Origin: Pantoea deleyi
Lineage (GTDB): Bacteria > Pseudomonadota > Gammaproteobacteria > Enterobacterales > Enterobacteriaceae
Direction of reading: 5' to 3'
Assembly (NCBI RefSeq): GCF_022647325.1
Contig: NZ_CP071405.1
Span: 3,596,001 to 3,660,000, forward strand
DNA: 64,000 bases
Positions within the stretch are counted from its first letter, which is position 1; each line of letters starts with the position of its first letter. Below the pieces are notes generated by a model, which searched no databases, had not been told where the DNA came from, and saw only the letters and a program-made list of their open reading frames with translations. Positions 1 through 64,000 of the stretch are shown one piece after another. Position numbers and translations under genes: made by a program.

Positions 1-1191
1 GATTCAGTACAGGCGGTTATACAGCGCAGCCGCCGTTACTTTTCCACCATTCCTGACGCCTTCATCCTCGCATTTAATAATCCTCCCATCCCAGGCCTTG
101 GCAGCGCCTCCGGATTCGCTTTTGAGTTGGTGGATGAGGAAAATCTTGGACATGAGGCGCTATTGAAAGCTCGCAATCAGCTTTTGTGGATAATGTATCG
201 AGAGCCTGAATTGTTCAGCGCCGTGCGTCCAGCGGGTGAGGAGGATGAGCCGGTCGAAAAACTTTCTATCAAAAATCTTATCGCACTGAGCAGTGGCGTG
301 AAAATAGAGGACATCACGTCAACCATACAGACAGCAATGAGCGGCAGTTGGATTGCCCAGACATCACAACAAGGACACAATAAAAAAATCATTGTGATGG
401 GGGACGCCCGCTGGCGGATGCTGCCTCAGAATATCGGTCAGTGGTATGTACGTAACAGTAATAATCAGATGGTATCGGTTTCTACTCTGACTGATCTGCA
501 TTGGGGGAAAGCTGCCAAGTTGCTGGAGCGCTATAATGGCTTTCCAGCAATAGAGTTACTGGGTGAGGCTACCGAAGGGCATACCACAGGTGAAGCGATG
601 CAGCGGATTAACCAACTGGCACATACGTTGCCAGCTGGTATTGTTTTACAATGGACCAGTCAGTCATTGCAGGAGCAGCAGGCCGGCCAGCATATTCTTG
701 AACTGATACTACTCTCTCTACTGGTTATCTGGCTGGCACTCGCAGCCCTTTATGAAAGCTGGAAAACACCATTGATTGTTCTTCTCTGTGCGCCATTAGG
801 AGTTTCCGGCGTGCTGCTGACAGCGTGGATAAGCCGCGCGGAGAATGATATCTACCTTCATCTGTCCGTGCTGGTCACCATGGGCTTAACTATCCGTAAC
901 GCTGTGATGCTGGTTGATGAGATGAACCGGCTGAGTGCTCGTAAAGGCTATAACATCTGCGATGTGATCCAATTGGCACTCGATAATAGAGTCAGACCGG
1001 TATTAATGACCTCTATCGCCTTTATTTCTGGCGTGATTCCGTTAGCTATCAGTAATAATGTTGGCAAACACGCTCAAAATAATTTAGGTATTCTACTCAT
1101 TGGCGGGTTATTTTCCTCTTCAAGCTTCATCTTTTATTATGCACCATTTTTATACTTTTTCGTCGTTGGGAAGAAAAAACGTTCTATTTAA
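1..1191 (+). CDS. RND-family efflux transporter, inner-membrane component (5' end missing)
   Basis: The frame is open from base 1, so only the C-terminal 396 codons of a protein of about 1,040 residues are present. The visible part runs colinear with AcrB/MdtF from the porter-domain motif IPGLGSASGF, through ERYNGFPAIELLG, to the last five membrane segments (QAGQHILELILLSLLVIW onward), and ends shortly after the last helix. It should export a substrate by proton antiport with a periplasmic adaptor and an outer-membrane channel. It lies 36 bp before a small-molecule operon on the same strand, so it probably exports that product. In the tenth helix the segment reads LTIRNAVMLVDE, where AcrB has a lysine (AKNAILIVEF) in its proton relay, so Arg replaces Lys here. 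Confidence 0.9.
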   Translation, partial: DSVQAVIQRSRRYFSTIPDAFILAFNNPPIPGLGSASGFAFELVDEENLGHEALLKARNQLLWIMYREPELFSAVRPAGEEDEPVEKLSIKNLIALSSGVKIEDITSTIQTAMSGSWIAQTSQQGHNKKIIVMGDARWRMLPQNIGQWYVRNSNNQMVSVSTLTDLHWGKAAKLLERYNGFPAIELLGEATEGHTTGEAMQRINQLAHTLPAGIVLQWTSQSLQEQQAGQHILELILLSLLVIWLALAALYESWKTPLIVLLCAPLGVSGVLLTAWISRAENDIYLHLSVLVTMGLTIRNAVMLVDEMNRLSARKGYNICDVIQLALDNRVRPVLMTSIAFISGVIPLAISNNVGKHAQNNLGILLIGGLFSSSSFIFYYAPFLYFFVVGKKKRSI

Positions 1192-1227
1192 ATTAATTGA
1201 TTTTTCTCACTTTGTTAAGGAAAAAAA

Positions 1228-1893
1228 ATGAAAGACTTACTCGTTGATATTGAACCCGAACGTTATGAAACATTTGCAGTAGAAGCGACATCACCGTGGA
1301 ACATCTATCTTAAACAAAGAATTCTTGAGGAAATTCCTGGCATTACATCAGATAAAAAAACATTGTTGGATGTGGGCATGGGAACTGGCCATATGCTTTT
1401 TGATCTTCTTAACAACGAAGAGCTTAGAAAATTCCATTTTCACGGTGTCGACGTGGACCCGCGCATGGTTGAATTTTGTCAGAAAAAAATATCTGCCTGG
1501 AAGAATGATACCAAAATTACTGTACTGGAAGGGAATGTCAGCGCTCTGCCTTATGGGAACCGTAGCTTTTCGCTTATTTATGCTCGTTCAGTTATTCATC
1601 ACTGGGCTGAGCCGGAAAAAGGATTACAGGAATTATGCCGGGTATTAGACAAAGGCGGTATCGTTATTATCCATGAACCATTGGCCGATGCAGAGAAAGC
1701 TGCACTGCAGACATTTAATAGTGCGCGCCTCAAATATGGTATAGGTGAAATGACCACGGATGAAAAATATACCTTGTCGCAGATTAATCAACTGATGAAG
1801 GCTTGTGAGTCGGAAGAGATCGATTATCTTGTTCTGCCGGGCAGCGGGATAGCAGCTCTTGGATGCGAAATTCTGATACGCAGGAGAAACTGA
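1228..1893 (+). CDS. Class I SAM-dependent methyltransferase
   Basis: This 221-residue protein has the SAM-binding motif I LDVGMGTGHM (residues about 47-56), an acidic residue ending strand 2 (HGVDVDPRMVEF) and the Methyltransf_11-type stretch ARSVIHHWAEPEKGLQELCRVLDKGG. It probably methylates an intermediate of the metabolite made by this operon; the substrate is unknown. The start is fixed by TAAGG at 1216-1220, about 7 nt upstream. Its TGA stop overlaps the ATG of the adenylating enzyme by one base (TGATG), indicating translational coupling. A generic housekeeping methyltransferase is possible, but the packed operon argues for a biosynthetic role. Confidence 0.85.
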   Translation: MKDLLVDIEPERYETFAVEATSPWNIYLKQRILEEIPGITSDKKTLLDVGMGTGHMLFDLLNNEELRKFHFHGVDVDPRMVEFCQKKISAWKNDTKITVLEGNVSALPYGNRSFSLIYARSVIHHWAEPEKGLQELCRVLDKGGIVIIHEPLADAEKAALQTFNSARLKYGIGEMTTDEKYTLSQINQLMKACESEEIDYLVLPGSGIAALGCEILIRRRN

Positions 1894-3089
1894 TGAGAAG
1901 TTACGACCATCAGCCGACATTCGTCGAACAACACAATAGAATTTCCATCATCAGCGGTAGTACATTCCGTGACTATGAACATTTTGCCCGTTCAGTGCCC
2001 ATTAGCAAGCTAGTGAGAATGCATGAAGTAGAAGGAAAACAGGGTGACGACAGTAGCGCAAACCTGCCCTCGCTTATTGGTGCCACCAGTGGCACCAGCG
2101 GAAAAATGAAGCCTGTACGCATCCAGTTAAAAAATGGCGGTTGCTCGGTTTCTGCAAGCGAGCGCAACTTTATTTATCATTTGCGCGAACGTCGGGTGTT
2201 CTTCCCGCAAGACGTGGTAGGTAACTTGTTTACCATTAATTTATTCTCCACTCTGCACCAGTCAGCCTGTGATATCGTCAAATACTGCCAAGGCAGCATC
2301 GTGCCGGTGGGCGATATTGCGATGCTGACCCGAGATCATTTTCTGTTCCTGCAGGAAGTGGAGCTCAGCGTGCTGTTCGGTGTTCCCGCTACCATCATCC
2401 AGTTTGTCGAAGCTATGCTCAGCAATAAGGTGCCGATTGGTATTAAGAAAATAGTGTTTACCGGAGAAACTTTGCGGCCAAGCCAGGCTGAGTGGCTGCG
2501 CAGCAGACTTGGGAGAACATTATCGATTGTGGGTCTGTATGGCTTATCCGAGTGCGGATTTCTTGGCCTGACGGATGCGCAAGACTGCGATGAGTATACA
2601 CTATTCAATGATGACTTCTTTTTTGAGCAGGACCCTGTACACGGGCTTCTGGTGACCTCCTTAGATCCCTCTGCAAAAAACCGACTTATACGCTATCCAA
2701 CCGGTGATGGTGTTGAACTGACATTCCATAACAAACAACTGAAAATGCGAATCATGGCTCGCAAAGACCTGTTGTTCAATTTTGTCGGCAATCTGATAAG
2801 CGTTGAGAGTATTGCCGCAACTGTGGCGGAAAGTATACCTGAGAGCTTCATCCAACTCGTTATTCGTTCGGAAAAGGGGCAGCAGGAATTACTGCTGGTT
2901 AATGTAGCCGGGAAGAATCTTCAAACGCAGCAATTAGAGCTTATAGCGCAGAAGCTTCGCGCTCGTCCGGAACTGGCCGAGGTCTATCAAAAGCAGCGAG
3001 GCAGGCTGGAAGTGCATTCGGTTGCTGAAAATGCGTTCGTTCTGTCAGCCAGAGGAAAGCTTCAGTTTGTTGTTGATGAGAGAGAATAA
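1893..3089 (+). CDS. Compact AMP-forming acyl/aminoacyl-adenylating enzyme
   Basis: This 398-residue ANL-superfamily enzyme activates a carboxylic acid as an acyl-adenylate. Visible motifs in order are the phosphate loop TSGTSGKMK (residues 65-73), the A5-like YGLSECGF, the A7-like RYPTGDG, the A8 hinge region RKDLLFNFVGN and a C-terminal A10-like SARGKLQF with the expected catalytic lysine. At under 400 residues it is shorter than NRPS adenylation domains or acyl-CoA ligases (about 500-550), closer to PaaK/LuxE-like or stand-alone compact ligases. An in-frame start 30 bp upstream exists, but AGGAG at 1882-1886 fits the ATG at 1893. No carrier-protein gene is seen nearby, so the acceptor is unknown. 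Confidence 0.8.
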   Translation: MRSYDHQPTFVEQHNRISIISGSTFRDYEHFARSVPISKLVRMHEVEGKQGDDSSANLPSLIGATSGTSGKMKPVRIQLKNGGCSVSASERNFIYHLRERRVFFPQDVVGNLFTINLFSTLHQSACDIVKYCQGSIVPVGDIAMLTRDHFLFLQEVELSVLFGVPATIIQFVEAMLSNKVPIGIKKIVFTGETLRPSQAEWLRSRLGRTLSIVGLYGLSECGFLGLTDAQDCDEYTLFNDDFFFEQDPVHGLLVTSLDPSAKNRLIRYPTGDGVELTFHNKQLKMRIMARKDLLFNFVGNLISVESIAATVAESIPESFIQLVIRSEKGQQELLLVNVAGKNLQTQQLELIAQKLRARPELAEVYQKQRGRLEVHSVAENAFVLSARGKLQFVVDERE

Positions 3090-3093
3090 ACCA

Positions 3094-3912
3094 ATGTTCG
3101 ATACAATTTTGTCCCGCATTTATGAAGCTATTCACTGGTCGATGAGCGACAGTGATGGATTGTCCACGGATTTCTACTACCGAGTGAAAGCGATCCGCCA
3201 AGACCTTTTGGTAATGTATAAAACTAATGTCACCGAATGCCAGGATTTCTTACGTCAGAACGAGGAAGCTTTTCGCCAGTTAGATGAAAAGATCATTACT
3301 TATGAAAAGCAGCATGAAACCACTATATCCCAACTGATGAGCGGTCAGTCCCAGTTGAGCGATGAGGCTTTAGAGGAAGCACTGCAGAGTAAAGAAACCT
3401 TTATTGAGCTTTATCGCTCGCTCTATTTTGCTGAACGCAGGCTGCTGACGAAAGATCCGCAGCACCTTTGCCATGTTGGCTGTGGGCCAATGCCAGCGTC
3501 TATCCTGATGTGGATGAAATACACCGCGGCTAATATAACGGCGATAGATTTTGACGGGCAAGCAATTGCCTGCGCAAAGGTAGTATTTGAACAGTGGCGT
3601 CATACCAAAAATATTCCGGCTGATCGTGCGAATTTTCTTACCCTGCCTGGGGAAGAGGTGGACTACCGTAATATGGATGTGATTGTGATTTCTGCTTCCA
3701 TCCTTAATAAGGAAAACGTTTATGCCGCGATTCTGGCCACTGCTAACCGCGAGGTTACGGTCATTGAACGCACCCCTAATTTCCTTTATAACCAGGCTTT
3801 CACAACACCTGCAGGGTTCGAAGCATTTCGTCTCGGAGGGGAGGCGCGCGATAACGTTAATCTTCAATCCTATCAATTCACACCACTTTCGGGAGTTACC
3901 CATGGAAAATGA
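3094..3912 (+). CDS. Nicotianamine-synthase-like SAM-dependent enzyme
   Basis: This 272-residue protein has a helical N-terminal half (coiled-coil-like around residues 45-100) followed by a Rossmann SAM-binding domain with motif HVGCGPMPASILMW (about 127-140) and NITAIDFDGQAI. The GxGPxP form of the loop and the overall length resemble nicotianamine synthase and the staphylopine synthase CntL, which transfer the aminobutyrate part of SAM rather than methyl. I infer an aminobutyrate- or methyl-transfer reaction. The start at 3094 lies 4 bp after the adenylating enzyme stop; a longer in-frame start at 3022 would overlap that gene heavily and is less likely. It overlaps the next gene by 11 bp. 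Confidence 0.6.
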   Translation: MFDTILSRIYEAIHWSMSDSDGLSTDFYYRVKAIRQDLLVMYKTNVTECQDFLRQNEEAFRQLDEKIITYEKQHETTISQLMSGQSQLSDEALEEALQSKETFIELYRSLYFAERRLLTKDPQHLCHVGCGPMPASILMWMKYTAANITAIDFDGQAIACAKVVFEQWRHTKNIPADRANFLTLPGEEVDYRNMDVIVISASILNKENVYAAILATANREVTVIERTPNFLYNQAFTTPAGFEAFRLGGEARDNVNLQSYQFTPLSGVTHGK

Positions 3913-4963
3913 TGTGCTTGACCGCTACGACCTTGACAATAATACACTGTTCATTCGCGAGGAAAACATTTTGCAGTTGGCGCACAGCCTTCACTATTTG
4001 CAAAATGTATGGTTTACACTTAGCGGCGAGGTGCTATCTCTGACAGAGATGGACAGACGCGTTGCGATCGCCAGCGAAGCGCTGCGCCAACAGGAGCGTG
4101 TGGCGCGAATTGCGTCAACGTGGAAGTCACTTCAGAACGTGATCCAGCTGGACGTCATTCAGCGCTTTATGCTGCTAATAATGCAAAGCGAGCCACATGT
4201 TGCCGACACATCATATAGCTGTGAAGCGGATAGGCTGCAGCATGAATTGACCACCGTACTTTTGCTTCCCTGGCTTATAGAACTGGCCCGCAACCCGCAG
4301 AAAATATGTTTGCTGCCCACGCTTAGTAGCTGTCAGGCTTACAGTCGCTGGTTCAGCAGCACACTCAGCGAATACCAGCCACAGGAGAACGATATCAGCT
4401 ATATGATGTCACTGCTGCTGGGGGGGTTTGGCATCGTTGCACCAACAACAGCAACGGTACGATTTATTGCAAGCACAAAAAATAGCCTGAATTATGCGTT
4501 GATTGGCGCACTTTGCGCCGCTGGTCCTGCTCATCTGGGCGCCTGCCAGCGTGTCACGACGTTGCTAAGCTCTCTAGGCGATACACTGGAGCAAAGTGTG
4601 AGTGCAGCCGCTGAGGTTTACTGTGCCAACCGTCCTTGGCCGGGATTTGGGCATCCGGTGATGCCGCGCGATACTCGCGTCGATGCGTTCTTCGAACACT
4701 ACACGCATGGATTTGGCAAGTATCAGGCTTTGTCAGAGCATATCAGTGCACAGAGCGGCGTTAACCCAAATGTAGATTACCTGATAGGTAGTGCCTGCAG
4801 TCGGTGGCACGTAGCTCCTGAGGTTGCAGTGCTGGTCTTCTTCGTTTGTCGAGTACCGATATTGCTGGGGCACTACCGTTTGCGTTATCACACGCACTCG
4901 TTTGGTATGAGTTCCAGTGAATTACGCGACAAGTACAAAGCGCTGCCAAAACACTGGCTATAA
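3902..4963 (+). CDS. Citrate-synthase-like condensing enzyme
   Basis: This 353-residue protein has the citrate synthase signature residues in the right order: a His in GPAHLGACQRV (His211, matching the HGGAN histidine), a second His in PGFGHPVMPRDTR (His251) and an Asp in NPNVDYLIGSA (Asp292). This suggests an aldol-type condensation of an acyl-CoA with an oxoacid, giving a citrate-like tricarboxylate or an alkylated homologue. It is shorter than GltA (about 430) and divergent at the N-terminus, so the substrates are probably not acetyl-CoA and oxaloacetate. The ATG at 3902 is preferred over one 180 bp upstream inside the previous gene. It is followed after 8 bp by the hotdog-fold gene. Confidence 0.75.
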   Translation: MENDVLDRYDLDNNTLFIREENILQLAHSLHYLQNVWFTLSGEVLSLTEMDRRVAIASEALRQQERVARIASTWKSLQNVIQLDVIQRFMLLIMQSEPHVADTSYSCEADRLQHELTTVLLLPWLIELARNPQKICLLPTLSSCQAYSRWFSSTLSEYQPQENDISYMMSLLLGGFGIVAPTTATVRFIASTKNSLNYALIGALCAAGPAHLGACQRVTTLLSSLGDTLEQSVSAAAEVYCANRPWPGFGHPVMPRDTRVDAFFEHYTHGFGKYQALSEHISAQSGVNPNVDYLIGSACSRWHVAPEVAVLVFFVCRVPILLGHYRLRYHTHSFGMSSSELRDKYKALPKHWL

Positions 4964-4971
4964 GGGACGAT

Positions 4972-5694
4972 ATGGAAAACAAGTTCCTAACAATATGTTC
5001 ACCGCTTGATTCAGCAGCTACCGCGAGCGCAAAGCTAACGCACTGGAAAGGCTATAAAAACCATCAGAGCGTTAGCCTATTGCTGGAAGCAATACATCAG
5101 TTCGCTGTACGTTACGCAACCTCACAATTCCCATGCACGCCTGCGCAGCGATATTTGCCAGCAATGATAGAATATTTTGAGAGTGAAACGGAATTGACTG
5201 AAGAGCAATTAGTGCTGGAAGGCGATATTGAGATTCAGCACGTTAGCGTGCGTGTTATTTGCCGTGCCTGGTCGGATAACAGCCGCGATCGGCTGGTGGC
5301 TGAGGCTGCAATGATTGTTCATCCTGTATCACTGCCAATAAAGTTCACCTCGCCTGCTGCAGAAGATTCGGCGATTCCGTTATGGGAGATCCTTAGTCAA
5401 AATACGAAGTATTGCGAATTCCGACTCAATGGTAGCAACCCTTTATTTAGCGAGCACTTCACAGGCAACCCGGTGTGCCCAGGCTCACTTCTGATAGACT
5501 TACTGCTCTCAACACTGCTACACCCTACTAAGCGACAGACCTTAAAACTGAAAAAGGTAAAATTCCTCAGAGCAGTTCTTCCTGAAACAATATATCGCCT
5601 GACGCTCGGCTCGGCTGAGGGCTCTCAGACGAACACCTTTATCATTACCGCTGAAAAAGGTGAACGTCATGTCAGTGGCAGTTATTTGTTATAA
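4972..5694 (+). CDS. Hotdog-fold FabZ/FabA-like protein
   Basis: This 240-residue protein has a C-terminal half with the FabZ/FabA dehydratase pattern SEHFTGNPVCPGSLLIDLLL (residues about 161-180), where the family consensus is GHFPxxPVxPGVLxIE. The His of HF is kept, but the later Glu is replaced by Asp (LLID). The N-terminal half shows no clear motif and may be a degenerate second hotdog. It may dehydrate or hydrolyse an acyl thioester in the pathway. The start follows the citrate-synthase-like stop by 8 bp, with an AAGGGA ribosome-binding site overlapping that stop. Whether it is catalytic is uncertain. Confidence 0.65.
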   Translation: MENKFLTICSPLDSAATASAKLTHWKGYKNHQSVSLLLEAIHQFAVRYATSQFPCTPAQRYLPAMIEYFESETELTEEQLVLEGDIEIQHVSVRVICRAWSDNSRDRLVAEAAMIVHPVSLPIKFTSPAAEDSAIPLWEILSQNTKYCEFRLNGSNPLFSEHFTGNPVCPGSLLIDLLLSTLLHPTKRQTLKLKKVKFLRAVLPETIYRLTLGSAEGSQTNTFIITAEKGERHVSGSYLL

Positions 5695-5706
5695 AAAGGT
5701 GGCGTT

Positions 5707-6306
5707 ATGAATCGTCTGTTTAAAGTCGTCCTGTCTTTTGTTCCGTGGAGCGTTTACTCATGGGTGATGAATACATCATTATCCTTTCGCGATAAGTTTA
5801 CACTGTGGTGCTTGCTATTTATCTTTATTGTCACAATTAACCGCCATCTATTGCTGCAAGGAGAGGCAATTACACTCGCGAACCTATTCAGCTTTGTTTT
5901 TATTTTCGTGAACTATCAGTTTAATCTGATACCGCTGCTACTGCGCTATCCGGCCAGCCTATGTTATCTATTGCTGGCGCTAGTTGCTGGGGGTAGTCTA
6001 ATTCTAAAAAAACCTTTTACTATAAAGTTTGCAGGGGATTCTTTGCCGGAAGACAAGAAGCGCCATATAATATTTTACCTAATTAATCGAAATATCACGA
6101 TGGTCTGGCTGGGAGTTTTCATTATCAACTGCGCGCTGAATTTTCACTATAGCTGGTCACTAAATCTTAGGCTTGTATCTTTATCTCTAGTTATACTGGC
6201 ACTTCTGGCTTCACATTATTTCCCAAAGATAATGCGTGATCACTACAGAAAACGTTTTCAATCTTCCGCCACCTCTTTTCCATACCAAGATAACCGAGGA
6301 AAATAA
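5707..6306 (+). CDS. Small polytopic membrane protein of the metabolite operon
   Basis: This 199-residue protein has about five hydrophobic segments (near residues 30-50, 55-75, 80-97, 130-148 and 152-170), with a polar loop around KKPFTIKFAGDSLPEDKKRH and a basic C-terminal tail. I do not recognise a functional family. The loop loosely resembles uncharacterised inner-membrane proteins carrying a PFT-xx-(Y/F)A motif. It follows the hotdog gene by 12 bp with a strong AAAAGGTGG site, and is followed directly by another membrane protein. A role in self-protection or transport of the operon's product is plausible but unproven. Confidence 0.6.
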   Translation: MNRLFKVVLSFVPWSVYSWVMNTSLSFRDKFTLWCLLFIFIVTINRHLLLQGEAITLANLFSFVFIFVNYQFNLIPLLLRYPASLCYLLLALVAGGSLILKKPFTIKFAGDSLPEDKKRHIIFYLINRNITMVWLGVFIINCALNFHYSWSLNLRLVSLSLVILALLASHYFPKIMRDHYRKRFQSSATSFPYQDNRGK

Positions 6307-6307
6307 T

Positions 6308-6823
6308 ATGACTGTTGCTCAGATTATTAAAGATACGCCCGTCTGGGTCTGGATCTTACTTATTTTTCTGATTAAACGTGGAATAACCGCGCTCTCCGAT
6401 CGCGAAATGCGCATAGAACGGCTATTTATATTGCCACTAGTATTTCTTGTCTGGGGCATCTATAGCGTGATCCATGAAACGGCGGCATCAGATGCATCCC
6501 TAGTGTTTATGCTGGTCGGGCTGATTGTAGGCATTGGCATAGGATGGCTTCTGTGGAATTCGCAGCCCAGACTGCGAAATGGGGCAGAGGAAAACACGAT
6601 AATACGGGCAGGTACACCACTAACGTTAATTTTTATTGTACTGCTATTTATTGTAAAATTTGCTCTTACGGCCTCTCTGGCCATATGGCCAGTGCTCTTT
6701 AATTCGTTACATTACAATTTACTTTTCGGTCTGTTAAGCGGGTTGTTGGATGGTATATTCTGGGGAGGTACGTTGAATTTGTATATCTCATGGTATCGCG
6801 CCAAAAAGAAAGTGGCGTACTGA
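6308..6823 (+). CDS. Small polytopic membrane protein, possibly DUF6622-like
   Basis: This 171-residue protein has about five hydrophobic stretches, starting with TPVWVWILLIFLIKRGI and including a glycine-rich helix (LVGLIVGIGIGWLLW). The opening pattern and the GITALSDREMRIERLF segment recall the uncharacterised DUF6622 family; this is from memory. The chosen ATG at 6308 has GAGGAAA upstream and follows the previous stop by one base; a longer start at 6236 would overlap that gene. It is the last gene of the cargo operon, and stem-loops follow at 6874-6963. Confidence 0.6.
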   Translation: MTVAQIIKDTPVWVWILLIFLIKRGITALSDREMRIERLFILPLVFLVWGIYSVIHETAASDASLVFMLVGLIVGIGIGWLLWNSQPRLRNGAEENTIIRAGTPLTLIFIVLLFIVKFALTASLAIWPVLFNSLHYNLLFGLLSGLLDGIFWGGTLNLYISWYRAKKKVAY

Positions 6824-7355
6824 ATTCCACATGATAGGATGCCATTTAGGTTCGGTCTTGATCCAACCGAAAAAGGCGCATAAGCCATTTGCTACGGGCT
6901 AATTGAGTACATATGCGCCTAAAGTATGTTGCGGAGTTTATATTTTCTTAAAATATAAACTCCCGTATTATTTGGCTAATATGAGCGGCTCAATTAAGTT
7001 CCAAAAAGGAAAACAACATACACGGTTACGCATTCAATCAATCCCTTTAGCTGGCGCAGACGCGAAACAGCGCCTTATGCCCGGCGTAGCCGGTTACAGA
7101 CATATAAATTGCTCTATATCATACCTTTACCTGAACAGCCAGCGTGGTCACAGCAATGATAACAGCTCACGACACCCCCTTTTAACCCCGGTGAGCGGGT
7201 TTTACGGCGCTTGCGACGCAAGGGGCGTGATTTCCGGAGCCATAGCGGCAGCAGCTTGCTACTCACGCGTAAGGGTGTTCATCAATAATTTCAGTAACAA
7301 ACACAGAACTTAACACGCTAGCTACTAACTTCCCGTTATAATTTTTTTAAGATAG
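6824..7355. other. Gene-free region with nested inverted repeats after the metabolite operon
   Basis: I see no convincing gene here. Three inverted repeats follow the operon: a 6-bp pair around 6851-6870, a pair of 9-bp arms (AGGCGCATA ... TATGCGCCT) at 6874-6882 and 6912-6920, and a stem with about 14-bp arms and a 3-nt loop at 6933-6963. The last may end the operon transcript, although it lacks a run of T. An open frame at 6903-7313 has no ribosome-binding site, odd composition and no recognisable motif, so I treat it as chance. The segment 7170-7300 is GC-richer than its surroundings and unexplained. Confidence 0.5.
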
Positions 7356-8234
7356 TTAGAAGCCGCGGTAATGAGGCAAGTATCCCCATGTTTTTGAATG
7401 CTCTAAATCGAATAAGTACTTTGCAGAATCAGAGCTTAAATAACTATAGGCTTCTTCATACAATAATTCGACTCCTTTGTCATTAATGGTAATATTTGAA
7501 ACAGGGAATTGAATAATGCCAGTAGACGAACGGTTAATTGCAATCCATTCCTCGCCTTCCATCTGATCGCTTGGGAGGGTGAGGTAAGAATACAATATAT
7601 CTTCTATTGGGATATTGAAGTTCAGAGATATGGAGCCGTAGCCGCCTTTATCATTAGCGTCGGTGAAAGAATTTGCCACATCCATCTGTAGAGGTATTTT
7701 TTCGTAACCAAGGATATTTGCTGATGCTTTATAAAACATCAGCAAGCTACTATAGTTCATTCCATTAATACCGAATTTAGATACTCTGATTCCTTTACTT
7801 AAATGATGTGGTCTTGCTGTGCAACGAATGTCGCGCCTTAAGTTAACATGAGTAACTCCTGCGGAATTTAAAAGCTTTTGTTTATTTTCGTAGATTTCAC
7901 ATAGCTCATCAATGATTTCTTTTTGTTGTAACTGGCTTAGAGATGCTAATAACTCTTCAACATTGCCATCATTCCTAAAGCGGGAATAGATCCTGTCATT
8001 TTCAATAGGTAATTTAAGGCCGTAAAATAATGCTGAAATGAACTTCAATAATATTGCATACCCGTTTCCTTTTTTACAGCAAAAGCCAGTGATAAATTTA
8101 TATTGATCTGTTTTGCTTCCATAACCAATGCAAGCAGCAAGGATTTCATTTCCTATGCGAATCTTTGGATTAACCAGGCTTCTATCCAGCTCAAAGGTTT
8201 TAAATGATTCCATTTCCATTCCAGTCCAGTTCAT
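7356..8234 (-). CDS. Uncharacterised AT-rich orphan protein, possible ADP-ribosyltransferase-like fold
   Basis: This 292-residue protein has no signal peptide or membrane segment. The central part contains THVNLRRDIR, and about 80-100 residues later comes GGYGSISLNFNIPIEDILYS followed by MEGEEWIAINRSS. The arrangement of an early Arg, a beta-rich middle and a late ExE-type motif (GEEW) is loosely like mono-ADP-ribosyltransferases, but the middle Ser-Thr-Ser motif is not evident, so this is speculation. The gene is clearly AT-richer than the ICE backbone, stands alone and faces away from the next plus-strand gene at 8448. The start could be the ATG at 8234 or one a few codons inside (8219 or 8213). 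Confidence 0.6.
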   Translation of the reverse strand: MNWTGMEMESFKTFELDRSLVNPKIRIGNEILAACIGYGSKTDQYKFITGFCCKKGNGYAILLKFISALFYGLKLPIENDRIYSRFRNDGNVEELLASLSQLQQKEIIDELCEIYENKQKLLNSAGVTHVNLRRDIRCTARPHHLSKGIRVSKFGINGMNYSSLLMFYKASANILGYEKIPLQMDVANSFTDANDKGGYGSISLNFNIPIEDILYSYLTLPSDQMEGEEWIAINRSSTGIIQFPVSNITINDKGVELLYEEAYSYLSSDSAKYLFDLEHSKTWGYLPHYRGF

Positions 8235-8447
8235 ATGGCGAATAAGCTTTTATATAACTTATCCAGCTTATTCTGAGTGAGATAAATTTTGTAATTAATT
8301 GATAACTGTTTAGATCAAAAAGGATGAGTTTCGCCAGCTTAGCATTGAAAACCTAAGCGACGATAGTTATACAATAGCTTGCCAACTCAGCTGTCTTTCA
8401 AGTAATCTTGAGATTGGGTATTTATCATACTATCGGAGGCAAACCAT

Positions 8448-8690
8448 ATGGCCAGTGACTGGAATGAAGAGCTTGATAAGTACGAGAATAGTCGGAGCTT
8501 TGGTGAGGATTTGAGAGATTCATTGATGACTGCTGGCTCAGTTGCATCAAAAATTATCTCATTTCTCCCAAAAAATACCTCGGATGTATGTGACAGTATC
8601 AATGCTCTTAGGAAAGAGCAAAAAGATAGAGAAGACAGGGTTTGGCAAAGAAATAATTACATCGATCCGTTTGATAATTCTAACAATTAA
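8448..8690 (+). CDS. Small hydrophilic hypothetical protein
   Basis: This 80-residue acidic/basic protein (MASDWNEELDKYENSRSFGE...) has a mildly hydrophobic middle (AGSVASKIISFLP) and a C-terminal half rich in charged and Asn residues. It has no recognisable domain. The start has a good CGGAGG site 6 nt upstream and the composition is AT-rich like the neighbouring orphan. Its stop lies inside the stem-loop at 8689-8721, which separates it from the convergent traG gene. It could be a small regulator or antitoxin-like protein; the sequence does not say. Confidence 0.55.
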   Translation: MASDWNEELDKYENSRSFGEDLRDSLMTAGSVASKIISFLPKNTSDVCDSINALRKEQKDREDRVWQRNNYIDPFDNSNN

Positions 8691-8721
8691 TGATGCGTCA
8701 CCCTCCTCATAACGCATCATT
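8689..8721. terminator. Stem-loop between convergent genes
   Basis: Perfect 10-bp arms AATGATGCGT and ACGCATCATT flank a 13-nt loop, between the end of the 80-residue gene (plus) and the end of traG (minus). It probably terminates transcription from one or both sides. Confidence 0.6.
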
Positions 8722-8733
8722 ATTGAGAAATCC

Positions 8734-10260
8734 TCATCCTTTTCCTTTTGTCACCACATCCATAGCTGCTTTCTTAACTAATCCACCTCCCTGTTCACCA
8801 GCAGCTTGAGTTGGTAAGGCGCTTTTTTCTATCAAAGAACCTATAGTGCTTCCAAGATTAACGCCAATCCACCCAAGCATGCCTACCCAGAACGCCGGAA
8901 ATACTACATACATCATTCCCAGTACGAGATTCATGATCCAGCCGTCACGCGGTGAACTGAGGAAGTCTGCAATAGGCTGCCCCGAAGCCAGCCCCCCTGC
9001 AGCCAGGTTTGAGTAGAGGATGGTGATCAGTCTGTCATCCAGCCAGCCCGCCAGTGCCCACCAGAACGTGATGAAATGCAGTGCAAACAGCGCAAACGAA
9101 ATCGTTACTACCGTTTTCGGTTCGTAAGCACTGAACATCATCAGCACGGGGATAACGATGATGATCATCATCTGCAGCAGCGCCTGTATCATCGGCAGCG
9201 CCTGCTTGAGCGCATCAAAGCCCGGCAGAGCTTCGGCCTGTTTCATTCCCAGCCCCACCGTGGAGGCAAACCGCGACATGCTGCCTCCGATACCGCTTGT
9301 TGTGTCCGCACTGCCGGACATGTAGGTGACGCCGCCGCCTGATATTTCTGCGTTGCTGGGGCTGACCAGCCAGCGCAGCGCAGGCTCTTCCCACTGACTG
9401 CCCGGGAACTGACGCTGCAACTCAATGCGCGTGCCGTCGCTGATGCTGGCCAGCACGCGTTTGCGCAGTCCGCTGCTGCCATCTGACCACCAGGTTTTGC
9501 ACGACGGATAACCACCCTGGCCCGTATCCGGATAGCCGCTATCCCGGCTGCTGTTATAAGGCCACTGGCTGCGTGGCGTCATGGCCGTGTAATAGTCGTA
9601 ATAGCCTGATGTATTAAGAAAATAGTCGCTGCCAATCCAGCCGACCGAGTTGATGGTGGCGTCGCTCAGCTGACTATTACTGTTTTTCAACTTAAAGTAG
9701 GCCCGGGAGTAGCACTGGTTTGCGAAGTCCTGGACCTCCTGCAGCACTACCGGGTCGCGCAGTTTGGTGTTCTGCACGTCAAAGCGCAGCTGACGCAACT
9801 GCGTACCGCAGGGAATTGACGCTATCATCGCCTGCGTGGTGCCTTTTGACATCGCATGGAGCAGATACCACCAGATTGGCACCTCGGCCGTGCGACCGTC
9901 AAAGTCGTTCACAAGCCCCTTATAGCCGGAGTTCTGCGGCGAGGGCACGCTGAAGCCGCACTGTTTCGCCCGCGTGTCGTCAAACTTGATGGTGTTGATG
10001 TCCACCGGCAGCAGCGGAATGCAGCAGAACAGCATCACCAGAAAGGAGACATAGATGGCGTGCTCGATGCGCGGCAGCGCAAGCATACCTTTGTTTCCCT
10101 CATCGGCACCTTCCTCGCGCACCTTCAGCCAAACCCCGAGTACCTTAAAAACCAGCGGCAGCGCAAACAAACCCGTGCTGCTGAGGATGCTCCACATCGA
10201 ATTATTGAGAACCCAGCCAAACAGGATGAGGAAGTATTCCAGGTAACTGTTCGCCGTCAT
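8734..10260 (-). CDS. traG: TraG N-terminal-domain conjugal transfer protein
   Basis: This 508-residue inner-membrane protein matches the TraG_N family of F-like/MPF-G systems. It has an N-terminal hydrophobic segment (SYLEYFLILFGWVLNN), several further helices (YVSFLVMLFCCIPLLP; MIQALLQMMIIIVIPVLMMFSAYE; NLVLGMMYVVFPAFWVGMLGWIGV) and a large periplasmic region rich in Trp, Tyr and Ser between about residues 90 and 340. TraG takes part in mating-pair stabilisation and pilus assembly. The C-terminal entry-exclusion-type domain of F TraG is absent, as is usual for ICE versions. It is the last gene of this transfer block, one base after the preceding stop. Confidence 0.85.
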   Translation of the reverse strand: MTANSYLEYFLILFGWVLNNSMWSILSSTGLFALPLVFKVLGVWLKVREEGADEGNKGMLALPRIEHAIYVSFLVMLFCCIPLLPVDINTIKFDDTRAKQCGFSVPSPQNSGYKGLVNDFDGRTAEVPIWWYLLHAMSKGTTQAMIASIPCGTQLRQLRFDVQNTKLRDPVVLQEVQDFANQCYSRAYFKLKNSNSQLSDATINSVGWIGSDYFLNTSGYYDYYTAMTPRSQWPYNSSRDSGYPDTGQGGYPSCKTWWSDGSSGLRKRVLASISDGTRIELQRQFPGSQWEEPALRWLVSPSNAEISGGGVTYMSGSADTTSGIGGSMSRFASTVGLGMKQAEALPGFDALKQALPMIQALLQMMIIIVIPVLMMFSAYEPKTVVTISFALFALHFITFWWALAGWLDDRLITILYSNLAAGGLASGQPIADFLSSPRDGWIMNLVLGMMYVVFPAFWVGMLGWIGVNLGSTIGSLIEKSALPTQAAGEQGGGLVKKAAMDVVTKGKG

Positions 10261-10261
10261 T

Positions 10262-10609
10262 TCAGCCTCCCTGAACCGCGTCAGACCAGGCCACGTACTC
10301 CGTGGCCAGAATGAAAAGCACCGCCAGCAGCTCGGTGCGCGGCAGGCGTGCTGAGACCTCCGGCCAGCGCTTCAGCAGGCGCGGCCGCAGGTTCATAATC
10401 CACAGGCAGCCGGTGAGCACGTACATGCTCAGTCGCCAGGCAAACATGGCCCACCGGCTGTCATACAGCCACTGACGGGTCAGGTGCCCGTCCGGATCGT
10501 ACGCCATGAACACCGAGGCCAGGCCAAAAATCGCGAGCATGGCCACGACGGTGCTGAAGAATATCAGCAAAATACGGGCGGGCAGGCCGCTCAGGAATCT
10601 GCGTTTCAT
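10262..10609 (-). CDS. Small integral membrane protein of the transfer operon
   Basis: This 115-residue protein has about three hydrophobic helices (ARILLIFFSTVVAMLAIFGLA; WAMFAWRLSMYVLTGCLWIM; TELLAVLFILATEYVAW) with a basic N-terminus (MKRRFLSG). It lies between the TIGR03755 gene (stop one base away) and traG (one base away), so it belongs to the conjugation operon. ICEs of this class usually have a small membrane protein at this place, with no known biochemical role. It may be a partner of TraG in the inner membrane. Confidence 0.75.
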   Translation of the reverse strand: MKRRFLSGLPARILLIFFSTVVAMLAIFGLASVFMAYDPDGHLTRQWLYDSRWAMFAWRLSMYVLTGCLWIMNLRPRLLKRWPEVSARLPRTELLAVLFILATEYVAWSDAVQGG

Positions 10610-10610
10610 G

Positions 10611-12026
10611 TCAGTTGCCTCCCGGCTGAGGCTGGCTCATCTGGCTGAAACCCTGGTCCTGGTTGCCGGCTTTCTGCTGCAGCTGATTGTTCTGGTTGCG
10701 TTCGCCCTGACGGTCAAGTGTGGTGAGCAGGCTGTTGCTGCTGATGGACCTGCGCAGCTCCATCTCATTGCGCAGCGCGTTGAGTTCGCGGTCGAGGGCA
10801 TCAACACGGCGGTCACCTTCGGCGATGGCCTCAGGCTGTTCGGCCGCGTTTGGCTCAGACTCACCGGTCATCAGCATGCGGCGCATGGTAAGTGCCGCCT
10901 CAACGGTGTCAGACATGGCCAGTTCACCCGCCAGTCTCTGCACCAGTGCGGCCCTGTCCGGATCATCACGCAGCGCCTGAATCACCCCGCGCGTGACAAC
11001 CAGACTGCCGGTTTTGAGTGCGGCCAGATTATCGGTCGTTGGCTGCAGCTGACCGTTAACCAGTTTGCTGAGCTGCTCAAGGTTGGCTCTGGTGGCGTCT
11101 TCCAGCACTGGTGAGAAGCCGGTGCCGGCAACGGTGCTGCCCGGCTGGTTGTCGGCACCGCCGCTGGCACATTCGCTGGTTTCACGGCAGGTCCGGATAG
11201 AGCGGTCGCCGAGTACTTTCACAACCGCCGCAGCCGCTTCATCAGAGGACTTGTAGCGCTGGCAGACCGTCCCGTTACAGCCGGACGACCCCACGCTGCC
11301 GTTGCTGGTCACCGGCAGGCTGTTCATCATGTTGTAGCCGGCTTTTGCCAGGTCGCGGGTAGGCTGAATCGCCTGCTGTCCCTTGCCGCCGCGCTTCTGG
11401 CCACCGACCCAGGTGACACCTTCTTCCCCGGTGGCCTTCTGCAGCTTCTGATCGCTCGAAACCGCATCGCCGCCGCTTGATGAGACGATGTCTTTATACT
11501 CTTCAGACACCGCAGCCTGCTGCCACTTACTGCCCATGGTGTAGTCGGCCAGCTTCTTCGACATGTTCTGGCAGTTCATCTGCGCCTTATCGAAATTCAG
11601 GCCCGCCTGCAGCACGCCGTTGGTGAGCATTTCATACAACCCCGGATTCGCTCGCTGAATGGCCATTGCCGGCATGCTCATCACCGCGCCGGTCGCCCCC
11701 TGAATGACGTTGCCCATCAGGTCCTTATATCCGCTGGTGATGCCGTTAAGCTGATTACCGACCGTGGTTTTCAGGTCAAAGTTTCCGCACATCAAATCGC
11801 TGCTCCAGCCGCCGTCCAGTCCGAGCCGCGACATGTTGCTGCGGGTCGACGGCGGCGAAATGACCGAGCCGCCGCCGATGGAATAGAACAGCCCGTCGTT
11901 GATGGCACCGCTGACGCCGGCGCCCTGTGAGGAAAGCGTGGTATCGAGGGCAAGTGACGGCATCGCCAGGGAAAGGAGTAACGCGCCCGAGGCCACGCGC
12001 AGGTTCTGCTTAATTAAGGTCATCAT
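10611..12026 (-). CDS. TIGR03755 family ICE transfer protein (TraH-like position)
   Basis: This exported protein of 471 residues has a signal peptide at residues about 1-27 (MMTLIKQNLRV... then LLSLAMPSLA, cleavage before LDTTL). Scattered cysteines (LMCGNFD, AQMNCQNMS, GCNGTVCQRY, RTCRETSECAS) suggest disulfides, and the C-terminal part is coiled-coil/Gln-rich (RNEMELRRS ... QNNQLQQKAGNQDQG). It fits the TIGR03755 family (PFL_4711), which occupies the place of TraH in MPF-G operons. The start at 12026 has AAGGA just upstream, overlapping the preceding stop; a much longer in-frame extension to 12200 lies inside the upstream gene and is rejected. Confidence 0.8.
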   Translation of the reverse strand: MMTLIKQNLRVASGALLLSLAMPSLALDTTLSSQGAGVSGAINDGLFYSIGGGSVISPPSTRSNMSRLGLDGGWSSDLMCGNFDLKTTVGNQLNGITSGYKDLMGNVIQGATGAVMSMPAMAIQRANPGLYEMLTNGVLQAGLNFDKAQMNCQNMSKKLADYTMGSKWQQAAVSEEYKDIVSSSGGDAVSSDQKLQKATGEEGVTWVGGQKRGGKGQQAIQPTRDLAKAGYNMMNSLPVTSNGSVGSSGCNGTVCQRYKSSDEAAAAVVKVLGDRSIRTCRETSECASGGADNQPGSTVAGTGFSPVLEDATRANLEQLSKLVNGQLQPTTDNLAALKTGSLVVTRGVIQALRDDPDRAALVQRLAGELAMSDTVEAALTMRRMLMTGESEPNAAEQPEAIAEGDRRVDALDRELNALRNEMELRRSISSNSLLTTLDRQGERNQNNQLQQKAGNQDQGFSQMSQPQPGGN

Positions 12027-12037
12027 GCTGTGTGTCC

Positions 12038-13003
12038 TTATGAAAAGTCGGTGCTGTAAAGGAAGGTCTGGCCACGTCGCCTGCAGCAGCTGTAAGGCTG
12101 CCAGAGCGCCCAGGCGTAATCGCCGCTTTCCGCCGTCTGGCCACCCGTATCCGGAAACACCGCGCAGCTCCGGGACAGCTGCGGGGAAAGCCGCTGCCAC
12201 TTATGATTTTGTGTGCCGGTATTTTCGGTAGCGGGGCCCGGTGGCCAGTAACCCGGCGACCGCTGACCCCTGAGCGGGTTATAGACGTGCAGCTGTCCCT
12301 CGCGGGTGATGATGTCGGCCACGCGCTGAACCACCACGGCCGCCGATTTGTAGCTGTCGGTCTCCGTCACGAAGCCGCTGCGGGGATAAACGTTGCCCCA
12401 CATCTCACCACCGGGCGTGCTGCCGATTTCGCGTTTCCCGGGTATCAGCGCTTCCGGATAGAACGACTCCGGCACGCCCGTCCGCCATGCCAGCGCATCC
12501 AGGGCGCTGACGAAATACGGCACGAACGGCGTGGCTGCGGAGCGGCATGAGTAGCCCGGCACCATGCCGCCGATGAGCGACGTCGCCGGGTGGCCATACG
12601 CATCGCCGTAATAGAAGTGCAGGTTCTGCTTGCGCATGCCCGGGGCCTTCATCTCCTGACGGCCGCCGCCTGCAGGCACGCCGGCGAGACCGCCGGACAC
12701 CAGGCTTTCAGCGCCGCCGGCCGTGGCACTCACGGCTGACATTTCGGTCCAGGGATTGTCGCCCGGACTGAGGTAGGCGGACACGACCGCTTCAGGAATA
12801 TAGTGAGTGACCTTGACCGAGGTTTTAACCGAGCAGCCAAAGGGCGTACAGAGCAGCCAGTAGCAGATGCCGCTGATACGCCAACTGATACAGTCCGGAC
12901 TCATGGCGCCGGAGACCAGGCTCGCCGTGTTCACGCTGGCGAGGGTGCCACTGCAGGTAAACAGCGTGGCCAGCATCAGGCGGCGGGGGCGGGAAAGGCG
13001 CAT
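12038..13003 (-). CDS. TIGR03756 family ICE transfer protein (TraU-like)
   Basis: This exported protein of 321 residues has an N-terminal signal region (RRLMLATLFTCSGTLASV) and a TraU-like, Cys-rich body: SPDCISWRISGICYWLLCTPFGC near residues 38-60 and CAVFPDTGG / YSCCRRRGQ near the C-terminus. TraU family proteins act in the periplasm in mating-pair stabilisation and DNA transfer. The start is ambiguous. The ATG at 13003 lies two bases after the TIGR03757 stop, whereas a GTG at 13009 has better spacing from GGAG; the two differ by two residues. The downstream gene starts 12 bases after this stop. Confidence 0.8.
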   Translation of the reverse strand: MRLSRPRRLMLATLFTCSGTLASVNTASLVSGAMSPDCISWRISGICYWLLCTPFGCSVKTSVKVTHYIPEAVVSAYLSPGDNPWTEMSAVSATAGGAESLVSGGLAGVPAGGGRQEMKAPGMRKQNLHFYYGDAYGHPATSLIGGMVPGYSCRSAATPFVPYFVSALDALAWRTGVPESFYPEALIPGKREIGSTPGGEMWGNVYPRSGFVTETDSYKSAAVVVQRVADIITREGQLHVYNPLRGQRSPGYWPPGPATENTGTQNHKWQRLSPQLSRSCAVFPDTGGQTAESGDYAWALWQPYSCCRRRGQTFLYSTDFS

Positions 13004-13005
13004 GT

Positions 13006-13413
13006 TCACGGCTGTTTCTCCCGCCAGGCATCGAGTTTTGCCCGGGCCGCGGCGACGTCGGTGGTACCGTAAACCACCCATTTATCGTCAAACACCACGG
13101 CGGGATACTTTTCCAGCCCCAGTGACCAGGCGTGCGCAACGCCGGCATAGCTGCCCGCCAGCGCCTGCTGACGCTGACGGAACGCCGGTGAGGCAATGAC
13201 CGCCCGGGCCTGCTGCTCAGCCTGAGCCGGATTCATGGAAAGCGGCCCGAAAAGTTCAGACTGAACGCGGTCGGGTGCATCCAGTTCGGTGACGGTGACG
13301 TCAGGGCTGAGCTCGCCCGTAACGGGGTACGCATGGTCGGTGTAAATCACGGTGCCGGCATGGGCACCGGCCGTGAGGAACAGGACGATAAGGCTGCTGA
13401 GGGGGATTTTCAT
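13006..13413 (-). CDS. TIGR03757 family ICE transfer protein (TrbC/TraW-like position)
   Basis: This exported protein of 135 residues has a signal peptide (MKIPLSSLIVLFLTAGAHA, cleavage before GTVIYTD), then a thioredoxin-like/TrbC-like layout ending in KYPAVVFDDKWVVYGTTDVAAARAKLDAW. The KYPAVVFD..VVYG pattern is typical of TIGR03757 (PFL_4709). It is probably a periplasmic accessory factor for pilus assembly. The ATG at 13413 has GGGAG nine bases upstream; an alternative GTG three codons earlier is less well placed. It is the first gene of the small block TIGR03757-03756-03755-membrane-traG, cut off from the rest of the transfer genes by the GHKL/CHAT island. Confidence 0.8.
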   Translation of the reverse strand: MKIPLSSLIVLFLTAGAHAGTVIYTDHAYPVTGELSPDVTVTELDAPDRVQSELFGPLSMNPAQAEQQARAVIASPAFRQRQQALAGSYAGVAHAWSLGLEKYPAVVFDDKWVVYGTTDVAAARAKLDAWREKQP

Positions 13414-13620
13414 GGGTAACACTCCCTGAGTGGATAATGCCGTCAGGGTGCGTTTTTCGCGTGGAAGGGTCAGCCGTTAACTCTTAATTAAGAAATGATA
13501 ATTCTGCACGTCATGAGTCAGTGTGGTGACGGTGTTAATAGAATTGCGGAATCTGGTTACACAGGAAAAAGAATCTGAGCCGGTAAAAAAACAGCTAACA
13601 CTCTGCAGTGTGGAGCGCAT

Positions 13621-13662
13621 CCGGACGCAGCATTATCAGTTGCGTCCGGGCCCCCGGGGCCC
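13621..13662. terminator. Tandem GC-rich hairpins downstream of the GHKL gene
   Basis: Two adjoining inverted repeats are present. CCGGACGCA ... TGCGTCCGG (13621-13629 with 13641-13649) is followed by a 15-bp near-perfect palindrome with arms GGGCCCC/GGGGCCC at 13648-13662. In minus-strand direction they come just after the stop of the GHKL/metallopeptidase gene, so they probably end its transcript. In the plus direction the last arm is followed by ATGTTTTT, so it could also work that way. Confidence 0.5.
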
Positions 13663-13675
13663 ATGTTTTTATCTC

Positions 13676-15655
13676 TTAATCCCGCCCGTCGCCTTCATCA
13701 GCCTGCCGCCATTTAAGATATTCCAGCTCACGGACAAATCCGGCAGCAGCGGCATTGCGCCTAATGCTCCATTGCGTCTCGCCTTCCCGCATGAGAGGAA
13801 GCCATTCATCCGGAACAGGGTTCTCCGGTGGCCCGTCAAAGTCCTGCCTGTGCCGGTCTTCAGCATCAGCGTGCAAGGGGACATGCCTGGCAAACCACAG
13901 GTCAGTGTTTTCCCATGCCTGCATGCCCCATGCGAGCAGCGCTTCCTCATCAGAATCAGTCACACTGGCAAGGAACTCAACAGCCCAGTCATTCAGATTA
14001 TCTTCTGTTGCCCCAGGTAAAAGCGATAAGTAATGCGTTCTGCAGGCGTTCAGCCAGAGCTGAGCATCGGACTCCGGCTGCTCATCCTCAGGGTGGCTGG
14101 TCGTGCCTTCGTCAGTTGCGTACCATTCTTCCATTGACTGCTGCTCCAGGAGGCGTGCAGCATGATTTTCACGCGTCTGCTCAATACCCGCAGCCACCAC
14201 GCTGTTCCAGTCAGTTTCTGCAGGCGCTGCCATACCCGCGCCGTTCAGCTGCTGATTGAGGAAGTTCAGCCAGGATGTATCCTCCGGTTCGGGTTGAGCG
14301 CTGACGGCTTCTGTCATTCCCGCCTCGCTGATAACGCCCGGCAGTCCTTTTTTCTCCCGCCCGGTACTGGCACGATCGGCCAGGTAACGTTCCCGCCAGA
14401 CCGTCCCGTTAGCGCGTTTACCCTCTGCCTCCAGGCTCGTTGTGTACTTCATCAGCCAGACGTGCATGTAACGCTGCCTGTCAGGAGCGCATGACATACT
14501 GATGTCATGAAATCGCTGGTAAAAGGCCTCGTCATGCCCGCAATCCATACTGTCACCCTCATGCGCAGCCTCATGCTCCGTCAGGCTGAACAGCAGGCTG
14601 GCAGTCTGCAGCGCGTCAGACTTCAGCCTGCGCACGATATCGATGTTATAAGCAATATAGGTCTCTCCGTCCGTCCAGGCATCGGCAGACGTGGACTCAC
14701 CCAGCAGGATCTGGAAGCGGATACCGCCATAACTGCGTGACTGATAGCCTGCTTCCCCCCCCGAACAGATGGCAGCATATTGAGCAAGGCACCAGCGCAG
14801 TGCTGTCCATGCACGTCGCGTTTCCTTATCGAGCTGTTTCTCACTGATCATCTGCGTGCGGTCGAGAAAGTTTTCGCTGAGGGTCTCAAAGTCGATCAGC
14901 GCCAGGTCGTCTCGCCAGCCAGCGCCCCAGCGCTGCTGCCGGGGTAAATGCTCCCGGTACGCCTGAAGGTTTACGCGCACGCGGCTCAGACACTCCATGA
15001 ACTCATCCGGCTCGTAACAGCCGAAGCGGGAAAGCGTGACGGGGTGCACCACAGGGGCAATACCGGCACGGGCGATGATTTCCCCGCGAGGAACATCGCG
15101 TGCATACCGCGCGAGGGTGAAGCAGTTTTTATCTGTCGCCGCCGGATAGTAGCGGCACTTGCGGATGAAGTGCTCAAGCGTGACGTGACGTTTACCGGGC
15201 AGGAGCGTGATGACCTCTTCACCGTTCATCAGTTTCTGCAGATCCCCTTCTCCGGAGAGCAATGCGCGGGCCGTATTCTCCCGTCGTGCTTCTGTTTTAC
15301 GGTGATGCCCCTGATTGTCAGAAAAATCGGCGGCGAGCTGACCAAACCGTGCGGCAACGGCTTTCCAGACCGGGCAGGTCTTGCGCAGGATTTCGGTACG
15401 CGAAACGTTCAGTGCGAGAGGCTTTTTACTGACAATGAGACCACCGGTGCCCCAGATATGCCCCGGATCGTGACGCACAAGCACACCCTGATTGTAAACT
15501 GACAGCGCACCATCCTCCCGCAGGCGATACCAGGCCATATCATCCTCAGCATCCCACTTTTCCAGCGCCGGTTTACGCGTTATAACATTGCCGTCCAGAG
15601 TTACCGGGACTGACGTGTAACGGACCTGGTCACGTATTTCCTGAATACAGGACAT
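13676..15655 (-). CDS. C-terminal part of a GHKL ATPase with an HExxH zinc-metallopeptidase domain
   Basis: This is a 659-residue frame. Its start (RYTSVPVTLDGNVI ... LSVYNQGVLVRHDPGH ... NVSRTEILRK) looks like the S5-like transducer domain that follows the ATPase domain in MutL/Hsp90-like proteins, so it is really the continuation of the gene at 15601-16095. Further on it has LFSLTEHEAAHEGDSMD followed by GHDEAFYQRFH: His361-Glu362-x-x-His365 plus His374. This is a gluzincin/SprT-like layout in which two His bind zinc and Glu is catalytic. The C-terminal 250 residues are acidic and low in motifs. An in-frame stop seven codons before the ATG blocks direct fusion, so a frameshift or coupled re-initiation (AGGAG four bases before the ATG) must explain the arrangement. 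Confidence 0.65.
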   Translation of the reverse strand: MSCIQEIRDQVRYTSVPVTLDGNVITRKPALEKWDAEDDMAWYRLREDGALSVYNQGVLVRHDPGHIWGTGGLIVSKKPLALNVSRTEILRKTCPVWKAVAARFGQLAADFSDNQGHHRKTEARRENTARALLSGEGDLQKLMNGEEVITLLPGKRHVTLEHFIRKCRYYPAATDKNCFTLARYARDVPRGEIIARAGIAPVVHPVTLSRFGCYEPDEFMECLSRVRVNLQAYREHLPRQQRWGAGWRDDLALIDFETLSENFLDRTQMISEKQLDKETRRAWTALRWCLAQYAAICSGGEAGYQSRSYGGIRFQILLGESTSADAWTDGETYIAYNIDIVRRLKSDALQTASLLFSLTEHEAAHEGDSMDCGHDEAFYQRFHDISMSCAPDRQRYMHVWLMKYTTSLEAEGKRANGTVWRERYLADRASTGREKKGLPGVISEAGMTEAVSAQPEPEDTSWLNFLNQQLNGAGMAAPAETDWNSVVAAGIEQTRENHAARLLEQQSMEEWYATDEGTTSHPEDEQPESDAQLWLNACRTHYLSLLPGATEDNLNDWAVEFLASVTDSDEEALLAWGMQAWENTDLWFARHVPLHADAEDRHRQDFDGPPENPVPDEWLPLMREGETQWSIRRNAAAAGFVRELEYLKWRQADEGDGRD

Positions 15656-16095
15656 CCGCTCCTGACTGGAAAGCGGCTATACCAATCACCGCTGATGGTG
15701 CACCCTGCCTGAAGCGCCTCTGGCTCTGTCAGCTCATACTCATATCCCATTACCCTGGTGTCAACCTCCATCTGCCAGCGCTGCGAGCGCCAGACCGTCC
15801 GGGCATGCGCCATAATCTGGCCACGGCCCAGGCGAAAGCGACCATAGGTGGCATCCCCCTCACGGTGTGGCGTGCCGAAGCGGCCAAAATAACGTTTCAC
15901 ATCATCATACGACGTAAAACCCCGGCCGTCGTCACAGCAGCTAAAGCCCCCCGGGGTAATGTTCAGCGTAATGGCCCCCGCGCCGGCATCGACGCTGTTC
16001 ATGATGAGTTCAATGAGGGCTTTGGCCACAGAGCCGGCCTGGCTGTAGATGATGTGGTGAATGATTTCGGGGTCTAGCTCAAAGGGATGTCGCAT
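15601..16095 (-). CDS. GHKL (Hsp90/MutL-type) ATPase domain, N-terminal part of a split gene
   Basis: This 164-residue frame has a full set of GHKL nucleotide-binding motifs: N-box ALIELIMNSVDA (Glu29 and Asn33), G1 box DDGRGF (55-60) and G2-like GRFRLGRGQ (85-93). After CTISGDWYSRF the frame loses family-like sequence (PVRSGCPVFRKYVTR...) and stops, while the expected continuation appears in another frame at 13676-15655, overlapping by 55 bp. I read the pair as one ancestral gene of about 800 codons with a frameshift near 15620-15680. The start has AGGAG seven bases upstream. It is transcribed away from the CHAT gene at 16720, sharing the intervening AT-rich region. Confidence 0.7.
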   Translation of the reverse strand: MRHPFELDPEIIHHIIYSQAGSVAKALIELIMNSVDAGAGAITLNITPGGFSCCDDGRGFTSYDDVKRYFGRFGTPHREGDATYGRFRLGRGQIMAHARTVWRSQRWQMEVDTRVMGYEYELTEPEALQAGCTISGDWYSRFPVRSGCPVFRKYVTRSVTRQSR

Positions 16096-16719
16096 CAGGA
16101 TGCTCCTGCAAGGGGTTCAGGACCATTTTCCGGATGCGGGTTATGGGTTAAATAAGGAAGTCTTAATGCACAACTGAAAGAATATCCATTATGAGCAATT
16201 CGAAAATAAAATGCTGATAAGAATAATAAAATTGGATAACAGCACTGCAGGATCACTGGAAAAAAGAGACCTTTGGGACCAAACCGCACGCCGCTGGCAG
16301 ACTGAAAATGATGACACTGATGACACTGATGACACTGATGACACTGATGACACTGATGACACTGATGACACTCATGGCGCACGGCAACGCTACAATAAAG
16401 GATACTGAATTATGGATATCAAATACTTTTTAACGCATCAGGGATAAACTGTTTGGCTGAGATGAATCACACCTTTGTGATCACACATATCAAGAGTTGC
16501 CTTGCATGTATGATGAAACTTTTAAAATCATGTTCTAAGAAAATATATTGAAAATTTGCACCCCAAGAACATTTCAAATTTACTACGCCCAGTGCATGCC
16601 ATCGACAACAGCTGGCCTTATATAAAGTTTATCAGATTTTTCATTCGACATGGAAATAAATAGTCATCGCTGCTATTTTAAAGTTTAATCTACCCTTAGA
16701 TTGTAAAGTGAGGTTTTTT
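16096..16719. promoter_or_regulatory. AT-rich divergent intergenic region between the GHKL and CHAT genes
   Basis: This 624-bp gap lies between two divergently transcribed genes, so both promoters should be inside it. It contains the 7-copy GATGACACT array at 16310-16372. The half next to the CHAT gene (16400-16710) is strongly AT-rich and holds many possible -10 boxes, so I cannot choose one. The CHAT start is preceded by GTGAGG at 16708-16713. Open frames across the array (for example a Cys-His-Gln repeat on the minus strand) are products of the repeat, not genes. Confidence 0.5.
16310..16372. repeat. VNTR: seven perfect tandem copies of GATGACACT
   Basis: The 9-bp unit GATGACACT occurs seven times without error. 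It starts 215 bp upstream of the GHKL start and about 350 bp upstream of the CHAT start. Perfect arrays of this kind change copy number by slippage. Because it lies in the shared upstream region, copy number could alter expression of one or both genes. Confidence 0.95.
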
Positions 16720-18855
16720 ATGGAGCTACTACAAGAGAAAGGTGCTATACATAAAGTTGTTATAATGCCAACAACAGGAGAGTGGACATTTCTTCAGGGT
16801 TTCGATATTGGCATTCTAAATCCTGAAGTAGCTGAAATCCTCTTCTTGTTAAGCAAGGCACCCAAAGAATTAAAGGATATTTTTGTTTCCGAATCACATG
16901 GGGTGGATGATACGCTAAATGCACTAAACCCAATCACTCTTATCTCTAAAGAAAATATTGAAAATATACCTAATATTTATCATGTGCCATTTTGTTTGAT
17001 ATTTTGTGTTAAAGAAGACTTTTTATACGTTAGCAAAATCGCCAAAAATTTCGAAGTACCACCAATAATATGCTGCAATAACAAATCTGCTGACATACGC
17101 TTAAATGAAATAAATAGCATTTTTTCATTCGATAAAGCTTTGTACTCTAGGTTGAAGTTCTTAGAAAGCATGATACGAAAATCAACTGGTGAAAGAAAAA
17201 TATCAAACAACCTTAAAAGAAGAGGATTTTTGTTTAAAAATTCAAATTGGAGATCTACTCTTAACAATGCGACCTTGCCAAATGAACTGCTTATGGAATC
17301 CATTGGCTATATGTTATCACGGCCAAAAAGAATTAAAGATGGAAGCAGCAAAAGAGAGTTTATAAATATAATAATTGACAGCGTTGACGCTTACATCAAC
17401 TGCACGAAGGAATTAAATATAGATCCTCCTGTGGAAATTTTATTATACGCTCCAGGAATGCATTCTTTTCTGTATGATAAAAACCATGACCTCTATGAAT
17501 TGGTCGGTAAAGAATTGAATTTAGATGAGAAAAGATTTTTGATTAACGGCGTCCTTAGAAATCCTGCTTATTCAGGCATCAGGGTCGAACTTGAGGAACA
17601 TAAAACAAAGGATTTTTTCAAAAATCCGATATTCAAATATTTCATTTCACTTAGGCGTTCTGAAATGCGATTAACAACGGCTGCAATCTCTTTGCTTAGT
17701 TTACATAAAAAAATACCTGCTATTAGAATGCCAAATTCAATAAATCATCATGGCAATATACTAAAAAGAATCGAAGAGCTAGCCGTCAAGATTGGAATAT
17801 ATGCCCCTGACTTTATAAGTACTGCCAAAGTATTTAACACGGTAATACGAAGAACTATGGGGAATAAGTTACGATCATATATAACTGATAATTTCAATGA
17901 CATATCATTCGTCTGCGATGTGCCTTTAGACTGGGTTAGGTTCAGGGGGCTGCCTGTTATGTTTAGCCATGAAATATCCAGGATAAACACAACGCCGGGG
18001 AATATTCTATTACAGAACGCATCATTCTTCCCACGTACTGTGATAAATGCATCAGAACTAAAAAAGGTTTTGGTCATTCGCTCTTTTCAACCAGATGATC
18101 CTTTAAAGTTTATATTGGAAACTGCATTAGATACTTTTAGGGTGCATATGCCTGACTTATCTTGTGAAATTATTGATGTAAATTCAAATGCTGAATTTAT
18201 CGAGGCGTTGAACCAATATAATGGATACTTGCTTGTAATGGATTGCCATGGAGATCATGGAGGTGACATAGGACATGGTTGGTTAATCATTGGTGATGAG
18301 AAAATTGACACATGGCATCTCAATAAGGTTGCCAGAATCCCTCCAGTCGTCATACTTAGTGCTTGTCTTACGTCTGCACTTAGTGGTTCGCATGCATCAG
18401 TAGCTAATGGTTTTATGGTAAGTGGCGCATTAAGCGTCATAGGTACTTTACTTCCTGTAAATGCCATAGACTCTGCTGTTTTCGTTAGTAGATTAATTTT
18501 CAGGCTTTATGACTTTCCATCTGCCATACCAAAGGACTACTCTCACGTTAATATGAGGCTTCTTTTATCTATATTTCTTAGGATGTCTTATGCTACCGAT
18601 TTAATAAGGGGTTTAGAACGTGAGGGCTTAATTGCTAAAGATTCTTGGCAAGAGGATGCCATTGATATCAATACGTATATTAATATGCTAAATCAGGATT
18701 GGTTCAGTTACACAATTGAAAAGCTGGCGAAGTTAACTGATTTAGAAGAGGTAGAGGTTCTTAATATCATTGACGAGAAATTATATATAACAGAGACCAT
18801 GTGTTACAGCCAGATAGGATTTCCAGAATCAATTAGCATTAAGCTAAAGGAGTAG
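16720..18855 (+). CDS. CHAT-domain caspase-like protease
   Basis: This 711-residue protein has a C-terminal third with the CHAT (caspase HetF associated with TPRs) pattern. A strand ends in YLLVMDCHGDHGG with the catalytic His (residue 510), and VVILSACLTSALSG carries the catalytic Cys (549), followed by the VANGFMVSGALSVIGTLLPV stretch seen after the Cys in CHAT proteins. The N-terminal 440 residues have no recognised domain and no clear TPRs. CHAT proteases act in bacterial defence, for example as activators of gasdermins or in Craspase. The gene is strongly AT-rich compared with its neighbours, indicating recent transfer. The ATG at 16720 fits the GTGAGG site better than a GTG at 16708. 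Confidence 0.75.
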   Translation: MELLQEKGAIHKVVIMPTTGEWTFLQGFDIGILNPEVAEILFLLSKAPKELKDIFVSESHGVDDTLNALNPITLISKENIENIPNIYHVPFCLIFCVKEDFLYVSKIAKNFEVPPIICCNNKSADIRLNEINSIFSFDKALYSRLKFLESMIRKSTGERKISNNLKRRGFLFKNSNWRSTLNNATLPNELLMESIGYMLSRPKRIKDGSSKREFINIIIDSVDAYINCTKELNIDPPVEILLYAPGMHSFLYDKNHDLYELVGKELNLDEKRFLINGVLRNPAYSGIRVELEEHKTKDFFKNPIFKYFISLRRSEMRLTTAAISLLSLHKKIPAIRMPNSINHHGNILKRIEELAVKIGIYAPDFISTAKVFNTVIRRTMGNKLRSYITDNFNDISFVCDVPLDWVRFRGLPVMFSHEISRINTTPGNILLQNASFFPRTVINASELKKVLVIRSFQPDDPLKFILETALDTFRVHMPDLSCEIIDVNSNAEFIEALNQYNGYLLVMDCHGDHGGDIGHGWLIIGDEKIDTWHLNKVARIPPVVILSACLTSALSGSHASVANGFMVSGALSVIGTLLPVNAIDSAVFVSRLIFRLYDFPSAIPKDYSHVNMRLLLSIFLRMSYATDLIRGLEREGLIAKDSWQEDAIDINTYINMLNQDWFSYTIEKLAKLTDLEEVEVLNIIDEKLYITETMCYSQIGFPESISIKLKE

Positions 18856-19087
18856 TTTTTTATTCATAGTATTAATCAAAATGGGTTTGTTTTTTATAAA
18901 ACCAACTCAGAAAATTTAGTCAATCATCTACATTGAATTAACTCGTTTTGATTTTAATTATCTACTGCATACGATTTAAAGGGTATGAGTGATGCGCAGC
19001 ATAAGTTGCGTTCAAAAAGCTCTGTAGGGTTATGAATGGAATTAGTAAATATAACTAACGCGGGCTCTATGCCGCCCGCACCCGCAG

Positions 19088-19136
19088 CCTCCGTTATCGC
19101 CCGACACCACACACCGGTGCCGCGCGATAACGGAGG
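19088..19136. repeat. 13-bp inverted repeat downstream of the transfer-block gene
   Basis: Perfect arms CCTCCGTTATCGC (19088-19100) and GCGATAACGGAGG (19124-19136) flank 23 nt, immediately after the stop of the minus-strand gene at 19143. There is no T run, so it is either a weak terminator, an mRNA-stabilising hairpin or a protein site at the edge of the CHAT island. Confidence 0.6.
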
Positions 19137-19142
19137 GCCTGT

Positions 19143-19547
19143 TTAATGGCTCATTCCTGCTTCGGTGGCGCGATCTATCTCCTTCAGCACCCACAGCATA
19201 TCAGTGGCATCAGGCACGCAGATATGCCAGCGAATGCCGGTTTTGTAATCCCCATCTGCCGGCCATTGTGTATTGCCCGTGACGGTGATGAGAATGTCCA
19301 GCACCTTATTATTTGCACCGGAAAGACGAACAGCCGTGCAGCTGCGGCGCCCGACCCGATGCGGATAGACCGATACCAGCAGGGGGTGTTCAAGACGCTG
19401 ACATATTTCTTCCCGAAGCTGCAGTATAGCAAGGTTATCCGTCTCGCCGACCGAAGCCTGTCCCAGCGGTGGAACGGTAAAAATGACAGTGGCAACAAAA
19501 GCCTTGTCCTGGACAACCCGTGGCGGCGCCATGGTCAGTTTTTTCAT
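19143..19547 (-). CDS. Hypothetical protein following the VirB4-like ATPase gene
   Basis: This 134-residue soluble protein (MKKLTMAPPRVVQDKAFVATV...) has ordinary ICE-like GC content and no signal peptide or membrane helix. Recognisable features are few: an alternating beta pattern and a C-terminal WHICVPDATDMLWVLKEIDRATEAG helix. It follows the VirB4-like gene by 11 bp, so it belongs to that operon and not to the CHAT island. I do not recognise the family. Its place directly before the variable insertion suggests it is the last backbone gene of this block. Confidence 0.6.
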   Translation of the reverse strand: MKKLTMAPPRVVQDKAFVATVIFTVPPLGQASVGETDNLAILQLREEICQRLEHPLLVSVYPHRVGRRSCTAVRLSGANNKVLDILITVTGNTQWPADGDYKTGIRWHICVPDATDMLWVLKEIDRATEAGMSH

Positions 19548-19558
19548 AAAATCCCCTG

Positions 19559-22363
19559 TCAGTAAATAAGACCACGACTCTCGTCAAGACGACGCGCAAC
19601 ATGGTAAACGGCCTCAAGTTCCGAGCATTTCAGTTCGTCCATAATGGCGCGGCGCTCTGCTTTTTCTTCTTTTTCAGTCATGCCCAGCGCCAGATAGAGG
19701 CTCGGCGGCACCGCCCTGAACAGCGCCTGCACCTTGCGCGACAGAATAACCCCCTCGGTATACTTGCGCGGCAGCTTGGTGGCAGAGAGCAGCATCGCCT
19801 TTTGCTCTTCATTAAGCGTTTTGAAACGGGCGATCTGCTCCACCTCTTCAGGGGGCATCACCAGACAAATCCACCACTCGGCCATGTTGAGCATCTTTTT
19901 TGACGTATCGGGGAAGTCGGCGAGGTTCTGCGTAAAAATCCACAGCCAGGTGCCTAACTTACGCCACATTTTGGCGATTTTAGTGGCATAAGGGCCCAGC
20001 AGCGGGTTGGTGGTGACGATATGGCCCTCATCAATGGGCACGATAATGTCCCTGTCGAGGTACTGGTCGCGCTCGGCGATGTTATTGATGGTGTTCAGCA
20101 GGGAGATAACTGCTACCGCCATCTGGGCCTCGTACCCTTCGCGGGCCAGCTGACCGAGATCGACAATCGTGACGTCGGCCTCCGGCCACGGAGTGCCAGG
20201 ACGGTTGAACAGGTCGCCTTCAAAGCCCTCCGTGAACATGCGCAGCGCCTCCGACATCTCCTCTGCGCGTGCGCGGCGGGCCGAAGTCCGCTTTTCGCGA
20301 CCGTCATCGCCCTGGCTGACGTCATGGGCAATGTCCTGCAGCGCAGACATCAGATCCCCGGGCAGCATCTGACGGGACTCTGCGTAAGCTTTCCGGGCCG
20401 CGTTCATGATAGCCTCGCGGATCATCCCCCGGTCGGCACGGGTCATTCTGGACTCTTCCGGGGCCTCACCGCCGGTAATCATCAGGCGGGCGGCAATTTC
20501 CATCTCGCCCAGAACGTCGCGTTCACCGTCTTCGTCCTCCTCGTCATCAGCGTCTGTTTCCGGTAAGTCGTCCTCACTGATGAGCAGCTCACCGGCCTTT
20601 GCCTTCATCAGCAGGTGCGAGTCACCAAAGGGGGCCAGCGACACCACTTTTCCGGGCTTGATGCTGACGCGGTGAACGCTGAGGCCCAGCGACGCACAGT
20701 AATCACCGTACAGGCCGAAGCTGTTACCCGCCTCAATCAGGAATATGCGCGATCGGTAAATGGCCACCATCTGCGAAAGCTTGTCCACCGCCGTGGCAGA
20801 CTTACCGGCACCGGTCGGGCCAAACAGCAACAGATGCGCGTTCTGAGTGCGGTCCTCTTTATTGAGCGGATCGACCGACAGCGGCCCGCCGCCCCGGTTA
20901 AAAAAGGTCAGGCCGTGATGGCCGGTGCCGGTATCGCGCCCGTAAACCGGTGCCATACAGGCAAAATGCTGGACAAACATCAGGCGCGTGTACCAGTTGT
21001 GCCGGTCGTGCTGCGGGTTAAAGCACATTGGCAGCGCCCGCATGTAGGTGCTGAGCGGGCCGATATCGTGTTCCGGGTTGACCGGCTCCAGCCCGCAATT
21101 CAGCAGTTTACTGCTGAGGTCAAGGTAGCGTTTGCTCAGCGCATCCTCGTCTTTACCTTTTATCAGCAGGGTAATGGCCGCCCGGTAAAGCTTGTGTTTG
21201 TTACCCAGATATGTGCGGGCCGTGGCGGCATCCTCGCGGGCACGCAGCGAATCCACATTTTCCCCCATTGAGTTGCGGCTCAGGCTGGCAAAGTTCGCCT
21301 CCAGCCTGTCCTGCGGCTGCACCACCAGGGTCATGGCCAGCACGGTGCCTTCTGGCAGCAGGTCCATAATAGCGTTGATGTTGTCGCCGCGCTTTACCTC
21401 GCCGGTGAGGTGGCCGGTCTGGGGGCGGGTGCGGAGCCGGGCAACCGGCACCGCCTTGTGCGCAATGCTGTCAAACCACCATATGCCCCTGTCAGCATCA
21501 CTGCGGGGACGGGTAAACCACAGGCTTTCGCTGAAGTCATTGAGCAGCGGAAGGTCGCCGGGTGCCTCGTCGCTGTGGCGGGCGCAGCGGTACAGCGTGG
21601 CCTTGTCCGTCCACTGGGGGGCCGGGTTGAACCAGCGCAGCAGCCAGTTGTGTATCTGCTCGCCGTTCTGTCGCACGGAACGGATGCCGGCACCGCTCAT
21701 TGCCGATGTCAGACGGTCGCAGACCTGATTCAGTAACACTTCCGGTGCCATCGGATCGCGATACGGCTTTTCAACCCAGCGGTAAACCACCATGCGCGTG
21801 CGACGGATTTGCCCGCGCCAGGGGGCACCGGTCACGGTTTCATCCACAAACAGGCCTTTTTCAGCCGCCACGTTTTTCAGGTGACGCTCCTGCTCGTTCA
21901 GCCAGGCCTCAGTGAAGGCCGTTCCCTGTGCCCGGGGTCTGACATAGCCTCTGATGGAATCCATGTACGCCGACAGATCGGAGTCGTCCTGACAGAAAAA
22001 CTGCACCACCCACTGGTGCGAGTCCAGCTCCGGGATGCTGTCCTGCAGGGCGTTCTCCACCACGTCGCGGATTTCCTCCAGGCGGGATTCAGGGCGGCCT
22101 TCGGTGCCGACGGGCGTCAGCTCATAAACCGCACCGACAGACACGCCGTCATCGAGCAGGATACACTGGTGTTCCGGCAGGTATTCCCCCCACGGAACGT
22201 GGTCAATAATGGAGGGGCCGGTGGCATACAGGCCCGACTCATCAGCATGCGTCAGGCGACCCTCGCGGGAGAGGGGCTCATGGCCATCAACCGAAAACGG
22301 CCCGTCACCGTGCTGATGCTCAGCCTGTGCTTCACGGCGGCGGCGAAAAAGACGAAAGGCCAT
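19559..22363 (-). CDS. VirB4/TraC-like conjugative transfer ATPase (TIGR03744, PFL_4706)
   Basis: This 934-residue ATPase powers assembly of the conjugative pilus and secretion channel at the inner membrane. Walker A is GPTGAGKS (residues 515-522), and a Walker B-like strand ends in IIVPIDEGHIV. The N-terminal half matches the non-catalytic VirB4 region, and MSEALRMFTEGFEGDLFNRPG is typical of TraC/VirB4. An acidic low-complexity stretch, DDLPETDADDEEDEDGE (about 599-615), is a family variation between the Walker motifs. It starts directly after the TIGR03751 stop with no gap. Confidence 0.9.
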   Translation of the reverse strand: MAFRLFRRRREAQAEHQHGDGPFSVDGHEPLSREGRLTHADESGLYATGPSIIDHVPWGEYLPEHQCILLDDGVSVGAVYELTPVGTEGRPESRLEEIRDVVENALQDSIPELDSHQWVVQFFCQDDSDLSAYMDSIRGYVRPRAQGTAFTEAWLNEQERHLKNVAAEKGLFVDETVTGAPWRGQIRRTRMVVYRWVEKPYRDPMAPEVLLNQVCDRLTSAMSGAGIRSVRQNGEQIHNWLLRWFNPAPQWTDKATLYRCARHSDEAPGDLPLLNDFSESLWFTRPRSDADRGIWWFDSIAHKAVPVARLRTRPQTGHLTGEVKRGDNINAIMDLLPEGTVLAMTLVVQPQDRLEANFASLSRNSMGENVDSLRAREDAATARTYLGNKHKLYRAAITLLIKGKDEDALSKRYLDLSSKLLNCGLEPVNPEHDIGPLSTYMRALPMCFNPQHDRHNWYTRLMFVQHFACMAPVYGRDTGTGHHGLTFFNRGGGPLSVDPLNKEDRTQNAHLLLFGPTGAGKSATAVDKLSQMVAIYRSRIFLIEAGNSFGLYGDYCASLGLSVHRVSIKPGKVVSLAPFGDSHLLMKAKAGELLISEDDLPETDADDEEDEDGERDVLGEMEIAARLMITGGEAPEESRMTRADRGMIREAIMNAARKAYAESRQMLPGDLMSALQDIAHDVSQGDDGREKRTSARRARAEEMSEALRMFTEGFEGDLFNRPGTPWPEADVTIVDLGQLAREGYEAQMAVAVISLLNTINNIAERDQYLDRDIIVPIDEGHIVTTNPLLGPYATKIAKMWRKLGTWLWIFTQNLADFPDTSKKMLNMAEWWICLVMPPEEVEQIARFKTLNEEQKAMLLSATKLPRKYTEGVILSRKVQALFRAVPPSLYLALGMTEKEEKAERRAIMDELKCSELEAVYHVARRLDESRGLIY

Positions 22364-22780
22364 CTACAGCGCCTCCGTGCGTTCGCCGGGCAGCGCATAC
22401 TGCACCTGGCTGTAAAACGGGAACACGGTACTGTAGCCCGGCACAGGCGTGTTCCCGTCGGCCAGGTGTGGGAACACATACATCACCATGTCAGGGTTGG
22501 GCAGACGCGGAAAGGTCTGCTGGATTTCATTTTCCTGGGTGCGGCTGTAGCTGTCCCGGGTCTGCTGGCTGCTCGTGCTCTCACTGTCAGACACCGGCCG
22601 GCGCAGCGTGGAGCGGCTCTCCGCCGTGGCGTGCGTGGTGGACGCACCGATATTCCAGAGTTCCAGCATGCTGCTGTCCCCCGGGGGCAGCATATCATCT
22701 TTGGAGGTACTGCAGCCGCTCAGCATCAGCGCAACTGTCCCGCTCAGGATGAGTAAGAGTAAGGGATTAATTTTCTGCAT
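22364..22780 (-). CDS. TIGR03751 family ICE lipoprotein
   Basis: This 138-residue protein has a lipoprotein signal peptide: MQKINPLLLLILSGTVALMLSGC, with lipobox LSGC and Cys at residue 23. The rest is Ser/Thr/Asp-rich, then MVMYVFPHLADGNTPVPGYSTVFPFY, the conserved end of TIGR03751. The position between the TIGR03752 and VirB4 genes matches the VirB7/TraV-like outer-membrane lipoprotein of the channel. The start at 22780 is set by the signal peptide; longer in-frame extensions lie inside the preceding gene, which it overlaps by 14 bp. Confidence 0.85.
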   Translation of the reverse strand: MQKINPLLLLILSGTVALMLSGCSTSKDDMLPPGDSSMLELWNIGASTTHATAESRSTLRRPVSDSESTSSQQTRDSYSRTQENEIQQTFPRLPNPDMVMYVFPHLADGNTPVPGYSTVFPFYSQVQYALPGERTEAL

Positions 22781-23042
22781 AATCAGCCCCCGGTGTATTC
22801 GTTTCAGAAATGATTGCGGAAAGGCGCAGGATTCGGCCGTCCGCCTGACTGAGCAGAACATCGGTCTCTTCACGAACCAGCTTCCGGGCGACGGCCAGCA
22901 TGGCCCAGTCCGTCACATCACGCGGTTCGGCTTCCCTCTTGCCCGTATCACGCCGGACAAACCCGGCATACAGTCGTCCACTGAGCGGGGTATACCCCAC
23001 GCGGTACTCAAGCTCACTACTGTCTTTACTTTGGTTGTTCAT
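22767..23042 (-). CDS. Small hypothetical protein of the transfer operon
   Basis: This soluble 91-residue protein (MNNQSKDSSELEYRVGY...) contains the segment DVTDWAMLAVARKLVREETDVLLSQADGR and no signal peptide. It begins at the last base of the TIGR03752 stop (TGATG overlap) and its end overlaps the lipoprotein gene. Such tight coupling supports a real gene. I know of no function for it. Confidence 0.6.
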   Translation of the reverse strand: MNNQSKDSSELEYRVGYTPLSGRLYAGFVRRDTGKREAEPRDVTDWAMLAVARKLVREETDVLLSQADGRILRLSAIISETNTPGADYAEN

Positions 23043-24565
23043 CAGTCCATCCCCGTACCTGAGCCTGCCAGGCTGAAGTCATACTTCACCTTGCGGCCTT
23101 TTTCTTCGTAGTCGATCGCCAGCTGGCGGGTGATGTGCAGCGCGACGGTCTGACCCGGCGGCACGTATATCGCGTCAAAAGTCTGGCCATAACGCTGCTT
23201 TACCCAGTCCACGGTTTCTTTCATGCTCCCGGACAGCGATTTACCCAGCACGGCCTGTCCCGCATCGCCGGTGAGCGTTTGCGTCACGCCGCCCATGGCG
23301 TTGGTCTGGCCCGTCATCTGATTCTGGGAAAGTGCATCGCCGGCAGCAGCAGCGCCGGCCAGCAGGCTGATAGTCGGCAGATAGGCAGAGGCGTTGCTTT
23401 TACGGGTGCCGGAGATGCAGGGAATACCGTTGTCATCTGACAGCCAGCCGATGCTGTTACTGCCGTTACCGCTGCTGTTCTGCGAATTCTGGTTATTACC
23501 GCCGCCGTTCTGACTGTCCGGCGACGGCAGTGTGCGCACAGTACCGTCCTCGAACACAAAAGTGATGCTGGTAATCGATCCGCGCACACAGGATAACGTC
23601 CAGTCACCGGTCGCCGTACCGGACACGATTGCCCCCTGAACGTCCGGCAGCTCAATGCCGTTGGCCGTCAGGTTGTCCTTACCCAGCATCACCTTAAACG
23701 GGTACGGGTCGGTGACTTTACCGTCAATGGGGATGCGGCCGAGCAGCGCCGTCATGGCGCGACTGCCGACCAGCGTGGAGTTTTCCGGCAGCGTAAAAAC
23801 CGGATCGACAGGTTTAATTGCATCCGGAGCGGCCTGACTGACGGCAGTGGTCACCGCCGCACCGGCCTGTTTACCGGCGTCACCCGCTTCACCGAACGAC
23901 GAAGCAAACGAGAAACCGGTCGCGGCATTTTTATTGCTGTCAGTAACGGGTTTGCCGCTGGCATCCAGCGGGATGCCGTCTTTCGGCTCGACCCACTGCA
24001 GGCCGTCTGAGGCGGGCGCTGACATCGTGACGCTGCCACTGCTGCCGCTGTCATAGCCAAGCCCGATTGGGATATCACTACCCGGCGAAAGGGCTTTAGC
24101 CGGCGTGCCCGGCCCCCCGTTTTTCAGCTGTTCAAGCATCTGACCGACCTGCGCACCGAGGTCTGACACCTGAGCACTGAGTTTTGCCCGTTTATCAGCC
24201 TCATCAGCCCGGACATTTGCCACGGCCTGATTGATCTGTGCGTCAACGTTGCCGTTGGTCTTTTTCAGCGCCGCGTTTTCATCGTTCAGCTTTTTGTTGT
24301 CGCCGGCCAGCACATCCAGCCGGTCCTGAACGCGGCGGAAGTTACCCACGATGGTGCGCAGGGTGTCCTGCGGCGTGTCACCTTCAACGCCCAGTGCCTT
24401 CAGCTCGTCAGGCGTCAGGTTCTGCAGTGCCGCATTGGTGGTTTTCTGCGGGGCTGTCGCTGCGCTATTCGGATCCGAGCAGGATTTAACGCCGACGATG
24501 ATGGCGGCGGTCAGCACCAGCGGCACCGCCACTTTTACCAACAGGTTTGTGCCGGGCTGGCTCAT
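23042..24565 (-). CDS. TIGR03752 family ICE protein (VirB10/TraB-like)
   Basis: This 507-residue inner-membrane protein has a single N-terminal anchor (LVKVAVPLVLTAAIIVGVKSC) and a long periplasmic coiled coil (FRRVQDRLDVLAGDNKKLNDENAALKK). A Gly/Ser-rich linker is followed by a C-terminal domain of VirB10/TraB type: GKVTDPYPFKVMLGKDNL and, near the end, IYVPPGQTVALHITRQLAIDYEEKGRKVKY. VirB10-like proteins span the envelope and gate the channel. It overlaps TIGR03749 by four bases (ATGA) at its start and the 91-residue gene by one at its end. Confidence 0.88.
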   Translation of the reverse strand: MSQPGTNLLVKVAVPLVLTAAIIVGVKSCSDPNSAATAPQKTTNAALQNLTPDELKALGVEGDTPQDTLRTIVGNFRRVQDRLDVLAGDNKKLNDENAALKKTNGNVDAQINQAVANVRADEADKRAKLSAQVSDLGAQVGQMLEQLKNGGPGTPAKALSPGSDIPIGLGYDSGSSGSVTMSAPASDGLQWVEPKDGIPLDASGKPVTDSNKNAATGFSFASSFGEAGDAGKQAGAAVTTAVSQAAPDAIKPVDPVFTLPENSTLVGSRAMTALLGRIPIDGKVTDPYPFKVMLGKDNLTANGIELPDVQGAIVSGTATGDWTLSCVRGSITSITFVFEDGTVRTLPSPDSQNGGGNNQNSQNSSGNGSNSIGWLSDDNGIPCISGTRKSNASAYLPTISLLAGAAAAGDALSQNQMTGQTNAMGGVTQTLTGDAGQAVLGKSLSGSMKETVDWVKQRYGQTFDAIYVPPGQTVALHITRQLAIDYEEKGRKVKYDFSLAGSGTGMD

Positions 24566-25452
24566 TTCTTGACCCTCCGCGCCTGTCCGGGCATGACAGT
24601 GACCGGTTCAGCGATAAACGCGCCTTCAGGGCGTCCCTGTATGACCAGGTATACGACCGTTGTATCTTCCGGCGTGCCGGCGCGACCCAGCCAGCGGTGC
24701 TGAAAGGTCGCCGTCTCAAAACGGCCCTGAAGCTCACGCGGGTCCAGCACCACCTTGCCGGCTGAACGGTTACGCACCTGCAGCGCCACCACGCTGTCGC
24801 CCTGCAGGCTCCAGGCCGCCATCGGCGTGACCGAAACGGGTTCGCCCGGCATCAGCGCTGTGATGGAGGAAGGCAGCTTCAGCGACACGGGGCTGATGCC
24901 CGGCACCGGCTCCACGGTCCGGACGGGCCCGTAAAGGCTCTGGGCCGCGTAGCGGGTCAGCACCACCGGCAGCGGGGCGCTGAGTTTTGGCGATTTGCGT
25001 GCCGGTGCAGATGCAGCCTGTGTGTCCGGTGAAGGGGTATTACTGCTACTGCCGGCATCGCCGCTCACGGTCTGTTTATCGCTGGCCGTTGCCGTAGCCA
25101 GTTCACCGTCATAAACCAGTTTCACCGGTTCACGGGTCACTTTGCCGGGCGTGGCGCTGACGTCAAGCAGGATGATTTCGCCGTTTTCCTTATTCTGCAG
25201 CTCAATGCGCGTCACCGGAAAGGCCCCGCTGGCGTCAAAGTAGACCGCGCCGCCGGTGCTCTGAATGCGCACTTTGCCGTTGAGCGCCGGCGGGAACCCC
25301 ACGCGCACATTTTTGTTTACAAACACGATGCGCTCCTGACCGACAGTAAGCGGTATCTGCAGCGGGATGCGCTCCCACTTCATGAGCTCAACCGCCTGCG
25401 TCAGGCCTGAAACCAGAAGCAGGCACAGCAGGGTCAGAGGACGTTTCATCAC
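24562..25452 (-). CDS. TIGR03749 family ICE protein (VirB9/TraK-like)
   Basis: This exported 296-residue protein has a signal peptide (MMKRPLTLLCLLLVSGLTQA, cleavage before VELMKWER). The opening region with PLQIPLTVGQERIVFVNKNVRVGFPP is like TraK/VirB9 secretin-like channel components, and ends with FQHRWLGRAGTPEDTTVVYLVIQGRP. It should be a periplasmic/outer-membrane part of the channel core. It has ATGA overlaps on both sides, with TIGR03746 upstream and TIGR03752 downstream. Confidence 0.87.
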   Translation of the reverse strand: MMKRPLTLLCLLLVSGLTQAVELMKWERIPLQIPLTVGQERIVFVNKNVRVGFPPALNGKVRIQSTGGAVYFDASGAFPVTRIELQNKENGEIILLDVSATPGKVTREPVKLVYDGELATATASDKQTVSGDAGSSSNTPSPDTQAASAPARKSPKLSAPLPVVLTRYAAQSLYGPVRTVEPVPGISPVSLKLPSSITALMPGEPVSVTPMAAWSLQGDSVVALQVRNRSAGKVVLDPRELQGRFETATFQHRWLGRAGTPEDTTVVYLVIQGRPEGAFIAEPVTVMPGQARRVKK

Positions 25453-26108
25453 TGGAAGACTCCTGATTTATTCACGGGCTCCGCCTGCGGAATGGCTTCA
25501 AGCTGCTGCGGCGTGGAGTCGTAGCAGTCCAGCGCCAGGCCAAACGGATTGCGGGCGGCATCCCCCTCCCACCGCACCACTTTAAGCGGGTAGCGGACCA
25601 GGGCGCGTTTGACCTTCTCGGCGTGGTAATACTCGTCTGCCACCAGGTCGAGCCGGACCACCCAGCGGTCGTCACTCAGGATGTCGACGCTGCTGTCGCT
25701 GTAGCCGCGACGCGGGATTTCATACACCACGCGCACGCGGTCTTTGAGCTCGCCATTATTTTTACGAAACTCATAGTCCCTGTTCAGGAAGTCCTGGCAG
25801 GACGGTGTCAGGTAGGGGCTGAGCTGGGCAATCTTCGCTGCATAGTCCACCTCACCGTCGGTCGGCCAGGCGTTGAGCTGCTGGAAAATGTAGAACGCGA
25901 AGGCATAAACCGTTGAGGGCGGAACAACCCACCATTTCTGCGTGCTGCCCGAGCGCAGGTCGGGGGGAATGTGGATGGTCATGTCCGAAGGCGCCCGCAT
26001 CCAGCCGGCTGAGGTGGCCAGCATGCCGGCGAACAGCAGTACGCAGGCAATGCGCAGGGAAAAGATGTGGTTATCACGCGCGGTGATACCGTTACGAAAC
26101 CGGCTCAT
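25449..26108 (-). CDS. TIGR03746 family ICE protein (VirB8/TraE-like, PFL_4703)
   Basis: This 219-residue protein has one N-terminal membrane anchor (RIACVLLFAGMLATSAGWM) and a periplasmic domain with WWVVPPSTVYAFAFYIFQQ and DRVRVVYEIPRRGYSDSS. The layout is that of VirB8/TraE, a bridge between inner-membrane ATPases and the periplasmic channel. The start at 26108 gives an ATGA overlap with the upstream TIGR03750 gene; a start 15 codons upstream lies inside that gene. Confidence 0.87.
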   Translation of the reverse strand: MSRFRNGITARDNHIFSLRIACVLLFAGMLATSAGWMRAPSDMTIHIPPDLRSGSTQKWWVVPPSTVYAFAFYIFQQLNAWPTDGEVDYAAKIAQLSPYLTPSCQDFLNRDYEFRKNNGELKDRVRVVYEIPRRGYSDSSVDILSDDRWVVRLDLVADEYYHAEKVKRALVRYPLKVVRWEGDAARNPFGLALDCYDSTPQQLEAIPQAEPVNKSGVFQ

Positions 26109-26479
26109 CCTGGCCTCCTCACTGCCAGCCCGGACGTGCGCTGCAGCTCCCACGCGCGGCTGGCCACAATCATCGATCGTGACAGGCCCAGACGGCAGCG
26201 GATTCGCTCAAGCCGCTGCCAGATATAATTTTCTGGCTTACCGCGCTTGTAAGCGGCAACCCAGCGGCCACCGATGAACACTGAGACCAGCGGCATCAGC
26301 AGCGTGCAGATTGGAAACGCCAGCCAGCCGACATGTGGCACCAGGCACAGCGGCACAGCCAGCGGAATACCCGCCAGGCTGCCCGTGCCCGCCGCCAGCA
26401 GAAACTCGCTGGCGGTAAACCCCCGATACACCACGGGCGGATAATTGAGCCGATCAGGAAGAAAGTCGATAACGGCCAT
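26105..26479 (-). CDS. TIGR03750 family conjugal transfer protein (TraL/VirB3-like)
   Basis: This 124-residue protein has two close hydrophobic segments (ASEFLLAAGTGSLAGIPLAVPLCL and VGWLAFPICTLLMPLVSVFIGG) near the N-terminus, then a cytoplasmic basic stretch (RGKPENYIWQRLERIRCRLG). The NYIWQRL motif and layout match TIGR03750, the VirB3/TraL-like small inner-membrane partner of the VirB4 ATPase. It lies 9 bp after the TIGR03745 stop and overlaps the VirB8-like gene by four bases. Confidence 0.85.
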   Translation of the reverse strand: MAVIDFLPDRLNYPPVVYRGFTASEFLLAAGTGSLAGIPLAVPLCLVPHVGWLAFPICTLLMPLVSVFIGGRWVAAYKRGKPENYIWQRLERIRCRLGLSRSMIVASRAWELQRTSGLAVRRPG

Positions 26480-26488
26480 AATCGGTCC

Positions 26489-26857
26489 TCAGAGGATGTC
26501 TGCAGCTTTGGTCGCGAGAAAGATAACCACCAGGATAAGGATGATGCCGACGACGCTGTAGAGGATGAGCTCAGTCCAGGTGCCTTTGCCCTTACGCACG
26601 TCATGAAACGAAGTGATGACGGCATGCGCCACCGCCAGGAAGGCCGCGACGGTGACCAGAAGACCAAACCCCAGGCCTGCCATCTTGATGTAGGCCATCC
26701 ATGTATTCCATAATCCGCCACCGCCACCCGTTGTCGGTTGCTCAACATTGGGCAGGCCAGCCCATGCCTGGTTTGCCGTCAATATCACTGGCAACATCAG
26801 CTGCGCTGCGCGTAACCGTGCGGCACGGCAGAGCCTCATCAGAAAAATGCACTTCAT
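26489..26857 (-). CDS. TIGR03745 family ICE membrane protein, probable VirB2-like pilin
   Basis: This 122-residue protein has a long signal peptide (MKCIFLMRLCRAARLRAAQLM, then LPVILTANQAWA), a Gly-rich segment (TTGGGGGLWNTW) and two hydrophobic helices (AGLGFGLLVTVAAFLAVAHAV; LILYSVVGIILILVVIFLATK) joined by a short basic loop. This matches the architecture of conjugative pilins (VirB2/TraA). In MPF-G ICEs, TIGR03745 is the likely major subunit of the conjugative pilus, distinct from the type IVb pilus made by the pil operon. It follows TIGR03758 by 13 bp. Confidence 0.83.
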   Translation of the reverse strand: MKCIFLMRLCRAARLRAAQLMLPVILTANQAWAGLPNVEQPTTGGGGGLWNTWMAYIKMAGLGFGLLVTVAAFLAVAHAVITSFHDVRKGKGTWTELILYSVVGIILILVVIFLATKAADIL

Positions 26858-26870
26858 AGCGGGTATCCTT

Positions 26871-27116
26871 TCAGTTAAAGAAGAAAAACAGTGTCAGCAG
26901 CCAGAGGATCGCCAGCCGGATGAAAAGCTCATTGATCTGCTGAAATCTTACAGTTTTGGACGCGAGCCCACGGTAAGCCTGTACCAGCGACCAGGCAGAA
27001 AACAGAAGCATGACAACGGCGAGCGTGCTCAGAATGAGGATGTTCAGTTGTCCGGGAGTGAGGCTGCTGCCGGTGCCTGCCGCCCAGCCCGAAGTCTGTG
27101 CGCCGTTCATCGCCAT
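26871..27116 (-). CDS. TIGR03758 family ICE small membrane protein
   Basis: This 81-residue protein (MAMNGAQTSGWAAGTG...) has two hydrophobic segments: LNILILSTLAVVMLLFSAWSLV and, after RGLASKTVRFQQINELF, LAILWLLTLFFFFN. The RFQQINELFIRLAILWLL pattern is characteristic of TIGR03758 (PFL_4701). It is an inner-membrane protein of unknown precise role, encoded next to the pilin-like gene. It overlaps the RAQPRD gene by 10 bp. Confidence 0.85.
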   Translation of the reverse strand: MAMNGAQTSGWAAGTGSSLTPGQLNILILSTLAVVMLLFSAWSLVQAYRGLASKTVRFQQINELFIRLAILWLLTLFFFFN

Positions 27117-27424
27117 GCCGGCTCCTGTGCCCGGTACTGGCCAGTGACAGAGGCTGAACCGGCATACGGCTGAGCGCGGGACGGTTCAAGGTAGGTGGAA
27201 ATACCCTGCTTCATGGTCGCGATGTCGCGGGTGGCCTGCTGATAGTCAAAGTAAAAGCGGGCATCCTGATCCTGATTCGCCACCACGCGGGCGCGGTCAA
27301 GGCCCGCCTGGACCTGATCCAGCTGGCGCATCACCAGCGCCAGCTCGTCCTTTTCGGCGGCATGGCACGCCATGACGGGCATAACGCAGGCAAGGAGTGC
27401 AATGAAAGGGGGTAAACGGCGCAT
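27107..27424 (-). CDS. RAQPRD family ICE protein
   Basis: This exported 105-residue protein has a signal peptide (MRRLPPFIALLACVMPVMACHA) and a helical body (ALVMRQLDQVQAGLDRARVVAN ... DYQQATRDIATMKQGISTYL). It ends in the region that gives the family its name, here PSRAQPYAG in place of RAQPRD. It is the first gene of this transfer operon (RAQPRD to the 134-residue protein), so a promoter should lie in 27425-27597, shared with the divergent cargo genes. Its function is unknown. Confidence 0.87.
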   Translation of the reverse strand: MRRLPPFIALLACVMPVMACHAAEKDELALVMRQLDQVQAGLDRARVVANQDQDARFYFDYQQATRDIATMKQGISTYLEPSRAQPYAGSASVTGQYRAQEPAWR

Positions 27425-27597
27425 GTACGGTTCTCCCGGGTAACAGATGACGGTGAGAGTGACGCAACCGCGCTCGCCTGACAGCAGTAAAATCTTTATG
27501 GATTTCTGAAAATAAAAGCAGATTGTTTCTGGCTAAACGCGTCCCGGCTGGGCGATGATTAACCGAACAGTGGATTCACAACCGGAGCGAAGGGCAC

Positions 27598-28041
27598 ATG
27601 GACACGACCGAGCAGCTGGGCGGGAAGTATTTCTTTGACGGCATGAGCGTTGATAAAGAAGAGCTGCTGATGTGGCTGATCCTTGATGAGTTTACTAAAA
27701 CCTTCAGCGGCATCACGGATATTCTGGCCGTCGCCTCAATGCTGGCCAGCCTGCCATTTATACCCGTCTCCGGAAAACTGGATGCCAGGACGGCAACAAC
27801 AGGCACAAGTCCTCTCTCGATGATAACGCGCAAACTGATCAAAAAACGATTTGCGAACCGCCGCAGGACGCTGACAATCGGTAGCATGATTCGTGGACAA
27901 TGGGCCTATACAACGAGCGTGGGCGCTTACGTTGGTCGCTGGGTGCCATGGATAGGTGCCGTCATTACTGCTTATGACATCTCCATCATTACGAATAACG
28001 TCATACATCGCTACCGACTGATAACGGGTGAAAAGGATTAA
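27598..28041 (+). CDS. STM2901-like hypothetical protein
   Basis: This 147-residue protein begins MDTTEQLGGKYFFDGMSVDKEELLMWLILDEF and contains a long amphipathic/hydrophobic C-terminal half (VGRWVPWIGAVITAYDISIITNNVIHRY). I recognise it from memory as the STM2901 family of Salmonella, which is usually followed by a DUF1493 gene, as here. No biochemical function is established that I know of. The start has a good GAAGGG site. It is cargo, transcribed against the surrounding transfer genes. Confidence 0.65.
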   Translation: MDTTEQLGGKYFFDGMSVDKEELLMWLILDEFTKTFSGITDILAVASMLASLPFIPVSGKLDARTATTGTSPLSMITRKLIKKRFANRRRTLTIGSMIRGQWAYTTSVGAYVGRWVPWIGAVITAYDISIITNNVIHRYRLITGEKD

Positions 28042-28045
28042 GCTC

Positions 28046-28360
28046 ATGGAAACTTCAGTTCAGGTCAGAAACCTGCTTAAAAAATACTTCTGGGAAATGA
28101 CAGATGATGTCTCACTAAGCACGGGGAACCACATGGTACTGCCTGAAGAGGCCACTGATTTTATTGAAGAGTATGCAGAGAAATTTGGCGTCGACATGAC
28201 TCATTTTGAGTTCAGAAAATACTTTCCTAACGAGGGGATACGCTTCCTGCCTGACGCCATACTGCCAAAATATATGCGCACGGACCATCATGAGCCTGCA
28301 GCGCTTACCGTCAGAATGCTGATTGAGTCAGCTGAAGCCGGACGCTGGCTTTTCCCCTAA
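28046..28360 (+). CDS. DUF1493 family protein
   Basis: This 104-residue acidic protein has the DUF1493 pattern: an N-terminal helix (VRNLLKKYFWEMT), LPEEATDFIEEYAEKFGVDMTHFEFRKYFPNEG, and a C-terminal LTVRMLIESAEAGRW. The fold resembles acyl-carrier-like or helix-bundle proteins, but the serine for a phosphopantetheine arm is not clear. The start at 28046 has AAGGA nine bases upstream, overlapping the end of the previous gene, so the two are coupled. The pairing with an STM2901-like gene suggests a two-gene module of unknown role. Confidence 0.7.
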   Translation: METSVQVRNLLKKYFWEMTDDVSLSTGNHMVLPEEATDFIEEYAEKFGVDMTHFEFRKYFPNEGIRFLPDAILPKYMRTDHHEPAALTVRMLIESAEAGRWLFP

Positions 28361-28395
28361 ACGACACGATGACCTACACAGTCAGAGATAAATGA

Positions 28396-28908
28396 ATGAC
28401 ATTAATTCTGCGCGAAGCACGACATTCTGATGCTTCGCTGTTGAATGAGCTGGGTGTCCGAACATACACCCATCATTTTGAAAAGTACTGGACCCGCAGG
28501 GAGGAACTGGATGAGTTCCTTCTGCAGGAGTATTCGTTACAGGCTATCGTAAGCAGCCTGGCTGAGCCTTCAGTTAACTGGTATATCGCTGAGACCCTGA
28601 CGCCGGTTGGATTTGTAAAAGTCACATGGCAATGCCAGATTCCGGGAACATCACGTCAAGGAACGCTCCTGAATAAACTGTACCTTTCCGAAGGTACAAC
28701 AGGTAAAAGCTACGGTCAGCTTATATTCAATGAAGTTGCCGATATGGCAAAAGAAAAAGGCAGTGATTTTCTGTGGCTTGAAGTGCTTAAAGAAAATGCT
28801 CGTGCACGCAGATTTTATGAAAAGCAGGGCATGGCATATATACGAAATAATTTCTTCAACACTGCTACCCAACACGTCACGCTGCATGTTCTGGGCATGA
28901 GCCTGTGA
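28396..28908 (+). CDS. GNAT family N-acetyltransferase
   Basis: This 170-residue protein shows the GNAT order: N-terminal LILREARHSDASLLNELG, strand beta4 (TPVGFVKVTWQC), the acetyl-CoA-binding turn LSEGTTGKSYGQLIFNEVADMAKEKGS in place of the usual Q/RxxGxG/A, and the late WLEVLKENARARRFYEKQGM typical of RimI-like enzymes. It should acetylate an amine on a small molecule or protein; the substrate is unknown. It follows the DUF1493 gene by 35 bp and is the last gene of the islet, with a terminator facing it at 28934-28958. Confidence 0.85.
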   Translation: MTLILREARHSDASLLNELGVRTYTHHFEKYWTRREELDEFLLQEYSLQAIVSSLAEPSVNWYIAETLTPVGFVKVTWQCQIPGTSRQGTLLNKLYLSEGTTGKSYGQLIFNEVADMAKEKGSDFLWLEVLKENARARRFYEKQGMAYIRNNFFNTATQHVTLHVLGMSL

Positions 28909-28933
28909 ACCTCCTTTTAAGCCCTTAAAAAAA

Positions 28934-28958
28934 GGCCTGCCCTGCAGCGGCGCAGGCC
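28934..28958 (-). terminator. Intrinsic terminator of the TraD/TIGR03747 transcript
   Basis: Arms GGCCTGC and GCAGGCC surround an 11-nt loop. Read on the minus strand, the hairpin is followed by a run of seven T, just after the stop of the gene at 28999. It separates the transfer genes from the convergent acetyltransferase. Confidence 0.8.
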
Positions 28959-28998
28959 CTGCGGGCATACTTCCCCATAAACACACACAGATACCGCC

Positions 28999-29760
28999 TC
29001 AAAGATACTTCTTAAACGAAGCGGTGACCACAGCCAGTATGCCGCCAGCCAGCAACGCGGAGGGCAGCAGAAAAAGGTTTGGCCACACGGCCGTTGGCCA
29101 GGCCAGATACAGCATGCAGGGCCCGTACAGCGCCGGCCTGATAAAGCGTTTGGCGTGGTGATAGACAAAGCTCGACTCATAACCCGCCCCGTAGCGACGC
29201 AGATCGCGCCTGACCAGCCCTTCCACGATGCCGGTGATGATGACCAGCCCGAACAGCGGAATACTGAGAAACAGGATCATTACCCGGATAAAGAAAACCA
29301 GCGTCACCCAGAGCGTGGCCTGCAGGTACTCTTCCAGCCAGCTGATAAGGGATGCACCAAAACCGTTGAGCGACGGAATGAGGCCGTTCCCCGTCGGTCC
29401 CGTTTCCCTGAATGAGGCCAGCCAGTGACTGATCCCGCTATCCACAAACAGCCAGTGCCACGCGACCTGTACCCAGCGGGTGATGGTTTCAACCGGCGTG
29501 TTCATCAGCAGGCTTCGGGTATATCCCTCTGAAAGCCAGTGGCTTTCCGCAACCATGACCTGATAGCTGTGTGTGGCGCCCTCGTCCGGCCACAGGAAGG
29601 TGATGCAGGCGTACTCAACGCCGAGGCTGACGAGCAGTGAGCCAGTCAGGATACCCATCAGACTCACCGGCAGATCCCACAGCAGCAGCGTAAACGGGCC
29701 CGACTGGCGGGGCTTTGAGGGCGTACTGTTCTGGTTATTAACATCATCATTCCGGGGCAT
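28999..29760 (-). CDS. TIGR03747 family ICE membrane protein (PFL_4697)
   Basis: This 253-residue inner-membrane protein has an N-terminal soluble tail and about four to five helices (LLLWDLPVSLMGILTGSLLVSLG; LQATLWVTLVFFIRVMILFLSIPLFGLVIITG; YLAWPTAVWPNLFLLPSALLAGGILAVV). The stretch EGLVRRDLRRYGAGYESSFVYHHAKR is the signature of TIGR03747. It is encoded directly after TraD with a 14-bp overlap, as in other ICEs of this class, and may support the coupling protein. Its exact role is unknown. Confidence 0.87.
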   Translation of the reverse strand: MPRNDDVNNQNSTPSKPRQSGPFTLLLWDLPVSLMGILTGSLLVSLGVEYACITFLWPDEGATHSYQVMVAESHWLSEGYTRSLLMNTPVETITRWVQVAWHWLFVDSGISHWLASFRETGPTGNGLIPSLNGFGASLISWLEEYLQATLWVTLVFFIRVMILFLSIPLFGLVIITGIVEGLVRRDLRRYGAGYESSFVYHHAKRFIRPALYGPCMLYLAWPTAVWPNLFLLPSALLAGGILAVVTASFKKYL

Positions 29761-31861
29761 ACGGGCCTCCCGGACTTCCTATGTCGCCGCCCGTCCACCA
29801 CGAATCATGGCTTTGGTAATTTTTCTCCATGGTGTCAGCCAGCTGTTTCAGGCTCGCTGGCATAAAGCGGTCATTGTGGTCGCTGACCGGCAGCGGCATC
29901 CGGATTTTCCACAGCCGTCCGCCTTCCAGCAGCGCAAAGGCCTGGCCCTTTGGCAGGTTGATGATATCGGAGGGGCTTATCATCGGCACCTTAACCAGCG
30001 TCACCTGATCGTTAACGTTACTGTTGAAGTCCGTGCCTTCACCCGGGCGGGAGACGTCGGTCACGCCGGACGTCAGGGTTTTCTGATATACCCCTACCTC
30101 TGGCAGCTGATCAGTCATCAGCATGGCCGTGTTTTTCTCACGTACCCTGAGCATGACCAGGGAGTTAAAGTTACCGATGACCTGGCTGGCTTTGGCCGCA
30201 TTCCCGATGCGGGCCTCAATATCGGACAGTGTCTGCGTATAGGCCGTGACCTGGAAGCCGGCGCCACCACCTTTGTTGATGAGCGGAATAAACTCATCCC
30301 CCATCAGCTCGTTAAACTCATCGCAGTGCAGGTTGATTACGGTCTTACCGGCTTTTTCTTCACCCTCATCACCCAGCCCGAATTTATAAATATGTCCCCC
30401 CTCAGAGACCAGGTCGGCGAACATACTGTTTCCCACGGCGGCGGCCACCACCGGGTCGGACAGCGCATCGAGGCCGACGTAGACCACGCCGCGTGACTTG
30501 ATGATGTTGTGCCAGTCGAGTATGGGTCGCGGATCGTTAAGGTCGGCGTAATCGGGCGCCAGCAGCGCGGCGGTCTTGCCCGTGGTGAGCTTTTCCAGCA
30601 GCGGCAGAAGCGAGGCCACGATTTTGTCGAAATACGTCCGGTCATACTGCACTGCACTGCGCAGTCCATCGAGCACCGGGTCCCAGAGCTTTTTCCCCTC
30701 AGGACTGCCCAGCACCTGCTCAGACGCCCAGATTTTCGTGCCGTTCGCTCTGCCCTGCAGGTGACGCGGCAGGTCTTTTTCACTGATGCCGGCCTGCATC
30801 AGTGCTTCCATGCTTCCCATAAGCGCCGGTGCCTTCTCACTCAGCAGGTTATCGACATAGGTCTCATAGAGTTCGCTGATGTTGGTGACATAACGTAAGA
30901 TCAGGTTGTAATCAGGGCGCTGGCCAAGGGCAACCAGCGCCCGGGTAATGATGTTGACGAACCGCCATGCAAATTCACGAAAGGCGGCGGAATTCCCCTC
31001 GCCGGAGAGCTGACCCGCGACGCGCGACGCTACCTCGGAGATACGGCTGAAACGGCCCACGGCGTTATAGCGTGCGCTGATGTCAGGCCAGCCCAGGTGA
31101 AAGACCCAGAAGTTATCCTGACGGCCTGCGCGGTGCGACTCGGCATACATGCGCCGCAGCAGGTCGGCGTCGCCTTTGGGGTCGAACACGATAACCACCT
31201 CATGCTCACCGGCGGCGTTGCGCCGGCGGATATCCTGCGTAATCAGCAGCTCAGCCAGGCGGGTTTTGCCGACGCGGGTTGTACCCATGACCAGCATATG
31301 GCCCACGCGCTCGCCCAGATCAGACATGACGTTAACTTCATCGGGCTCAACACCGTGATAAACAGAGCTGCCGCCCACCGGGGGCAGCGGCCGGAACGGA
31401 TTGAGGGCGGAATCCGCCAGGGTGAGCCGGCACAGCCACGGCAGGCTGTATTCCATCTTTTTTTCCAGCTCCCGGGCCATGCGGTACATTAATGAGGGCT
31501 GGACGTAGATTTCGCACTCAGGGCGGCGGGCCTCCATCAGCCGCTGCGTATGGCGGGGCGACCACTGAAAACCTTTTCCGAGGAAAAGGTGCCGGCGGCT
31601 GACGGGTATCTGGTCACTGGTCAGTGCATAGCGCGAAAGGCGGCGTATATTGCGCCGGTAGCGCAGTATTTTTACCCCCTGCGAGGTGCGCTTCAGGGCC
31701 AGCACACCAAATCCCGTAGCGGTTACCCAGCTCACCGAGGGGGCCAGCGCGACAGACCAGGGCGCTATCAGGCAGATGAAGGTGGCACTGCCGGCCACGG
31801 TTGCCGAATACAGCTCGACGGCGGGACGGAGCAGCGACTCCATAACGTAACGATTGCTCAT
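29747..31861 (-). CDS. traD: Type IV coupling protein TraD (VirD4-like ATPase)
   Basis: This 704-residue protein has a membrane-anchored N-terminus (TVAGSATFICLIAPWSVALAP and a second segment), Walker A GTTRVGKT (193-200) and a Walker B-type strand VINLHCDEFNEL. An IVIFDPKGDADL strand, conserved in this TraD family, follows Walker A. It brings the relaxosome DNA to the secretion channel and pumps DNA. The length and motifs fit the SXT/PFGI-type TraD (TIGR03743) rather than F TraD. It is followed by TIGR03747 and preceded by a small membrane protein gene. Confidence 0.92.
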   Translation of the reverse strand: MSNRYVMESLLRPAVELYSATVAGSATFICLIAPWSVALAPSVSWVTATGFGVLALKRTSQGVKILRYRRNIRRLSRYALTSDQIPVSRRHLFLGKGFQWSPRHTQRLMEARRPECEIYVQPSLMYRMARELEKKMEYSLPWLCRLTLADSALNPFRPLPPVGGSSVYHGVEPDEVNVMSDLGERVGHMLVMGTTRVGKTRLAELLITQDIRRRNAAGEHEVVIVFDPKGDADLLRRMYAESHRAGRQDNFWVFHLGWPDISARYNAVGRFSRISEVASRVAGQLSGEGNSAAFREFAWRFVNIITRALVALGQRPDYNLILRYVTNISELYETYVDNLLSEKAPALMGSMEALMQAGISEKDLPRHLQGRANGTKIWASEQVLGSPEGKKLWDPVLDGLRSAVQYDRTYFDKIVASLLPLLEKLTTGKTAALLAPDYADLNDPRPILDWHNIIKSRGVVYVGLDALSDPVVAAAVGNSMFADLVSEGGHIYKFGLGDEGEEKAGKTVINLHCDEFNELMGDEFIPLINKGGGAGFQVTAYTQTLSDIEARIGNAAKASQVIGNFNSLVMLRVREKNTAMLMTDQLPEVGVYQKTLTSGVTDVSRPGEGTDFNSNVNDQVTLVKVPMISPSDIINLPKGQAFALLEGGRLWKIRMPLPVSDHNDRFMPASLKQLADTMEKNYQSHDSWWTGGDIGSPGGPYAPE

Positions 31862-31868
31862 GTCCGTC

Positions 31869-32333
31869 TCAGCGTCTCTGCTTATCTGTTAAATCACCAC
31901 CGCGACCCGACCGCTCACCGGCCTGAATAATGCCCCGCCTGAATATACGATCACGTACCCCCGCAAACTCCCGGCTGTGTTCCCGATGTAAAAACAGCAG
32001 CATGTCGGCCGTTAAGCTCAGCAGTATCAATGCCAGCCACACAGAAGGTAACTGGTGGAACACCCTCATCATCCCGTGCGTCAAAACATCAGGCGTAAAA
32101 AGCGGATTTATCAGCGTGAGAACCGGAATGAGGATAATGATGACGGCTGTCGTGGCTGTGAAAAATATGAGAGGCCAGAGAAATACGATCCTGAGCAGGT
32201 AAAGAAAGAGGAAGGCCACTAAGATCAGCAGCCAGAGTACAGGGATCATGATGGCGGAAAATGCGTTATCCAACGACACTGACTCCAGAAAGTTACTGAC
32301 AGCGGCCGGGATGGTTTTCAGGAACATGCGCAT
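31869..32333 (-). CDS. Small membrane protein encoded before TraD
   Basis: This 154-residue protein has about three hydrophobic stretches (IMIPVLWLLILVAFLFLYLLRIVFLWPLIFF region; AVIIILIPVLTLI; VWLALILLSLTADMLLFL) and a basic cytoplasmic tail (REHSREFAGVRDRIFRR). It is 7 bp from traD and 6 bp from the Mrr-like gene, inside the transfer operon. I do not recognise a named family. Composition is as for the backbone. Confidence 0.7.
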   Translation of the reverse strand: MRMFLKTIPAAVSNFLESVSLDNAFSAIMIPVLWLLILVAFLFLYLLRIVFLWPLIFFTATTAVIIILIPVLTLINPLFTPDVLTHGMMRVFHQLPSVWLALILLSLTADMLLFLHREHSREFAGVRDRIFRRGIIQAGERSGRGGDLTDKQRR

Positions 32334-32339
32334 AACGGG

Positions 32340-32978
32340 TTACCTTATAAGTGAACGGGAGCGGGTAAGTGACGGCTGAGACAGCAGCTGGCATGCGTTG
32401 CTGTGAAAATCCAGCCACCGGCGGTCAGCGTTCAGCAGCTGAAGCAGGCGCTGACCACTTATGAGCGTGACGTCCGGATAACATCTGAAGGCCTCGCGAC
32501 TGACTTCACCCGTACGGCCGGTGTGAATGAACAGCCCACGGCACGCTTCATCGCGGACCAGCTCTCCGAATGCAGCGATGTGGCGGGCGTTGATCGAGGC
32601 GCCGTAGCGCTTCGCCTGAATCAGCCAGCGCTGTCCGGCTATCCAGACCTGACCGTCCATGCCGCCGTCCCCGCTGTAGCGGGCATTTCGCTTAATCCGG
32701 AATCCCTGACGGGACAGTGCCGTGAGCAGCATCTCCTCAAAGACATACGGATTCATTTTGCGCAGCCAGACCATGCGGGCAGCGTCGTCGCGCAGCTGCG
32801 GCAGGCGGGCGAGTGCTGATGCCGCACGCTTCTGATAGCGGCGGTGGCGACGCCCGCTGGCGCTCCGGATACCTAAAAGAGAGAGCAGGCACACCAGAAA
32901 AAGAGCCAGCGCCAAAGCGACCGCAACCCTGACCGGATGCGCCCTTATCAGCTCTGCAATAACTGACACCGGCATCAC
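32340..32978 (-). CDS. Membrane-anchored Mrr-type restriction endonuclease-like protein
   Basis: This 212-residue protein has an N-terminal membrane helix (VRVAVALALALFLVCLLSLLGI) followed by a soluble domain with the Mrr catalytic core. That core comprises NPYVFEEMLLTALSRQGFRIKRNARYSGDGGMDG (Glu81/82, Asp108) and WLIQAKRY (Gln121-x-Lys123), the D...QxK form of the PD-(D/E)xK nuclease fold. It lies within the transfer operon, overlapping TIGR03765 by four bases, so it is a regular part of this ICE class rather than cargo. Tethering a nuclease at the inner membrane near the coupling protein suggests action on DNA entering or leaving the cell. Confidence 0.8.
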   Translation of the reverse strand: MMPVSVIAELIRAHPVRVAVALALALFLVCLLSLLGIRSASGRRHRRYQKRAASALARLPQLRDDAARMVWLRKMNPYVFEEMLLTALSRQGFRIKRNARYSGDGGMDGQVWIAGQRWLIQAKRYGASINARHIAAFGELVRDEACRGLFIHTGRTGEVSREAFRCYPDVTLISGQRLLQLLNADRRWLDFHSNACQLLSQPSLTRSRSLIR

Positions 32979-33505
32979 TGTGACAGCCCCTTATCGGTGA
33001 TCAGTACCGGGTAATGGGTCAGGTGCAGACGGCGGGCAAGGTCACCGCCGCTGACCGGCACCATGTCAGCAGACGGCGCAAGTGCACGAAGCGCGCTCAA
33101 AGCAGATGCGTCTTTCACGCTGACGACCATGCCTGTGGCACGCATCTGACTGAGCTCTGCTGCATGCCGTGAAAGCCACTGCGTTGAAAGGCTGTCGTCG
33201 CCCACAACAAATACCGGCGGCATGCCTGAGAGTTCAAGCGCCTGAGGCGATACCGGGCCCGGACTCATTTCCGGCGTGGTGACGGGCAGCATGTCGGATA
33301 TGGACAGCGATTCTGGCGGCGCAGCCTGCACAGACGGTGTGCCGGCAACAGCATCTTTATCAGCATTGATGGCATCAAAGTACGGCGCAGTGGACTCGCC
33401 GCCAAGGTCACCCACGACAACCAGCGCAGCACTGGCTCCCGCGACGACCGGGAGCAGGCACACGCTGAAAAAAACGTTCCGGATAAGGCTGTTGCGTTTC
33501 ATCAT
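32975..33505 (-). CDS. TIGR03765 family ICE protein (PFL_4695)
   Basis: This exported 176-residue protein has a signal peptide (MMKRNSLIRNVFFSVCLLPVVAGASA, cleavage before ALVVVGDLGG). The mature part starts LVVVGDLGGESTAPYFDAI and ends with GGDLARRLHLTHYPVLITDKGLSQ, both typical of TIGR03765. The role is unknown; the location suggests a periplasmic part of the transfer apparatus. ATGA overlaps on both sides join it to the transglycosylase gene and the Mrr-like gene. Confidence 0.87.
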   Translation of the reverse strand: MMKRNSLIRNVFFSVCLLPVVAGASAALVVVGDLGGESTAPYFDAINADKDAVAGTPSVQAAPPESLSISDMLPVTTPEMSPGPVSPQALELSGMPPVFVVGDDSLSTQWLSRHAAELSQMRATGMVVSVKDASALSALRALAPSADMVPVSGGDLARRLHLTHYPVLITDKGLSQ

Positions 33506-34119
33506 TTCGGTTCGATCCAGGTAAGGGTGTTACTGGCGAGTTCGGCCGGCGTGACAGACTGCGCACCGGATGTAACCGGGGCAATCTGGCCGAGTCTGCG
33601 ACGGACGATGGCAATATAGGTCTGCGCCTCTTTACCGCCGGCAGGATGGTGATAACAGCCTGCCGCGTTTAACCAGCTGCCGGGGCGTACTTCGTAACAG
33701 GCCCGGAGAATGCGGGCGGCGGCGCGGAGGTTGAGATACGGGTCAAAGGCATCGCGGTAGGCCGGAAAAAAATGCCCGTTCCAGCCCAGGTTGACCTGAG
33801 CGACGCCCACATCGATGTTCTTCAGTGGCCAGCGCTGCACGAATCCCAGCAGTGCGGTGAAGGCCGCTTCACGCGTTTCATAGTGATAACCCCGGCCGGC
33901 GACGTTAATGGTCCACGGCCAGGGTTTTGTACCCCAGGCGGTTTTGCGGGTGCTCTCCGCCATGGCCAGTGAATAAAGCGACTCCGCCGGCACTCTTTCT
34001 GCAGCCGCTATCTGCCGGTAGGCATCCGGAATGACCTGCCGCCTATCGGCCGCCCCGCAGGCGCAGCTGACAAGGCAGGCCAGGAAAGCTGCCTGCTTCA
34101 GTACGCCGCGACCTGCCAT
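33502..34119 (-). CDS. Lytic transglycosylase (lysozyme-like) of the transfer system
   Basis: This exported 205-residue protein has a lysozyme-like SLT domain: AAAERVPAESLYSLAMAESTRKT with catalytic Glu55, DVGVAQVNLGWN, and a late SWLNAAGCYHHPAGG. It should cut peptidoglycan so that the conjugation channel can cross the wall. The N-terminus (GVLKQAAFLACLVSCACGA) is a signal peptide with a possible lipobox-like Cys. The start at 34119 has GGGGGAAA upstream and overlaps the end of TIGR03759 by 22 bp; a longer in-frame start lies inside that gene. Confidence 0.85.
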   Translation of the reverse strand: MAGRGVLKQAAFLACLVSCACGAADRRQVIPDAYRQIAAAERVPAESLYSLAMAESTRKTAWGTKPWPWTINVAGRGYHYETREAAFTALLGFVQRWPLKNIDVGVAQVNLGWNGHFFPAYRDAFDPYLNLRAAARILRACYEVRPGSWLNAAGCYHHPAGGKEAQTYIAIVRRRLGQIAPVTSGAQSVTPAELASNTLTWIEPK

Positions 34120-34811
34120 CCGCTTTCCCCCTGCTGCAGAATGACCGGCATCTGACCCATGCCGTACCTGAACCACAGGCCATTGTCATGATTGAGCGTA
34201 ATCTGACGGCTGCGGACTCTTTCCACCGGTATGTTGTGTCTGACGGCCCAGGCACGCAGGCCGTCATCGCTGTCGATGCCAACCAGGTAGAGGTCGACGG
34301 GGCGGTTGTCAGCCAGAACGGCGGCAAGACGCGCATCACAGCGTGAGCAGTTTTCTCTGAGGAACAGCGCCAGACGTCCCTGCGTGTCGTGCGCGATGCC
34401 GGCTGCGTTGGTGCCCATGTTGACCGCGAGCGTTTCCGGGTACAGGCGCAGCCAGGCGGCGTTGACGTCGCGCTGGAAGGCCAGCTCCTTTTCGGTCCGC
34501 TGGTATTCGTGTTTCACCCAGAGTTCGGCCAGGCGGCGGCGTTCCGCACTGTTATCGGTCTCAACGCCCAGTGCGGTCAGCGGATCCAGGCCGGGTGACA
34601 TGATCCCGCGCCCGCCTTTCATCAGCGTCTGATACCGGCTCCAGTCGCTCGCAGACAGGCCCCACTGCTGTGCCTGCTGCTCTGTGTTCTGCTGCGATGA
34701 GCTCTTTTCCTGAAGTGGCGCAATGGTGCTGCGCATTTCATAATCCGGCGGCAATGCGGCCAGCGCCCGGAACGACAGTAATATTAACGCTGCAGTCAGT
34801 GTTTTTTTCAT
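34098..34811 (-). CDS. TIGR03759 family ICE protein (PFL_4693), thioredoxin-like
   Basis: This exported 237-residue protein has a signal peptide (MKKTLTAALILLSFRALA, cleavage before ALPPDYEM). The N-terminal half has AQQWGLSASDWSRYQTLMKGGRGIMSPGLDPL, the hallmark of TIGR03759. The C-terminal half has a CSRC motif (RENCSRCDARLAAVL) and a KT-like VDLYLVGIDSDDGLRAWA, in the manner of thioredoxin-fold proteins, so it may act in disulfide exchange in the periplasm. It follows the coiled-coil gene by 11 bp. Confidence 0.87.
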   Translation of the reverse strand: MKKTLTAALILLSFRALAALPPDYEMRSTIAPLQEKSSSQQNTEQQAQQWGLSASDWSRYQTLMKGGRGIMSPGLDPLTALGVETDNSAERRRLAELWVKHEYQRTEKELAFQRDVNAAWLRLYPETLAVNMGTNAAGIAHDTQGRLALFLRENCSRCDARLAAVLADNRPVDLYLVGIDSDDGLRAWAVRHNIPVERVRSRQITLNHDNGLWFRYGMGQMPVILQQGESGWQVAAY

Positions 34812-34822
34812 GAGTTGTCCTT

Positions 34823-35668
34823 TTACTGAACCTGAACACGAACGGCGCTGCCGCTGACGCTGAACAGTGCGGCGTTGCCCTCAAACGCACGCAGGGTCCA
34901 GCCCATAAAACCGTCACCGGGCGAAAGCAGGCGCATCGACGAAATGAGGTCAACGCCCCGGGGAATAACCACGGCGAACGTCTGGCCACCCCGGCGTTCA
35001 ATGCCGGTCAGCACGAACGGTGCAGCCGGCATCGCCGCGTGCCTGACTGACCGTTTAGTCTTTTTTGGGACAGAGACCACCTTGCGGGACAGCTGCGGTG
35101 CTGCCTTCTCAGTCTCAGGGGCTTTGGGGGTCACCGCGGCCTGCTGTTTCAGCGATTCAAGTGCCGCAGCCGACGTCTGAACCGACTGGCTGAGCTGTTC
35201 CACCTGCTGCTGCAGCTGCTGTACAGACTGATGATCGCTGAGGCCGGCATCGCTGAGCTGATTCACACGGGTGCTGAGTTTCAGCTGATCAGAGGAGAGG
35301 GAGCTGATTTTGTCCTGCACCGGCTCCAGTGCAGTAACCTGTTTTTCCAGCGTTTTCAGCTTTTCCTGCATCGCGGTAACGTTCGAAGACAGCTGGCCTA
35401 TCTGTCCGCTTCGGAAAGCGGCATCAAGCGTGTTAACCCGGATAGTCAGATTTGACACTTTATACAGAAGCACCGCTGAGGCAGTCAGGGTGCCAAGCAG
35501 TGCGGCAACCAGCACGCCGAGACTGACGTGACGGGCTACTCTGCGCAGATCAACCGGCGGTTTTCGGAGTAATGAGGGAACATCATCATGGGCTGGCTCA
35601 TCCGGAGCATGACCAGTGCCGGTGACTTCCGGCACCAGTTCATCGGGTGAGGCGTGGGTAAGAGACAT
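34823..35668 (-). CDS. Coiled-coil inner-membrane protein, ICE transfer accessory
   Basis: This 281-residue protein has an N-terminal cytoplasmic tail, one membrane helix (VSLGVLVAALLGTLTASAVLLYKV, about 49-72) and a long coiled coil (VNTLDAAFRSGQIGQLSSNVTAMQEKLKTLEKQVTALEP ... to about 180). A Lys/Pro-rich linker and a small beta domain follow (FVLTGIERRGGQTFAVVIPRG ... GWTLRAF). It lies between pilV and TIGR03759. The bitopic coiled-coil layout recalls TraP-like transfer proteins or PilO/PilP-type assembly platforms; I cannot assign a function. It probably heads the operon that runs to TIGR03747. Confidence 0.65.
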   Translation of the reverse strand: MSLTHASPDELVPEVTGTGHAPDEPAHDDVPSLLRKPPVDLRRVARHVSLGVLVAALLGTLTASAVLLYKVSNLTIRVNTLDAAFRSGQIGQLSSNVTAMQEKLKTLEKQVTALEPVQDKISSLSSDQLKLSTRVNQLSDAGLSDHQSVQQLQQQVEQLSQSVQTSAAALESLKQQAAVTPKAPETEKAAPQLSRKVVSVPKKTKRSVRHAAMPAAPFVLTGIERRGGQTFAVVIPRGVDLISSMRLLSPGDGFMGWTLRAFEGNAALFSVSGSAVRVQVQ

Positions 35669-35882
35669 CGGTGAATTCCTTATGGCTGCTCAGCAGAACG
35701 GCCATAAGGTGCAAAATTCACGATACAATGACGATGATTAACTCATCAGCCGGTTCTGAAGATTTAATGGACTTTGCATGTTTTGTGTAAAGCCAGCAGT
35801 AATAAAAAATTAGCTATATGAATTGAGCCTTTCAGACTGTTGCTCGTGCTGATCAAGAAATGCCTTCGATAAAGCTGATGTC

Positions 35883-37298
35883 TTATTCACAAATGGCGTA
35901 GCTTGTTGATCGAATTACCTGGTTTTTCGTTGAATCACAGTATGCAAACCATGATGCATCACCTGACGGAATGGATGTGACCAGCCATACAGTTCCCTGA
36001 TGGCTCAGACTTTCACAGTTCCCGCCACCTCCCACGACTTTTTTTGGAGCCGGACAGGTTGCCGTTGCTGCGGAAAAACGCATCACATCTGCAGATGCTG
36101 AAACAATAGTTTTGGTGGCAGACATCCGTCGCCAGACTCCGGACTGGCATGAAAGTATGGCTCCGCCTACCTGATGGCTAATCGCACCTTCAGGGCGACA
36201 GGTTGTGTATTCCGCATTAACACTGTCCTGATAGAGAATGCCTCCCGCCGAAATATCACCATCAGCCCTGACGTTGCCACCCCGTATCAGACCACCGGTA
36301 TAAATATTTTTGTTATTAATAACACGGACCCAGTCATTGTCGGACATGTAAAAACCGCCGCCGTGAGACTCATCCAGCCAGCCTTTGCCGTCACGGGTGA
36401 TAAACCAGCCACCGGTACTGCGGATATCTCCATTGGCGGTAATGCTGTTCCCCGCAGACATATTACCCCGCGCGTTGACGTCCTGCCCGGTCACGACGCC
36501 ATTTGCCGAAACAGCGTTTCCGGCGCTGACGTTGCCCCGGCCATTCACGTCCTGACCTGTGACAGTGCCATTTGCCGTAACGTTACTGCTGAAGCTGCCG
36601 TTTGCCGCGTTGATGTTTCCGGTGTTGTTCAGGTCATTACCGCCCATGTTGATGCTGGTATGCATGGTGTTAAGGTCGGGTTTGCCGTTCACCGCAAACC
36701 GGTAAAGCCGGTCGCTTTCGGCGCGGGATGCACCCAGGTCATCCGTGGTCAGAAGCGCCGCAATATGGCCGGGCGTGGTGTTCGCATTAAAGGTCTGAAG
36801 GGGGGCGGACCAGCCCCCCCGGGCGCCGGTCACGGTGCCCGCTGTAATGATATATCCCCCCATTCCTGCGTTAATGCTGACGGAAATCTGATCCATGGCC
36901 ATAAAGGGCAGCGGACTGCCGTTCTGCGTGTATACCAGCGCCTGCAGCTGGTTATTCTGCGACGCATTACGCACCACAGACGCAAGATACTGCTGGCCGT
37001 AGTCGTTGGTTTCTTTGAATCCCGGCTCCAGAAAGCCCGTATTTTTGAGCATGGCCGGGGTCACCGTGACCGGTGCGGTCGACAGCAGAGTATCGTAATA
37101 CCGGCCCGCGTAGCGCTTCACGGCCTGCGTGAAGCGCGAGGCCTGCGTGGCGCTCCTGAGCCAGTTCTGCCGGGCATTCCAGTCCTGAATCAGTGAGCTG
37201 CCCCAGGCGGTTATAAAAACCAGAACAATGAGGGCAGCGCCGGTGCTGGCAAAGGCCCAGCCACGATCGGGATGTATGCGTGAGGACATAGTATTCAC
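35883..37298 (-). CDS. pilV: PilV, minor pilin / shaft-tip adhesin of the type IVb pilus
   Basis: This 471-residue protein has a prepilin-like N-terminus, IHPDRG/WAFASTGAALIVLVFITAWG. Cleavage would come after Gly14, leaving Trp as first residue, as in R64 PilS/PilV. Position +5 is Ser rather than the Glu of major prepilins. The middle has a repetitive Asn/Gly region (NVTANGTVTGQDVNGRGNVSAGNAVSANG...), probably a beta-helix-like shaft. The C-terminal domain contains Cys residues (TTCRPEGAISHQ, ATCPAPKKVVGGGGNC, WFAYCDS). In R64, variable PilV C-termini decide recipient choice; no shufflon repeats or rci gene are seen here, so this PilV seems fixed. Confidence 0.88.
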   Translation of the reverse strand: MNTMSSRIHPDRGWAFASTGAALIVLVFITAWGSSLIQDWNARQNWLRSATQASRFTQAVKRYAGRYYDTLLSTAPVTVTPAMLKNTGFLEPGFKETNDYGQQYLASVVRNASQNNQLQALVYTQNGSPLPFMAMDQISVSINAGMGGYIITAGTVTGARGGWSAPLQTFNANTTPGHIAALLTTDDLGASRAESDRLYRFAVNGKPDLNTMHTSINMGGNDLNNTGNINAANGSFSSNVTANGTVTGQDVNGRGNVSAGNAVSANGVVTGQDVNARGNMSAGNSITANGDIRSTGGWFITRDGKGWLDESHGGGFYMSDNDWVRVINNKNIYTGGLIRGGNVRADGDISAGGILYQDSVNAEYTTCRPEGAISHQVGGAILSCQSGVWRRMSATKTIVSASADVMRFSAATATCPAPKKVVGGGGNCESLSHQGTVWLVTSIPSGDASWFAYCDSTKNQVIRSTSYAICE

Positions 37299-37969
37299 CA
37301 GATAATAAGGGGCTGATAGAGCTGAATTAATGTCACTATCACGGCGCCGGCGGCCAGCCAGGGTCCAAGCGGGCCACCTTCAGACGTGCGGCGCGCCTGT
37401 ATTTGCCACAGAGTGAAAAGCAGGAACCCGGTCACCACGGCGTGAAAACCCTGGAATCCCAGCCAGGTGCAGACAGCCCCGGACAGCCAGACATCTCCGG
37501 TCGCGGGGTTTTCATAACCATGCACAGCGAGGCTGACAAGGCGAAATCCACTGGCTGTGAGCATCATGAAAATCGCATAAAACAGGTGCTTCAGTAGCGC
37601 TGCGCCCTCAGCCCTCATATCTGAATCATGATGCCAGAGTGACGCCGCCAGACCGGCCAGCAGACAGCTGACGGTCAGACTGCGGGGCAGCAGGCCTGTC
37701 AGCGCATCGGCCAGCGTCAGCCTGAACAGAAACATCAGAAAAAACAACGCCGGCAGGTTGACTGACACCGGAGCCAGAACGACGGCCGTGGCGGCACACG
37801 CATACAGCCAGACAATCCCTGACGTGGCCGTGTCGGCGCAGTCAGTGACCAAAGGATACGGCCGCAGACTGGTGCATACCTGATTAGCCAGCAGCCGGAA
37901 CAGCAGTACGAATACAGGAAATATCAGGGCAGCAAACTGCCAGGGCATACTCAGGGTCAGCAGTGTCAC
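37295..37969 (-). CDS. pilU: PilU, prepilin peptidase
   Basis: This 224-residue polytopic membrane protein has the two Asp-containing motifs of type IV prepilin peptidases, LADALTGLLP (Asp near residue 88) and ENPATGDVWLSG (GD motif near residue 158). It cleaves the PilS and PilV leaders before the Trp residue. The second motif is ATGD instead of the common GxGD, but Gly-Asp is kept. The N-terminal Cys-rich cytoplasmic domain of PilD-type enzymes is missing, so methylation activity is not expected. It overlaps pilT and pilV by four bases each. Confidence 0.85.
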   Translation of the reverse strand: MTLLTLSMPWQFAALIFPVFVLLFRLLANQVCTSLRPYPLVTDCADTATSGIVWLYACAATAVVLAPVSVNLPALFFLMFLFRLTLADALTGLLPRSLTVSCLLAGLAASLWHHDSDMRAEGAALLKHLFYAIFMMLTASGFRLVSLAVHGYENPATGDVWLSGAVCTWLGFQGFHAVVTGFLLFTLWQIQARRTSEGGPLGPWLAAGAVIVTLIQLYQPLIIW

Positions 37970-38451
37970 AGTTTAATTCCCCGCTCTTTTAACAGCAGTT
38001 TTTTATAAATGGCATAAATGCGGTTGGCATAGGACTCGCGGGTTTCGTGCCGGTCTTTACGAAACCCGGCGTTGTACGAGCCCAGGCAGTTCCAGCTGAT
38101 GCCGCACACCTGAAAATGCGTGGCCAGAACCCAGACGCCTATCTGCACGTTGAGGCAGGGTTTCGTCAGCAGATCCTGCGGGCTGCTGATAAAGCCCTTC
38201 GCGATGAGCGCCGGAATATGAGAGGAGTTCACCTGCATCAGGCCGTAATCGGTGCTGACGGGCCGCCCGGTTCCGGGCGCCCGGTTAATGTGAGTAATAC
38301 CCGGCTGCAGGCTGCTCTCACCGATTGCAATCGCCTGAATCAGCAGCGGGTCTATATGATATTTTGCGCCCGCTGCGTCAAAGCAGAAGGCCCGGGCGCG
38401 GGCGCAGAACAGCAACAGTAAAACGCACAGCGTCAGCAGCGGACGGGACAT
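37966..38451 (-). CDS. pilT: PilT, lytic transglycosylase of the type IVb pilus
   Basis: This 161-residue protein has a signal peptide (MSRPLLTLCVLLLLFCARARA) and an SLT domain: IDPLLIQAIAIGESSLQPG with catalytic Glu45, TDYGLMQVNSSHIP, and LGSYNAGFRKD. In R64-type pil operons PilT is this peptidoglycan hydrolase, not the retraction ATPase that bears the same name in type IVa systems. It should open the cell wall for pilus assembly. The start at 38451 follows the pilS stop by four bases; a longer in-frame start lies inside pilS. Confidence 0.88.
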   Translation of the reverse strand: MSRPLLTLCVLLLLFCARARAFCFDAAGAKYHIDPLLIQAIAIGESSLQPGITHINRAPGTGRPVSTDYGLMQVNSSHIPALIAKGFISSPQDLLTKPCLNVQIGVWVLATHFQVCGISWNCLGSYNAGFRKDRHETRESYANRIYAIYKKLLLKERGIKL

Positions 38452-38455
38452 GACA

Positions 38456-39043
38456 TCAGCCGTTGTGGGTAAAGACGAGCGTGTTATTGCCCGACCGGCC
38501 ACTGTCCGCCGTACACGCCTGACCGATGGCCTCAGAGCTGACCTGGCCGCTGCTGAAGTCGGTGCTGTTGATGGATACTGAGCTCGCGGAGCCGGCTGCC
38601 ATCATGCGGGTGGTGATGTCGATGCAGCCGGCCTGCGGTATGCTCTGTGAAGTCACGGAAAAACCGTTGTTATAACCGTTGGTAGCCACCGGCGCGATAA
38701 TCACCGATCCGCCATAACTGTTGGTCAGGGTCGCGGTGCCGGATGACGCCGTGCCGTGAACGGTAAACCCGGACGGAGCCCCGCCTTTCTGGATCAGGAA
38801 ACCGGTCATGGCCGCGCCGCTGCTGAAGTCGTAACCGTTACCGGTTTTCAGCGCGGTACCGTTACTCATCATGGTCTGCAGGCTGGTCACCTCCGTCGCG
38901 GCGTCTTTGGCACTGAAGAGTTTCCAGATCCCCCCCACGACCAGTGCGACGACAATGACATAAGCCAGGCCGATGGCACCCTGCTCCATAAATCCCCAGC
39001 CCCGGTCCGGGTAGCCTTTTACGTTATCGTTTGGTACAGACAT
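38456..39043 (-). CDS. pilS: PilS, major type IVb prepilin
   Basis: This 195-residue prepilin has a 15-residue leader ending DRG. The mature protein starts WGFME, with Trp at +1 and Glu at +5, then the hydrophobic assembly helix QGAIGLAYVIVVALVVGGIWKLF. The C-terminal region has two Cys (AGCIDITTRM and GQACTADSG) for the disulfide-bounded D-region. It is the main subunit of the thin mating pilus. Processing by PilU is inferred from the R64 model. It lies 9 bp after pilR. Confidence 0.92.
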   Translation of the reverse strand: MSVPNDNVKGYPDRGWGFMEQGAIGLAYVIVVALVVGGIWKLFSAKDAATEVTSLQTMMSNGTALKTGNGYDFSSGAAMTGFLIQKGGAPSGFTVHGTASSGTATLTNSYGGSVIIAPVATNGYNNGFSVTSQSIPQAGCIDITTRMMAAGSASSVSINSTDFSSGQVSSEAIGQACTADSGRSGNNTLVFTHNG

Positions 39044-39052
39044 GGTGTGTCC

Positions 39053-40168
39053 TCAGTGAAGGTTAAGTGAACTGGTGTCCTGGATCTGCATGACCATCAG
39101 GATGATGAGTGCGAAGAACCCCAGAATCAGAAGCATGGATAAAAGACGGGTCACGCTGGCCCGGCGGGCAACGCGCTCAAGCGTCTGCTTCAGCCAGCGA
39201 TCGGCATAATTGCTGATGAGCTCAGCGGAGCCGTCTCCGTCGTCAAGCAGTGACAGGTAGTTAACGGCCTCGCGGCTCGGGAAGTCATAGCCGCTTTTGC
39301 GCAGCGCCATGCCGGGAGAGTTGCCCTCACTCATCCCGTCCATCGCCGCCTCAAGGCGCTCCTGCAGCCAGGGCGGCGCAAAGCTGTGCAGCAGCTGCAT
39401 GGCTTCCAGCCCGGGTACGCCCGCCCCCAGAAGGGCACCGGTGTTCATCAGGAACACCGCACCCTGCAGGTCTTTATATAAAGACCAGGGCAGAAAGTTG
39501 TCGGCAAAACGCCGCAGACTCCCGCGCCAGCGGGGAAGCGACCACAGGCTGAGCGCGATAAGTCCTGCACCGGCAACAGCTGACACTGCGCCCCAGCGTT
39601 CCGTCCAGTCAGCAAGCCCCTTCATGAATCCGAGCGCACCGCTCCAGCCTGCCGGGTCAGATATTCTGCTCAGCATCGGGATAAGTGAGAGGTTATTGAC
39701 CCCGAGCAGCCCCCCGCCCAGAACGACCAGCACCAGTGGGTAAACCGACGCAAATACGACCTGACCCAGGATCTGCCCACGGGCGTTGATGAGTTTGTCC
39801 GTCTGCTTCAGTGCAACGGGTATATTGCCCGTCTTCATGCCCGCACTGATGAGGGCGGCCTCTTCATAGGGCACCCATGCCGCCAGCACATCCCCCAGAG
39901 TCCGCCCCGGCGAGTTATCCCGCAGCCCCTCCAGGCAGTCTTCGGTGAGTTCACGGAAGGGATGCCACTTCTCACCGAAACTGGTATGAACATCGCCAAT
40001 CATTTTCAGCGATCCGTCCAGCGGCCTGCGGTTTTCCAGCAGAAAACGCATGTTTTCGTAAAACACCTGGCGATGTGCGCCGGTGAAGGTCAGCCTGACG
40101 GCGTGATAGCGGCACTTTTCAGGGAGGGACATGTCCCGCTCAGTGCGAAAGCGCAGATTACGCGACAT
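39053..40168 (-). CDS. pilR: PilR, type IVb pilus inner-membrane platform protein (GspF-like)
   Basis: This 371-residue protein of the GspF/PilC family has two F-domains (YENMRFLLENRRPLDGSLKMIG ... and VFLMNTGALLGAGVPGLEAMQLL ...). It has hydrophobic segments after the first domain (GQVVFASVYPLVLVVLGGGLLG; AVSAVAGAGLIALSLWSLP) and a final helix (LLSMLLILGFFALIILMVMQI). It forms the inner-membrane platform that the PilQ ATPase turns or pushes. It overlaps the pilQ end by 11 bp. A start 12 codons inside (MSLPEKC) is possible. Confidence 0.9.
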   Translation of the reverse strand: MSRNLRFRTERDMSLPEKCRYHAVRLTFTGAHRQVFYENMRFLLENRRPLDGSLKMIGDVHTSFGEKWHPFRELTEDCLEGLRDNSPGRTLGDVLAAWVPYEEAALISAGMKTGNIPVALKQTDKLINARGQILGQVVFASVYPLVLVVLGGGLLGVNNLSLIPMLSRISDPAGWSGALGFMKGLADWTERWGAVSAVAGAGLIALSLWSLPRWRGSLRRFADNFLPWSLYKDLQGAVFLMNTGALLGAGVPGLEAMQLLHSFAPPWLQERLEAAMDGMSEGNSPGMALRKSGYDFPSREAVNYLSLLDDGDGSAELISNYADRWLKQTLERVARRASVTRLLSMLLILGFFALIILMVMQIQDTSSLNLH

Positions 40169-41720
40169 GGGGCACCCCGCAGCGCATCAGCTCATCTTCG
40201 TCCAGCGGACAGACAAGGTCACCCTCAAGCGGGTCAACCCGGCCGTCAGCCAGATAGCGCAGCAGGTGCATCACGCGGGTGATCCCGCCTTTACTGACCC
40301 AGTACTGACGGGCCACGGCCGGTCCCTGATTCAGCCAGAACTGCATCATCATGGCGTCAGTGCGCACCGCTTCCACCACGGCAATACGCCCGGTGATGCC
40401 TTTGCTGACCACGCGCTTCGTGATCGGGATGACTTTGCGGCAGCAGTCACAGCCTTCCGGATTGCGGAAAAAAAGCTGTCCCGGGCGGCAGACGCCGTCC
40501 ACGGTGCAGTACTTTTCCAGGCGCTCACGGGTATCGCTGTCAAGCTCAGGCGCTTTCTCAGCCCAGGGGATTTTGCAACTGTCACACAGCACCGGCACCA
40601 GACGCTGTCCAATCAGACCGGTGATAAGGGACGCATCAGCCAGCAGCTGTCGCTCTACGCCAAAATGCTCCATGCGTCGCAGGGCGCCGATGGCGCTGAG
40701 CGTATGCTGGGTAGACATAAAGATGTGTCCCGTTTCAGTGCCGTAAATGCCCGCCATAATGGAATAAAGGTCGCGCATCTCCCCGTTAAGGATGGCATCG
40801 GGATCGAGCCGCAGCGCGGAGGCGTTGGCGTTGTTCCAGGCCCGGCTGATGGCCTCAGGCGTATTGTTATCGGGCATGACCGGCGTCTGGATTGCCCCCG
40901 GGATGAGGCCCTCTGGCGGGTTTTCCAGCGTCAGCAGACGCTTTTTTCCGCCGGTGAGCGTCAGCCACATATTGCTGAAGACGCGCAGGGTGGCACTTTT
41001 TCCGGAGCCTGTCGGGCCGGTCACCAGCACCATGCCTGACGGAAGGCGAAGTATCTGCAGAACGATCCTTATCTGCTCAGACAGAAAACCCAGCTGAGTC
41101 AGGGAAGGAATATTTTTACTGTCATCGGGGATCATGCGCATGACCAGGATGAGGCCGTCTGGCGTCGGACGGTGCTCATACCGGGCCCCGAACAGGCCGG
41201 ACTGACGCGCAAATTTCGCGTTAACGCGTCCCGATTGCTCCCGGCCCGCCACAAAAGACTGTTCGCGCACGTCACACATGGAAATATAAACGGTGGATGC
41301 CAGCGTCGTGCCTTCCTCGTCGGTCAGCTCGTCAATGACCTCCAGCTCGCCGTGGATGCGCAGCTGGATCACGGTGATTTTGCGATCGGCGCTGATTTCC
41401 ATGTGAATATCAGATGCATTCAGTTCCTTAGCCAGGCGGAAATAGCTCAGCACTTTATCCTGTGAACGGCTGACGTCTTTTTTACTCAGTTCATCTTCCG
41501 TCACGCCAGGCCCCAGCGAGGCGGCACCCTCACGGCGCTGATTCAGCTCACTGAGCGACACAAATTCGGTTTTTGCGCCGGGATACTGTTTCGCCGAGTC
41601 CATCGCCCAGCGCTGAACGGCCGGATCCTGCCGGCGGTTTTTATCAATGAGCAGCGTGACACCCTGTACAGGGTGGTGCTCGGCAAACACAAAGTCCGCG
41701 ATTTCCTTAGCCGGGATCAT
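40158..41720 (-). CDS. pilQ: PilQ, type IVb pilus assembly ATPase (GspE-like)
   Basis: This 520-residue secretion ATPase has Walker A GPTGSGKS (235-242), an Asp-box-like LTLENPPEGLIPG, Walker B-type ILNGEMRD and a His box HIFMSTQHTLSAIG. Near the C-terminus, CDSCKIPW and GCDCCRKVIP form the tetracysteine zinc site of GspE/PilB-type ATPases. It drives extension of the PilS pilus. Walker B reads GEMRD where GEIRD is usual. The start at 41720 has AGGTGAAG upstream; an 11-codon extension overlaps pilP and is less likely. The gene is 7 bp after pilP. Confidence 0.92.
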   Translation of the reverse strand: MIPAKEIADFVFAEHHPVQGVTLLIDKNRRQDPAVQRWAMDSAKQYPGAKTEFVSLSELNQRREGAASLGPGVTEDELSKKDVSRSQDKVLSYFRLAKELNASDIHMEISADRKITVIQLRIHGELEVIDELTDEEGTTLASTVYISMCDVREQSFVAGREQSGRVNAKFARQSGLFGARYEHRPTPDGLILVMRMIPDDSKNIPSLTQLGFLSEQIRIVLQILRLPSGMVLVTGPTGSGKSATLRVFSNMWLTLTGGKKRLLTLENPPEGLIPGAIQTPVMPDNNTPEAISRAWNNANASALRLDPDAILNGEMRDLYSIMAGIYGTETGHIFMSTQHTLSAIGALRRMEHFGVERQLLADASLITGLIGQRLVPVLCDSCKIPWAEKAPELDSDTRERLEKYCTVDGVCRPGQLFFRNPEGCDCCRKVIPITKRVVSKGITGRIAVVEAVRTDAMMMQFWLNQGPAVARQYWVSKGGITRVMHLLRYLADGRVDPLEGDLVCPLDEDELMRCGVPHVA

Positions 41721-41727
41721 CTTCACC

Positions 41728-42237
41728 TCAGAATGAAAGTTCGGTGTCGTCACTGAGACGCACCACGGTTTCGGTAACGGCCGTCACGCGCTTTGACGTG
41801 CCCGGGATCGGGTCGCCTTTCACCACCTCTGCGATGCCGCCGCCGGGCAGCTGCAGGCGGGCGCGGAGCTTTCCGGGGCTTCCATAGATTTCGACCAGCC
41901 TGATACTGGCTGGCTGAGTCGCAGCCGGGCTGCCGCTGTCTTTAGCCTGTGCCTGTGAAGCGGGCATCTGACCGGCAGACGGGTAAGATGTGAGCGGTGG
42001 CACAACCGCCGCCTGGGACAGCGCAGACGTCACGGCTGTCTGGCTCTCGCGCAGCTGCTGCTGCAGCCGCGCCGTCTGCACCTTCTGCTCCAGCAGCAGG
42101 TTCTGCGCCTGCGCGGATTCAAGTTCGCCCAGGGTGACGTTAGGCGGCAGCGGAGCGCTGCCGGCCGCTGTCGCTGTGGCAGCGTTTACCAGCAGCCATG
42201 ACAGCAGGCAGAGACCCGCAGGATTATTTCTGCGCAT
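41728..42237 (-). CDS. pilP: PilP, type IVb pilus biogenesis protein
   Basis: This exported 169-residue protein has a signal peptide (MRRNNPAGLCLLSWLLVNAATATA), a coiled coil (LGELESAQAQNLLLEQKVQTARLQQQLRESQ), a Pro/Ala/Ser linker and a small C-terminal domain (IRLVEIYGSPGKLRARLQLPGGGIAEVVKGDPIPG). That domain resembles the GspC/PilP HR domain that binds the secretin. It should link the inner-membrane platform to the PilN secretin. It overlaps pilO by 14 bp. Confidence 0.87.
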   Translation of the reverse strand: MRRNNPAGLCLLSWLLVNAATATAAGSAPLPPNVTLGELESAQAQNLLLEQKVQTARLQQQLRESQTAVTSALSQAAVVPPLTSYPSAGQMPASQAQAKDSGSPAATQPASIRLVEIYGSPGKLRARLQLPGGGIAEVVKGDPIPGTSKRVTAVTETVVRLSDDTELSF

Positions 42238-43510
42238 AAACGCTCCCCTTAATGGTGTAATTGAACTTCGCCTGCTCGTTCATAGAGATGGCCACGCTCG
42301 TCAGGCGAATGCCGGTCATATCCAGCCCCTGAAACAGCAGTTCAGGTTGCAGACGGGAGTTGATGATGAAAGTGAACATACGCCAGTCCTGCGGCGCGGT
42401 TTTCATGTCCTGTCCGGGGACCGGGACAGGCGGCTTAACTTCATCAAACTTCACATCAATGTTTCGCCGCTGCAGGTGAGAGATGAAGCGCATGAGCAGT
42501 TCATCCGCACCGGGCAGCTTTTCGTCTGCGAACTGCCCGGGGGCAACCCTGGCAGGGATAAACACATCCCCGTTTTTGCCGCCTTCCTGAAGGTTGAATA
42601 CTGCATCGAGGCCAAATAACTCTTTGACGCGTCTGGCAAAGTCGCTCACCGTAGCGCCCGGCGTGGCGATATAGCGCAGGCGGATACCCTGCTGCACACA
42701 TTCGGCATCGGTCACGCGCCAGCCGGCAACCGAAGCGTAAAGCGGCTCGCGGGTCAGCCAGCAGAAGCTGAGCATGTCCGGCACCGGCAGCTGATGTGCC
42801 CAGGGGTGAGGCGCTGATGCAGGCGCTGCAGGTTTTGCCGGCGTCATGGCCAGCCTTGCACGAAACGCAGCGTCGTCAGCTGCCTGTTTCGCCCGCTCAC
42901 TGAGGGTGTCTCTGGCATACCAGCCAGCGCCCAGCAGGGAAATGAGCAGTAAAGAAGGAAGCGCAAGCGCGGCCGGGCTCACGCGACGGCTGAGCCGACA
43001 GCGTCTGAGCTGCGACCGGGTCAGGCGCGACGTGAAGACAAGCACATCAACACCGTCTTCAGCCCTGGCGGCACAGCGGAGTCCGCCCGATTCGGAATCA
43101 TTAAAAAACAGAAAGTTCTCGGCGGCGGCCTGCACCTCTGTCCGGGTGCCGGTCACGTCGCCCATGACGGACAGGTGACCGTTACTGACGGCGAGAAACA
43201 CCCAGCTGTCCCGTTCGCGGCTCAGCCGGTATATGCCCCAGACGTTGCCGCCTTCACAGAGCTGAAACGCCACGGCGAGCGAAAAAAGGCGGTTTCTGGT
43301 CCGGACGGGCGAGACATTGCCCACCAGGGCATGCGGGCGGTGTCCGATGAGGAGGTAGTGCGTGTCTGCGGCCCCATGCCGGAGCCACTGAATCCGTGCG
43401 TGGGGTTTCTCCCACTGCATACCGGCTACCCAGTCGAGCCGTTTTTTCCTGTCGCCGACCGTGACGCCGGGGCTGAGCTGAGGTGATGCTTTCTTTTGAA
43501 TTTTCATCAT
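42224..43510 (-). CDS. pilO: PilO, type IVb pilus biogenesis protein
   Basis: This 428-residue bitopic protein has a cytoplasmic N-terminal half, a membrane helix (AALALPSLLLISLLGAGWYA, about 185-204) and a periplasmic C-terminal half ending FQGLDMTGIRLTSVAISMNEQAKFNYTIKGSVYAQK. It matches PilO2/PilO of R64 and SPI-7, part of the inner-membrane assembly platform. The start is coupled to the pilN stop (TAATG overlap); a second Met follows immediately. Confidence 0.88.
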   Translation of the reverse strand: MMKIQKKASPQLSPGVTVGDRKKRLDWVAGMQWEKPHARIQWLRHGAADTHYLLIGHRPHALVGNVSPVRTRNRLFSLAVAFQLCEGGNVWGIYRLSRERDSWVFLAVSNGHLSVMGDVTGTRTEVQAAAENFLFFNDSESGGLRCAARAEDGVDVLVFTSRLTRSQLRRCRLSRRVSPAALALPSLLLISLLGAGWYARDTLSERAKQAADDAAFRARLAMTPAKPAAPASAPHPWAHQLPVPDMLSFCWLTREPLYASVAGWRVTDAECVQQGIRLRYIATPGATVSDFARRVKELFGLDAVFNLQEGGKNGDVFIPARVAPGQFADEKLPGADELLMRFISHLQRRNIDVKFDEVKPPVPVPGQDMKTAPQDWRMFTFIINSRLQPELLFQGLDMTGIRLTSVAISMNEQAKFNYTIKGSVYAQK

Positions 43511-45183
43511 TACTGCCCCAGTAAAACCGGCGTGACCATGATGACGAGCGTGGAGCGGCTTTTCGCACCGCTCTGGCCACCGCCCAGGATAAAGTTGTCA
43601 GGCGTGAAGGTTCCCTGCTTGTCTGAAGAGGCGTTCTGCTGTTCAGAGCCGGTCAGCACCAGCGTCTGGCCGGCACGCAGATTGACCTTGCGTGCCAGCC
43701 CTTCGGTTGCGGTGTCAGCCACGTCGTTGCGGGTATTGCCGTCCTTGCTGATGAACTGTTTAACATCCGGCGGGGTGGTATAGCTGAAGGCAAACTGCAG
43801 CTGAATGTCCCCGTTTTCCTGCACGAACGGGAGCATGGTCATAAACAGGCCGGTCGTGATGCTGGAGACGGTCTGACTCGACGTAACGCCCACGTTGGCA
43901 ACGGCCGTCGAGCTGGAGCTGGTCAGCAGGCCGGTGCTTTTTGAGAGCTGGTAAGCAACAGGCGTCAGGTTAGCGGTCGGATCGGTCTGGTTCAGCGCCA
44001 TGGTAACGCTGCCCTGCTGAGCCAGGGCCTTCAGCATCAGCTGTGAGCCGGAAAACTTCGCTGCGCCGCCGTCTGCCGTATCCAGGATAGAAATACCCGC
44101 GCTGCCGGCATTGTTCGGCGCACCGGCAAAGGTGCTGCCGAGTGTCGCACCAAAGCCGGTGACGCTTTTCACGATAAGGCCCCAGTCCAGGCCCCTGTCG
44201 ACATTACTGGTCTGGGTAACCCGGACAATCTGCACGTTAAGCTGAACCTGCCGGCTCAGGACTTTATTCTGATAATCAATGTACCGACCGACCCGGTCCA
44301 GCACCTCCGGGGTGTCCGTCACGCTGAGCGTGCCGGTGGCATCGGACAGCCAGTAGCGGCCGCTTTTCGGCGTCAGGATCTGCTCAACGGTTTTGCGGAT
44401 ATCGTTATACAGGTCGCTGTTCATGCCATAGTCCGTTTTCTGATTCGAACTGACGTCGCCTCTGGTGCCGCCGGTGCCGCCTTCTGCGCCCAGCTGCGTC
44501 CCGGCACCGGACGTTATCGACGCGGTGCTGTTGACTTTGGTGTTGAGGATGGCGAGCTGAAATGTGCGCGTGTCCTGAATATAAAAATCCACGCGGCCCG
44601 CTGAGCGCCGGACGGAGAGGCCCAGCGTGCCGGCCGCGATGTTCAGGGCCTCCTGCGCGTCTCCCAGAAAGCGCGTTCCCTGGAAAAGGAGAGGCTCAGC
44701 GGAGACGGCGGTGAACTGCGACTGTTGCATGCCCATCTGCGCCAGCGGAACACGACCGTTGTCGTCCGGAGCCGGGAGACTGCCACTCATCCGGGAGGTG
44801 GTCACGCCACCGCCGGCGGACTGCATGAGTGCGGCAGCCACCTCCGGTGAAATGAAGACGCGGAAATCACAGATGGTGTTGATGCGGCTCGCTATCTGCG
44901 CCAGCGTCAGCCCTTCGGGGTTATTCAGGACGATCTGACAGGACGGCAGCTTTACGCCGTCCGGTGCCGATATCACGGGCTGTATCGGCCTGAGGTTGAC
45001 CCAGGGCTTATCCGACCACACGACGGCAGGCTGCGACATATCCAGACGGCTTTTCAGCACGCGCCGGGTTGTGTCAGCCTGTGCGTTGTTTTCTTTTTCA
45101 ATCGTCGAAACGTCTTTGACTGAGCACGCGGAAAGCAGTACAGCCATTGCCAGCAGCGTCAGTTTTAAAGGGTTGCGTGACAT
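43510..45183 (-). CDS. pilN: PilN, outer-membrane secretin lipoprotein of the type IVb pilus
   Basis: This 557-residue protein has a lipoprotein signal (LTLLAMAVLLSAC, lipidated Cys) and N-domains (LTLAQIASRINTICDFRVFISPEV). The C-terminal secretin domain carries the VLSRQVQLNVQIVRVTQ strand, SSITTGLFMTMLPFVQENGDIQLQFAFSYT and a final KVNLRAGQTLVLTG ... GGQSGAKSRSTLVIMVTPVLL. It forms the outer-membrane gate for the pilus. The start at 45183 has GAGGA upstream; an extension of nine codons overlaps pilM. It overlaps pilO by one base. Confidence 0.92.
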   Translation of the reverse strand: MSRNPLKLTLLAMAVLLSACSVKDVSTIEKENNAQADTTRRVLKSRLDMSQPAVVWSDKPWVNLRPIQPVISAPDGVKLPSCQIVLNNPEGLTLAQIASRINTICDFRVFISPEVAAALMQSAGGGVTTSRMSGSLPAPDDNGRVPLAQMGMQQSQFTAVSAEPLLFQGTRFLGDAQEALNIAAGTLGLSVRRSAGRVDFYIQDTRTFQLAILNTKVNSTASITSGAGTQLGAEGGTGGTRGDVSSNQKTDYGMNSDLYNDIRKTVEQILTPKSGRYWLSDATGTLSVTDTPEVLDRVGRYIDYQNKVLSRQVQLNVQIVRVTQTSNVDRGLDWGLIVKSVTGFGATLGSTFAGAPNNAGSAGISILDTADGGAAKFSGSQLMLKALAQQGSVTMALNQTDPTANLTPVAYQLSKSTGLLTSSSSTAVANVGVTSSQTVSSITTGLFMTMLPFVQENGDIQLQFAFSYTTPPDVKQFISKDGNTRNDVADTATEGLARKVNLRAGQTLVLTGSEQQNASSDKQGTFTPDNFILGGGQSGAKSRSTLVIMVTPVLLGQ

Positions 45184-45193
45184 CCGCTGTTCC

Positions 45194-45637
45194 TCAGTTA
45201 AGGTAAACAATGCTCCCCTCCGTCACGCCGGACGGCAGGGAAAGATTCATGTCTGTACCGTCGTACATACGCAGGCGGCCGCCTGATACGGTCAGGACCA
45301 GCGCGGACGAGGCAGACTGACTGCGCAGCGCGGCATACACGCCGGGCGTATCGGCGAGCCAGACCCAGAGTCGGCCGCTCTGTATCACGCTTTTAATTCG
45401 CCTGTCAGGGAGCGGCACCATCCCGGTCTGTGAGGTTGACACCGGCCCGTCACCCACCGGACGGCCATGGCGCCAGTCGTTAACCGCATCGGCCGTTCTC
45501 AGCATGTCGCTGGCCAGAGAGTCCGGCGCGGCACGCGCGGCTGACTGAGAGACAACGTCAGCGGAGCGGCGCTGCGCATCCTCAGCCCTGAACAGGAAAA
45601 ACAGGGCCAGCGCGATAATGGGCCAGGCAAACCCCAT
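45194..45637 (-). CDS. pilM: PilM, type IVb pilus biogenesis protein
   Basis: This 147-residue protein has an N-terminal helix (MGFAWPIIALALFFLF) that acts as anchor or signal. The periplasmic body carries LASDMLRTADAVNDWRHGRPV and GRLWVWLADTPGVYAALRSQSASSALVLTVSGGRL, as in the PilM family of R64/SPI-7 systems. Its role in pilus assembly is required but not well defined. The start at 45637 lies one base after the pilL stop; longer in-frame starts lie inside pilL. It is unrelated to the actin-like PilM of type IVa pili. Confidence 0.85.
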   Translation of the reverse strand: MGFAWPIIALALFFLFRAEDAQRRSADVVSQSAARAAPDSLASDMLRTADAVNDWRHGRPVGDGPVSTSQTGMVPLPDRRIKSVIQSGRLWVWLADTPGVYAALRSQSASSALVLTVSGGRLRMYDGTDMNLSLPSGVTEGSIVYLN

Positions 45638-45638
45638 C

Positions 45639-46964
45639 TCAGCGTTCTCCCGGCGCCGGCGTATCGCTGACCGAAACCAGGCACTGAATGCGGCTGGCTT
45701 CGGCAAACAGGGGCTTCTCAGCGTGGCGATACAAATCGAAAACCTGCACCAGAGCCGACTCGAAGTTGCCATGGAACACCAAGGGGGCATCGATGCGGTA
45801 ATCCAGCGCAACCGGCCATATCAGAACCCAGTTGCCGCCACTGGCGCAGGGCGCTTTTGCCGTCCAGGCGGTGAGCGCCTCTTTAAGCGTGGTACCCGCC
45901 TCAGCCCGCCAGGTCTGGCCCGTGGCAGGTGACGTCACCTGCGTACCGGTTGCGTAAGCTGACACGATGCGGCTGTCCGCAGCGGGCGCCGGCGTGACTG
46001 CCGCAGAGGGTTTCTGATGAACTGCTGCTGAGACTTCAGGGGCGGCATTCACTGTAGTCAGCGACGCGGCTCCGGAAGCCGCAGACCTGCTGCCGGTGTG
46101 CGATGAGCCTGATACCGGGTGCGAAGCAGATGAGGAGCCAGATGAAACTGATGCAGGCATGGGGGTTATAGAACCTGAGATTAACTGAGGGGCTGGCTTC
46201 ACGGGTGCGGAGGTTATCCTTAAGGAAGTCACTGGCACCTGACCCTGCTGCAGTACCGGCGAGGGTACGCTGAGGCTCTGCGGTCTGAGCCCGGGCGGCG
46301 TGACCACGTCGCCGGTAAAGGGGTTTCGGGTAAGCCCGGATGCAGGTGCCTGAACAGATGCGGCTTTATCCTGCACGACCGGTGCCGTATACGGCCTGGT
46401 TACCGGTGTGCTGACAGCAGGGCGCGTCGCGGTCAGGCTGGCAACGGGCGCTGAAAAGCTCCGGTACTGGTCGCGTAACTCAAAGCAGACCTCACGGTTC
46501 ACCTCGTCCACCTTCAGTCGCCAGGCGGGTCCCGCAACAACCTGAAGCGCCTCGCTGAGCTTCAGCGGGCCGATGGTGCGCTGAACGGCGGGCAGCGGAC
46601 GGCTCAGGAGTTCAGAAAACGCAGCGGTGGTTGCAGAGCACAGTGAATAGCCTGACTCCAGCAGCAGATAGCGGAACCCTTCACCGACCGTGCTGACCAG
46701 CTGCGCCGGCATGGTGATATCGACCACCTGATTCAGCGGGTCCAGCTGCGCATCGGCAGGCCGGGTACTCACGAGGGTGTAGCGATCGTAGCGCACCACC
46801 TCAGGAGAGCGATTACGGTAGATATCATCAAACCGGGCCGGTATACGGCTGCGGGAATACCCCGACGCGGTGTCTGTCGCGGCTGTATTCATACAGCCTG
46901 TCAGCATGACAGTGCAGGCAATGATGCCGACGCATTTTGCGGTCGGTCCGGAAGGTACTGCCAT
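45639..46964 (-). CDS. pilL: PilL, type IVb pilus lipoprotein with TcpQ-like C-terminus
   Basis: This 441-residue protein has a lipoprotein signal (CVGIIACTVMLTGC). The conserved PilL N-domain (RFDDIYRNRSPEVVRYDRYTLVSTRPADAQLDPL) is followed by a long Pro/Ser/Ala/Val-rich linker (about 180-330). The C-terminal TcpQ-type domain runs TLKEALTAWTAKAPCASGGNWVLIWPVALDYRIDAP. It begins the pil operon and probably helps the PilN secretin. The linker has few motifs and varies among relatives. A promoter for the whole pil operon should lie in 46965-47134, divergent from the FxLYD gene. Confidence 0.88.
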   Translation of the reverse strand: MAVPSGPTAKCVGIIACTVMLTGCMNTAATDTASGYSRSRIPARFDDIYRNRSPEVVRYDRYTLVSTRPADAQLDPLNQVVDITMPAQLVSTVGEGFRYLLLESGYSLCSATTAAFSELLSRPLPAVQRTIGPLKLSEALQVVAGPAWRLKVDEVNREVCFELRDQYRSFSAPVASLTATRPAVSTPVTRPYTAPVVQDKAASVQAPASGLTRNPFTGDVVTPPGLRPQSLSVPSPVLQQGQVPVTSLRITSAPVKPAPQLISGSITPMPASVSSGSSSASHPVSGSSHTGSRSAASGAASLTTVNAAPEVSAAVHQKPSAAVTPAPAADSRIVSAYATGTQVTSPATGQTWRAEAGTTLKEALTAWTAKAPCASGGNWVLIWPVALDYRIDAPLVFHGNFESALVQVFDLYRHAEKPLFAEASRIQCLVSVSDTPAPGER

Positions 46965-47134
46965 CAGGTTCCACCCCAGGAATAGTCTTAATCAGGACTG
47001 CTATTCTGGCTGTGCCATAATCACGAGCAATGTGAAACTCTGTCTGGATATTAAAGAAAAAAAAGAAGATGGCCGATAAAGCATTAGCAATGCGACCGAT
47101 TAATGTCTAACTCAAATTTAAGAGGGATTTTTTT

Positions 47135-47470
47135 ATGAAGAAATTACTTGTCTCAGCACTGATTTTTGCTTCTCTCGCGTCAGGCCATGTCAATGCTGAG
47201 GGAAAAATGGTGGACGTAAGTGACCTAAAGCTTAATCAGAATTCAGGCGGTGTTTATGAGATTGATGGCATCGGAAAAAATATTTCCGGCAAGAGATTGG
47301 CAAATATTTTTGTTCACTTCAATCTTCTAAAAGATGGTGTAGTAATCGGTGAGGCTATCAGTGGAGCAAACAACATTGAGTCCGACCAAAAATTTACAAT
47401 CAGCGCTCCATTCGTCAGTGACAAATTCAAGCCTGATAGCTTTAAAGTCACGCAAATCAACGCTCATTAA
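47135..47470 (+). CDS. Exported FxLYD-domain-like protein
   Basis: This 111-residue protein has a clear signal peptide (MKKLLVSALIFASLASGHVNA) and one immunoglobulin-like domain. The segment GGVYEIDGIGKNISGKRLANIFVHFNLLKDGVVIGEAISGANNIESDQKFTI follows the FxLYD pattern (xGxxxN.....VxVxxxLxDxxGxVIG). It should be periplasmic; its partner is unknown. It is AT-richer than the surrounding genes, on the opposite strand, and closed by a terminator, so it is cargo. GAGGGA lies 7-12 nt upstream of the start. Confidence 0.75.
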   Translation: MKKLLVSALIFASLASGHVNAEGKMVDVSDLKLNQNSGGVYEIDGIGKNISGKRLANIFVHFNLLKDGVVIGEAISGANNIESDQKFTISAPFVSDKFKPDSFKVTQINAH

Positions 47471-47530
47471 AAGAATTTTGCTTCGGGTTCTGATCTGACA
47501 TCCCAAAGGCAGTTCCTGTCAGTTATAAAA

Positions 47531-47553
47531 AACGCCAGCTTTGAGCTGGCGTT
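47531..47553. terminator. Bidirectional intrinsic terminator
   Basis: Ten-bp arms AACGCCAGCT and AGCTGGCGTT have a 3-nt loop. The minus-strand side is followed by TTTTTTAT, the plus side by TTAG. It lies between the ends of the convergent FxLYD gene (plus) and the DUF2442 gene (minus). Confidence 0.85.
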
Positions 47554-47568
47554 TTAGTCTCTGAATCA

Positions 47569-47817
47569 TCATGCAACATGGTGATGAGTATGAGTCACGT
47601 CTCCACGACCAGCCAGAAGGCCATCCACTGATATATCTTCATCGAGTACATCCCAGTGAATGCCCCGCTTACTCAGCTCAAAGTCGTTTCTGTCGTGCTC
47701 TGATGCGTTGAGAAGTTTTGGAAACCAAACCAGTGGCACTCCCACAGTTCTTCCATCGCTCAGCTCAACCCACATAGTGCTTTCGTCGAACTTTACCGTT
47801 TTAGCTGAAATAGTCAT
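47569..47817 (-). CDS. DUF2442 family protein, possible antitoxin-like partner
   Basis: This 82-residue protein begins MTISAKTVKFDESTMWVELSDGRTVGVPLVWFPKLLNAS, the exact pattern of DUF2442 (small beta domain followed by a helix). The C-terminus is His-rich (DVTHTHHHVA). It overlaps the end of the DUF4160 gene by 17 bp and has GGAGG upstream. DUF4160/DUF2442 pairs are common in mobile DNA and have been proposed as toxin-antitoxin-like modules; that function is inference here. Confidence 0.8.
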   Translation of the reverse strand: MTISAKTVKFDESTMWVELSDGRTVGVPLVWFPKLLNASEHDRNDFELSKRGIHWDVLDEDISVDGLLAGRGDVTHTHHHVA

Positions 47818-48043
47818 TCCAGGCCTCCACAAAAAGCGTCTGGTTATCTTTAACCAGCTTTGTTAACTCTCTGAGCGTTCTTGAATCAAATCCATCATTA
47901 GTACTCAGCCGGACTTCACTCTGCGTCCAGAATTTAGCTTCACCCTCAGCACTGCGAACATGAATATGCGCAGGCTCGAGGGGGTTACCTTCGTTTGAAT
48001 AAAAGAAAAATTTGAATCCGCGTACTCTGAGTATAACGGGCAT
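47801..48043 (-). CDS. DUF4160 family protein, possible toxin-like partner
   Basis: This 80-residue protein begins MPVILRVRGFKFFFYSNEGNPLEPAHIHVRSAEGEAKFWT, the characteristic DUF4160 sequence (GfrFfFyS.E...PpHiHV), and ends in a helix with LRELTKLVKDNQTLFVEAWNDYF. It is the upstream gene of a coupled pair with DUF2442. No catalytic motif is evident apart from conserved His in AHIHV. A stability role on the ICE is plausible. Confidence 0.8.
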   Translation of the reverse strand: MPVILRVRGFKFFFYSNEGNPLEPAHIHVRSAEGEAKFWTQSEVRLSTNDGFDSRTLRELTKLVKDNQTLFVEAWNDYFS

Positions 48044-48086
48044 AAACGTTTTACCCTGTGCATGGCTCGATTATGGTGAATAAAAA

Positions 48087-48107
48087 AGCGCCAGTCAAAC
48101 TGGCGCT
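48087..48107 (-). terminator. Intrinsic terminator after ssb
   Basis: Arms AGCGCCAG and CTGGCGCT flank a 5-nt loop; on the minus strand the hairpin is followed by six T. It lies 27 bp after the ssb stop and upstream of the DUF4160 gene. Confidence 0.85.
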
Positions 48108-48133
48108 CCTGAAGGTTTAACTTAATGAATCCT

Positions 48134-48688
48134 TTACGAAATTGCATAAATGGCTTTGCGGCAGACGCCATAACCGTGTCCGAGGAACGGTATATCATCG
48201 TCAAAGTCCATTGGCGGCTCGTTCGCCGGATTTCTGGGAGCCGACTGTTGTGGCTGAGAAGGCTGTGGCTGCTGTGGCTGGCCCCATCCACTCTGCTGGC
48301 CTGAAGGCTTATTGTTTCCACTGGTATTGGTGCTGTTTTTCGCCCCGCCCAGCATCTGCATCGTTCCGTTTACGCCCACAATTACTTCAGTCGTATAACG
48401 CGTAGTTCCCGCGTTATCTTCCCATTTGCGGGTTTTCAGCTGACCTTCAATATAGACCTGTGAACCCTTACGCAGGTATTCACCGGCAACTTCAGCCAGC
48501 TTCCCAAACAGCACGACGCGATGCCATTCGGTTATTTCCCGGTTTTCACCGGTCTGTTTGTCACGCCAGGTTTCGGAAGTGGCCAGCGAAAGACCGGTCA
48601 CTGCTTTACCGCCAGGCATATAACGAACTTCGGGGTCCTGACCGAGATTACCGACCAGGATAACTTTGTTGACGCCGCGTGCGGACAT
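48134..48688 (-). CDS. ssb: Single-stranded DNA-binding protein with an extended C-terminus
   Basis: This 184-residue SSB has a standard OB fold ([27 protein letters not shown] ... [36 protein letters not shown]) and a Gln/Pro/Ser-rich linker. The acidic interaction peptide MDFDDDIPF is normally the very end of the protein; here 16 more residues follow ([16 protein letters not shown]). It protects single-stranded DNA during ICE replication or entry. It is preceded by the STY4534 gene and followed by a terminator. Confidence 0.93.
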
Positions 48689-48764
48689 AATGAATTCCTC
48701 TTAGAAATGGGGTTGAGAGGAACACACCCGTCGGGATGTGTTCCGACGGTGTGTCCGTGACGCT

Positions 48765-49277
48765 TTAGAAAGATTCCGGATCGTAAGCCTTCTGCGTGGC
48801 CGGACCGGTTTCTGGCGTCTGTGAAGCGTTAGGGGCCTTGTAAACGACATCCTGACCCTTTTTGATGAAGTCGACCTTTATCAGGCGCGCCTTCAGTGAG
48901 GGACGGGATTCACCGGCATGATCACCGCTTTGAAGGGTGAACACGTCGGCTTTCAGGCCGCTGAGGACAAACCCAATCAGGATTTTTTCCTCTTCATCGA
49001 CCGCTTTGTGACAGCGGTTAATGAGCCTGGTTGCTTCTACACCCGCGACGGTGACGTCAAAACGCGTGTAGGAGGCATTGTCAGTCGGACCGGTCAGGGC
49101 ATTGACCACGGCGCAGGTAAATTCGCCGTTAGCGCCCTGAACGCGGCGTATTGTACTGAGATAGCCGATGCCGCTGACGTTGAGGTTGAAATACTCTTTC
49201 TCTTTAGGGCTGTTACCTGATGTACCGGCAGCAGCTGAGGCATTATTTGAAGCAGGGGTATTTGCAGTTGCAGTCAT
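48765..49277 (-). CDS. STY4534 family ICE replication protein (DUF3577)
   Basis: This 170-residue protein has an Ala/Asn/Ser/Thr-rich N-terminus and the conserved core EYFNLNVSGIGYLSTIRRVQGANGEFTCAVVNALTGP and YTRFDVTVAGVEATRLINRCHKAVDEEEKILIGFVLSGL, which I recognise as STY4534/DUF3577. An OB-like fold acting with SSB in ICE DNA metabolism is likely. It is 76 bp upstream of ssb, on the same strand. A long gene-free stretch precedes it (49278-49910), so it probably has its own promoter. Confidence 0.82.
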   Translation of the reverse strand: MTATANTPASNNASAAAGTSGNSPKEKEYFNLNVSGIGYLSTIRRVQGANGEFTCAVVNALTGPTDNASYTRFDVTVAGVEATRLINRCHKAVDEEEKILIGFVLSGLKADVFTLQSGDHAGESRPSLKARLIKVDFIKKGQDVVYKAPNASQTPETGPATQKAYDPESF

Positions 49278-49910
49278 GGTGTTATCTCCGGAGTAAAACG
49301 AAACAGGGTGCGGAGAAACATCAGTCCCGTGCGGGAGAGAGTTTCCCGCACGGGGTCAGCAGTGAATGCCGACAGGCTGTATTGGTGAAATGGACCTTAA
49401 CCCGGATTACAGGTCCCTGTTTGCAAAGGTTAAACAGGTTTTAACCGCCCGAAAGCGCCATCTCTCAGGTTGTGATGGCATTGGCATGTGATTACCCGAA
49501 AGCGTTCCTCTCAAATCACCGGAACATTGGCAGTTGTCGGAAGGACAACGGTTAGCCTCTTTATCTTTCATCGGGACGCAGCGGTTGTCAATCTCGCTAC
49601 GTGTGAAAATTCATCAGTGCGCGGATAATAAAAAGCGGCACCTCGCGGCACCGCCATGGGGGTCTGCACCATCGACCTTTAGTTAATCTGCCTTGGGCAG
49701 TGGCTCCGCTGGCGTGTTCAGCGCCCGGCACGGGCTTCACGGAGTTTTCGTGCCTTGTCGCCTCCCGCTCAGGTGTGGGCGGGGACGGCCAGACTGTATT
49801 CCGGCAACACATGCATTAGATGCTGACGGAGCCCGCAGTCGCGGGGTGCGGCTTCAGAGCCGGCGTCACAATAACAAAGGCGCAAACGGCCCGCAATCGG
49901 ATAAAGTGGC
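49278..49910. other. Gene-free 633-bp region between topB and the STY4534 gene
   Basis: No supported gene is visible; short open frames here lack ribosome-binding sites and recognisable motifs. Features seen are two copies of CCCGAAAGCG (49448-49457 and 49495-49504), each followed closely by CTCTCA; a hairpin GTTGTC-GGAAG-GACAAC at 49533-49549; and GC-rich palindromic patches at 49630-49860. As it precedes the STY4534-ssb genes it probably holds their promoter. A structured leader or small RNA is possible but not shown. Confidence 0.45.
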
Positions 49911-51929
49911 TTAATTCTTTTTTGTTTTTGACGACTTAGTCCTGCCGACACTTTTACGCTTACCACTGTCCAGACTGATGATGCCTCTGCACTCGGGATA
50001 GCGCGTACAGCTGCGGAACTCTCCTTTAGGGCCCCTGCGCAGAGCAGTTTTGCTGCCGCAGAGCGGGCACGGTGGCGAAGGCGGCACCCGGATGCTGATG
50101 CGCTGCTGCATCCCCTGACTGACTAACGTCGTGGTCCAGACGGTCTGACGCTGCAGAAAGTCGTTTAGGTTCATCCGTCCGGCGGCCACCTCATCAAGCG
50201 CCTGCTCCCAGAGCGCGGTCATACCGGGGTCGGTCAGCTGCTTGGGCAGGGCATCAATGACGTCAGCCCCCAAGTATGTTGCCAGCAGTTTACTACCTTT
50301 GAGCGCGATAAAACGGCGGCTGAGCAGCTGCTCGATGATGCCGGCTCGCGTCGCCTCAGTGCCGAGCCCGGCGTTTTCTTTGAGGATTTTACGCAGCTGA
50401 AGGTCCGTAACGTACGCAGCCGCATTCGTCATGGCACCAATCAGCGTGTCAAAGCTGTAGTGTGCAGGCGGCTGGGTCATCAGCTGCTTAACCTCAGCGT
50501 CGGTAACGCCACACTGTGCCCCTTTGCTGAGCAGCGGCAGGGCACCTGCGCTGTCTTCCTCAGCTGCGTGCTTATCCTCTTCATCCTTTGCAAACAGCAC
50601 CTTCCAGCCCTTTAAGACTTCAGTGCGGCCGGTCGTGCGGAACAGCTGGCCACCAATATCAAAGGAAACTCGCGTTGCGTCCGACTCGCAGAGCGGCAGG
50701 AACTGGGCCAGGTAGTTGCGGCGGATAAGCAGGTAGACCTGGCGCTCTGTCTCAGTCAGGGCCGAGAGCTGAACGGCGTTGCGTGTGGGGATAATGCCGT
50801 GGTGCGCCGTGATTTTTTTATCGTTCCAGATGCGGGAAGCAAACCCTCTGTCCAGCTGTGACAACAGGGATGCGAATTCAGGTGAAGGGTCAGTCCGCGC
50901 CATGGCATCAAACACGGCCGGTATTTCTTCCCGCATTGATTCCGGCAGCCAGCCGCAGTCGGTGCGGGGATAGGTTGTGGCCTTGTGCTTTTCATACAGG
51001 CTCTGGGCGGTGTCCAGCACCTGTTGCGGAGACATATTCCAGAGCTTTCCACAGGCCCGCTGCAGCGTACCCAGTGAAAAGGCCAGCGGGGCGGCCTCTT
51101 TCTCCCGTTTCGTTTCGTACTCGGTCACTGTGGCAACACCCGCCTGCCGACAGAGCTGCGCCACCTGCAGGGCGACGTTCTGTTGAATGCAGCGCTTTTC
51201 CTCATCCGTATAGACGGCGGCCGGCACCCACGATGCCTGAAAACTGATACCGGAAGCACTGAGCACGGCCTTAACCTGCCAGTAAGGCTTCGGCACGAAT
51301 GCCGCTATCTCACGGTCCCGGCGGACAACGAGCGCCAGCGTGGGCGTCTGCACCCGGCCGACCGAGACCACACCCTCAAAACCTGCCTCGGCGGCCCGAA
51401 GCGTATAGAGCCGTGACAGGTTCATGCCGACCAGCCAGTCCGCACGGGAGCGTCCCAGCCCGGCATAATACATACCGAGTGTTGCCTGACCCGGGCGCAG
51501 ATCTGCAAGTGCTGCTCTGACACTGAGCTCGTCAAGTGCTGAAAACCAGAGGCGCAGAACCCGGCCTTCCCAGTCACAATAGTCCAGCAGTTCGCGGGCA
51601 ATGACTTCACCCTCGCGATCGGCGTCGGTTGCAATGACGACCTCATCAGCCTGCCTGAGCAGTTTCTCAATAACCTTAAACTGCTCCTGTGTCTCCTTTT
51701 TGACCACAACCTGCCACACAGAAGGGAGGATTGGCAGTGCAGACAGCGACCAGGGCTTGCCGTACTGCTGCCCGTATGCCTCTGGCGGTGCGGTCTCCAG
51801 CAGGTGCCCAATCGCCCAGGTGACCGTAACGCCGTTACCCGTCATAAAACCGTCACCGCGACGGGTTGCACCCAGCACGGCAGCAAGGTCGCGCCCCTGA
51901 GAGGGCTTTTCACACATGAATAAGCGCAT
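49911..51929 (-). CDS. topB: DNA topoisomerase III (type IA)
   Basis: This 672-residue type IA topoisomerase has the TOPRIM motif ATDADREGE (Asp102, Asp104, Glu106/108), CEKPSQ with the first-strand Glu, SVGRVQTPTLALVV, and the catalytic tyrosine in TTYPRTDCGWLPE (Tyr320). The C-terminus has a four-Cys zinc ribbon (CPLCGSKTALRR ... SCTRYPECRG) and a basic tail. It decatenates ICE replication or transfer products. ICEs of this class carry their own topB at this place. It is 13 bp from the TIGR03761 stop. Confidence 0.93.
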   Translation of the reverse strand: MRLFMCEKPSQGRDLAAVLGATRRGDGFMTGNGVTVTWAIGHLLETAPPEAYGQQYGKPWSLSALPILPSVWQVVVKKETQEQFKVIEKLLRQADEVVIATDADREGEVIARELLDYCDWEGRVLRLWFSALDELSVRAALADLRPGQATLGMYYAGLGRSRADWLVGMNLSRLYTLRAAEAGFEGVVSVGRVQTPTLALVVRRDREIAAFVPKPYWQVKAVLSASGISFQASWVPAAVYTDEEKRCIQQNVALQVAQLCRQAGVATVTEYETKREKEAAPLAFSLGTLQRACGKLWNMSPQQVLDTAQSLYEKHKATTYPRTDCGWLPESMREEIPAVFDAMARTDPSPEFASLLSQLDRGFASRIWNDKKITAHHGIIPTRNAVQLSALTETERQVYLLIRRNYLAQFLPLCESDATRVSFDIGGQLFRTTGRTEVLKGWKVLFAKDEEDKHAAEEDSAGALPLLSKGAQCGVTDAEVKQLMTQPPAHYSFDTLIGAMTNAAAYVTDLQLRKILKENAGLGTEATRAGIIEQLLSRRFIALKGSKLLATYLGADVIDALPKQLTDPGMTALWEQALDEVAAGRMNLNDFLQRQTVWTTTLVSQGMQQRISIRVPPSPPCPLCGSKTALRRGPKGEFRSCTRYPECRGIISLDSGKRKSVGRTKSSKTKKN

Positions 51930-51942
51930 GACCCGCCTCCGC

Positions 51943-52668
51943 TTACTGACCCGCTTTATAGCGCAGGCGCAGAAGGTTCACGCTGGCTTCATTAACCAGC
52001 GGGGAAAACGCCGATCGCTTTTCCCCGAGCAGAACGGCCCGGTCAGGTTCGCCGACTGCTTCACAGGCTTTTCGCCAGATTTCATTGTCCTCAGCGGCAT
52101 CGATGCGTGTGGCGTCAACATGACGGTATGAGAGTACCGTTCCGTAAATCTGCCGCAGCAGGCGCCCACCCTCGCTCAGATACTGGTCTCTCTTAGAGCG
52201 AGTGACCAGACCATAGTGCGAAGCCTGCAGGACCTTTTTGGCAAACTGATCAAAACCCATGAGCAGGAACACACAGCGATAGCCCAGAGGCGTTCGGGTA
52301 AAGACATTAATATCAAGTGGCTCAGCTGATTCAACGTCGCTGACCTTCACACCTTTAGGCAGCATGCCCATGTCTTTTTCTATCTGCTCCAGCAAAGAAG
52401 TCATGGCGTCAGAAGCAGACCTGATTTTTTCTTCAAGCTGGAACATCGCCTGATCAGCCCAGGGGTTGTTCTTAAGAGAATCCTGGTTTATCTGGCCCGC
52501 TCTCTGAAAAAATTGAGGCATACCGATGATCCCGTGCCGCCCGGGCTTATCAGAATCATTTTTTTCAGGTTTGCGTCCCTGCCAGAGCCCGATTGCATAA
52601 TTAGTATGAAGCGCTATCGTCATTTCGGACTGTAATGCACCTGTCCGTTTGTCTGTGTTGTCAGCCAT
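51943..52668 (-). CDS. TIGR03761 family ICE protein (PFL_4669)
   Basis: This 241-residue soluble protein has conserved stretches MTIALHTNYAIGLWQGRKP, IIGMPQFFQRAGQINQDSLKNNPWAD and FLLMGFDQFAKKVLQASHYGLVTRS, characteristic of TIGR03761. It is a conserved component of the ICE maintenance module with unknown biochemical role, probably in DNA metabolism given its link to topB. The start is not certain. The ATG at 52668 has GCAGGTG at good spacing; a GTG at 52677 would add three residues. Three palindromes lie upstream. Confidence 0.83.
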   Translation of the reverse strand: MADNTDKRTGALQSEMTIALHTNYAIGLWQGRKPEKNDSDKPGRHGIIGMPQFFQRAGQINQDSLKNNPWADQAMFQLEEKIRSASDAMTSLLEQIEKDMGMLPKGVKVSDVESAEPLDINVFTRTPLGYRCVFLLMGFDQFAKKVLQASHYGLVTRSKRDQYLSEGGRLLRQIYGTVLSYRHVDATRIDAAEDNEIWRKACEAVGEPDRAVLLGEKRSAFSPLVNEASVNLLRLRYKAGQ

Positions 52669-52774
52669 TGTTGTCACCTGCAGTCAGTTAAGATGAAACG
52701 ACATCTTCCTGAAATCTAAGGTTTTACGACAATGTGAAACTCATAATCAGCTGATTGCAATTTAATTTGCTTAT

Positions 52775-53017
52775 TTTTTAACCTTGCTGCCACTGGCAGC
52801 AAGTATGTTTTTTAATCAAATTCAGTTGGTGTTTAACATTCCAAATAGTTGACAATTAATACGATTAAACTCGCTACTCAATTTTTAATCTTGTTGCCAC
52901 TGGCAACAAGTGTGTTTTTTAATCAATCCTGATTTGGCGTATACAGTAGAGTGACTTAACCGGTAGCTTCATTTAGATGCTTTGCTTGATTTTCAATCAT
53001 GTTGCCACTGGCAACAA
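52775..53017. repeat. Three regularly spaced palindromes in a 371-bp gap; candidate origin, parS or operator
   Basis: The gap between the STY4528 gene and the TIGR03761 gene contains three copies of a palindrome with core TTGCCACTGGCAA or TTGCC's variant TGCTGCCACTGGCAGCA. The first two have 10-bp arms (CTTGYTGCCA and TGGCARCAAG) around one base, at 52783-52803 and 52890-52910; the third has 8-bp arms at 53000-53016. Centres at 52793, 52900 and 53008 are 107 and 108 bp apart. The first two copies also share flanks (TTTTTAAYCTTG before; GTRTGTTTTTTAATCAA after). The rest of the gap is AT-rich. This looks like a protein-binding array at a replication or partition locus. Confidence 0.75.
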
Positions 53018-53048
53018 ACCAGACTTCTGAGCAGCGACACTTAATCCC

Positions 53049-54293
53049 TTATCTGAACTGCTGCCTGATAGCGGCAATAGCAGCGAAAACCTGTTCAGCC
53101 GTCGCCCGGTTTTCAGGCAGCACCGCAGCAGTGACGGACGAGGCGGCAGCCGGTGCTGGCCTGTTTGAGACAACGTTAGCAGGCTCCGTTCCACTCTGGA
53201 CTGCGGGTGTGCCCGTAGCCTCAGACTGCCGGAATTCGCCCTGTCTGGCGCGTTTCAGCATGGCGAACATCCAGCCGGCTGGATTCGCCAGGCGACCTTT
53301 ACGCAGCTGTCTCTGTAGCAAACTGCTCAACCCTTCAGCTACCGGCACCGGCAGCGCACCGAACTGCACGCTGACCATCTGGCGGTCTTCACTGCTCAGC
53401 ATGGCCAGAAAGCTGTCAGGCAGAGTCGGCGCGTCAGCGACGTACGTTGTTTTAATCACACTCTGTGTGAAAGAACGTACGTTAAGGTTCGATTTTCGAA
53501 CTCTGCTGTAAGTACCTGATTTCAGACTGAGTTCGGAATCCGTACTCAGTGTTCTGTCGTCTATATCCTGACTGAGTTCGGATTCCGAACTCAGTATTTC
53601 AGGTTTTTTTTCACGGGGTTCCTGACCGGGTTCGTTTTTCGGACCCGGTCGTACCGCGCCGCTTTTCCCCACCATGGCAAGCGGTGTCGACGGAGCATTA
53701 AGGCGACTTTCAATCAGCGCCAGGCGGCTGTGGCGGTGGCGCATACTTTTGTCCAGGAGAATGTCGTTAATGATGGCCAGCGCCGTCATGCGCACGGATT
53801 TGTTCTTACTCTGGCAGCTCTGCTCAACCAGCGTCAGCCAGCCCGGATCGAACGTCTCTGCATCACGGTAGCCAAGCGGCTCATCGTGCTGTGCATAGAT
53901 GTTGCCGCGGACCCGGCCATTTTCGTCGCGGACCTTTTTGCACAGGCTTATCCAGCCCGTGAGCCGCAGCATCAGCAGCGTGCGGCTCACGGTTTCACGC
54001 GAGGCCTTGTCAGAGTGCGCCGAGGCAAGCTGCGCCTGCAGTTCGTCATAGGTCGGAAACACCGCTCCCTCATTCTGCTGCGCGTAAAGCCGTATCATCA
54101 CCCAGGCCGTTTTATCAAGCGGCGACAGGCGCTTGTCGAGAAAGAGCCGGCGGGGAAACGCGTCGTGGACGTTACCCATAAACAGCAGGCCGCTCCGTTC
54201 CTGGCCGGCGTCGCCACTGACAGCCCTCCGCTCAAGGCTTTTTTCCATTCGTGACAGCGTGTGCGCCACGATGCTGTCGGCGGGTATGTTCAT
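53049..54293 (-). CDS. STY4528 family pathogenicity-island replication protein
   Basis: This 414-residue protein has a winged-helix-like N-terminal half: MGNVHDAFPRRLFLDKRLSPLDKTAWVMIRLYAQQNEGAVFPTYDELQ, then ASRETVSRTLLMLRLTGWISLCKKVRDENGRVRGNIY. It matches the STY4528 family found next to dnaB/parB in these ICEs. It probably starts replication of the excised element or controls it. The C-terminal half is low in motifs, with a helical end (LQRQLRKGRLANPAGWMFAMLKRARQGEF). The start at 54293 has GGGGAG upstream. The palindrome array lies directly downstream of its stop. Confidence 0.82.
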   Translation of the reverse strand: MNIPADSIVAHTLSRMEKSLERRAVSGDAGQERSGLLFMGNVHDAFPRRLFLDKRLSPLDKTAWVMIRLYAQQNEGAVFPTYDELQAQLASAHSDKASRETVSRTLLMLRLTGWISLCKKVRDENGRVRGNIYAQHDEPLGYRDAETFDPGWLTLVEQSCQSKNKSVRMTALAIINDILLDKSMRHRHSRLALIESRLNAPSTPLAMVGKSGAVRPGPKNEPGQEPREKKPEILSSESELSQDIDDRTLSTDSELSLKSGTYSRVRKSNLNVRSFTQSVIKTTYVADAPTLPDSFLAMLSSEDRQMVSVQFGALPVPVAEGLSSLLQRQLRKGRLANPAGWMFAMLKRARQGEFRQSEATGTPAVQSGTEPANVVSNRPAPAAASSVTAAVLPENRATAEQVFAAIAAIRQQFR

Positions 54294-54371
54294 TTTTTGC
54301 TCCCCTTTTTTGCCTGAGACAGCACAGTGCCGGGATAATCCCGGCACTGTCTGGTCGTCGCTGGTCGTCCG

Positions 54372-54602
54372 TTACCGGCGTATTTCACGGTTATATGTCT
54401 CATGGTCCATCAGCCACCACTGCCGGCCTCCGTCCTTGCTGAGGATCCGCCAGAAGGGGCCGACATCAATCTTGAGGTAGCCGTTGCGGGCCAGCCGCCG
54501 GAACACCTTTTTACCGCTGCAGACTGCCAGAAACAGCTTCTGAGCCTGGCGGCGAACCGCCGGGGAGACCTGCTGACGCCGGGTGAAATCACTTAACCGC
54601 AT
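54372..54602 (-). CDS. Small basic protein, possibly ParE-toxin-like
   Basis: This 76-residue basic protein begins MRLSDFTRRQQVSPAVRRQAQKLFLAVCSGKKVFRRLARNGYLKIDVGPFWRILSKDG and ends WWLMDHETYNREIRR. The helix-strand order and the late Arg-rich strand resemble ParE/RelE-type folds, and I recall similar ICE proteins being named ParE-like; the link is weak. It starts at the last base of the DUF2857 stop (TGATG), so it is translationally coupled, and no separate antitoxin gene is evident. A conserved regulatory role in the replication module is equally possible. Confidence 0.6.
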   Translation of the reverse strand: MRLSDFTRRQQVSPAVRRQAQKLFLAVCSGKKVFRRLARNGYLKIDVGPFWRILSKDGGRQWWLMDHETYNREIRR

Positions 54603-55195
54603 CAGGCCTCCTTACGCAGCGCAGTTACGGACAGGGAATGTGATGCCTCCCGGCACCACTGGCAGACCTTTGTCCACACGGCGGTCAGCGACAGGCCGTG
54701 CAGCTCTGCCGCAAGCATCATCGCCTCCAGCGCCTGATGTGATTCCGGTGAGCTGAGACCGGCGCTTTTCCACTCCGCCCAGAGCTGCGCGTCCTGCTCC
54801 TCGGTCAGCGACTGTGTCCGGCCCTGACGGCTCTCGATGCCCATCAGCCGACGACGTGCGCTCACGTCAGAGGGTGACATGCCGAAGTATTTGTCCATCA
54901 GCTCCATGGAGCCGCCCAGTTCAAGGGCACGGTCGATCATCAGCATGCGGGCCTGCTCGTTACGGGCCTGGTTGAGTATCAGCCAGAAATTCTCGTGATT
55001 GACTGTGACGTCCAGAACAGACACCTTTGACTGACCGATGTAGTGCAGCTCGTCGAGGCTGAGGCCGCTGAGCGCCCGTATCTCCTCGACCGACATGCCC
55101 AGCGATTCGCAGCGCCGGATGTTGCCGCATTTGATGTCCATAAGCAGCGAGCTCAGAATGGCCGCCGTTGCGCTGGATAGATTCTGCTGGCTCAC
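54602..55195 (-). CDS. DUF2857 family protein
   Basis: This 197-residue helical protein has MSVEEIRALSGLSLDELHYIGQSKVSVLDVTVNHENFWLIL and DKYFGMSPSDVSARRRLMGIESRQGRTQ, typical of DUF2857. The second motif has helix-turn-helix character, so it is probably a DNA-binding regulator of ICE functions. It starts with GTG at 55195, preceded by AGGAGG lying inside a tiny upstream frame whose stop overlaps this start (GTGA). It ends coupled to the 76-residue gene. Confidence 0.8.
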   Translation of the reverse strand: MSQQNLSSATAAILSSLLMDIKCGNIRRCESLGMSVEEIRALSGLSLDELHYIGQSKVSVLDVTVNHENFWLILNQARNEQARMLMIDRALELGGSMELMDKYFGMSPSDVSARRRLMGIESRQGRTQSLTEEQDAQLWAEWKSAGLSSPESHQALEAMMLAAELHGLSLTAVWTKVCQWCREASHSLSVTALRKEA

Positions 55196-55287
55196 AGGCC
55201 ACCTCCTGTAGCGACCTGACTGGCCACCATTACCGCATCACAGAGCCAGCCCGACAGGCAGGCACACCATAAAAGTGTGTTAATCAT
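55192..55287 (-). CDS. Tiny overlapping frame (31 residues), possible coupled small membrane peptide
   Basis: A short frame begins inside the last codons of the DUF2786 gene (ATGATTAA overlap) and ends overlapping the GTG start of DUF2857 (GTGA). Its product is hydrophobic and Cys/Trp-rich at the start (INTLLWCACLSGWLCDAV). It fills the 84-bp gap between the two genes exactly, which suggests a coupling peptide or a small membrane protein rather than chance. No homologue is known to me. Confidence 0.4.
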   Translation of the reverse strand: MINTLLWCACLSGWLCDAVMVASQVATGGGL

Positions 55288-56023
55288 TGTGCGTTTCTCC
55301 CACCGTAAGCTGCTGAGTGGCCTGGGCACCCGCCAGGCCGTGACTGAGTTCGGCCTGGCGGCCAGCAAACCATCCTGCCGTGCGGGCCGACATGTCGCCG
55401 CGACAGCGTTTCCCCTCCCGCGTTTTGACGGCGGCCATGTTCTGCCCGGAATGCCGCTGCGTCAGCCAGCGCTGCAGCACCTGATTTTCACCATCGGAAG
55501 TACTGAACGACTGCAGCACCTGCCACACGCCGGAGACCCAGCCTTCACGGAACTGGTCGGCGCGGCTGCGCAGCGTACTCTTCTTAATGCGCTGCCTGCG
55601 GTAAGTCGACATATGGCTGTCTGTTGCCGTCCGCAGCTTGCGCTGCAGGACGGTATAGATGTAGAGGGCCAGCTCAGGACGCTCACCGAAGCCGTAAAAA
55701 TGAAGCGACCTGCGGATCATGCGTAATCCTCCCGGAGTCACATAGCCGTACCAGCCAAACCAGCACCGGCACTGCGTAGCCATGCACACCACCGTGGCCA
55801 GAGAATTCATCCAGGCAGGAACTTTTTCCGCGTTGCTGGTCAGTTGCTCACAGACTGACTCGCTGATCCCGGTCATCGCCAGCTGGTCGTCAGTCAGGCC
55901 GTGACGGCGCATGAGGCGCTGGGCCAGGGCAACCGCACGGGCGGCCTCATGGGCATTACTGTTCTGCGTCCCTAGGGCCATCAGACGACGGATACGTCTG
56001 GCGAGTTTTGACTTATCCTGCAT
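55280..56023 (-). CDS. DUF2786 domain protein
   Basis: This 247-residue protein has an N-terminal DUF2786 domain: KLARRIRRLMALGTQNSNAHEAARAVALAQRLMRRHGLTDDQL (helix pair with the AxNEAEAA-like heart). The middle region has CRCWFGWYG, then FYGFGERPELALYIYTVLQRKLRTATDSHM and a basic C-terminal tail. Such proteins occur in phages and ICEs and are thought to act on nucleic acids, without proven function. It overlaps the TraR/DksA-like gene by 11 bp. Confidence 0.82.
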   Translation of the reverse strand: MQDKSKLARRIRRLMALGTQNSNAHEAARAVALAQRLMRRHGLTDDQLAMTGISESVCEQLTSNAEKVPAWMNSLATVVCMATQCRCWFGWYGYVTPGGLRMIRRSLHFYGFGERPELALYIYTVLQRKLRTATDSHMSTYRRQRIKKSTLRSRADQFREGWVSGVWQVLQSFSTSDGENQVLQRWLTQRHSGQNMAAVKTREGKRCRGDMSARTAGWFAGRQAELSHGLAGAQATQQLTVGETHND

Positions 56024-56270
56024 GACGCGCCCCTCTTTGACCGCCCGCGATGTGGCGACGCTTTATCTCATCAACTTCCTTGCAGCCTGCGCAGAGCTTC
56101 ACACCGGGCATCGCACGCTGACGGGCCAGCGGAATGTCAGCTCGGCAACACTCACAGAACGCTTTTGACGGCTCATCAGAACGGAGTTGCGAGCGGATGG
56201 CGTCAATGCCGTGCTGAATAAATAAGGCTGTGCTGGCCTGGGCCATTTCGTCATTTAAGTCATCGGACAT
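56013..56270 (-). CDS. TraR/DksA-type zinc-finger protein
   Basis: This 85-residue protein has a C4 zinc finger, CECCRADIP ... KLCAGC (C-x2-C-x17-C-x2-C), and a short N-terminal helix region (LNDEMAQASTALFIQHGIDAIRSQL). It is like plasmid TraR and phage DksA-like proteins, which bind the RNA polymerase secondary channel and shift promoter choice without ppGpp. The start at 56270 follows GGGGGAGA. It overlaps the parB end by 11 bp and the DUF2786 start by 11 bp, as part of the maintenance operon. Confidence 0.85.
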   Translation of the reverse strand: MSDDLNDEMAQASTALFIQHGIDAIRSQLRSDEPSKAFCECCRADIPLARQRAMPGVKLCAGCKEVDEIKRRHIAGGQRGARHAG

Positions 56271-57972
56271 TTTCTCCCCCTTTTGCGGCAAGGCGCTGCA
56301 GCTCACGCAGGCGGCGAATGATGCGGATAAGGCGCATCATTTTGACCACCATGATGTCGTCTAAAACCGGCGTGTCAGCCGGGTCCTGCGAACCAAAAAA
56401 ATTGAGGCAGAACATGAACATGTTGCACTGCTGATTAGGCAGGCAGCCGGACAGGCCCGCAAGGAACTGGCTGAACTCATCACTGCGGCCGGAGACGGAA
56501 AAGCCTGCAGACTCGGGGGTTTTGTCCTCGTTAATGCCACTTTCACAGCCCATCGCTTCGGCAATTTCATAGACCAGCCGGTAGGCCATGTCCTGAAGGT
56601 GCTCAACATCATCCTGCATAGCCGGGATCAGCCAGATGTCGCTGACAGGCTCAAGGCCGGTTTCGGCAAAGCTTACGGACCCGGCTGATACCGGCACCGC
56701 GTCATCCCGCTCACCAAACGCCGATGCAAGGGAAAGACTGCCCGGAGAAACCAGCCCCGCGCCCTGTTCACCGTTAATGTCAACGTCGTTACCGGTAATA
56801 ACGGGACGGCCTCCAAAGAGATCATTCTGGATTTCACTGCGTGAGAGGCTGCCGGGGCTGATGCCGTGACTTTCAGGCAATACGATGTTGCCCGCTGGTT
56901 CAGGGGCCGGCTCGGGACTGGTTGAACTGGTAAGAGTGCCTGAGCGAAGGCCGGTAACGGGCGTGACGCCGGTGCTATCATCCGGCAGAACGGTGACAGG
57001 CCCAGACTTACCGCCCGGACGCTCCGGCGAATGACTGAGCGTAAGCGGCGGCATGGCCGGCGGCTGACCAAACTGCTCGCGGCGCTTTTGCTCCTTAGGG
57101 TCAAGCTCAATCAGCCAGCGGTCATAGTTGAGGCTGGGATGCGGCAGAGCCTTCACCAACTGTCCGATAAACTCATCCCTGAAGGTCTCAAAAGCATAAC
57201 TGTCAGGGTGATCAAATGGGTGGCAACTGGCAGAGAAAACTTCATCAAAAGTGATGGCAGGGACTGACTCATGAACATACTGCGCCCAGACTTTACTGGC
57301 CTGGGAGCGTATACGGAGTAAAGAAAGAACCTGCAGGCGGGGAAAGCCACTGTTCAGTAATGTTGGCAGGCAGGGCCACAGGTACTTTATGGTGTCTTCC
57401 ATTCTGCTGATAGTAGAGTTATCAACCGGAAGTCCCTCTTTATTCAGCAGTTCCGAGAGTTCACGTAATGTCACCGCACGGCCCAGGATCTCCTCCTGAA
57501 TACACCGCGCATTATGAACGCCAAATGCTTTATCTATATACGTCAGGTCTCCCCTGACTTCATTCTCAGCAAGGTGGCCAACAAGGCATTTGAGACGGCC
57601 CGGCCAGGGCTTAGAGACGGTTAAAATTCGATAGAAACGCTCGTCACCCGTTTCCTGCCAGAGCTCACTGAGGATTTGGTAGCGTGTGTTTCCGCCGTCA
57701 CTGAAAATGTAAACGTCTTCTCCGTCCGGATCGCGGGTGACTTTAGGAACCGTGTTAAGCCCGCTGGCAAGCACTGATGCCTTGATTTCGTCATAGCGCG
57801 GATTTTTACTTTTGCGTGGGTTGTCAGGATTGGGCCTGAGCTGATCCAGCGTCAGCACCATCGCCATTTCACTGACCGGTAACGGAGCAACAGGCGTTTC
57901 AGCCAGCTGAACAGGGCTTTTGCCCCTCTGCAGCATGGCTTTTCCCAGATCGAGGTTACGTATGTTGCTCAT
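56260..57972 (-). CDS. parB: ParB-family partition protein (PFGI-1 class)
   Basis: This 570-residue protein has an N-terminal ParB domain: LTLDQLRPNPDNPRKSKNPRYDEIKASVLASGL, with the nucleotide-site motif DGGNTRYQIL in place of GERRxR, then a helix-turn-helix region (ELSELLNKEGLPVDNSTISRMEDTIKYLWPCLP). The C-terminal half is a long Pro/Ser/Thr-rich linker and a terminal helical part (VVKMMRLIRIIRRLRELQRLA). The size and GGNTR match the ICE-type ParB (TIGR03764). It binds a centromere site (not yet known) and works with ParA to keep the element. It has an ATGA overlap with dnaB. Confidence 0.88.
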   Translation of the reverse strand: MSNIRNLDLGKAMLQRGKSPVQLAETPVAPLPVSEMAMVLTLDQLRPNPDNPRKSKNPRYDEIKASVLASGLNTVPKVTRDPDGEDVYIFSDGGNTRYQILSELWQETGDERFYRILTVSKPWPGRLKCLVGHLAENEVRGDLTYIDKAFGVHNARCIQEEILGRAVTLRELSELLNKEGLPVDNSTISRMEDTIKYLWPCLPTLLNSGFPRLQVLSLLRIRSQASKVWAQYVHESVPAITFDEVFSASCHPFDHPDSYAFETFRDEFIGQLVKALPHPSLNYDRWLIELDPKEQKRREQFGQPPAMPPLTLSHSPERPGGKSGPVTVLPDDSTGVTPVTGLRSGTLTSSTSPEPAPEPAGNIVLPESHGISPGSLSRSEIQNDLFGGRPVITGNDVDINGEQGAGLVSPGSLSLASAFGERDDAVPVSAGSVSFAETGLEPVSDIWLIPAMQDDVEHLQDMAYRLVYEIAEAMGCESGINEDKTPESAGFSVSGRSDEFSQFLAGLSGCLPNQQCNMFMFCLNFFGSQDPADTPVLDDIMVVKMMRLIRIIRRLRELQRLAAKGGENVR

Positions 57973-59333
57973 GCGAATCTCCCCGAGTTGGCCAGAAGAT
58001 TTTCAAAGCGAGTGTATCGTCCCTCAAACCGCAAACGCAGGGTGCCGGTAGGCCCCTGACGCTGTTTGCCGATGATAAGTTCAGCCAGACCCTTATCTGG
58101 TGAATTTTCGTTGTAGACCTCATCACGGTAAACAAAGATGATAACGTCAGCATCCTGCTCAAGCGCACCGGAGTCACGCAGGTCACCGTTGTTGGGCCGT
58201 TTATCAGCACGGCTTTCCAGAGAACGGTTGAGCTGAGAAAGAGCCACCACAGGGCACGCCATCTCTTTCGCCAGCGCTTTGAGTGAACGTGATATCTCGG
58301 CGATTTCCTGGGTACGATTCTCCTGATCCGGGCAACGCATAAGCTGCAGGTAGTCGAGGCCGATTATAGAGGGATTACCGTAGCGTCGGGCATTACGCCG
58401 CGCACGGACGCGAAGCATGGCCGGTGTCAGCCCGCTGGTATCATCAATGAGCAGGCGACCTTTTATATCTCCTGTCAGCAACGCGAAGGCACCCGACGCG
58501 CGTGCCCAGTCCTCTTCGTCCATTATTCCGCTTTTCATACGGGTCAGGTCAACGTTACCGAGCGACGATACCACGCGCATCAGAATCTGTTCAGTTGGCT
58601 GTTCAAGACTGTAAAACTGGCCGTTGGATTCTGTTTTTTTCATCAAAGAATTCATGATGATATTGATAAGGAGTGCAGTTTTTCCCATGGAGGGGCGTGC
58701 TGCGACGAGAATGAGGTCACCCGGCTGAAAACCGCTTGTGAAGGTGTCCAGTTCGTCAAACCCCGTCGGCGTGCCGGTGATACCGTCGGGCGTCTGGCAA
58801 CGACGTTCAAGCTCGGCCACCAGTTTTTCCAGACCATCCACAATGGTCACGCCCTGTTGCGGTTCGGCCCGCTCTGCCAGTTGCGTGATTTTTTGTTCGG
58901 CCATTTCCATCGCAGCGGCGATATTCGCGCCAGGTGCAACAGCAGATTCATGTATCTCATTACCGATTGCTGCCAGCTGGCGACCGCGACTGTAGCGGGC
59001 CACGATATCGCAGTAATGCGTGAGGTTGGCCACGCTCGGGGTATTTTTGGCAAGCTCGGCCAGGTAAGCAAATCCACCCAGTTGTTCAAGCGAGTCTTTG
59101 CCACGATTTTCAATACTTTCAGCCAGCGTAAGAAGATCGATCGGCTTGCCTGCTGCTACGAGGTGAGACATTGCCTTAAAGATTTCGCGATGAATCTTGT
59201 GGAAAAAGTCGTCGGTGTTGATGCGCAGAATAACTTCATCCCAGCAATCATTATCCAGCATCAATCCGCCAATGACGCTCTGTTCAGCGTCCTGGGAGTA
59301 AAGGCCAGGTATATTTCTGCGGTTGTCAGACAT
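57969..59333 (-). CDS. dnaB: Replicative DNA helicase DnaB, ICE-encoded copy
   Basis: This 454-residue DnaB-type helicase has an N-terminal domain (YSQDAEQSVIGGLMLDNDCWDEVILRINTDDFF), Walker A ARPSMGKT (212-219), GLDYLQLM (Walker B region) and VALSQLNRSLESRADKRPNNGDLRDSGALEQDADVIIFVYRDE, typical of the family, with a C-terminal IGKQRQGPTGTLRLRFEGRYTRFE. It should unwind the excised ICE for replication. Being on the ICE, it suggests autonomous replication during transfer. It overlaps parA by 8 bp and parB by 4. Confidence 0.93.
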   Translation of the reverse strand: MSDNRRNIPGLYSQDAEQSVIGGLMLDNDCWDEVILRINTDDFFHKIHREIFKAMSHLVAAGKPIDLLTLAESIENRGKDSLEQLGGFAYLAELAKNTPSVANLTHYCDIVARYSRGRQLAAIGNEIHESAVAPGANIAAAMEMAEQKITQLAERAEPQQGVTIVDGLEKLVAELERRCQTPDGITGTPTGFDELDTFTSGFQPGDLILVAARPSMGKTALLINIIMNSLMKKTESNGQFYSLEQPTEQILMRVVSSLGNVDLTRMKSGIMDEEDWARASGAFALLTGDIKGRLLIDDTSGLTPAMLRVRARRNARRYGNPSIIGLDYLQLMRCPDQENRTQEIAEISRSLKALAKEMACPVVALSQLNRSLESRADKRPNNGDLRDSGALEQDADVIIFVYRDEVYNENSPDKGLAELIIGKQRQGPTGTLRLRFEGRYTRFENLLANSGRFA

Positions 59334-60213
59334 TCACACCTCCGCTAACGGCGAAGGCATCAAATCGCGCCCGATGCTCCGGGAATAGTTCGCCCGCCAG
59401 CTTAAGCATGGAATCGAATGCGGAATCGCTAACGCGGGACGTTTTGTTTTCCAGCCGGTGCACGGGTTTTCCGCTGGCATGCCCCTGTTCATATACGGCC
59501 AGGTCATAGATACGGGTCTGCAGCATTGATACGACTATCTCATCAGTATGTGCACTGTATTCTTTGCTGTTAATGATGCTTTCTGCATGCCCGATAGTCG
59601 CTTTTGCCAGAGAGTTATACTTCATGCAGTTAACGAGCATCCGAATGGCCGGTAGTTTTATCCCGAAGGCAGAATAGGGCAGCAGGTCCTCCATAAGCGC
59701 GACCGTTCCCCTCAAAAACTCCCTGACGTCCGGCAATACAGGTTTAACCATGCCAATCATTTCACCGGTCGAGGCCAGTATAATCAGCTCAAGCATCACT
59801 GATTTGGCGCCCTGTGAGTCTATCAGGATGACGTCATAGCTTTTGAATAAGGGAGCAGAGAGCGCATTACGCAGACGAACGCGTCCGTCTGGCACATTAA
59901 GCATGTGAGTGGGCAGGAGATTACGGGGATCGTTTGAAGCAATAAGATGAAGATTATCTATGTCAGTGCGGGAGATGATGTTATCAGCCTCTGACAGGTC
60001 TGCGCTCTGCATAAGCAGTTCATACAGCCCGCATGGGGCTTCATAAGTCAGGGGAAATATACTGCTGGTTGTTGGCTGGGCATGGTCGCCATCAATAAGG
60101 AGAACCTTCAGGCCTGTATCGGCCAAAAACCCACCAAGATTAGCGGTTTGAGTTGATTTACCCTCTCCGCCTTTGGTAGAAATAACAGGTATGACTTTAG
60201 TTTTTGAATGCAT
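59326..60213 (-). CDS. parA: ParA/Soj-type partition ATPase
   Basis: This 295-residue protein has a deviant Walker A motif STKGGEGKST (12-21), then VLLIDGDHAQPTTS (Walker A' region) and YDVILIDSQGAK (Walker B). It is the first gene of the maintenance operon and lies about 70 bp from the attachment site. In related ICEs the ParA homologue keeps the excised circle and affects stability. The start at 60213 has AGGTGA upstream. Its promoter must lie between 60214 and the attachment site or within it, so expression could change on excision. Confidence 0.92.
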   Translation of the reverse strand: MHSKTKVIPVISTKGGEGKSTQTANLGGFLADTGLKVLLIDGDHAQPTTSSIFPLTYEAPCGLYELLMQSADLSEADNIISRTDIDNLHLIASNDPRNLLPTHMLNVPDGRVRLRNALSAPLFKSYDVILIDSQGAKSVMLELIILASTGEMIGMVKPVLPDVREFLRGTVALMEDLLPYSAFGIKLPAIRMLVNCMKYNSLAKATIGHAESIINSKEYSAHTDEIVVSMLQTRIYDLAVYEQGHASGKPVHRLENKTSRVSDSAFDSMLKLAGELFPEHRARFDAFAVSGGVNV

Positions 60214-60284
60214 TTGATCACCTGAACAACTGAACTGTTATCCAGGTACGAGCAAATGTGCGCTCAACTGCAATTCAGAAACAC

Positions 60285-60334
60285 GGGGATTGAAAATCCC
60301 CGTGTCCCTGGTTCGATTCCGGGTTCGGGCACCA
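60285..60334 (+). other. Attachment site: 3' 50 nt of tRNA-Phe (partial tRNA copy at the ICE end)
   Basis: The 50 bases match the 3' part of tRNA-Phe: anticodon arm GGGGATTGAAAATCCCC (GAA anticodon), variable loop, T arm CCTGGTTCGATTCCGGG, acceptor strand TTCGGGC and ACCA. Sequence upstream (towards parA) is not the 5' half of a tRNA, so the gene is incomplete here; the intact tRNA must lie at the other, integrase end. With its flank the anticodon arm forms longer 10-bp arms (ACACGGGGAT ... ATCCCCGTGT), a possible integrase-site symmetry. This marks the right end of the ICE. Confidence 0.92.
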
Positions 60335-60344
60335 TATTTAAAGA

Positions 60345-60361
60345 ACCCGCCTCTGGCGGGT
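60345..60361 (+). terminator. tRNA-Phe intrinsic terminator, copy 1
   Basis: Arms ACCCGCC and GGCGGGT with loop TCT, followed by a T run (TTTTTG), 11 bases after the CCA end. This is a normal terminator for the tRNA-Phe transcript. Confidence 0.9.
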
Positions 60362-60499
60362 TTTTGCGTTCTGAGGCGGACCCGCTATCGACGGTTCGAT
60401 TCACTCGCCACATCCTGTGGCTCGCCCTGTGGGTCGCGCAGACGCGCGATGCAAAAATGCCCGGCATTTTTGTCCGGGTTCGGGCACCATATTTAAAGA

Positions 60500-60516
60500 A
60501 CCCGCCTCTGGCGGGT
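60500..60516 (+). terminator. Terminator, copy 2
   Basis: The same hairpin and T run as at 60345, in the second repeat unit, at the same distance from the repeated CCA. Confidence 0.9.
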
Positions 60517-60642
60517 TTTTGCGTTTTGAGGCCAGCCCGCTATCGGCGGTTCGATTCACTCGCCACGTCCTGTGGGTCGCGCTGACGCGCGATGCAAAAA
60601 TGCCCGGCATTTTTGTCCGGGTGCGGGCACCAGATCCAAAGA

Positions 60643-60659
60643 ACCCGCCTCTGGCGGGT
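60643..60659 (+). terminator. Terminator, copy 3
   Basis: The same hairpin and T run in the third repeat unit, again just after the repeated tRNA tail. Confidence 0.9.
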
Positions 60660-60715
60660 TTTTGCGTTCTGAGGCGGACCCGCTATCGACGGTTCGATCA
60701 ACCCGCCGCCTGTGG

Positions 60716-61439
60716 CTCGCCCTCCATTCCCATCCCCCCCTCTTTCTCCCTGCCTGTTCTGCGGGCGGTACTACCACAGCCGGGACGATGCCCTTCTCTT
60801 TCCCGACGTTTCATTTCTCACTGCGATATTCGCCTCCCGGACTTTTCTGCTTTAGCCATCATGCTCTGCAAACGCCCGATGAACTCAGACAGCGCGCCTG
60901 CTGAGTGCGCCTTTTCTCTCCGCTTTGCCTTTTCTTTCGTGCGACCGTATGGCCGCCCCTGTAAACGCGCGCGCCTGAACGTGATCTTCAGCTGTCCGCC
61001 AGGCAGGTGGGCAATTCTTCTTTTTAAATAAAAAATAAAGAGAAATAAAAATAATTCTCAAATAGATAGTGCATTCCTATTTAATAACTCAAATTAATAA
61101 AACGCCGATAAAAACGATTCATTCACAAAAAAATATATAAATTATTAACATCAACAATAAATATGCAATGGTTATCCCGTATCACTTACCACATAAAACA
61201 GAAAGCAGGGGTACTTTTTTCTTTGAAAGAATTATAATGTTTTCGACTTATTACTAAGAGGAGAAACCCACTCTGCGTATAACGCAACGTCACCCTGAAT
61301 AATAAAAAGATCAAAAAAGATATATCCGCCTTTCGGTGAAAATCGTTACGCACATTTACAGTAATAATAAGAAATCTATTTATTTCTGGCTGTTATTTAC
61401 AAAACACAATAAAGCGACCCCAACAATAAAGGTAATCAC
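60716..61439. other. Gene-free chromosomal region upstream of the fimbrial operon
   Basis: The first half (60716-61015) is GC-rich without a supported gene: open frames there have no ribosome-binding site and pyrimidine-rich composition. The second half (61020-61439) is strongly AT-rich, as usual for upstream regions of fimbrial operons that are silenced by H-NS. The promoter of the fimbrial operon should be in it, but no single -35/-10 pair stands out. I see no inverted repeats like those of the fimS switch. Confidence 0.5.
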
Positions 61440-62024
61440 ATGAAAATGAAATTTAACAAGAAACTCTTTCTGGCATTAAGCGTGTCCGCGCTGTTTCCGG
61501 TAGGTTCTGCCCTGGCCGCAACCGCCAGCGGTGGCACGGTCAATTTTAACGGAAGCGTTGTGACCTCAGCCTGTGCCATCAGCGCCAACAGCGCCAACAT
61601 CGATGTAAACATGGGCGAAGTCCGCACGGCGACGCTGGCCACCGCAGGCAGCGAAGCCAGCGTTGGAAAAGCCTTTTCAATCACGCTGGAAGACTGCGCC
61701 ATCGCGGATACCTCAAAAGGCACGGAAGAGAACCCTGTCGCCGCCACCAGCGTCGCTGTGACCTTCTCGGGTACGCCAGACCTTAATGACAGCGGCAGCC
61801 TGGCCGCCGGTGTCAACGGGGGTCCGAATTCTGCGCAGAACGTGGCCATCCGTCTCTACGACGATCAGGGCAAAGTCGTGAAGCTGGGCGAAGCCACAAC
61901 CGCTATGCCGGTGCGTGAGGGTTCTAACACCATGAATTTCAGCGCGAAATATTATTCACCTAAGGGTGGCGCAACCGCGGGTGATGCCAGCGCCGTGGCC
62001 ACCTACACCGTGACCTACTCGTAA
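61440..62024 (+). CDS. Type 1-like fimbrial major subunit
   Basis: This 194-residue protein has a signal peptide (MKMKFNKKLFLALSVSALFP then VGSALA, cleavage before ATASGG). The mature part has the fimbrial-subunit pattern GGTVNFNGSVVTSACAIS, a second Cys in ITLEDCAIAD, and a C-terminal beta strand ending ATYTVTYS with the penultimate Tyr used in donor-strand exchange. It is the shaft subunit of a chaperone-usher pilus, secreted through the usher encoded downstream. The start has AAAGG upstream. A stem-loop follows its stop, which would keep downstream genes at lower level. Confidence 0.92.
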   Translation: MKMKFNKKLFLALSVSALFPVGSALAATASGGTVNFNGSVVTSACAISANSANIDVNMGEVRTATLATAGSEASVGKAFSITLEDCAIADTSKGTEENPVAATSVAVTFSGTPDLNDSGSLAAGVNGGPNSAQNVAIRLYDDQGKVVKLGEATTAMPVREGSNTMNFSAKYYSPKGGATAGDASAVATYTVTYS

Positions 62025-62029
62025 TCGCG

Positions 62030-62053
62030 ATGCCCGGCTTAACCGTCGGGCAT
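62030..62053 (+). terminator. Stem-loop between fimbrial subunit and chaperone genes
   Basis: Arms ATGCCCG and CGGGCAT flank a 10-nt loop, without a T run, five bases after the subunit stop. Such hairpins lower read-through or stabilise the subunit mRNA so that subunit exceeds chaperone and usher. Confidence 0.7.
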
Positions 62054-62076
62054 AAACCCGAAGTCAGGAGGAAAAA

Positions 62077-62757
62077 ATGCGTTATTTAAGCTGGATTTTT
62101 CTGGCAGCTGCACTCTGCTCTTCAGCCGCTCAGGCGGGGGGTGAAGGGTTAGGTGCGACACGCCTGGTCTACTCCTCCGCGGCGAAACAGTCCACCCTTC
62201 AGGTCCGGAATACCCACGAGACCGCCTCATTTTTAATTCAGTCCTGGATGGAAACCGCCAGCGGTGAGCGTACACAGGATTTTGTTATTACACCGCCGCT
62301 GTATCTTCTTAAACCGGCAACCGAAAGCGTTGTAAAAATTATTTTTAACGGTAAGGCACTGCCGCAGGATCGTGAAACCCTTTACTGGATGACGATTAAA
62401 GCTATTCCGCAGCAATCGGATAATAGCGCGGGGAATTCTCTGCAGTTCGCCTCTGCTAATCGCATTAAGTTATTTTACCGCCCTGCTTCACTGCCGGGTA
62501 ATGCGACTGAAGCGTGGAAAAGTGTGACCGCGAATTATAGCGCGGGCAAAGTGGTATTAAACAACCCCACTCCCTATTTTATTACCACGATTAACCTGAA
62601 GGTGGATGGTAAAGCCGTTAAGCCGGTTATGTTACCGCCGCAGTCCGGAACGGCGCTGGCGGATAAATTCAGCCAGGCCACATCGCTGAGTTTCCAGACG
62701 ATTAACGACTACGGTGCATGGACACCGGTTACCCGCGTCTCGTTAAACCAGAACTAG
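62077..62757 (+). CDS. Periplasmic fimbrial chaperone (PapD/FimC family)
   Basis: This 226-residue protein has a signal peptide (MRYLSWIFLAAALCSSAAQA) and two Ig-like domains. The N-terminal domain has LGATRLVYSSAAKQSTLQVRN with the subunit-anchoring Arg, FVITPPLYLLKPATESVVKI and LYWMTIKAIP. The conserved ANRIKLFYRP carries the second anchoring residue (Lys). It binds subunits and donates a strand until they reach the usher. AGGAGG lies upstream of the start. It is the second gene of the operon. Confidence 0.92.
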   Translation: MRYLSWIFLAAALCSSAAQAGGEGLGATRLVYSSAAKQSTLQVRNTHETASFLIQSWMETASGERTQDFVITPPLYLLKPATESVVKIIFNGKALPQDRETLYWMTIKAIPQQSDNSAGNSLQFASANRIKLFYRPASLPGNATEAWKSVTANYSAGKVVLNNPTPYFITTINLKVDGKAVKPVMLPPQSGTALADKFSQATSLSFQTINDYGAWTPVTRVSLNQN

Positions 62758-62777
62758 TTGCTTTAAGGGGTAAACGC

Positions 62778-64000
62778 GTGAAGATAAAAATCGTTTGTGC
62801 GGTGGTGGCTTTCCATACCCTGGGGTATACCGCAGCCGCGGAGAGTGATTTACGCTTTAACCCTGCCTTTCTGAATGGCGAAGGTGCTCCCGCGGCCGAT
62901 CTCTCCTGGGTTAATACGGGCAGCGCGCTGCCGCCGGGTGAATATAATATCAATGTCTACATCAACAAGACTTACGCCTTCACCGGTAACGTCAGTTTTG
63001 CAGTCAATAAATCCAGCGGGCAGGACGCCACCACCGCCTGTCTGACATCCGGCCAGCTTGAGGCACTGGGCGTCGATATGGCGCAGGCCAGAGGCGTCAG
63101 CCTGCCGCTGGCAAAGCAGTGCTACTTTCTTAATACGCTGTTTCCCGACAGCAGCACCGACTATGAGCCGCAAACGCTCACGCTCAATATCACCCTGCCC
63201 CAGAGCCAGATGCGTAATCTGCCGCGCGGCTTCGTTAGCCCGGAAAGCTGGGAGCAGGGCATCCGCGCCGGGTGGCTGAACTATGTGATCAACGGCTCAG
63301 ATAACACCTATAAATCGGGGAGTAAAACCCGCGATGAGCAGCTGTTTGCCAGCCTGAACAGCGGCGTAAACCTGGGTGCCTGGCGGCTGCGCGACTACAC
63401 CACCTGGACCCGGGATACGCATAAATTTAACCATGTACAGACGTGGCTGCAGCGGGATGTTCCGGCGCTGGAGGCCCAGTTTTACGCCGGGGAGACCTAC
63501 ACCTCCTCGCAGGTGTTTGACACGGTGGGTGTGCGCGGGCTGACGCTGAAAACGGATGAGAATATGCTGCCTGCCAGCCTGAGCGGCTACGCGCCCGAAG
63601 TGCGGGGAATTGCGCGCAGCAACGCCGTGGTGACGGTCCGGCAGACCGGCAATATCATCTATCAGACCAGCGTTTCGCCCGGTCCCTTTGTGCTCAGCGA
63701 CCTCTATCCCACCTCATCGGGCGGCGACCTCGACGTGACGATCAGGGAGAGCGACGGTTATGAGAGCCGGTTCACCGTGCCTTTCGCCAGCGTGCCTAAT
63801 CTGGTCCGCAGCGGCCAGGTCAGATATGCGCTCAGTGCGGGCAGATTTCAGCCGGTTAATAATCAGACTGCGCCAGCCTTTGCCCAGGGTGAACTCTTTT
63901 ATGGCTGGCAATATGGGCTGACTTTTTATGGGGGGATGCAGCTCTCGGAACGGTATCGCGGCGTGGCCGCCGGGATCGGCCAGAACCTGGGTCATCTGGG
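62778..64000 (+). CDS. Outer-membrane fimbrial usher (FimD/PapC family), 3' end beyond the window
   Basis: The frame begins with GTG at 62778 (AAGGGG upstream) and stays open to the last base, giving about 407 of roughly 830 residues. A signal peptide (MKIKIVCAVVAFHTLGYTAAA) is followed by the N-terminal periplasmic domain: DLRFNPAFLNGEGAPAADLSWVNTG ... LPPGEYNINVYIN. The barrel start has NSGVNLGAWRLRDYTTWTRD and GVRGLTLKTDENMLPASLSGYAPEVRGIARSNA, the usher plug region. It assembles and secretes the fimbria. No ATG start exists in frame, so GTG is taken. Confidence 0.92.
   Translation, partial: MKIKIVCAVVAFHTLGYTAAAESDLRFNPAFLNGEGAPAADLSWVNTGSALPPGEYNINVYINKTYAFTGNVSFAVNKSSGQDATTACLTSGQLEALGVDMAQARGVSLPLAKQCYFLNTLFPDSSTDYEPQTLTLNITLPQSQMRNLPRGFVSPESWEQGIRAGWLNYVINGSDNTYKSGSKTRDEQLFASLNSGVNLGAWRLRDYTTWTRDTHKFNHVQTWLQRDVPALEAQFYAGETYTSSQVFDTVGVRGLTLKTDENMLPASLSGYAPEVRGIARSNAVVTVRQTGNIIYQTSVSPGPFVLSDLYPTSSGGDLDVTIRESDGYESRFTVPFASVPNLVRSGQVRYALSAGRFQPVNNQTAPAFAQGELFYGWQYGLTFYGGMQLSERYRGVAAGIGQNLGHL

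Follow-up and report, generated by a model that had tools for sequence, protein, structure and literature searches.

A Borvo-type gene and a broken GHKL-zincin gene in the cargo slot of an SPI-7-class conjugative element of Pantoea deleyi

The two opposed genes at positions 13676 to 18855 of the window (the whole stretch analysed: 64,000 nucleotides of Pantoea deleyi contig NZ_CP071405.1) are very probably independent of each other, the plus-strand CHAT-protease gene being Borvo. Judged by its sequence, this gene is BovA of that known phage-defence system, and not of a new one. Its minus-strand neighbour is a broken member of a GHKL ATPase-zincin family that is widespread on conjugative plasmids and ICEs, is catalytically conserved, and is the more interesting half of the pair. 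A false lead is removed: the ICE carries Borvo, and no new ATPase-protease system, and Borvo can now be placed in the cargo slot between traC and the TIGR03757 gene of an SPI-7-class ICE.

The host element and its cargo slot

The host element is an ICE of the SPI-7/PFGI-1 class: profiles TIGR03744, 03748, 03754, 03755, 03757, 03764, NF040582, NF040583 and NF040584 all score over their cut-offs, and the genes so identified are traC, TraD, PilL2, ParB, SPI-7-type DnaB, STY4528, STY4534 and TIGR03755/03757. The preliminary description had the opposed pair in its right place, between two blocks of transfer genes; these flanks are better specified as ICE genes. On one side, the left border of the slot is the TIGR03757 protein gene (13006..13422, minus strand; 128.7 bits, cut-off 73.2), accompanied by the TIGR03755 gene (10611..12200, minus; 558 bits, cut-off 270). 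On the other, the right border is traC, encoding a PFL_4706-type conjugative ATPase (19559..22363, minus; TIGR03744, 1371 bits, cut-off 520.6), and adjoining it is a 134-aa ICE backbone gene (19143..19547, minus) that occupies the same place in the 7 ICE loci with GHKL-zincin.

The slot between traC and TIGR03757 is a variable cargo slot. Within it lies a low-G+C cargo segment (approximately 16185..19057) that includes BovA and is bounded on each side by the point where homology to the ICE backbone stops. By blastn, the right edge falls at 19057-19060 in all four Erwinia ICEs (L035, L036, L037, L045) and the left edge at 16159-16184 in three of them, the match to L035 ending at the gene start, 16095; L025, L031 and L053 were also compared and are too diverged for the right edge to show. 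A tandem repeat of TGATGACAC (7.6 copies, 16309..16376; TRF, 98% matches) lies between the GHKL and CHAT genes. (A technical note: the slot contents of the other ICEs are open-frame lists, and the Pfam and PADLOC scan covers 7 cargo frames. In the L025 cargo, PADLOC also matches the helicase and the methylase, in part, to the corresponding components of several systems.)

Is GHKL-zincin cargo as well, or does it belong to the core transfer set of this class of ICE? It is flanked by ICE genes in the window and in 7 other ICEs, which speaks for a core gene. Of the 295 genomes searched from the order, however, 19 have traC of this class, while a full GHKL-zincin match occurs, among the 295 searched, solely in the window's own genome, and GHKL-zincin is absent from all 18 traC-downstream regions fetched. 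It is accessory on account of this rarity among traC-bearing genomes and regions, and a core role is very unlikely.

The CHAT gene is BovA

The CHAT gene (16708..18855, plus; 715 aa from a GTG) matches the PADLOC BovA profile PDLC03831 with 714.9 bits (E 3.2e-215). The match spans residues 8-714 of 715 and profile positions 3-715 of 720, and so takes in the N-terminus that had been called unknown. An in-frame ATG at residue 5 (16720) may be the true start, and P0121, the nearest relative, has 711 aa. The product has the motifs DCHGDHGG and LSACLTSAL, as first noticed, and the catalytic His514 and Cys553 are invariant, far from chance, in all 29 rows of an alignment (A4); the relatives of the window's BovA number 28. 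A single BovA protein with a full-length profile match and this dyad are both marks of Borvo, and both are present. A search by sequence for a solved structural relative of BovA gave none that is convincing (best E 0.49).

Borvo is described as a single-gene phage-defence system (PMC10952713, PMC11348598) and is credited in PMC10952713 to Millman et al. 2022; it is reported to protect against phage, with escape arising through phage DNA-polymerase mutants (PMC11348598). The annotated BovA loci examined lie in coliphages and prophages, and the window's BovA is ~68% identical to the coliphage copies. BovA is present in 30 E. coli genomes, and 8 plasmid records have distant relatives of it. Full-length copies are few in the surveys: of the 295 genomes from the order, two have one (G000 and, interrupted by a single stop, G110), with short CHAT-only matches in two more rows of the same survey; among 369 genomes of the class, and again among 295 of the family, the window alone has it full-length, with one more short match in each. 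A hotspot of Pseudomonas islands is listed as containing Borvo (PMC12629846), so its presence on genomic islands is already known and is not new here.

It is most likely the N-terminal part of BovA that would sense phage replication, the published escape mutants pointing to the phage DNA polymerase. Sensing would then release the CHAT protease, and the phage would be stopped, probably at the cell's cost.

One module or two genes

The preliminary description had offered the pair as one new two-gene defence module, of which an ATPase-driven sensor feeding a protease cascade would be an example. Phage defence holds good for the CHAT gene; the module is not supported. The genes are indeed adjacent and divergent in the window, and catalytic residues are kept in both families, without the mutations in homologues that had been named as grounds for giving up the idea; the pair, however, fails to recur, and for this reason there is no new two-gene module. 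In a neighbourhood survey, BovA was present in none of 45 GHKL-zincin loci and GHKL-zincin in none of 16 BovA loci; genes standing apart in most genomes had been named beforehand as the outcome that would refute the module. Blastn of the zincin-bearing piece finds no match in 20,395 E. coli records, although 30 E. coli genomes have BovA. The window's own GHKL frame is broken, homology edges lie on both sides of BovA, and the difference in base composition that had already been noticed is borne out, the CHAT gene having a G+C of 0.355 and the GHKL gene one of 0.578. (As to the 8 plasmids whose records hold distant relatives of BovA, none is among the best 60 of 110 GHKL-zincin records.) The module is hardly to be credited: BovA is a known single-gene system and its neighbour an unrelated, broken ICE gene, hence there is no new paired system. 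The two would simply be unrelated genes standing back to back in the variable cargo slot of an SPI-7/PFGI-1-class ICE, with GHKL-zincin belonging to conjugative elements and lying outside Borvo.

The broken GHKL-zincin gene

The minus-strand gene does contain both of the domains first ascribed to it, but it is not one open gene. Its 5' part, the GHKL ATPase half, is a 164-aa frame (15601..16095, minus; Pfam PF13589, E 5.8e-8) with 50-81% identity to 42 relatives (81% to L036). Its 3' part, with the middle domain, the zincin (HExxH...GHDEAF) and a helical C-terminus, is a 659-aa frame (13676..15655, minus) without a Pfam match, 81% identical to L036 and L037. Intact relatives have the ATPase and zincin parts in one frame (two that were scored intact in this comparison, L020 and L024, miss part of the C-terminus). 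At the break site the window counts 41 nt against the 42 present in all 37 relatives that could be read there, and the zincin frame is offset by a net -1 relative to theirs. With its frame so broken, the window's gene probably makes no full protein.

Might it nonetheless be alive, with the break introduced in sequencing or bridged by programmed frameshifting? Apart from the break, the two halves are clean and near their Erwinia relatives (81%), and a difference of one base is what an assembly error typically looks like. All 37 readable relatives do without a shift at this site, which makes a programmed frameshift unlikely, and broken or shortened frames at 5 more loci (L045, L047, L048, L050, and L053, where neighbour genes are broken too) fit a dispensable gene or poor assemblies. 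A living gene is possible, if rather doubtful.

The GHKL-zincin family

The relatives of the broken gene are proteins of ~800 aa and turn up often on plasmids and ICEs. They have the N, G1 and G2 boxes and the Bergerat fold of the GHKL ATPase superfamily (in the numbering of the intact L037: E29/N33, D55-G57-G59 and G90-R91-G92-Q93), together with the zincin motif HExxH...GHDxxF. None of the 50 relatives chosen for alignment A3 departs from the ATPase and zincin residues, a constancy far from chance, and the original reading of these boxes and motif is borne out. With catalytic residues invariant in both aligned sets, this family and the BovA family each look, from sequence, enzymatically active. 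HATPase_c_3 is the sole Pfam match over cut-off in three intact relatives. The ATPase part has an Hsp90-like fold, and the best solved matches to the zincin part, weak ones, are Wss1 and related proteases; by sequence the GHKL profile finds no convincing solved relative (best PMS2, E 0.091). The matches listed in a literature search include no paper describing the family.

The family was also tried as a phage gene and rejected: tblastn of the 659-aa piece gives no match in 50,697 phage records, and two exact-motif patterns, of a kind that would miss distant forms, find none in IMG/VR. As a PADLOC defence protein it was likewise rejected, the N-terminal piece giving only a 12-bit REase_II match and L037 none.

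A type IA topoisomerase lies within 10 kb of GHKL-zincin in 20 of 42 loci (2 of 5 in Paenibacillus). This is a raw count, uncorrected for the base rate among random genes of such elements, and two of the three topoisomerase queries behind it came from plasmid loci reached via the GHKL gene itself (L002, L003). Nor are the 42 loci 42 independent events, since some are near copies (L027-L029 in one plasmid record, L047/L048, L016-L018); some loci are short.

Taken with the fold, these neighbours (topoisomerase III, SSB) point to a role, open to test, in dealing with protein-bound DNA as the element is transferred. In the intact relatives, an Hsp90/MutL-like ATPase clamp would most likely drive a zinc protease of the Wss1/Spartan/ArdC kind, whose substrates might be proteins bound to the DNA of the element while it transfers or establishes itself; such a protease-on-DNA mechanism for the family is put forward tentatively, with somewhat more doubt than confidence. 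Its bolder version is distinctly unlikely: an undescribed machine of conjugative elements, broken in the window, in which ATP clamp and Wss1/Spartan-like protease, stationed beside topoisomerase III and SSB, would clear incoming element DNA of protein adducts, whether covalent or tightly bound (relaxase, trapped topoisomerase or host defence proteins).

GHKL-zincin might also play on conjugative elements the part that RIIA plays in phages. It would then act in counter-defence, an Hsp90-like ATPase being joined to a C-terminus that varies, here a protease that would destroy or disarm a defence protein of the recipient. A Foldseek search of viral models brings up numerous RIIA proteins (Q6U9V1 at E 1.8e-9, among others); a review places RIIA orthologues, GHKL with a variable C-terminus, among poorly understood counter-defence systems (PMC7824862); and the zincins of conjugative elements include the antirestriction protein ArdC (PMC7213743). 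Yet the RIIA matches may stem from the shared GHKL fold alone, GHKL-zincin has no known defence target, and an intact relative has no PADLOC match. This counterpart of RIIA is unlikely on balance.

Comparison with known systems

T4 RIIA shares with GHKL-zincin a GHKL domain followed by a long C-terminal part, and differs in that the TM-scores of the matches are low (~0.24-0.27), with rmsd of 8 to >30. With the Hsp90, MutL and type II topoisomerase ATPases the ATPase boxes and the fold of the N-terminal and middle domains are held in common, but GHKL-zincin continues with a zincin and then a helical tail. (Some database records of its relatives are named MutL; the N-terminal piece from the window scores 22.3 bits with TIGR00585 of NCBIfam, far short of the cut-off of 180, and a MutL identity is rejected on the score of that piece.) Polyvalent proteins are reported to include zincins (PMC5512222), and ArdC, the antirestriction zincin of conjugative elements, is reported to be Spartan-like (PMC7213743); the likeness to both is an HExxH zincin on a conjugative element, the difference from ArdC an N-terminal partner that is a GHKL ATPase and not ArdC-N, for which three intact relatives give no Pfam match at E 1. 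The zincin is 9-16% identical to the Wss1/Spartan DNA-protein-crosslink proteases, and Foldseek matches to these are not significant.

The likeness of the CHAT gene to Borvo is of another order, taking in the full-length profile match, the His/Cys dyad and the apparent disposition as a single gene on a mobile element; it differs in that this copy is on an SPI-7-class ICE, not a prophage. That ICE has the class genes of the SPI-7/PFGI-1 elements in common with them, and in its traC-TIGR03757 slot it carries Borvo and the broken GHKL-zincin gene.

The conjugative element and its cargo slot

Much of one SPI-7/PFGI-1-class integrative conjugative element (ICE) is contained in the window. Its traC (TIGR03744), TIGR03755, TIGR03757, TraD, PilL2, ParB and SPI-7-type DnaB genes all score above curated cut-offs, as do its STY4528- and STY4534-family replication proteins and topoisomerase III; the genes for the last two flank a STAXI RNA (RF01728, 118.7 bits; 49390-49550, minus strand). 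Several other genes can be noted: a low-G+C gene (7356-8234, minus strand) specifies a 292-residue protein with nothing over the curated cut-offs of Pfam and NCBIfam and no PADLOC match; a plus-strand row at 127-6303 (the end of an AcrB-like RND efflux pump, followed by methyltransferase, AMP-binding, citrate-synthase-like and FabA-like proteins) resembles a small biosynthetic cluster adjoining the ICE transfer genes; fimbrial subunit and PapD-type chaperone genes (61440-62757, plus strand) lie past the DnaB/ParB end of the ICE.

The gene pair of interest, GHKL-zincin (13676-16095, minus strand) and CHAT (16708-18855, plus strand; BovA of the Borvo system, as discussed below), is bordered by the TIGR03757 gene (13006-13422) on the left and by a 134-residue gene and traC (19143-22363) on the other side. 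Borvo is cargo in this variable slot, as the edges of homology, the contrast in base composition and the variability of the slot elsewhere show. DNA homology to four Erwinia ICEs (the fetched relative loci L035, L036, L037 and L045) extends from traC up to 19057-19060 in all four, and restarts on the other side at 16159-16184 in three of them and, in L035, at 16095, where the GHKL-zincin gene starts. (The right edge is not visible in L025, L031 and L053, which are too diverged.) Stretches inside these edges have a G+C content of 0.34-0.44, as against 0.55-0.58 in the genes outside; a TGATGACAC repeat of 7.6 copies is found at 16309-16376. In the seven GHKL-bearing ICE loci (of Erwinia, Brenneria and Pectobacterium) the distance from the 134-residue gene to TIGR03757 is 3.5-7.4 kb, GHKL-zincin included, and the remaining content differs: L025, for example, holds a ResIII/DEAD helicase and a DNA methylase. 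Of 18 regions downstream of traC in 17 further genomes of the order, 12 share the window's gene order (the remaining six are differently ordered and hence not comparable), with 0.02 to 13.7 kb separating the traC and TIGR03757 matches (TIGR03756 instead in two); neither BovA nor GHKL-zincin has a match in any of the 18.

Two further slots of this ICE class (L076 and L078) hold large genes of ~1080 codons and, in L078, a run of frames that look metabolic by eye. In the Brenneria ICE L031, a 721-residue cargo protein adjoining GHKL-zincin (12639-14804, plus strand) has a sub-threshold match to Mrr-type nucleases and no PADLOC match; it is possibly a restriction-like protein.

GHKL-zincin: a widespread family, broken in the window

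A search that began with a plasmid relative gave 478 matches to the GHKL-zincin family among 8000 scored candidate proteins; tblastn matches occur in 110 of 72,556 plasmid records (54 of them covering at least 80% of the query), and no phage record gave one. The 42 loci in GTDB species genomes belong, by their titles, to Pseudomonas, Xanthomonas, enterobacteria, Burkholderia relatives, Acetobacter, Acidithiobacillus, Paenibacillus and others. No description of the family was found among the open-licence PubMed Central papers listed. The ATPase and zincin active sites both look selected, because the N, G1 and G2 boxes and His508, Glu509, His512, His521, Asp522 and Phe525 do not vary among the 50 aligned proteins. 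ICEs of this class carry the gene as an accessory, since class traC is present in 19 of 295 genomes of the order and a full GHKL-zincin match only in the window's own; the second match spans 77 residues at 32%.

The window's gene is a broken copy of this conjugative-element family: its ATPase part (15601-16095) and the remainder (13676-15655) occupy separate, overlapping frames. From the Trp codon of GxWY to the Gln codon of QEIRD there are 41 nt, as against 42 nt (14 codons) in all 37 of the 42 relatives readable by pattern, and the frame is therefore shifted by a net -1 within that stretch. The break may be a sequencing error. Among the 42 loci, a script called an intact frame in 34 (with an early end in L020 and L024); L014 is full-length and failed the motif pattern only, contig ends truncate L044 and L049, and in L045, L047, L048, L050 and L053 the frame is broken or shortened. 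The neighbours in L053 are likewise broken, which suggests poor assembly.

What might the protein do? A type IA topoisomerase match lies 13 to 5755 bases away in the fetched flanks of 20 of 42 loci, a raw count that includes some near copies; these loci come from Pseudomonas, Xanthomonas, Bordetella, Paraburkholderia, Acidithiobacillus, Paenibacillus (two of its five) and others. SSB is near in eight of the 42, ICE replication or partition genes in nine, and none of the surveyed neighbour types in 11; in the seven where the traC-TIGR03757 slot is the site, no topoisomerase is near. In the Paenibacillus loci L022 and L039, GHKL-zincin proteins 54-56% identical to the Chania protein P0116 lie near a type IA topoisomerase, an association across phyla. 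These two topoisomerases share only 25-28% identity with the Proteobacterial queries, and the pairing is therefore more than one recently moved block. From fold and neighbours we infer that GHKL-zincin may act on protein-bound DNA in transfer or establishment; the main rival would be an RIIA-like counter-defence role.

The CHAT gene and Borvo

The preliminary description had proposed GHKL-zincin and the CHAT protease as a candidate new two-gene defence module. What it observed of the two genes was mostly right; the reading as a new module is not, for the pair does not recur and the CHAT gene belongs to a known system. BovA is absent from 45 GHKL-zincin loci (the 42 and three from plasmids; fetched flanks of up to 10 kb per side) and GHKL-zincin from 16 BovA loci, several of these loci being short (4.6 kb at the shortest). 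Blastn of the zincin-bearing piece against 20,395 E. coli records gives no match. (The collections searched may omit the window's own genome or records very close to it.) It is the GHKL-zincin family, rather than the pair, that is worth following up.

The 715-residue CHAT frame matches the PADLOC model BovA (PDLC03831) with 714.9 bits over residues 8-714, and PHROG 34827 over residues 2-715; Pfam CHAT by itself matches weakly (22.7 bits, just under the cut-off of 24). Scoring 7991 candidates yielded 28 relatives, the nearest (92%) from Pantoea agglomerans, and Asp512, His514, Ser551, Cys553 and Thr555 are invariant in all 29 aligned rows, the window's included. BovA genes ~69% identical in DNA are found in 30 of 5426 E. 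coli genomes; coliphages cdtI and Ayreon carry a protein 67.7% identical to the window's. An integrase adjoins the gene in each of the four annotated loci inspected, two from phages and two from E. coli.

Borvo is a single protein, BovA, classed under CHAT protease in a table that follows Millman et al. 2022 (PMC10952713). According to PMC11348598, which calls Borvo poorly understood, phages escape it through mutations in their DNA polymerase genes; passages of two other papers record a two-gene Borvo-like form assayed in Streptococcus thermophilus (PMC12322248) and Borvo among the listed systems of a Pseudomonas genomic-island hotspot (PMC12629846). With the window's CHAT gene this known system gains a new member, sited in an ICE slot.
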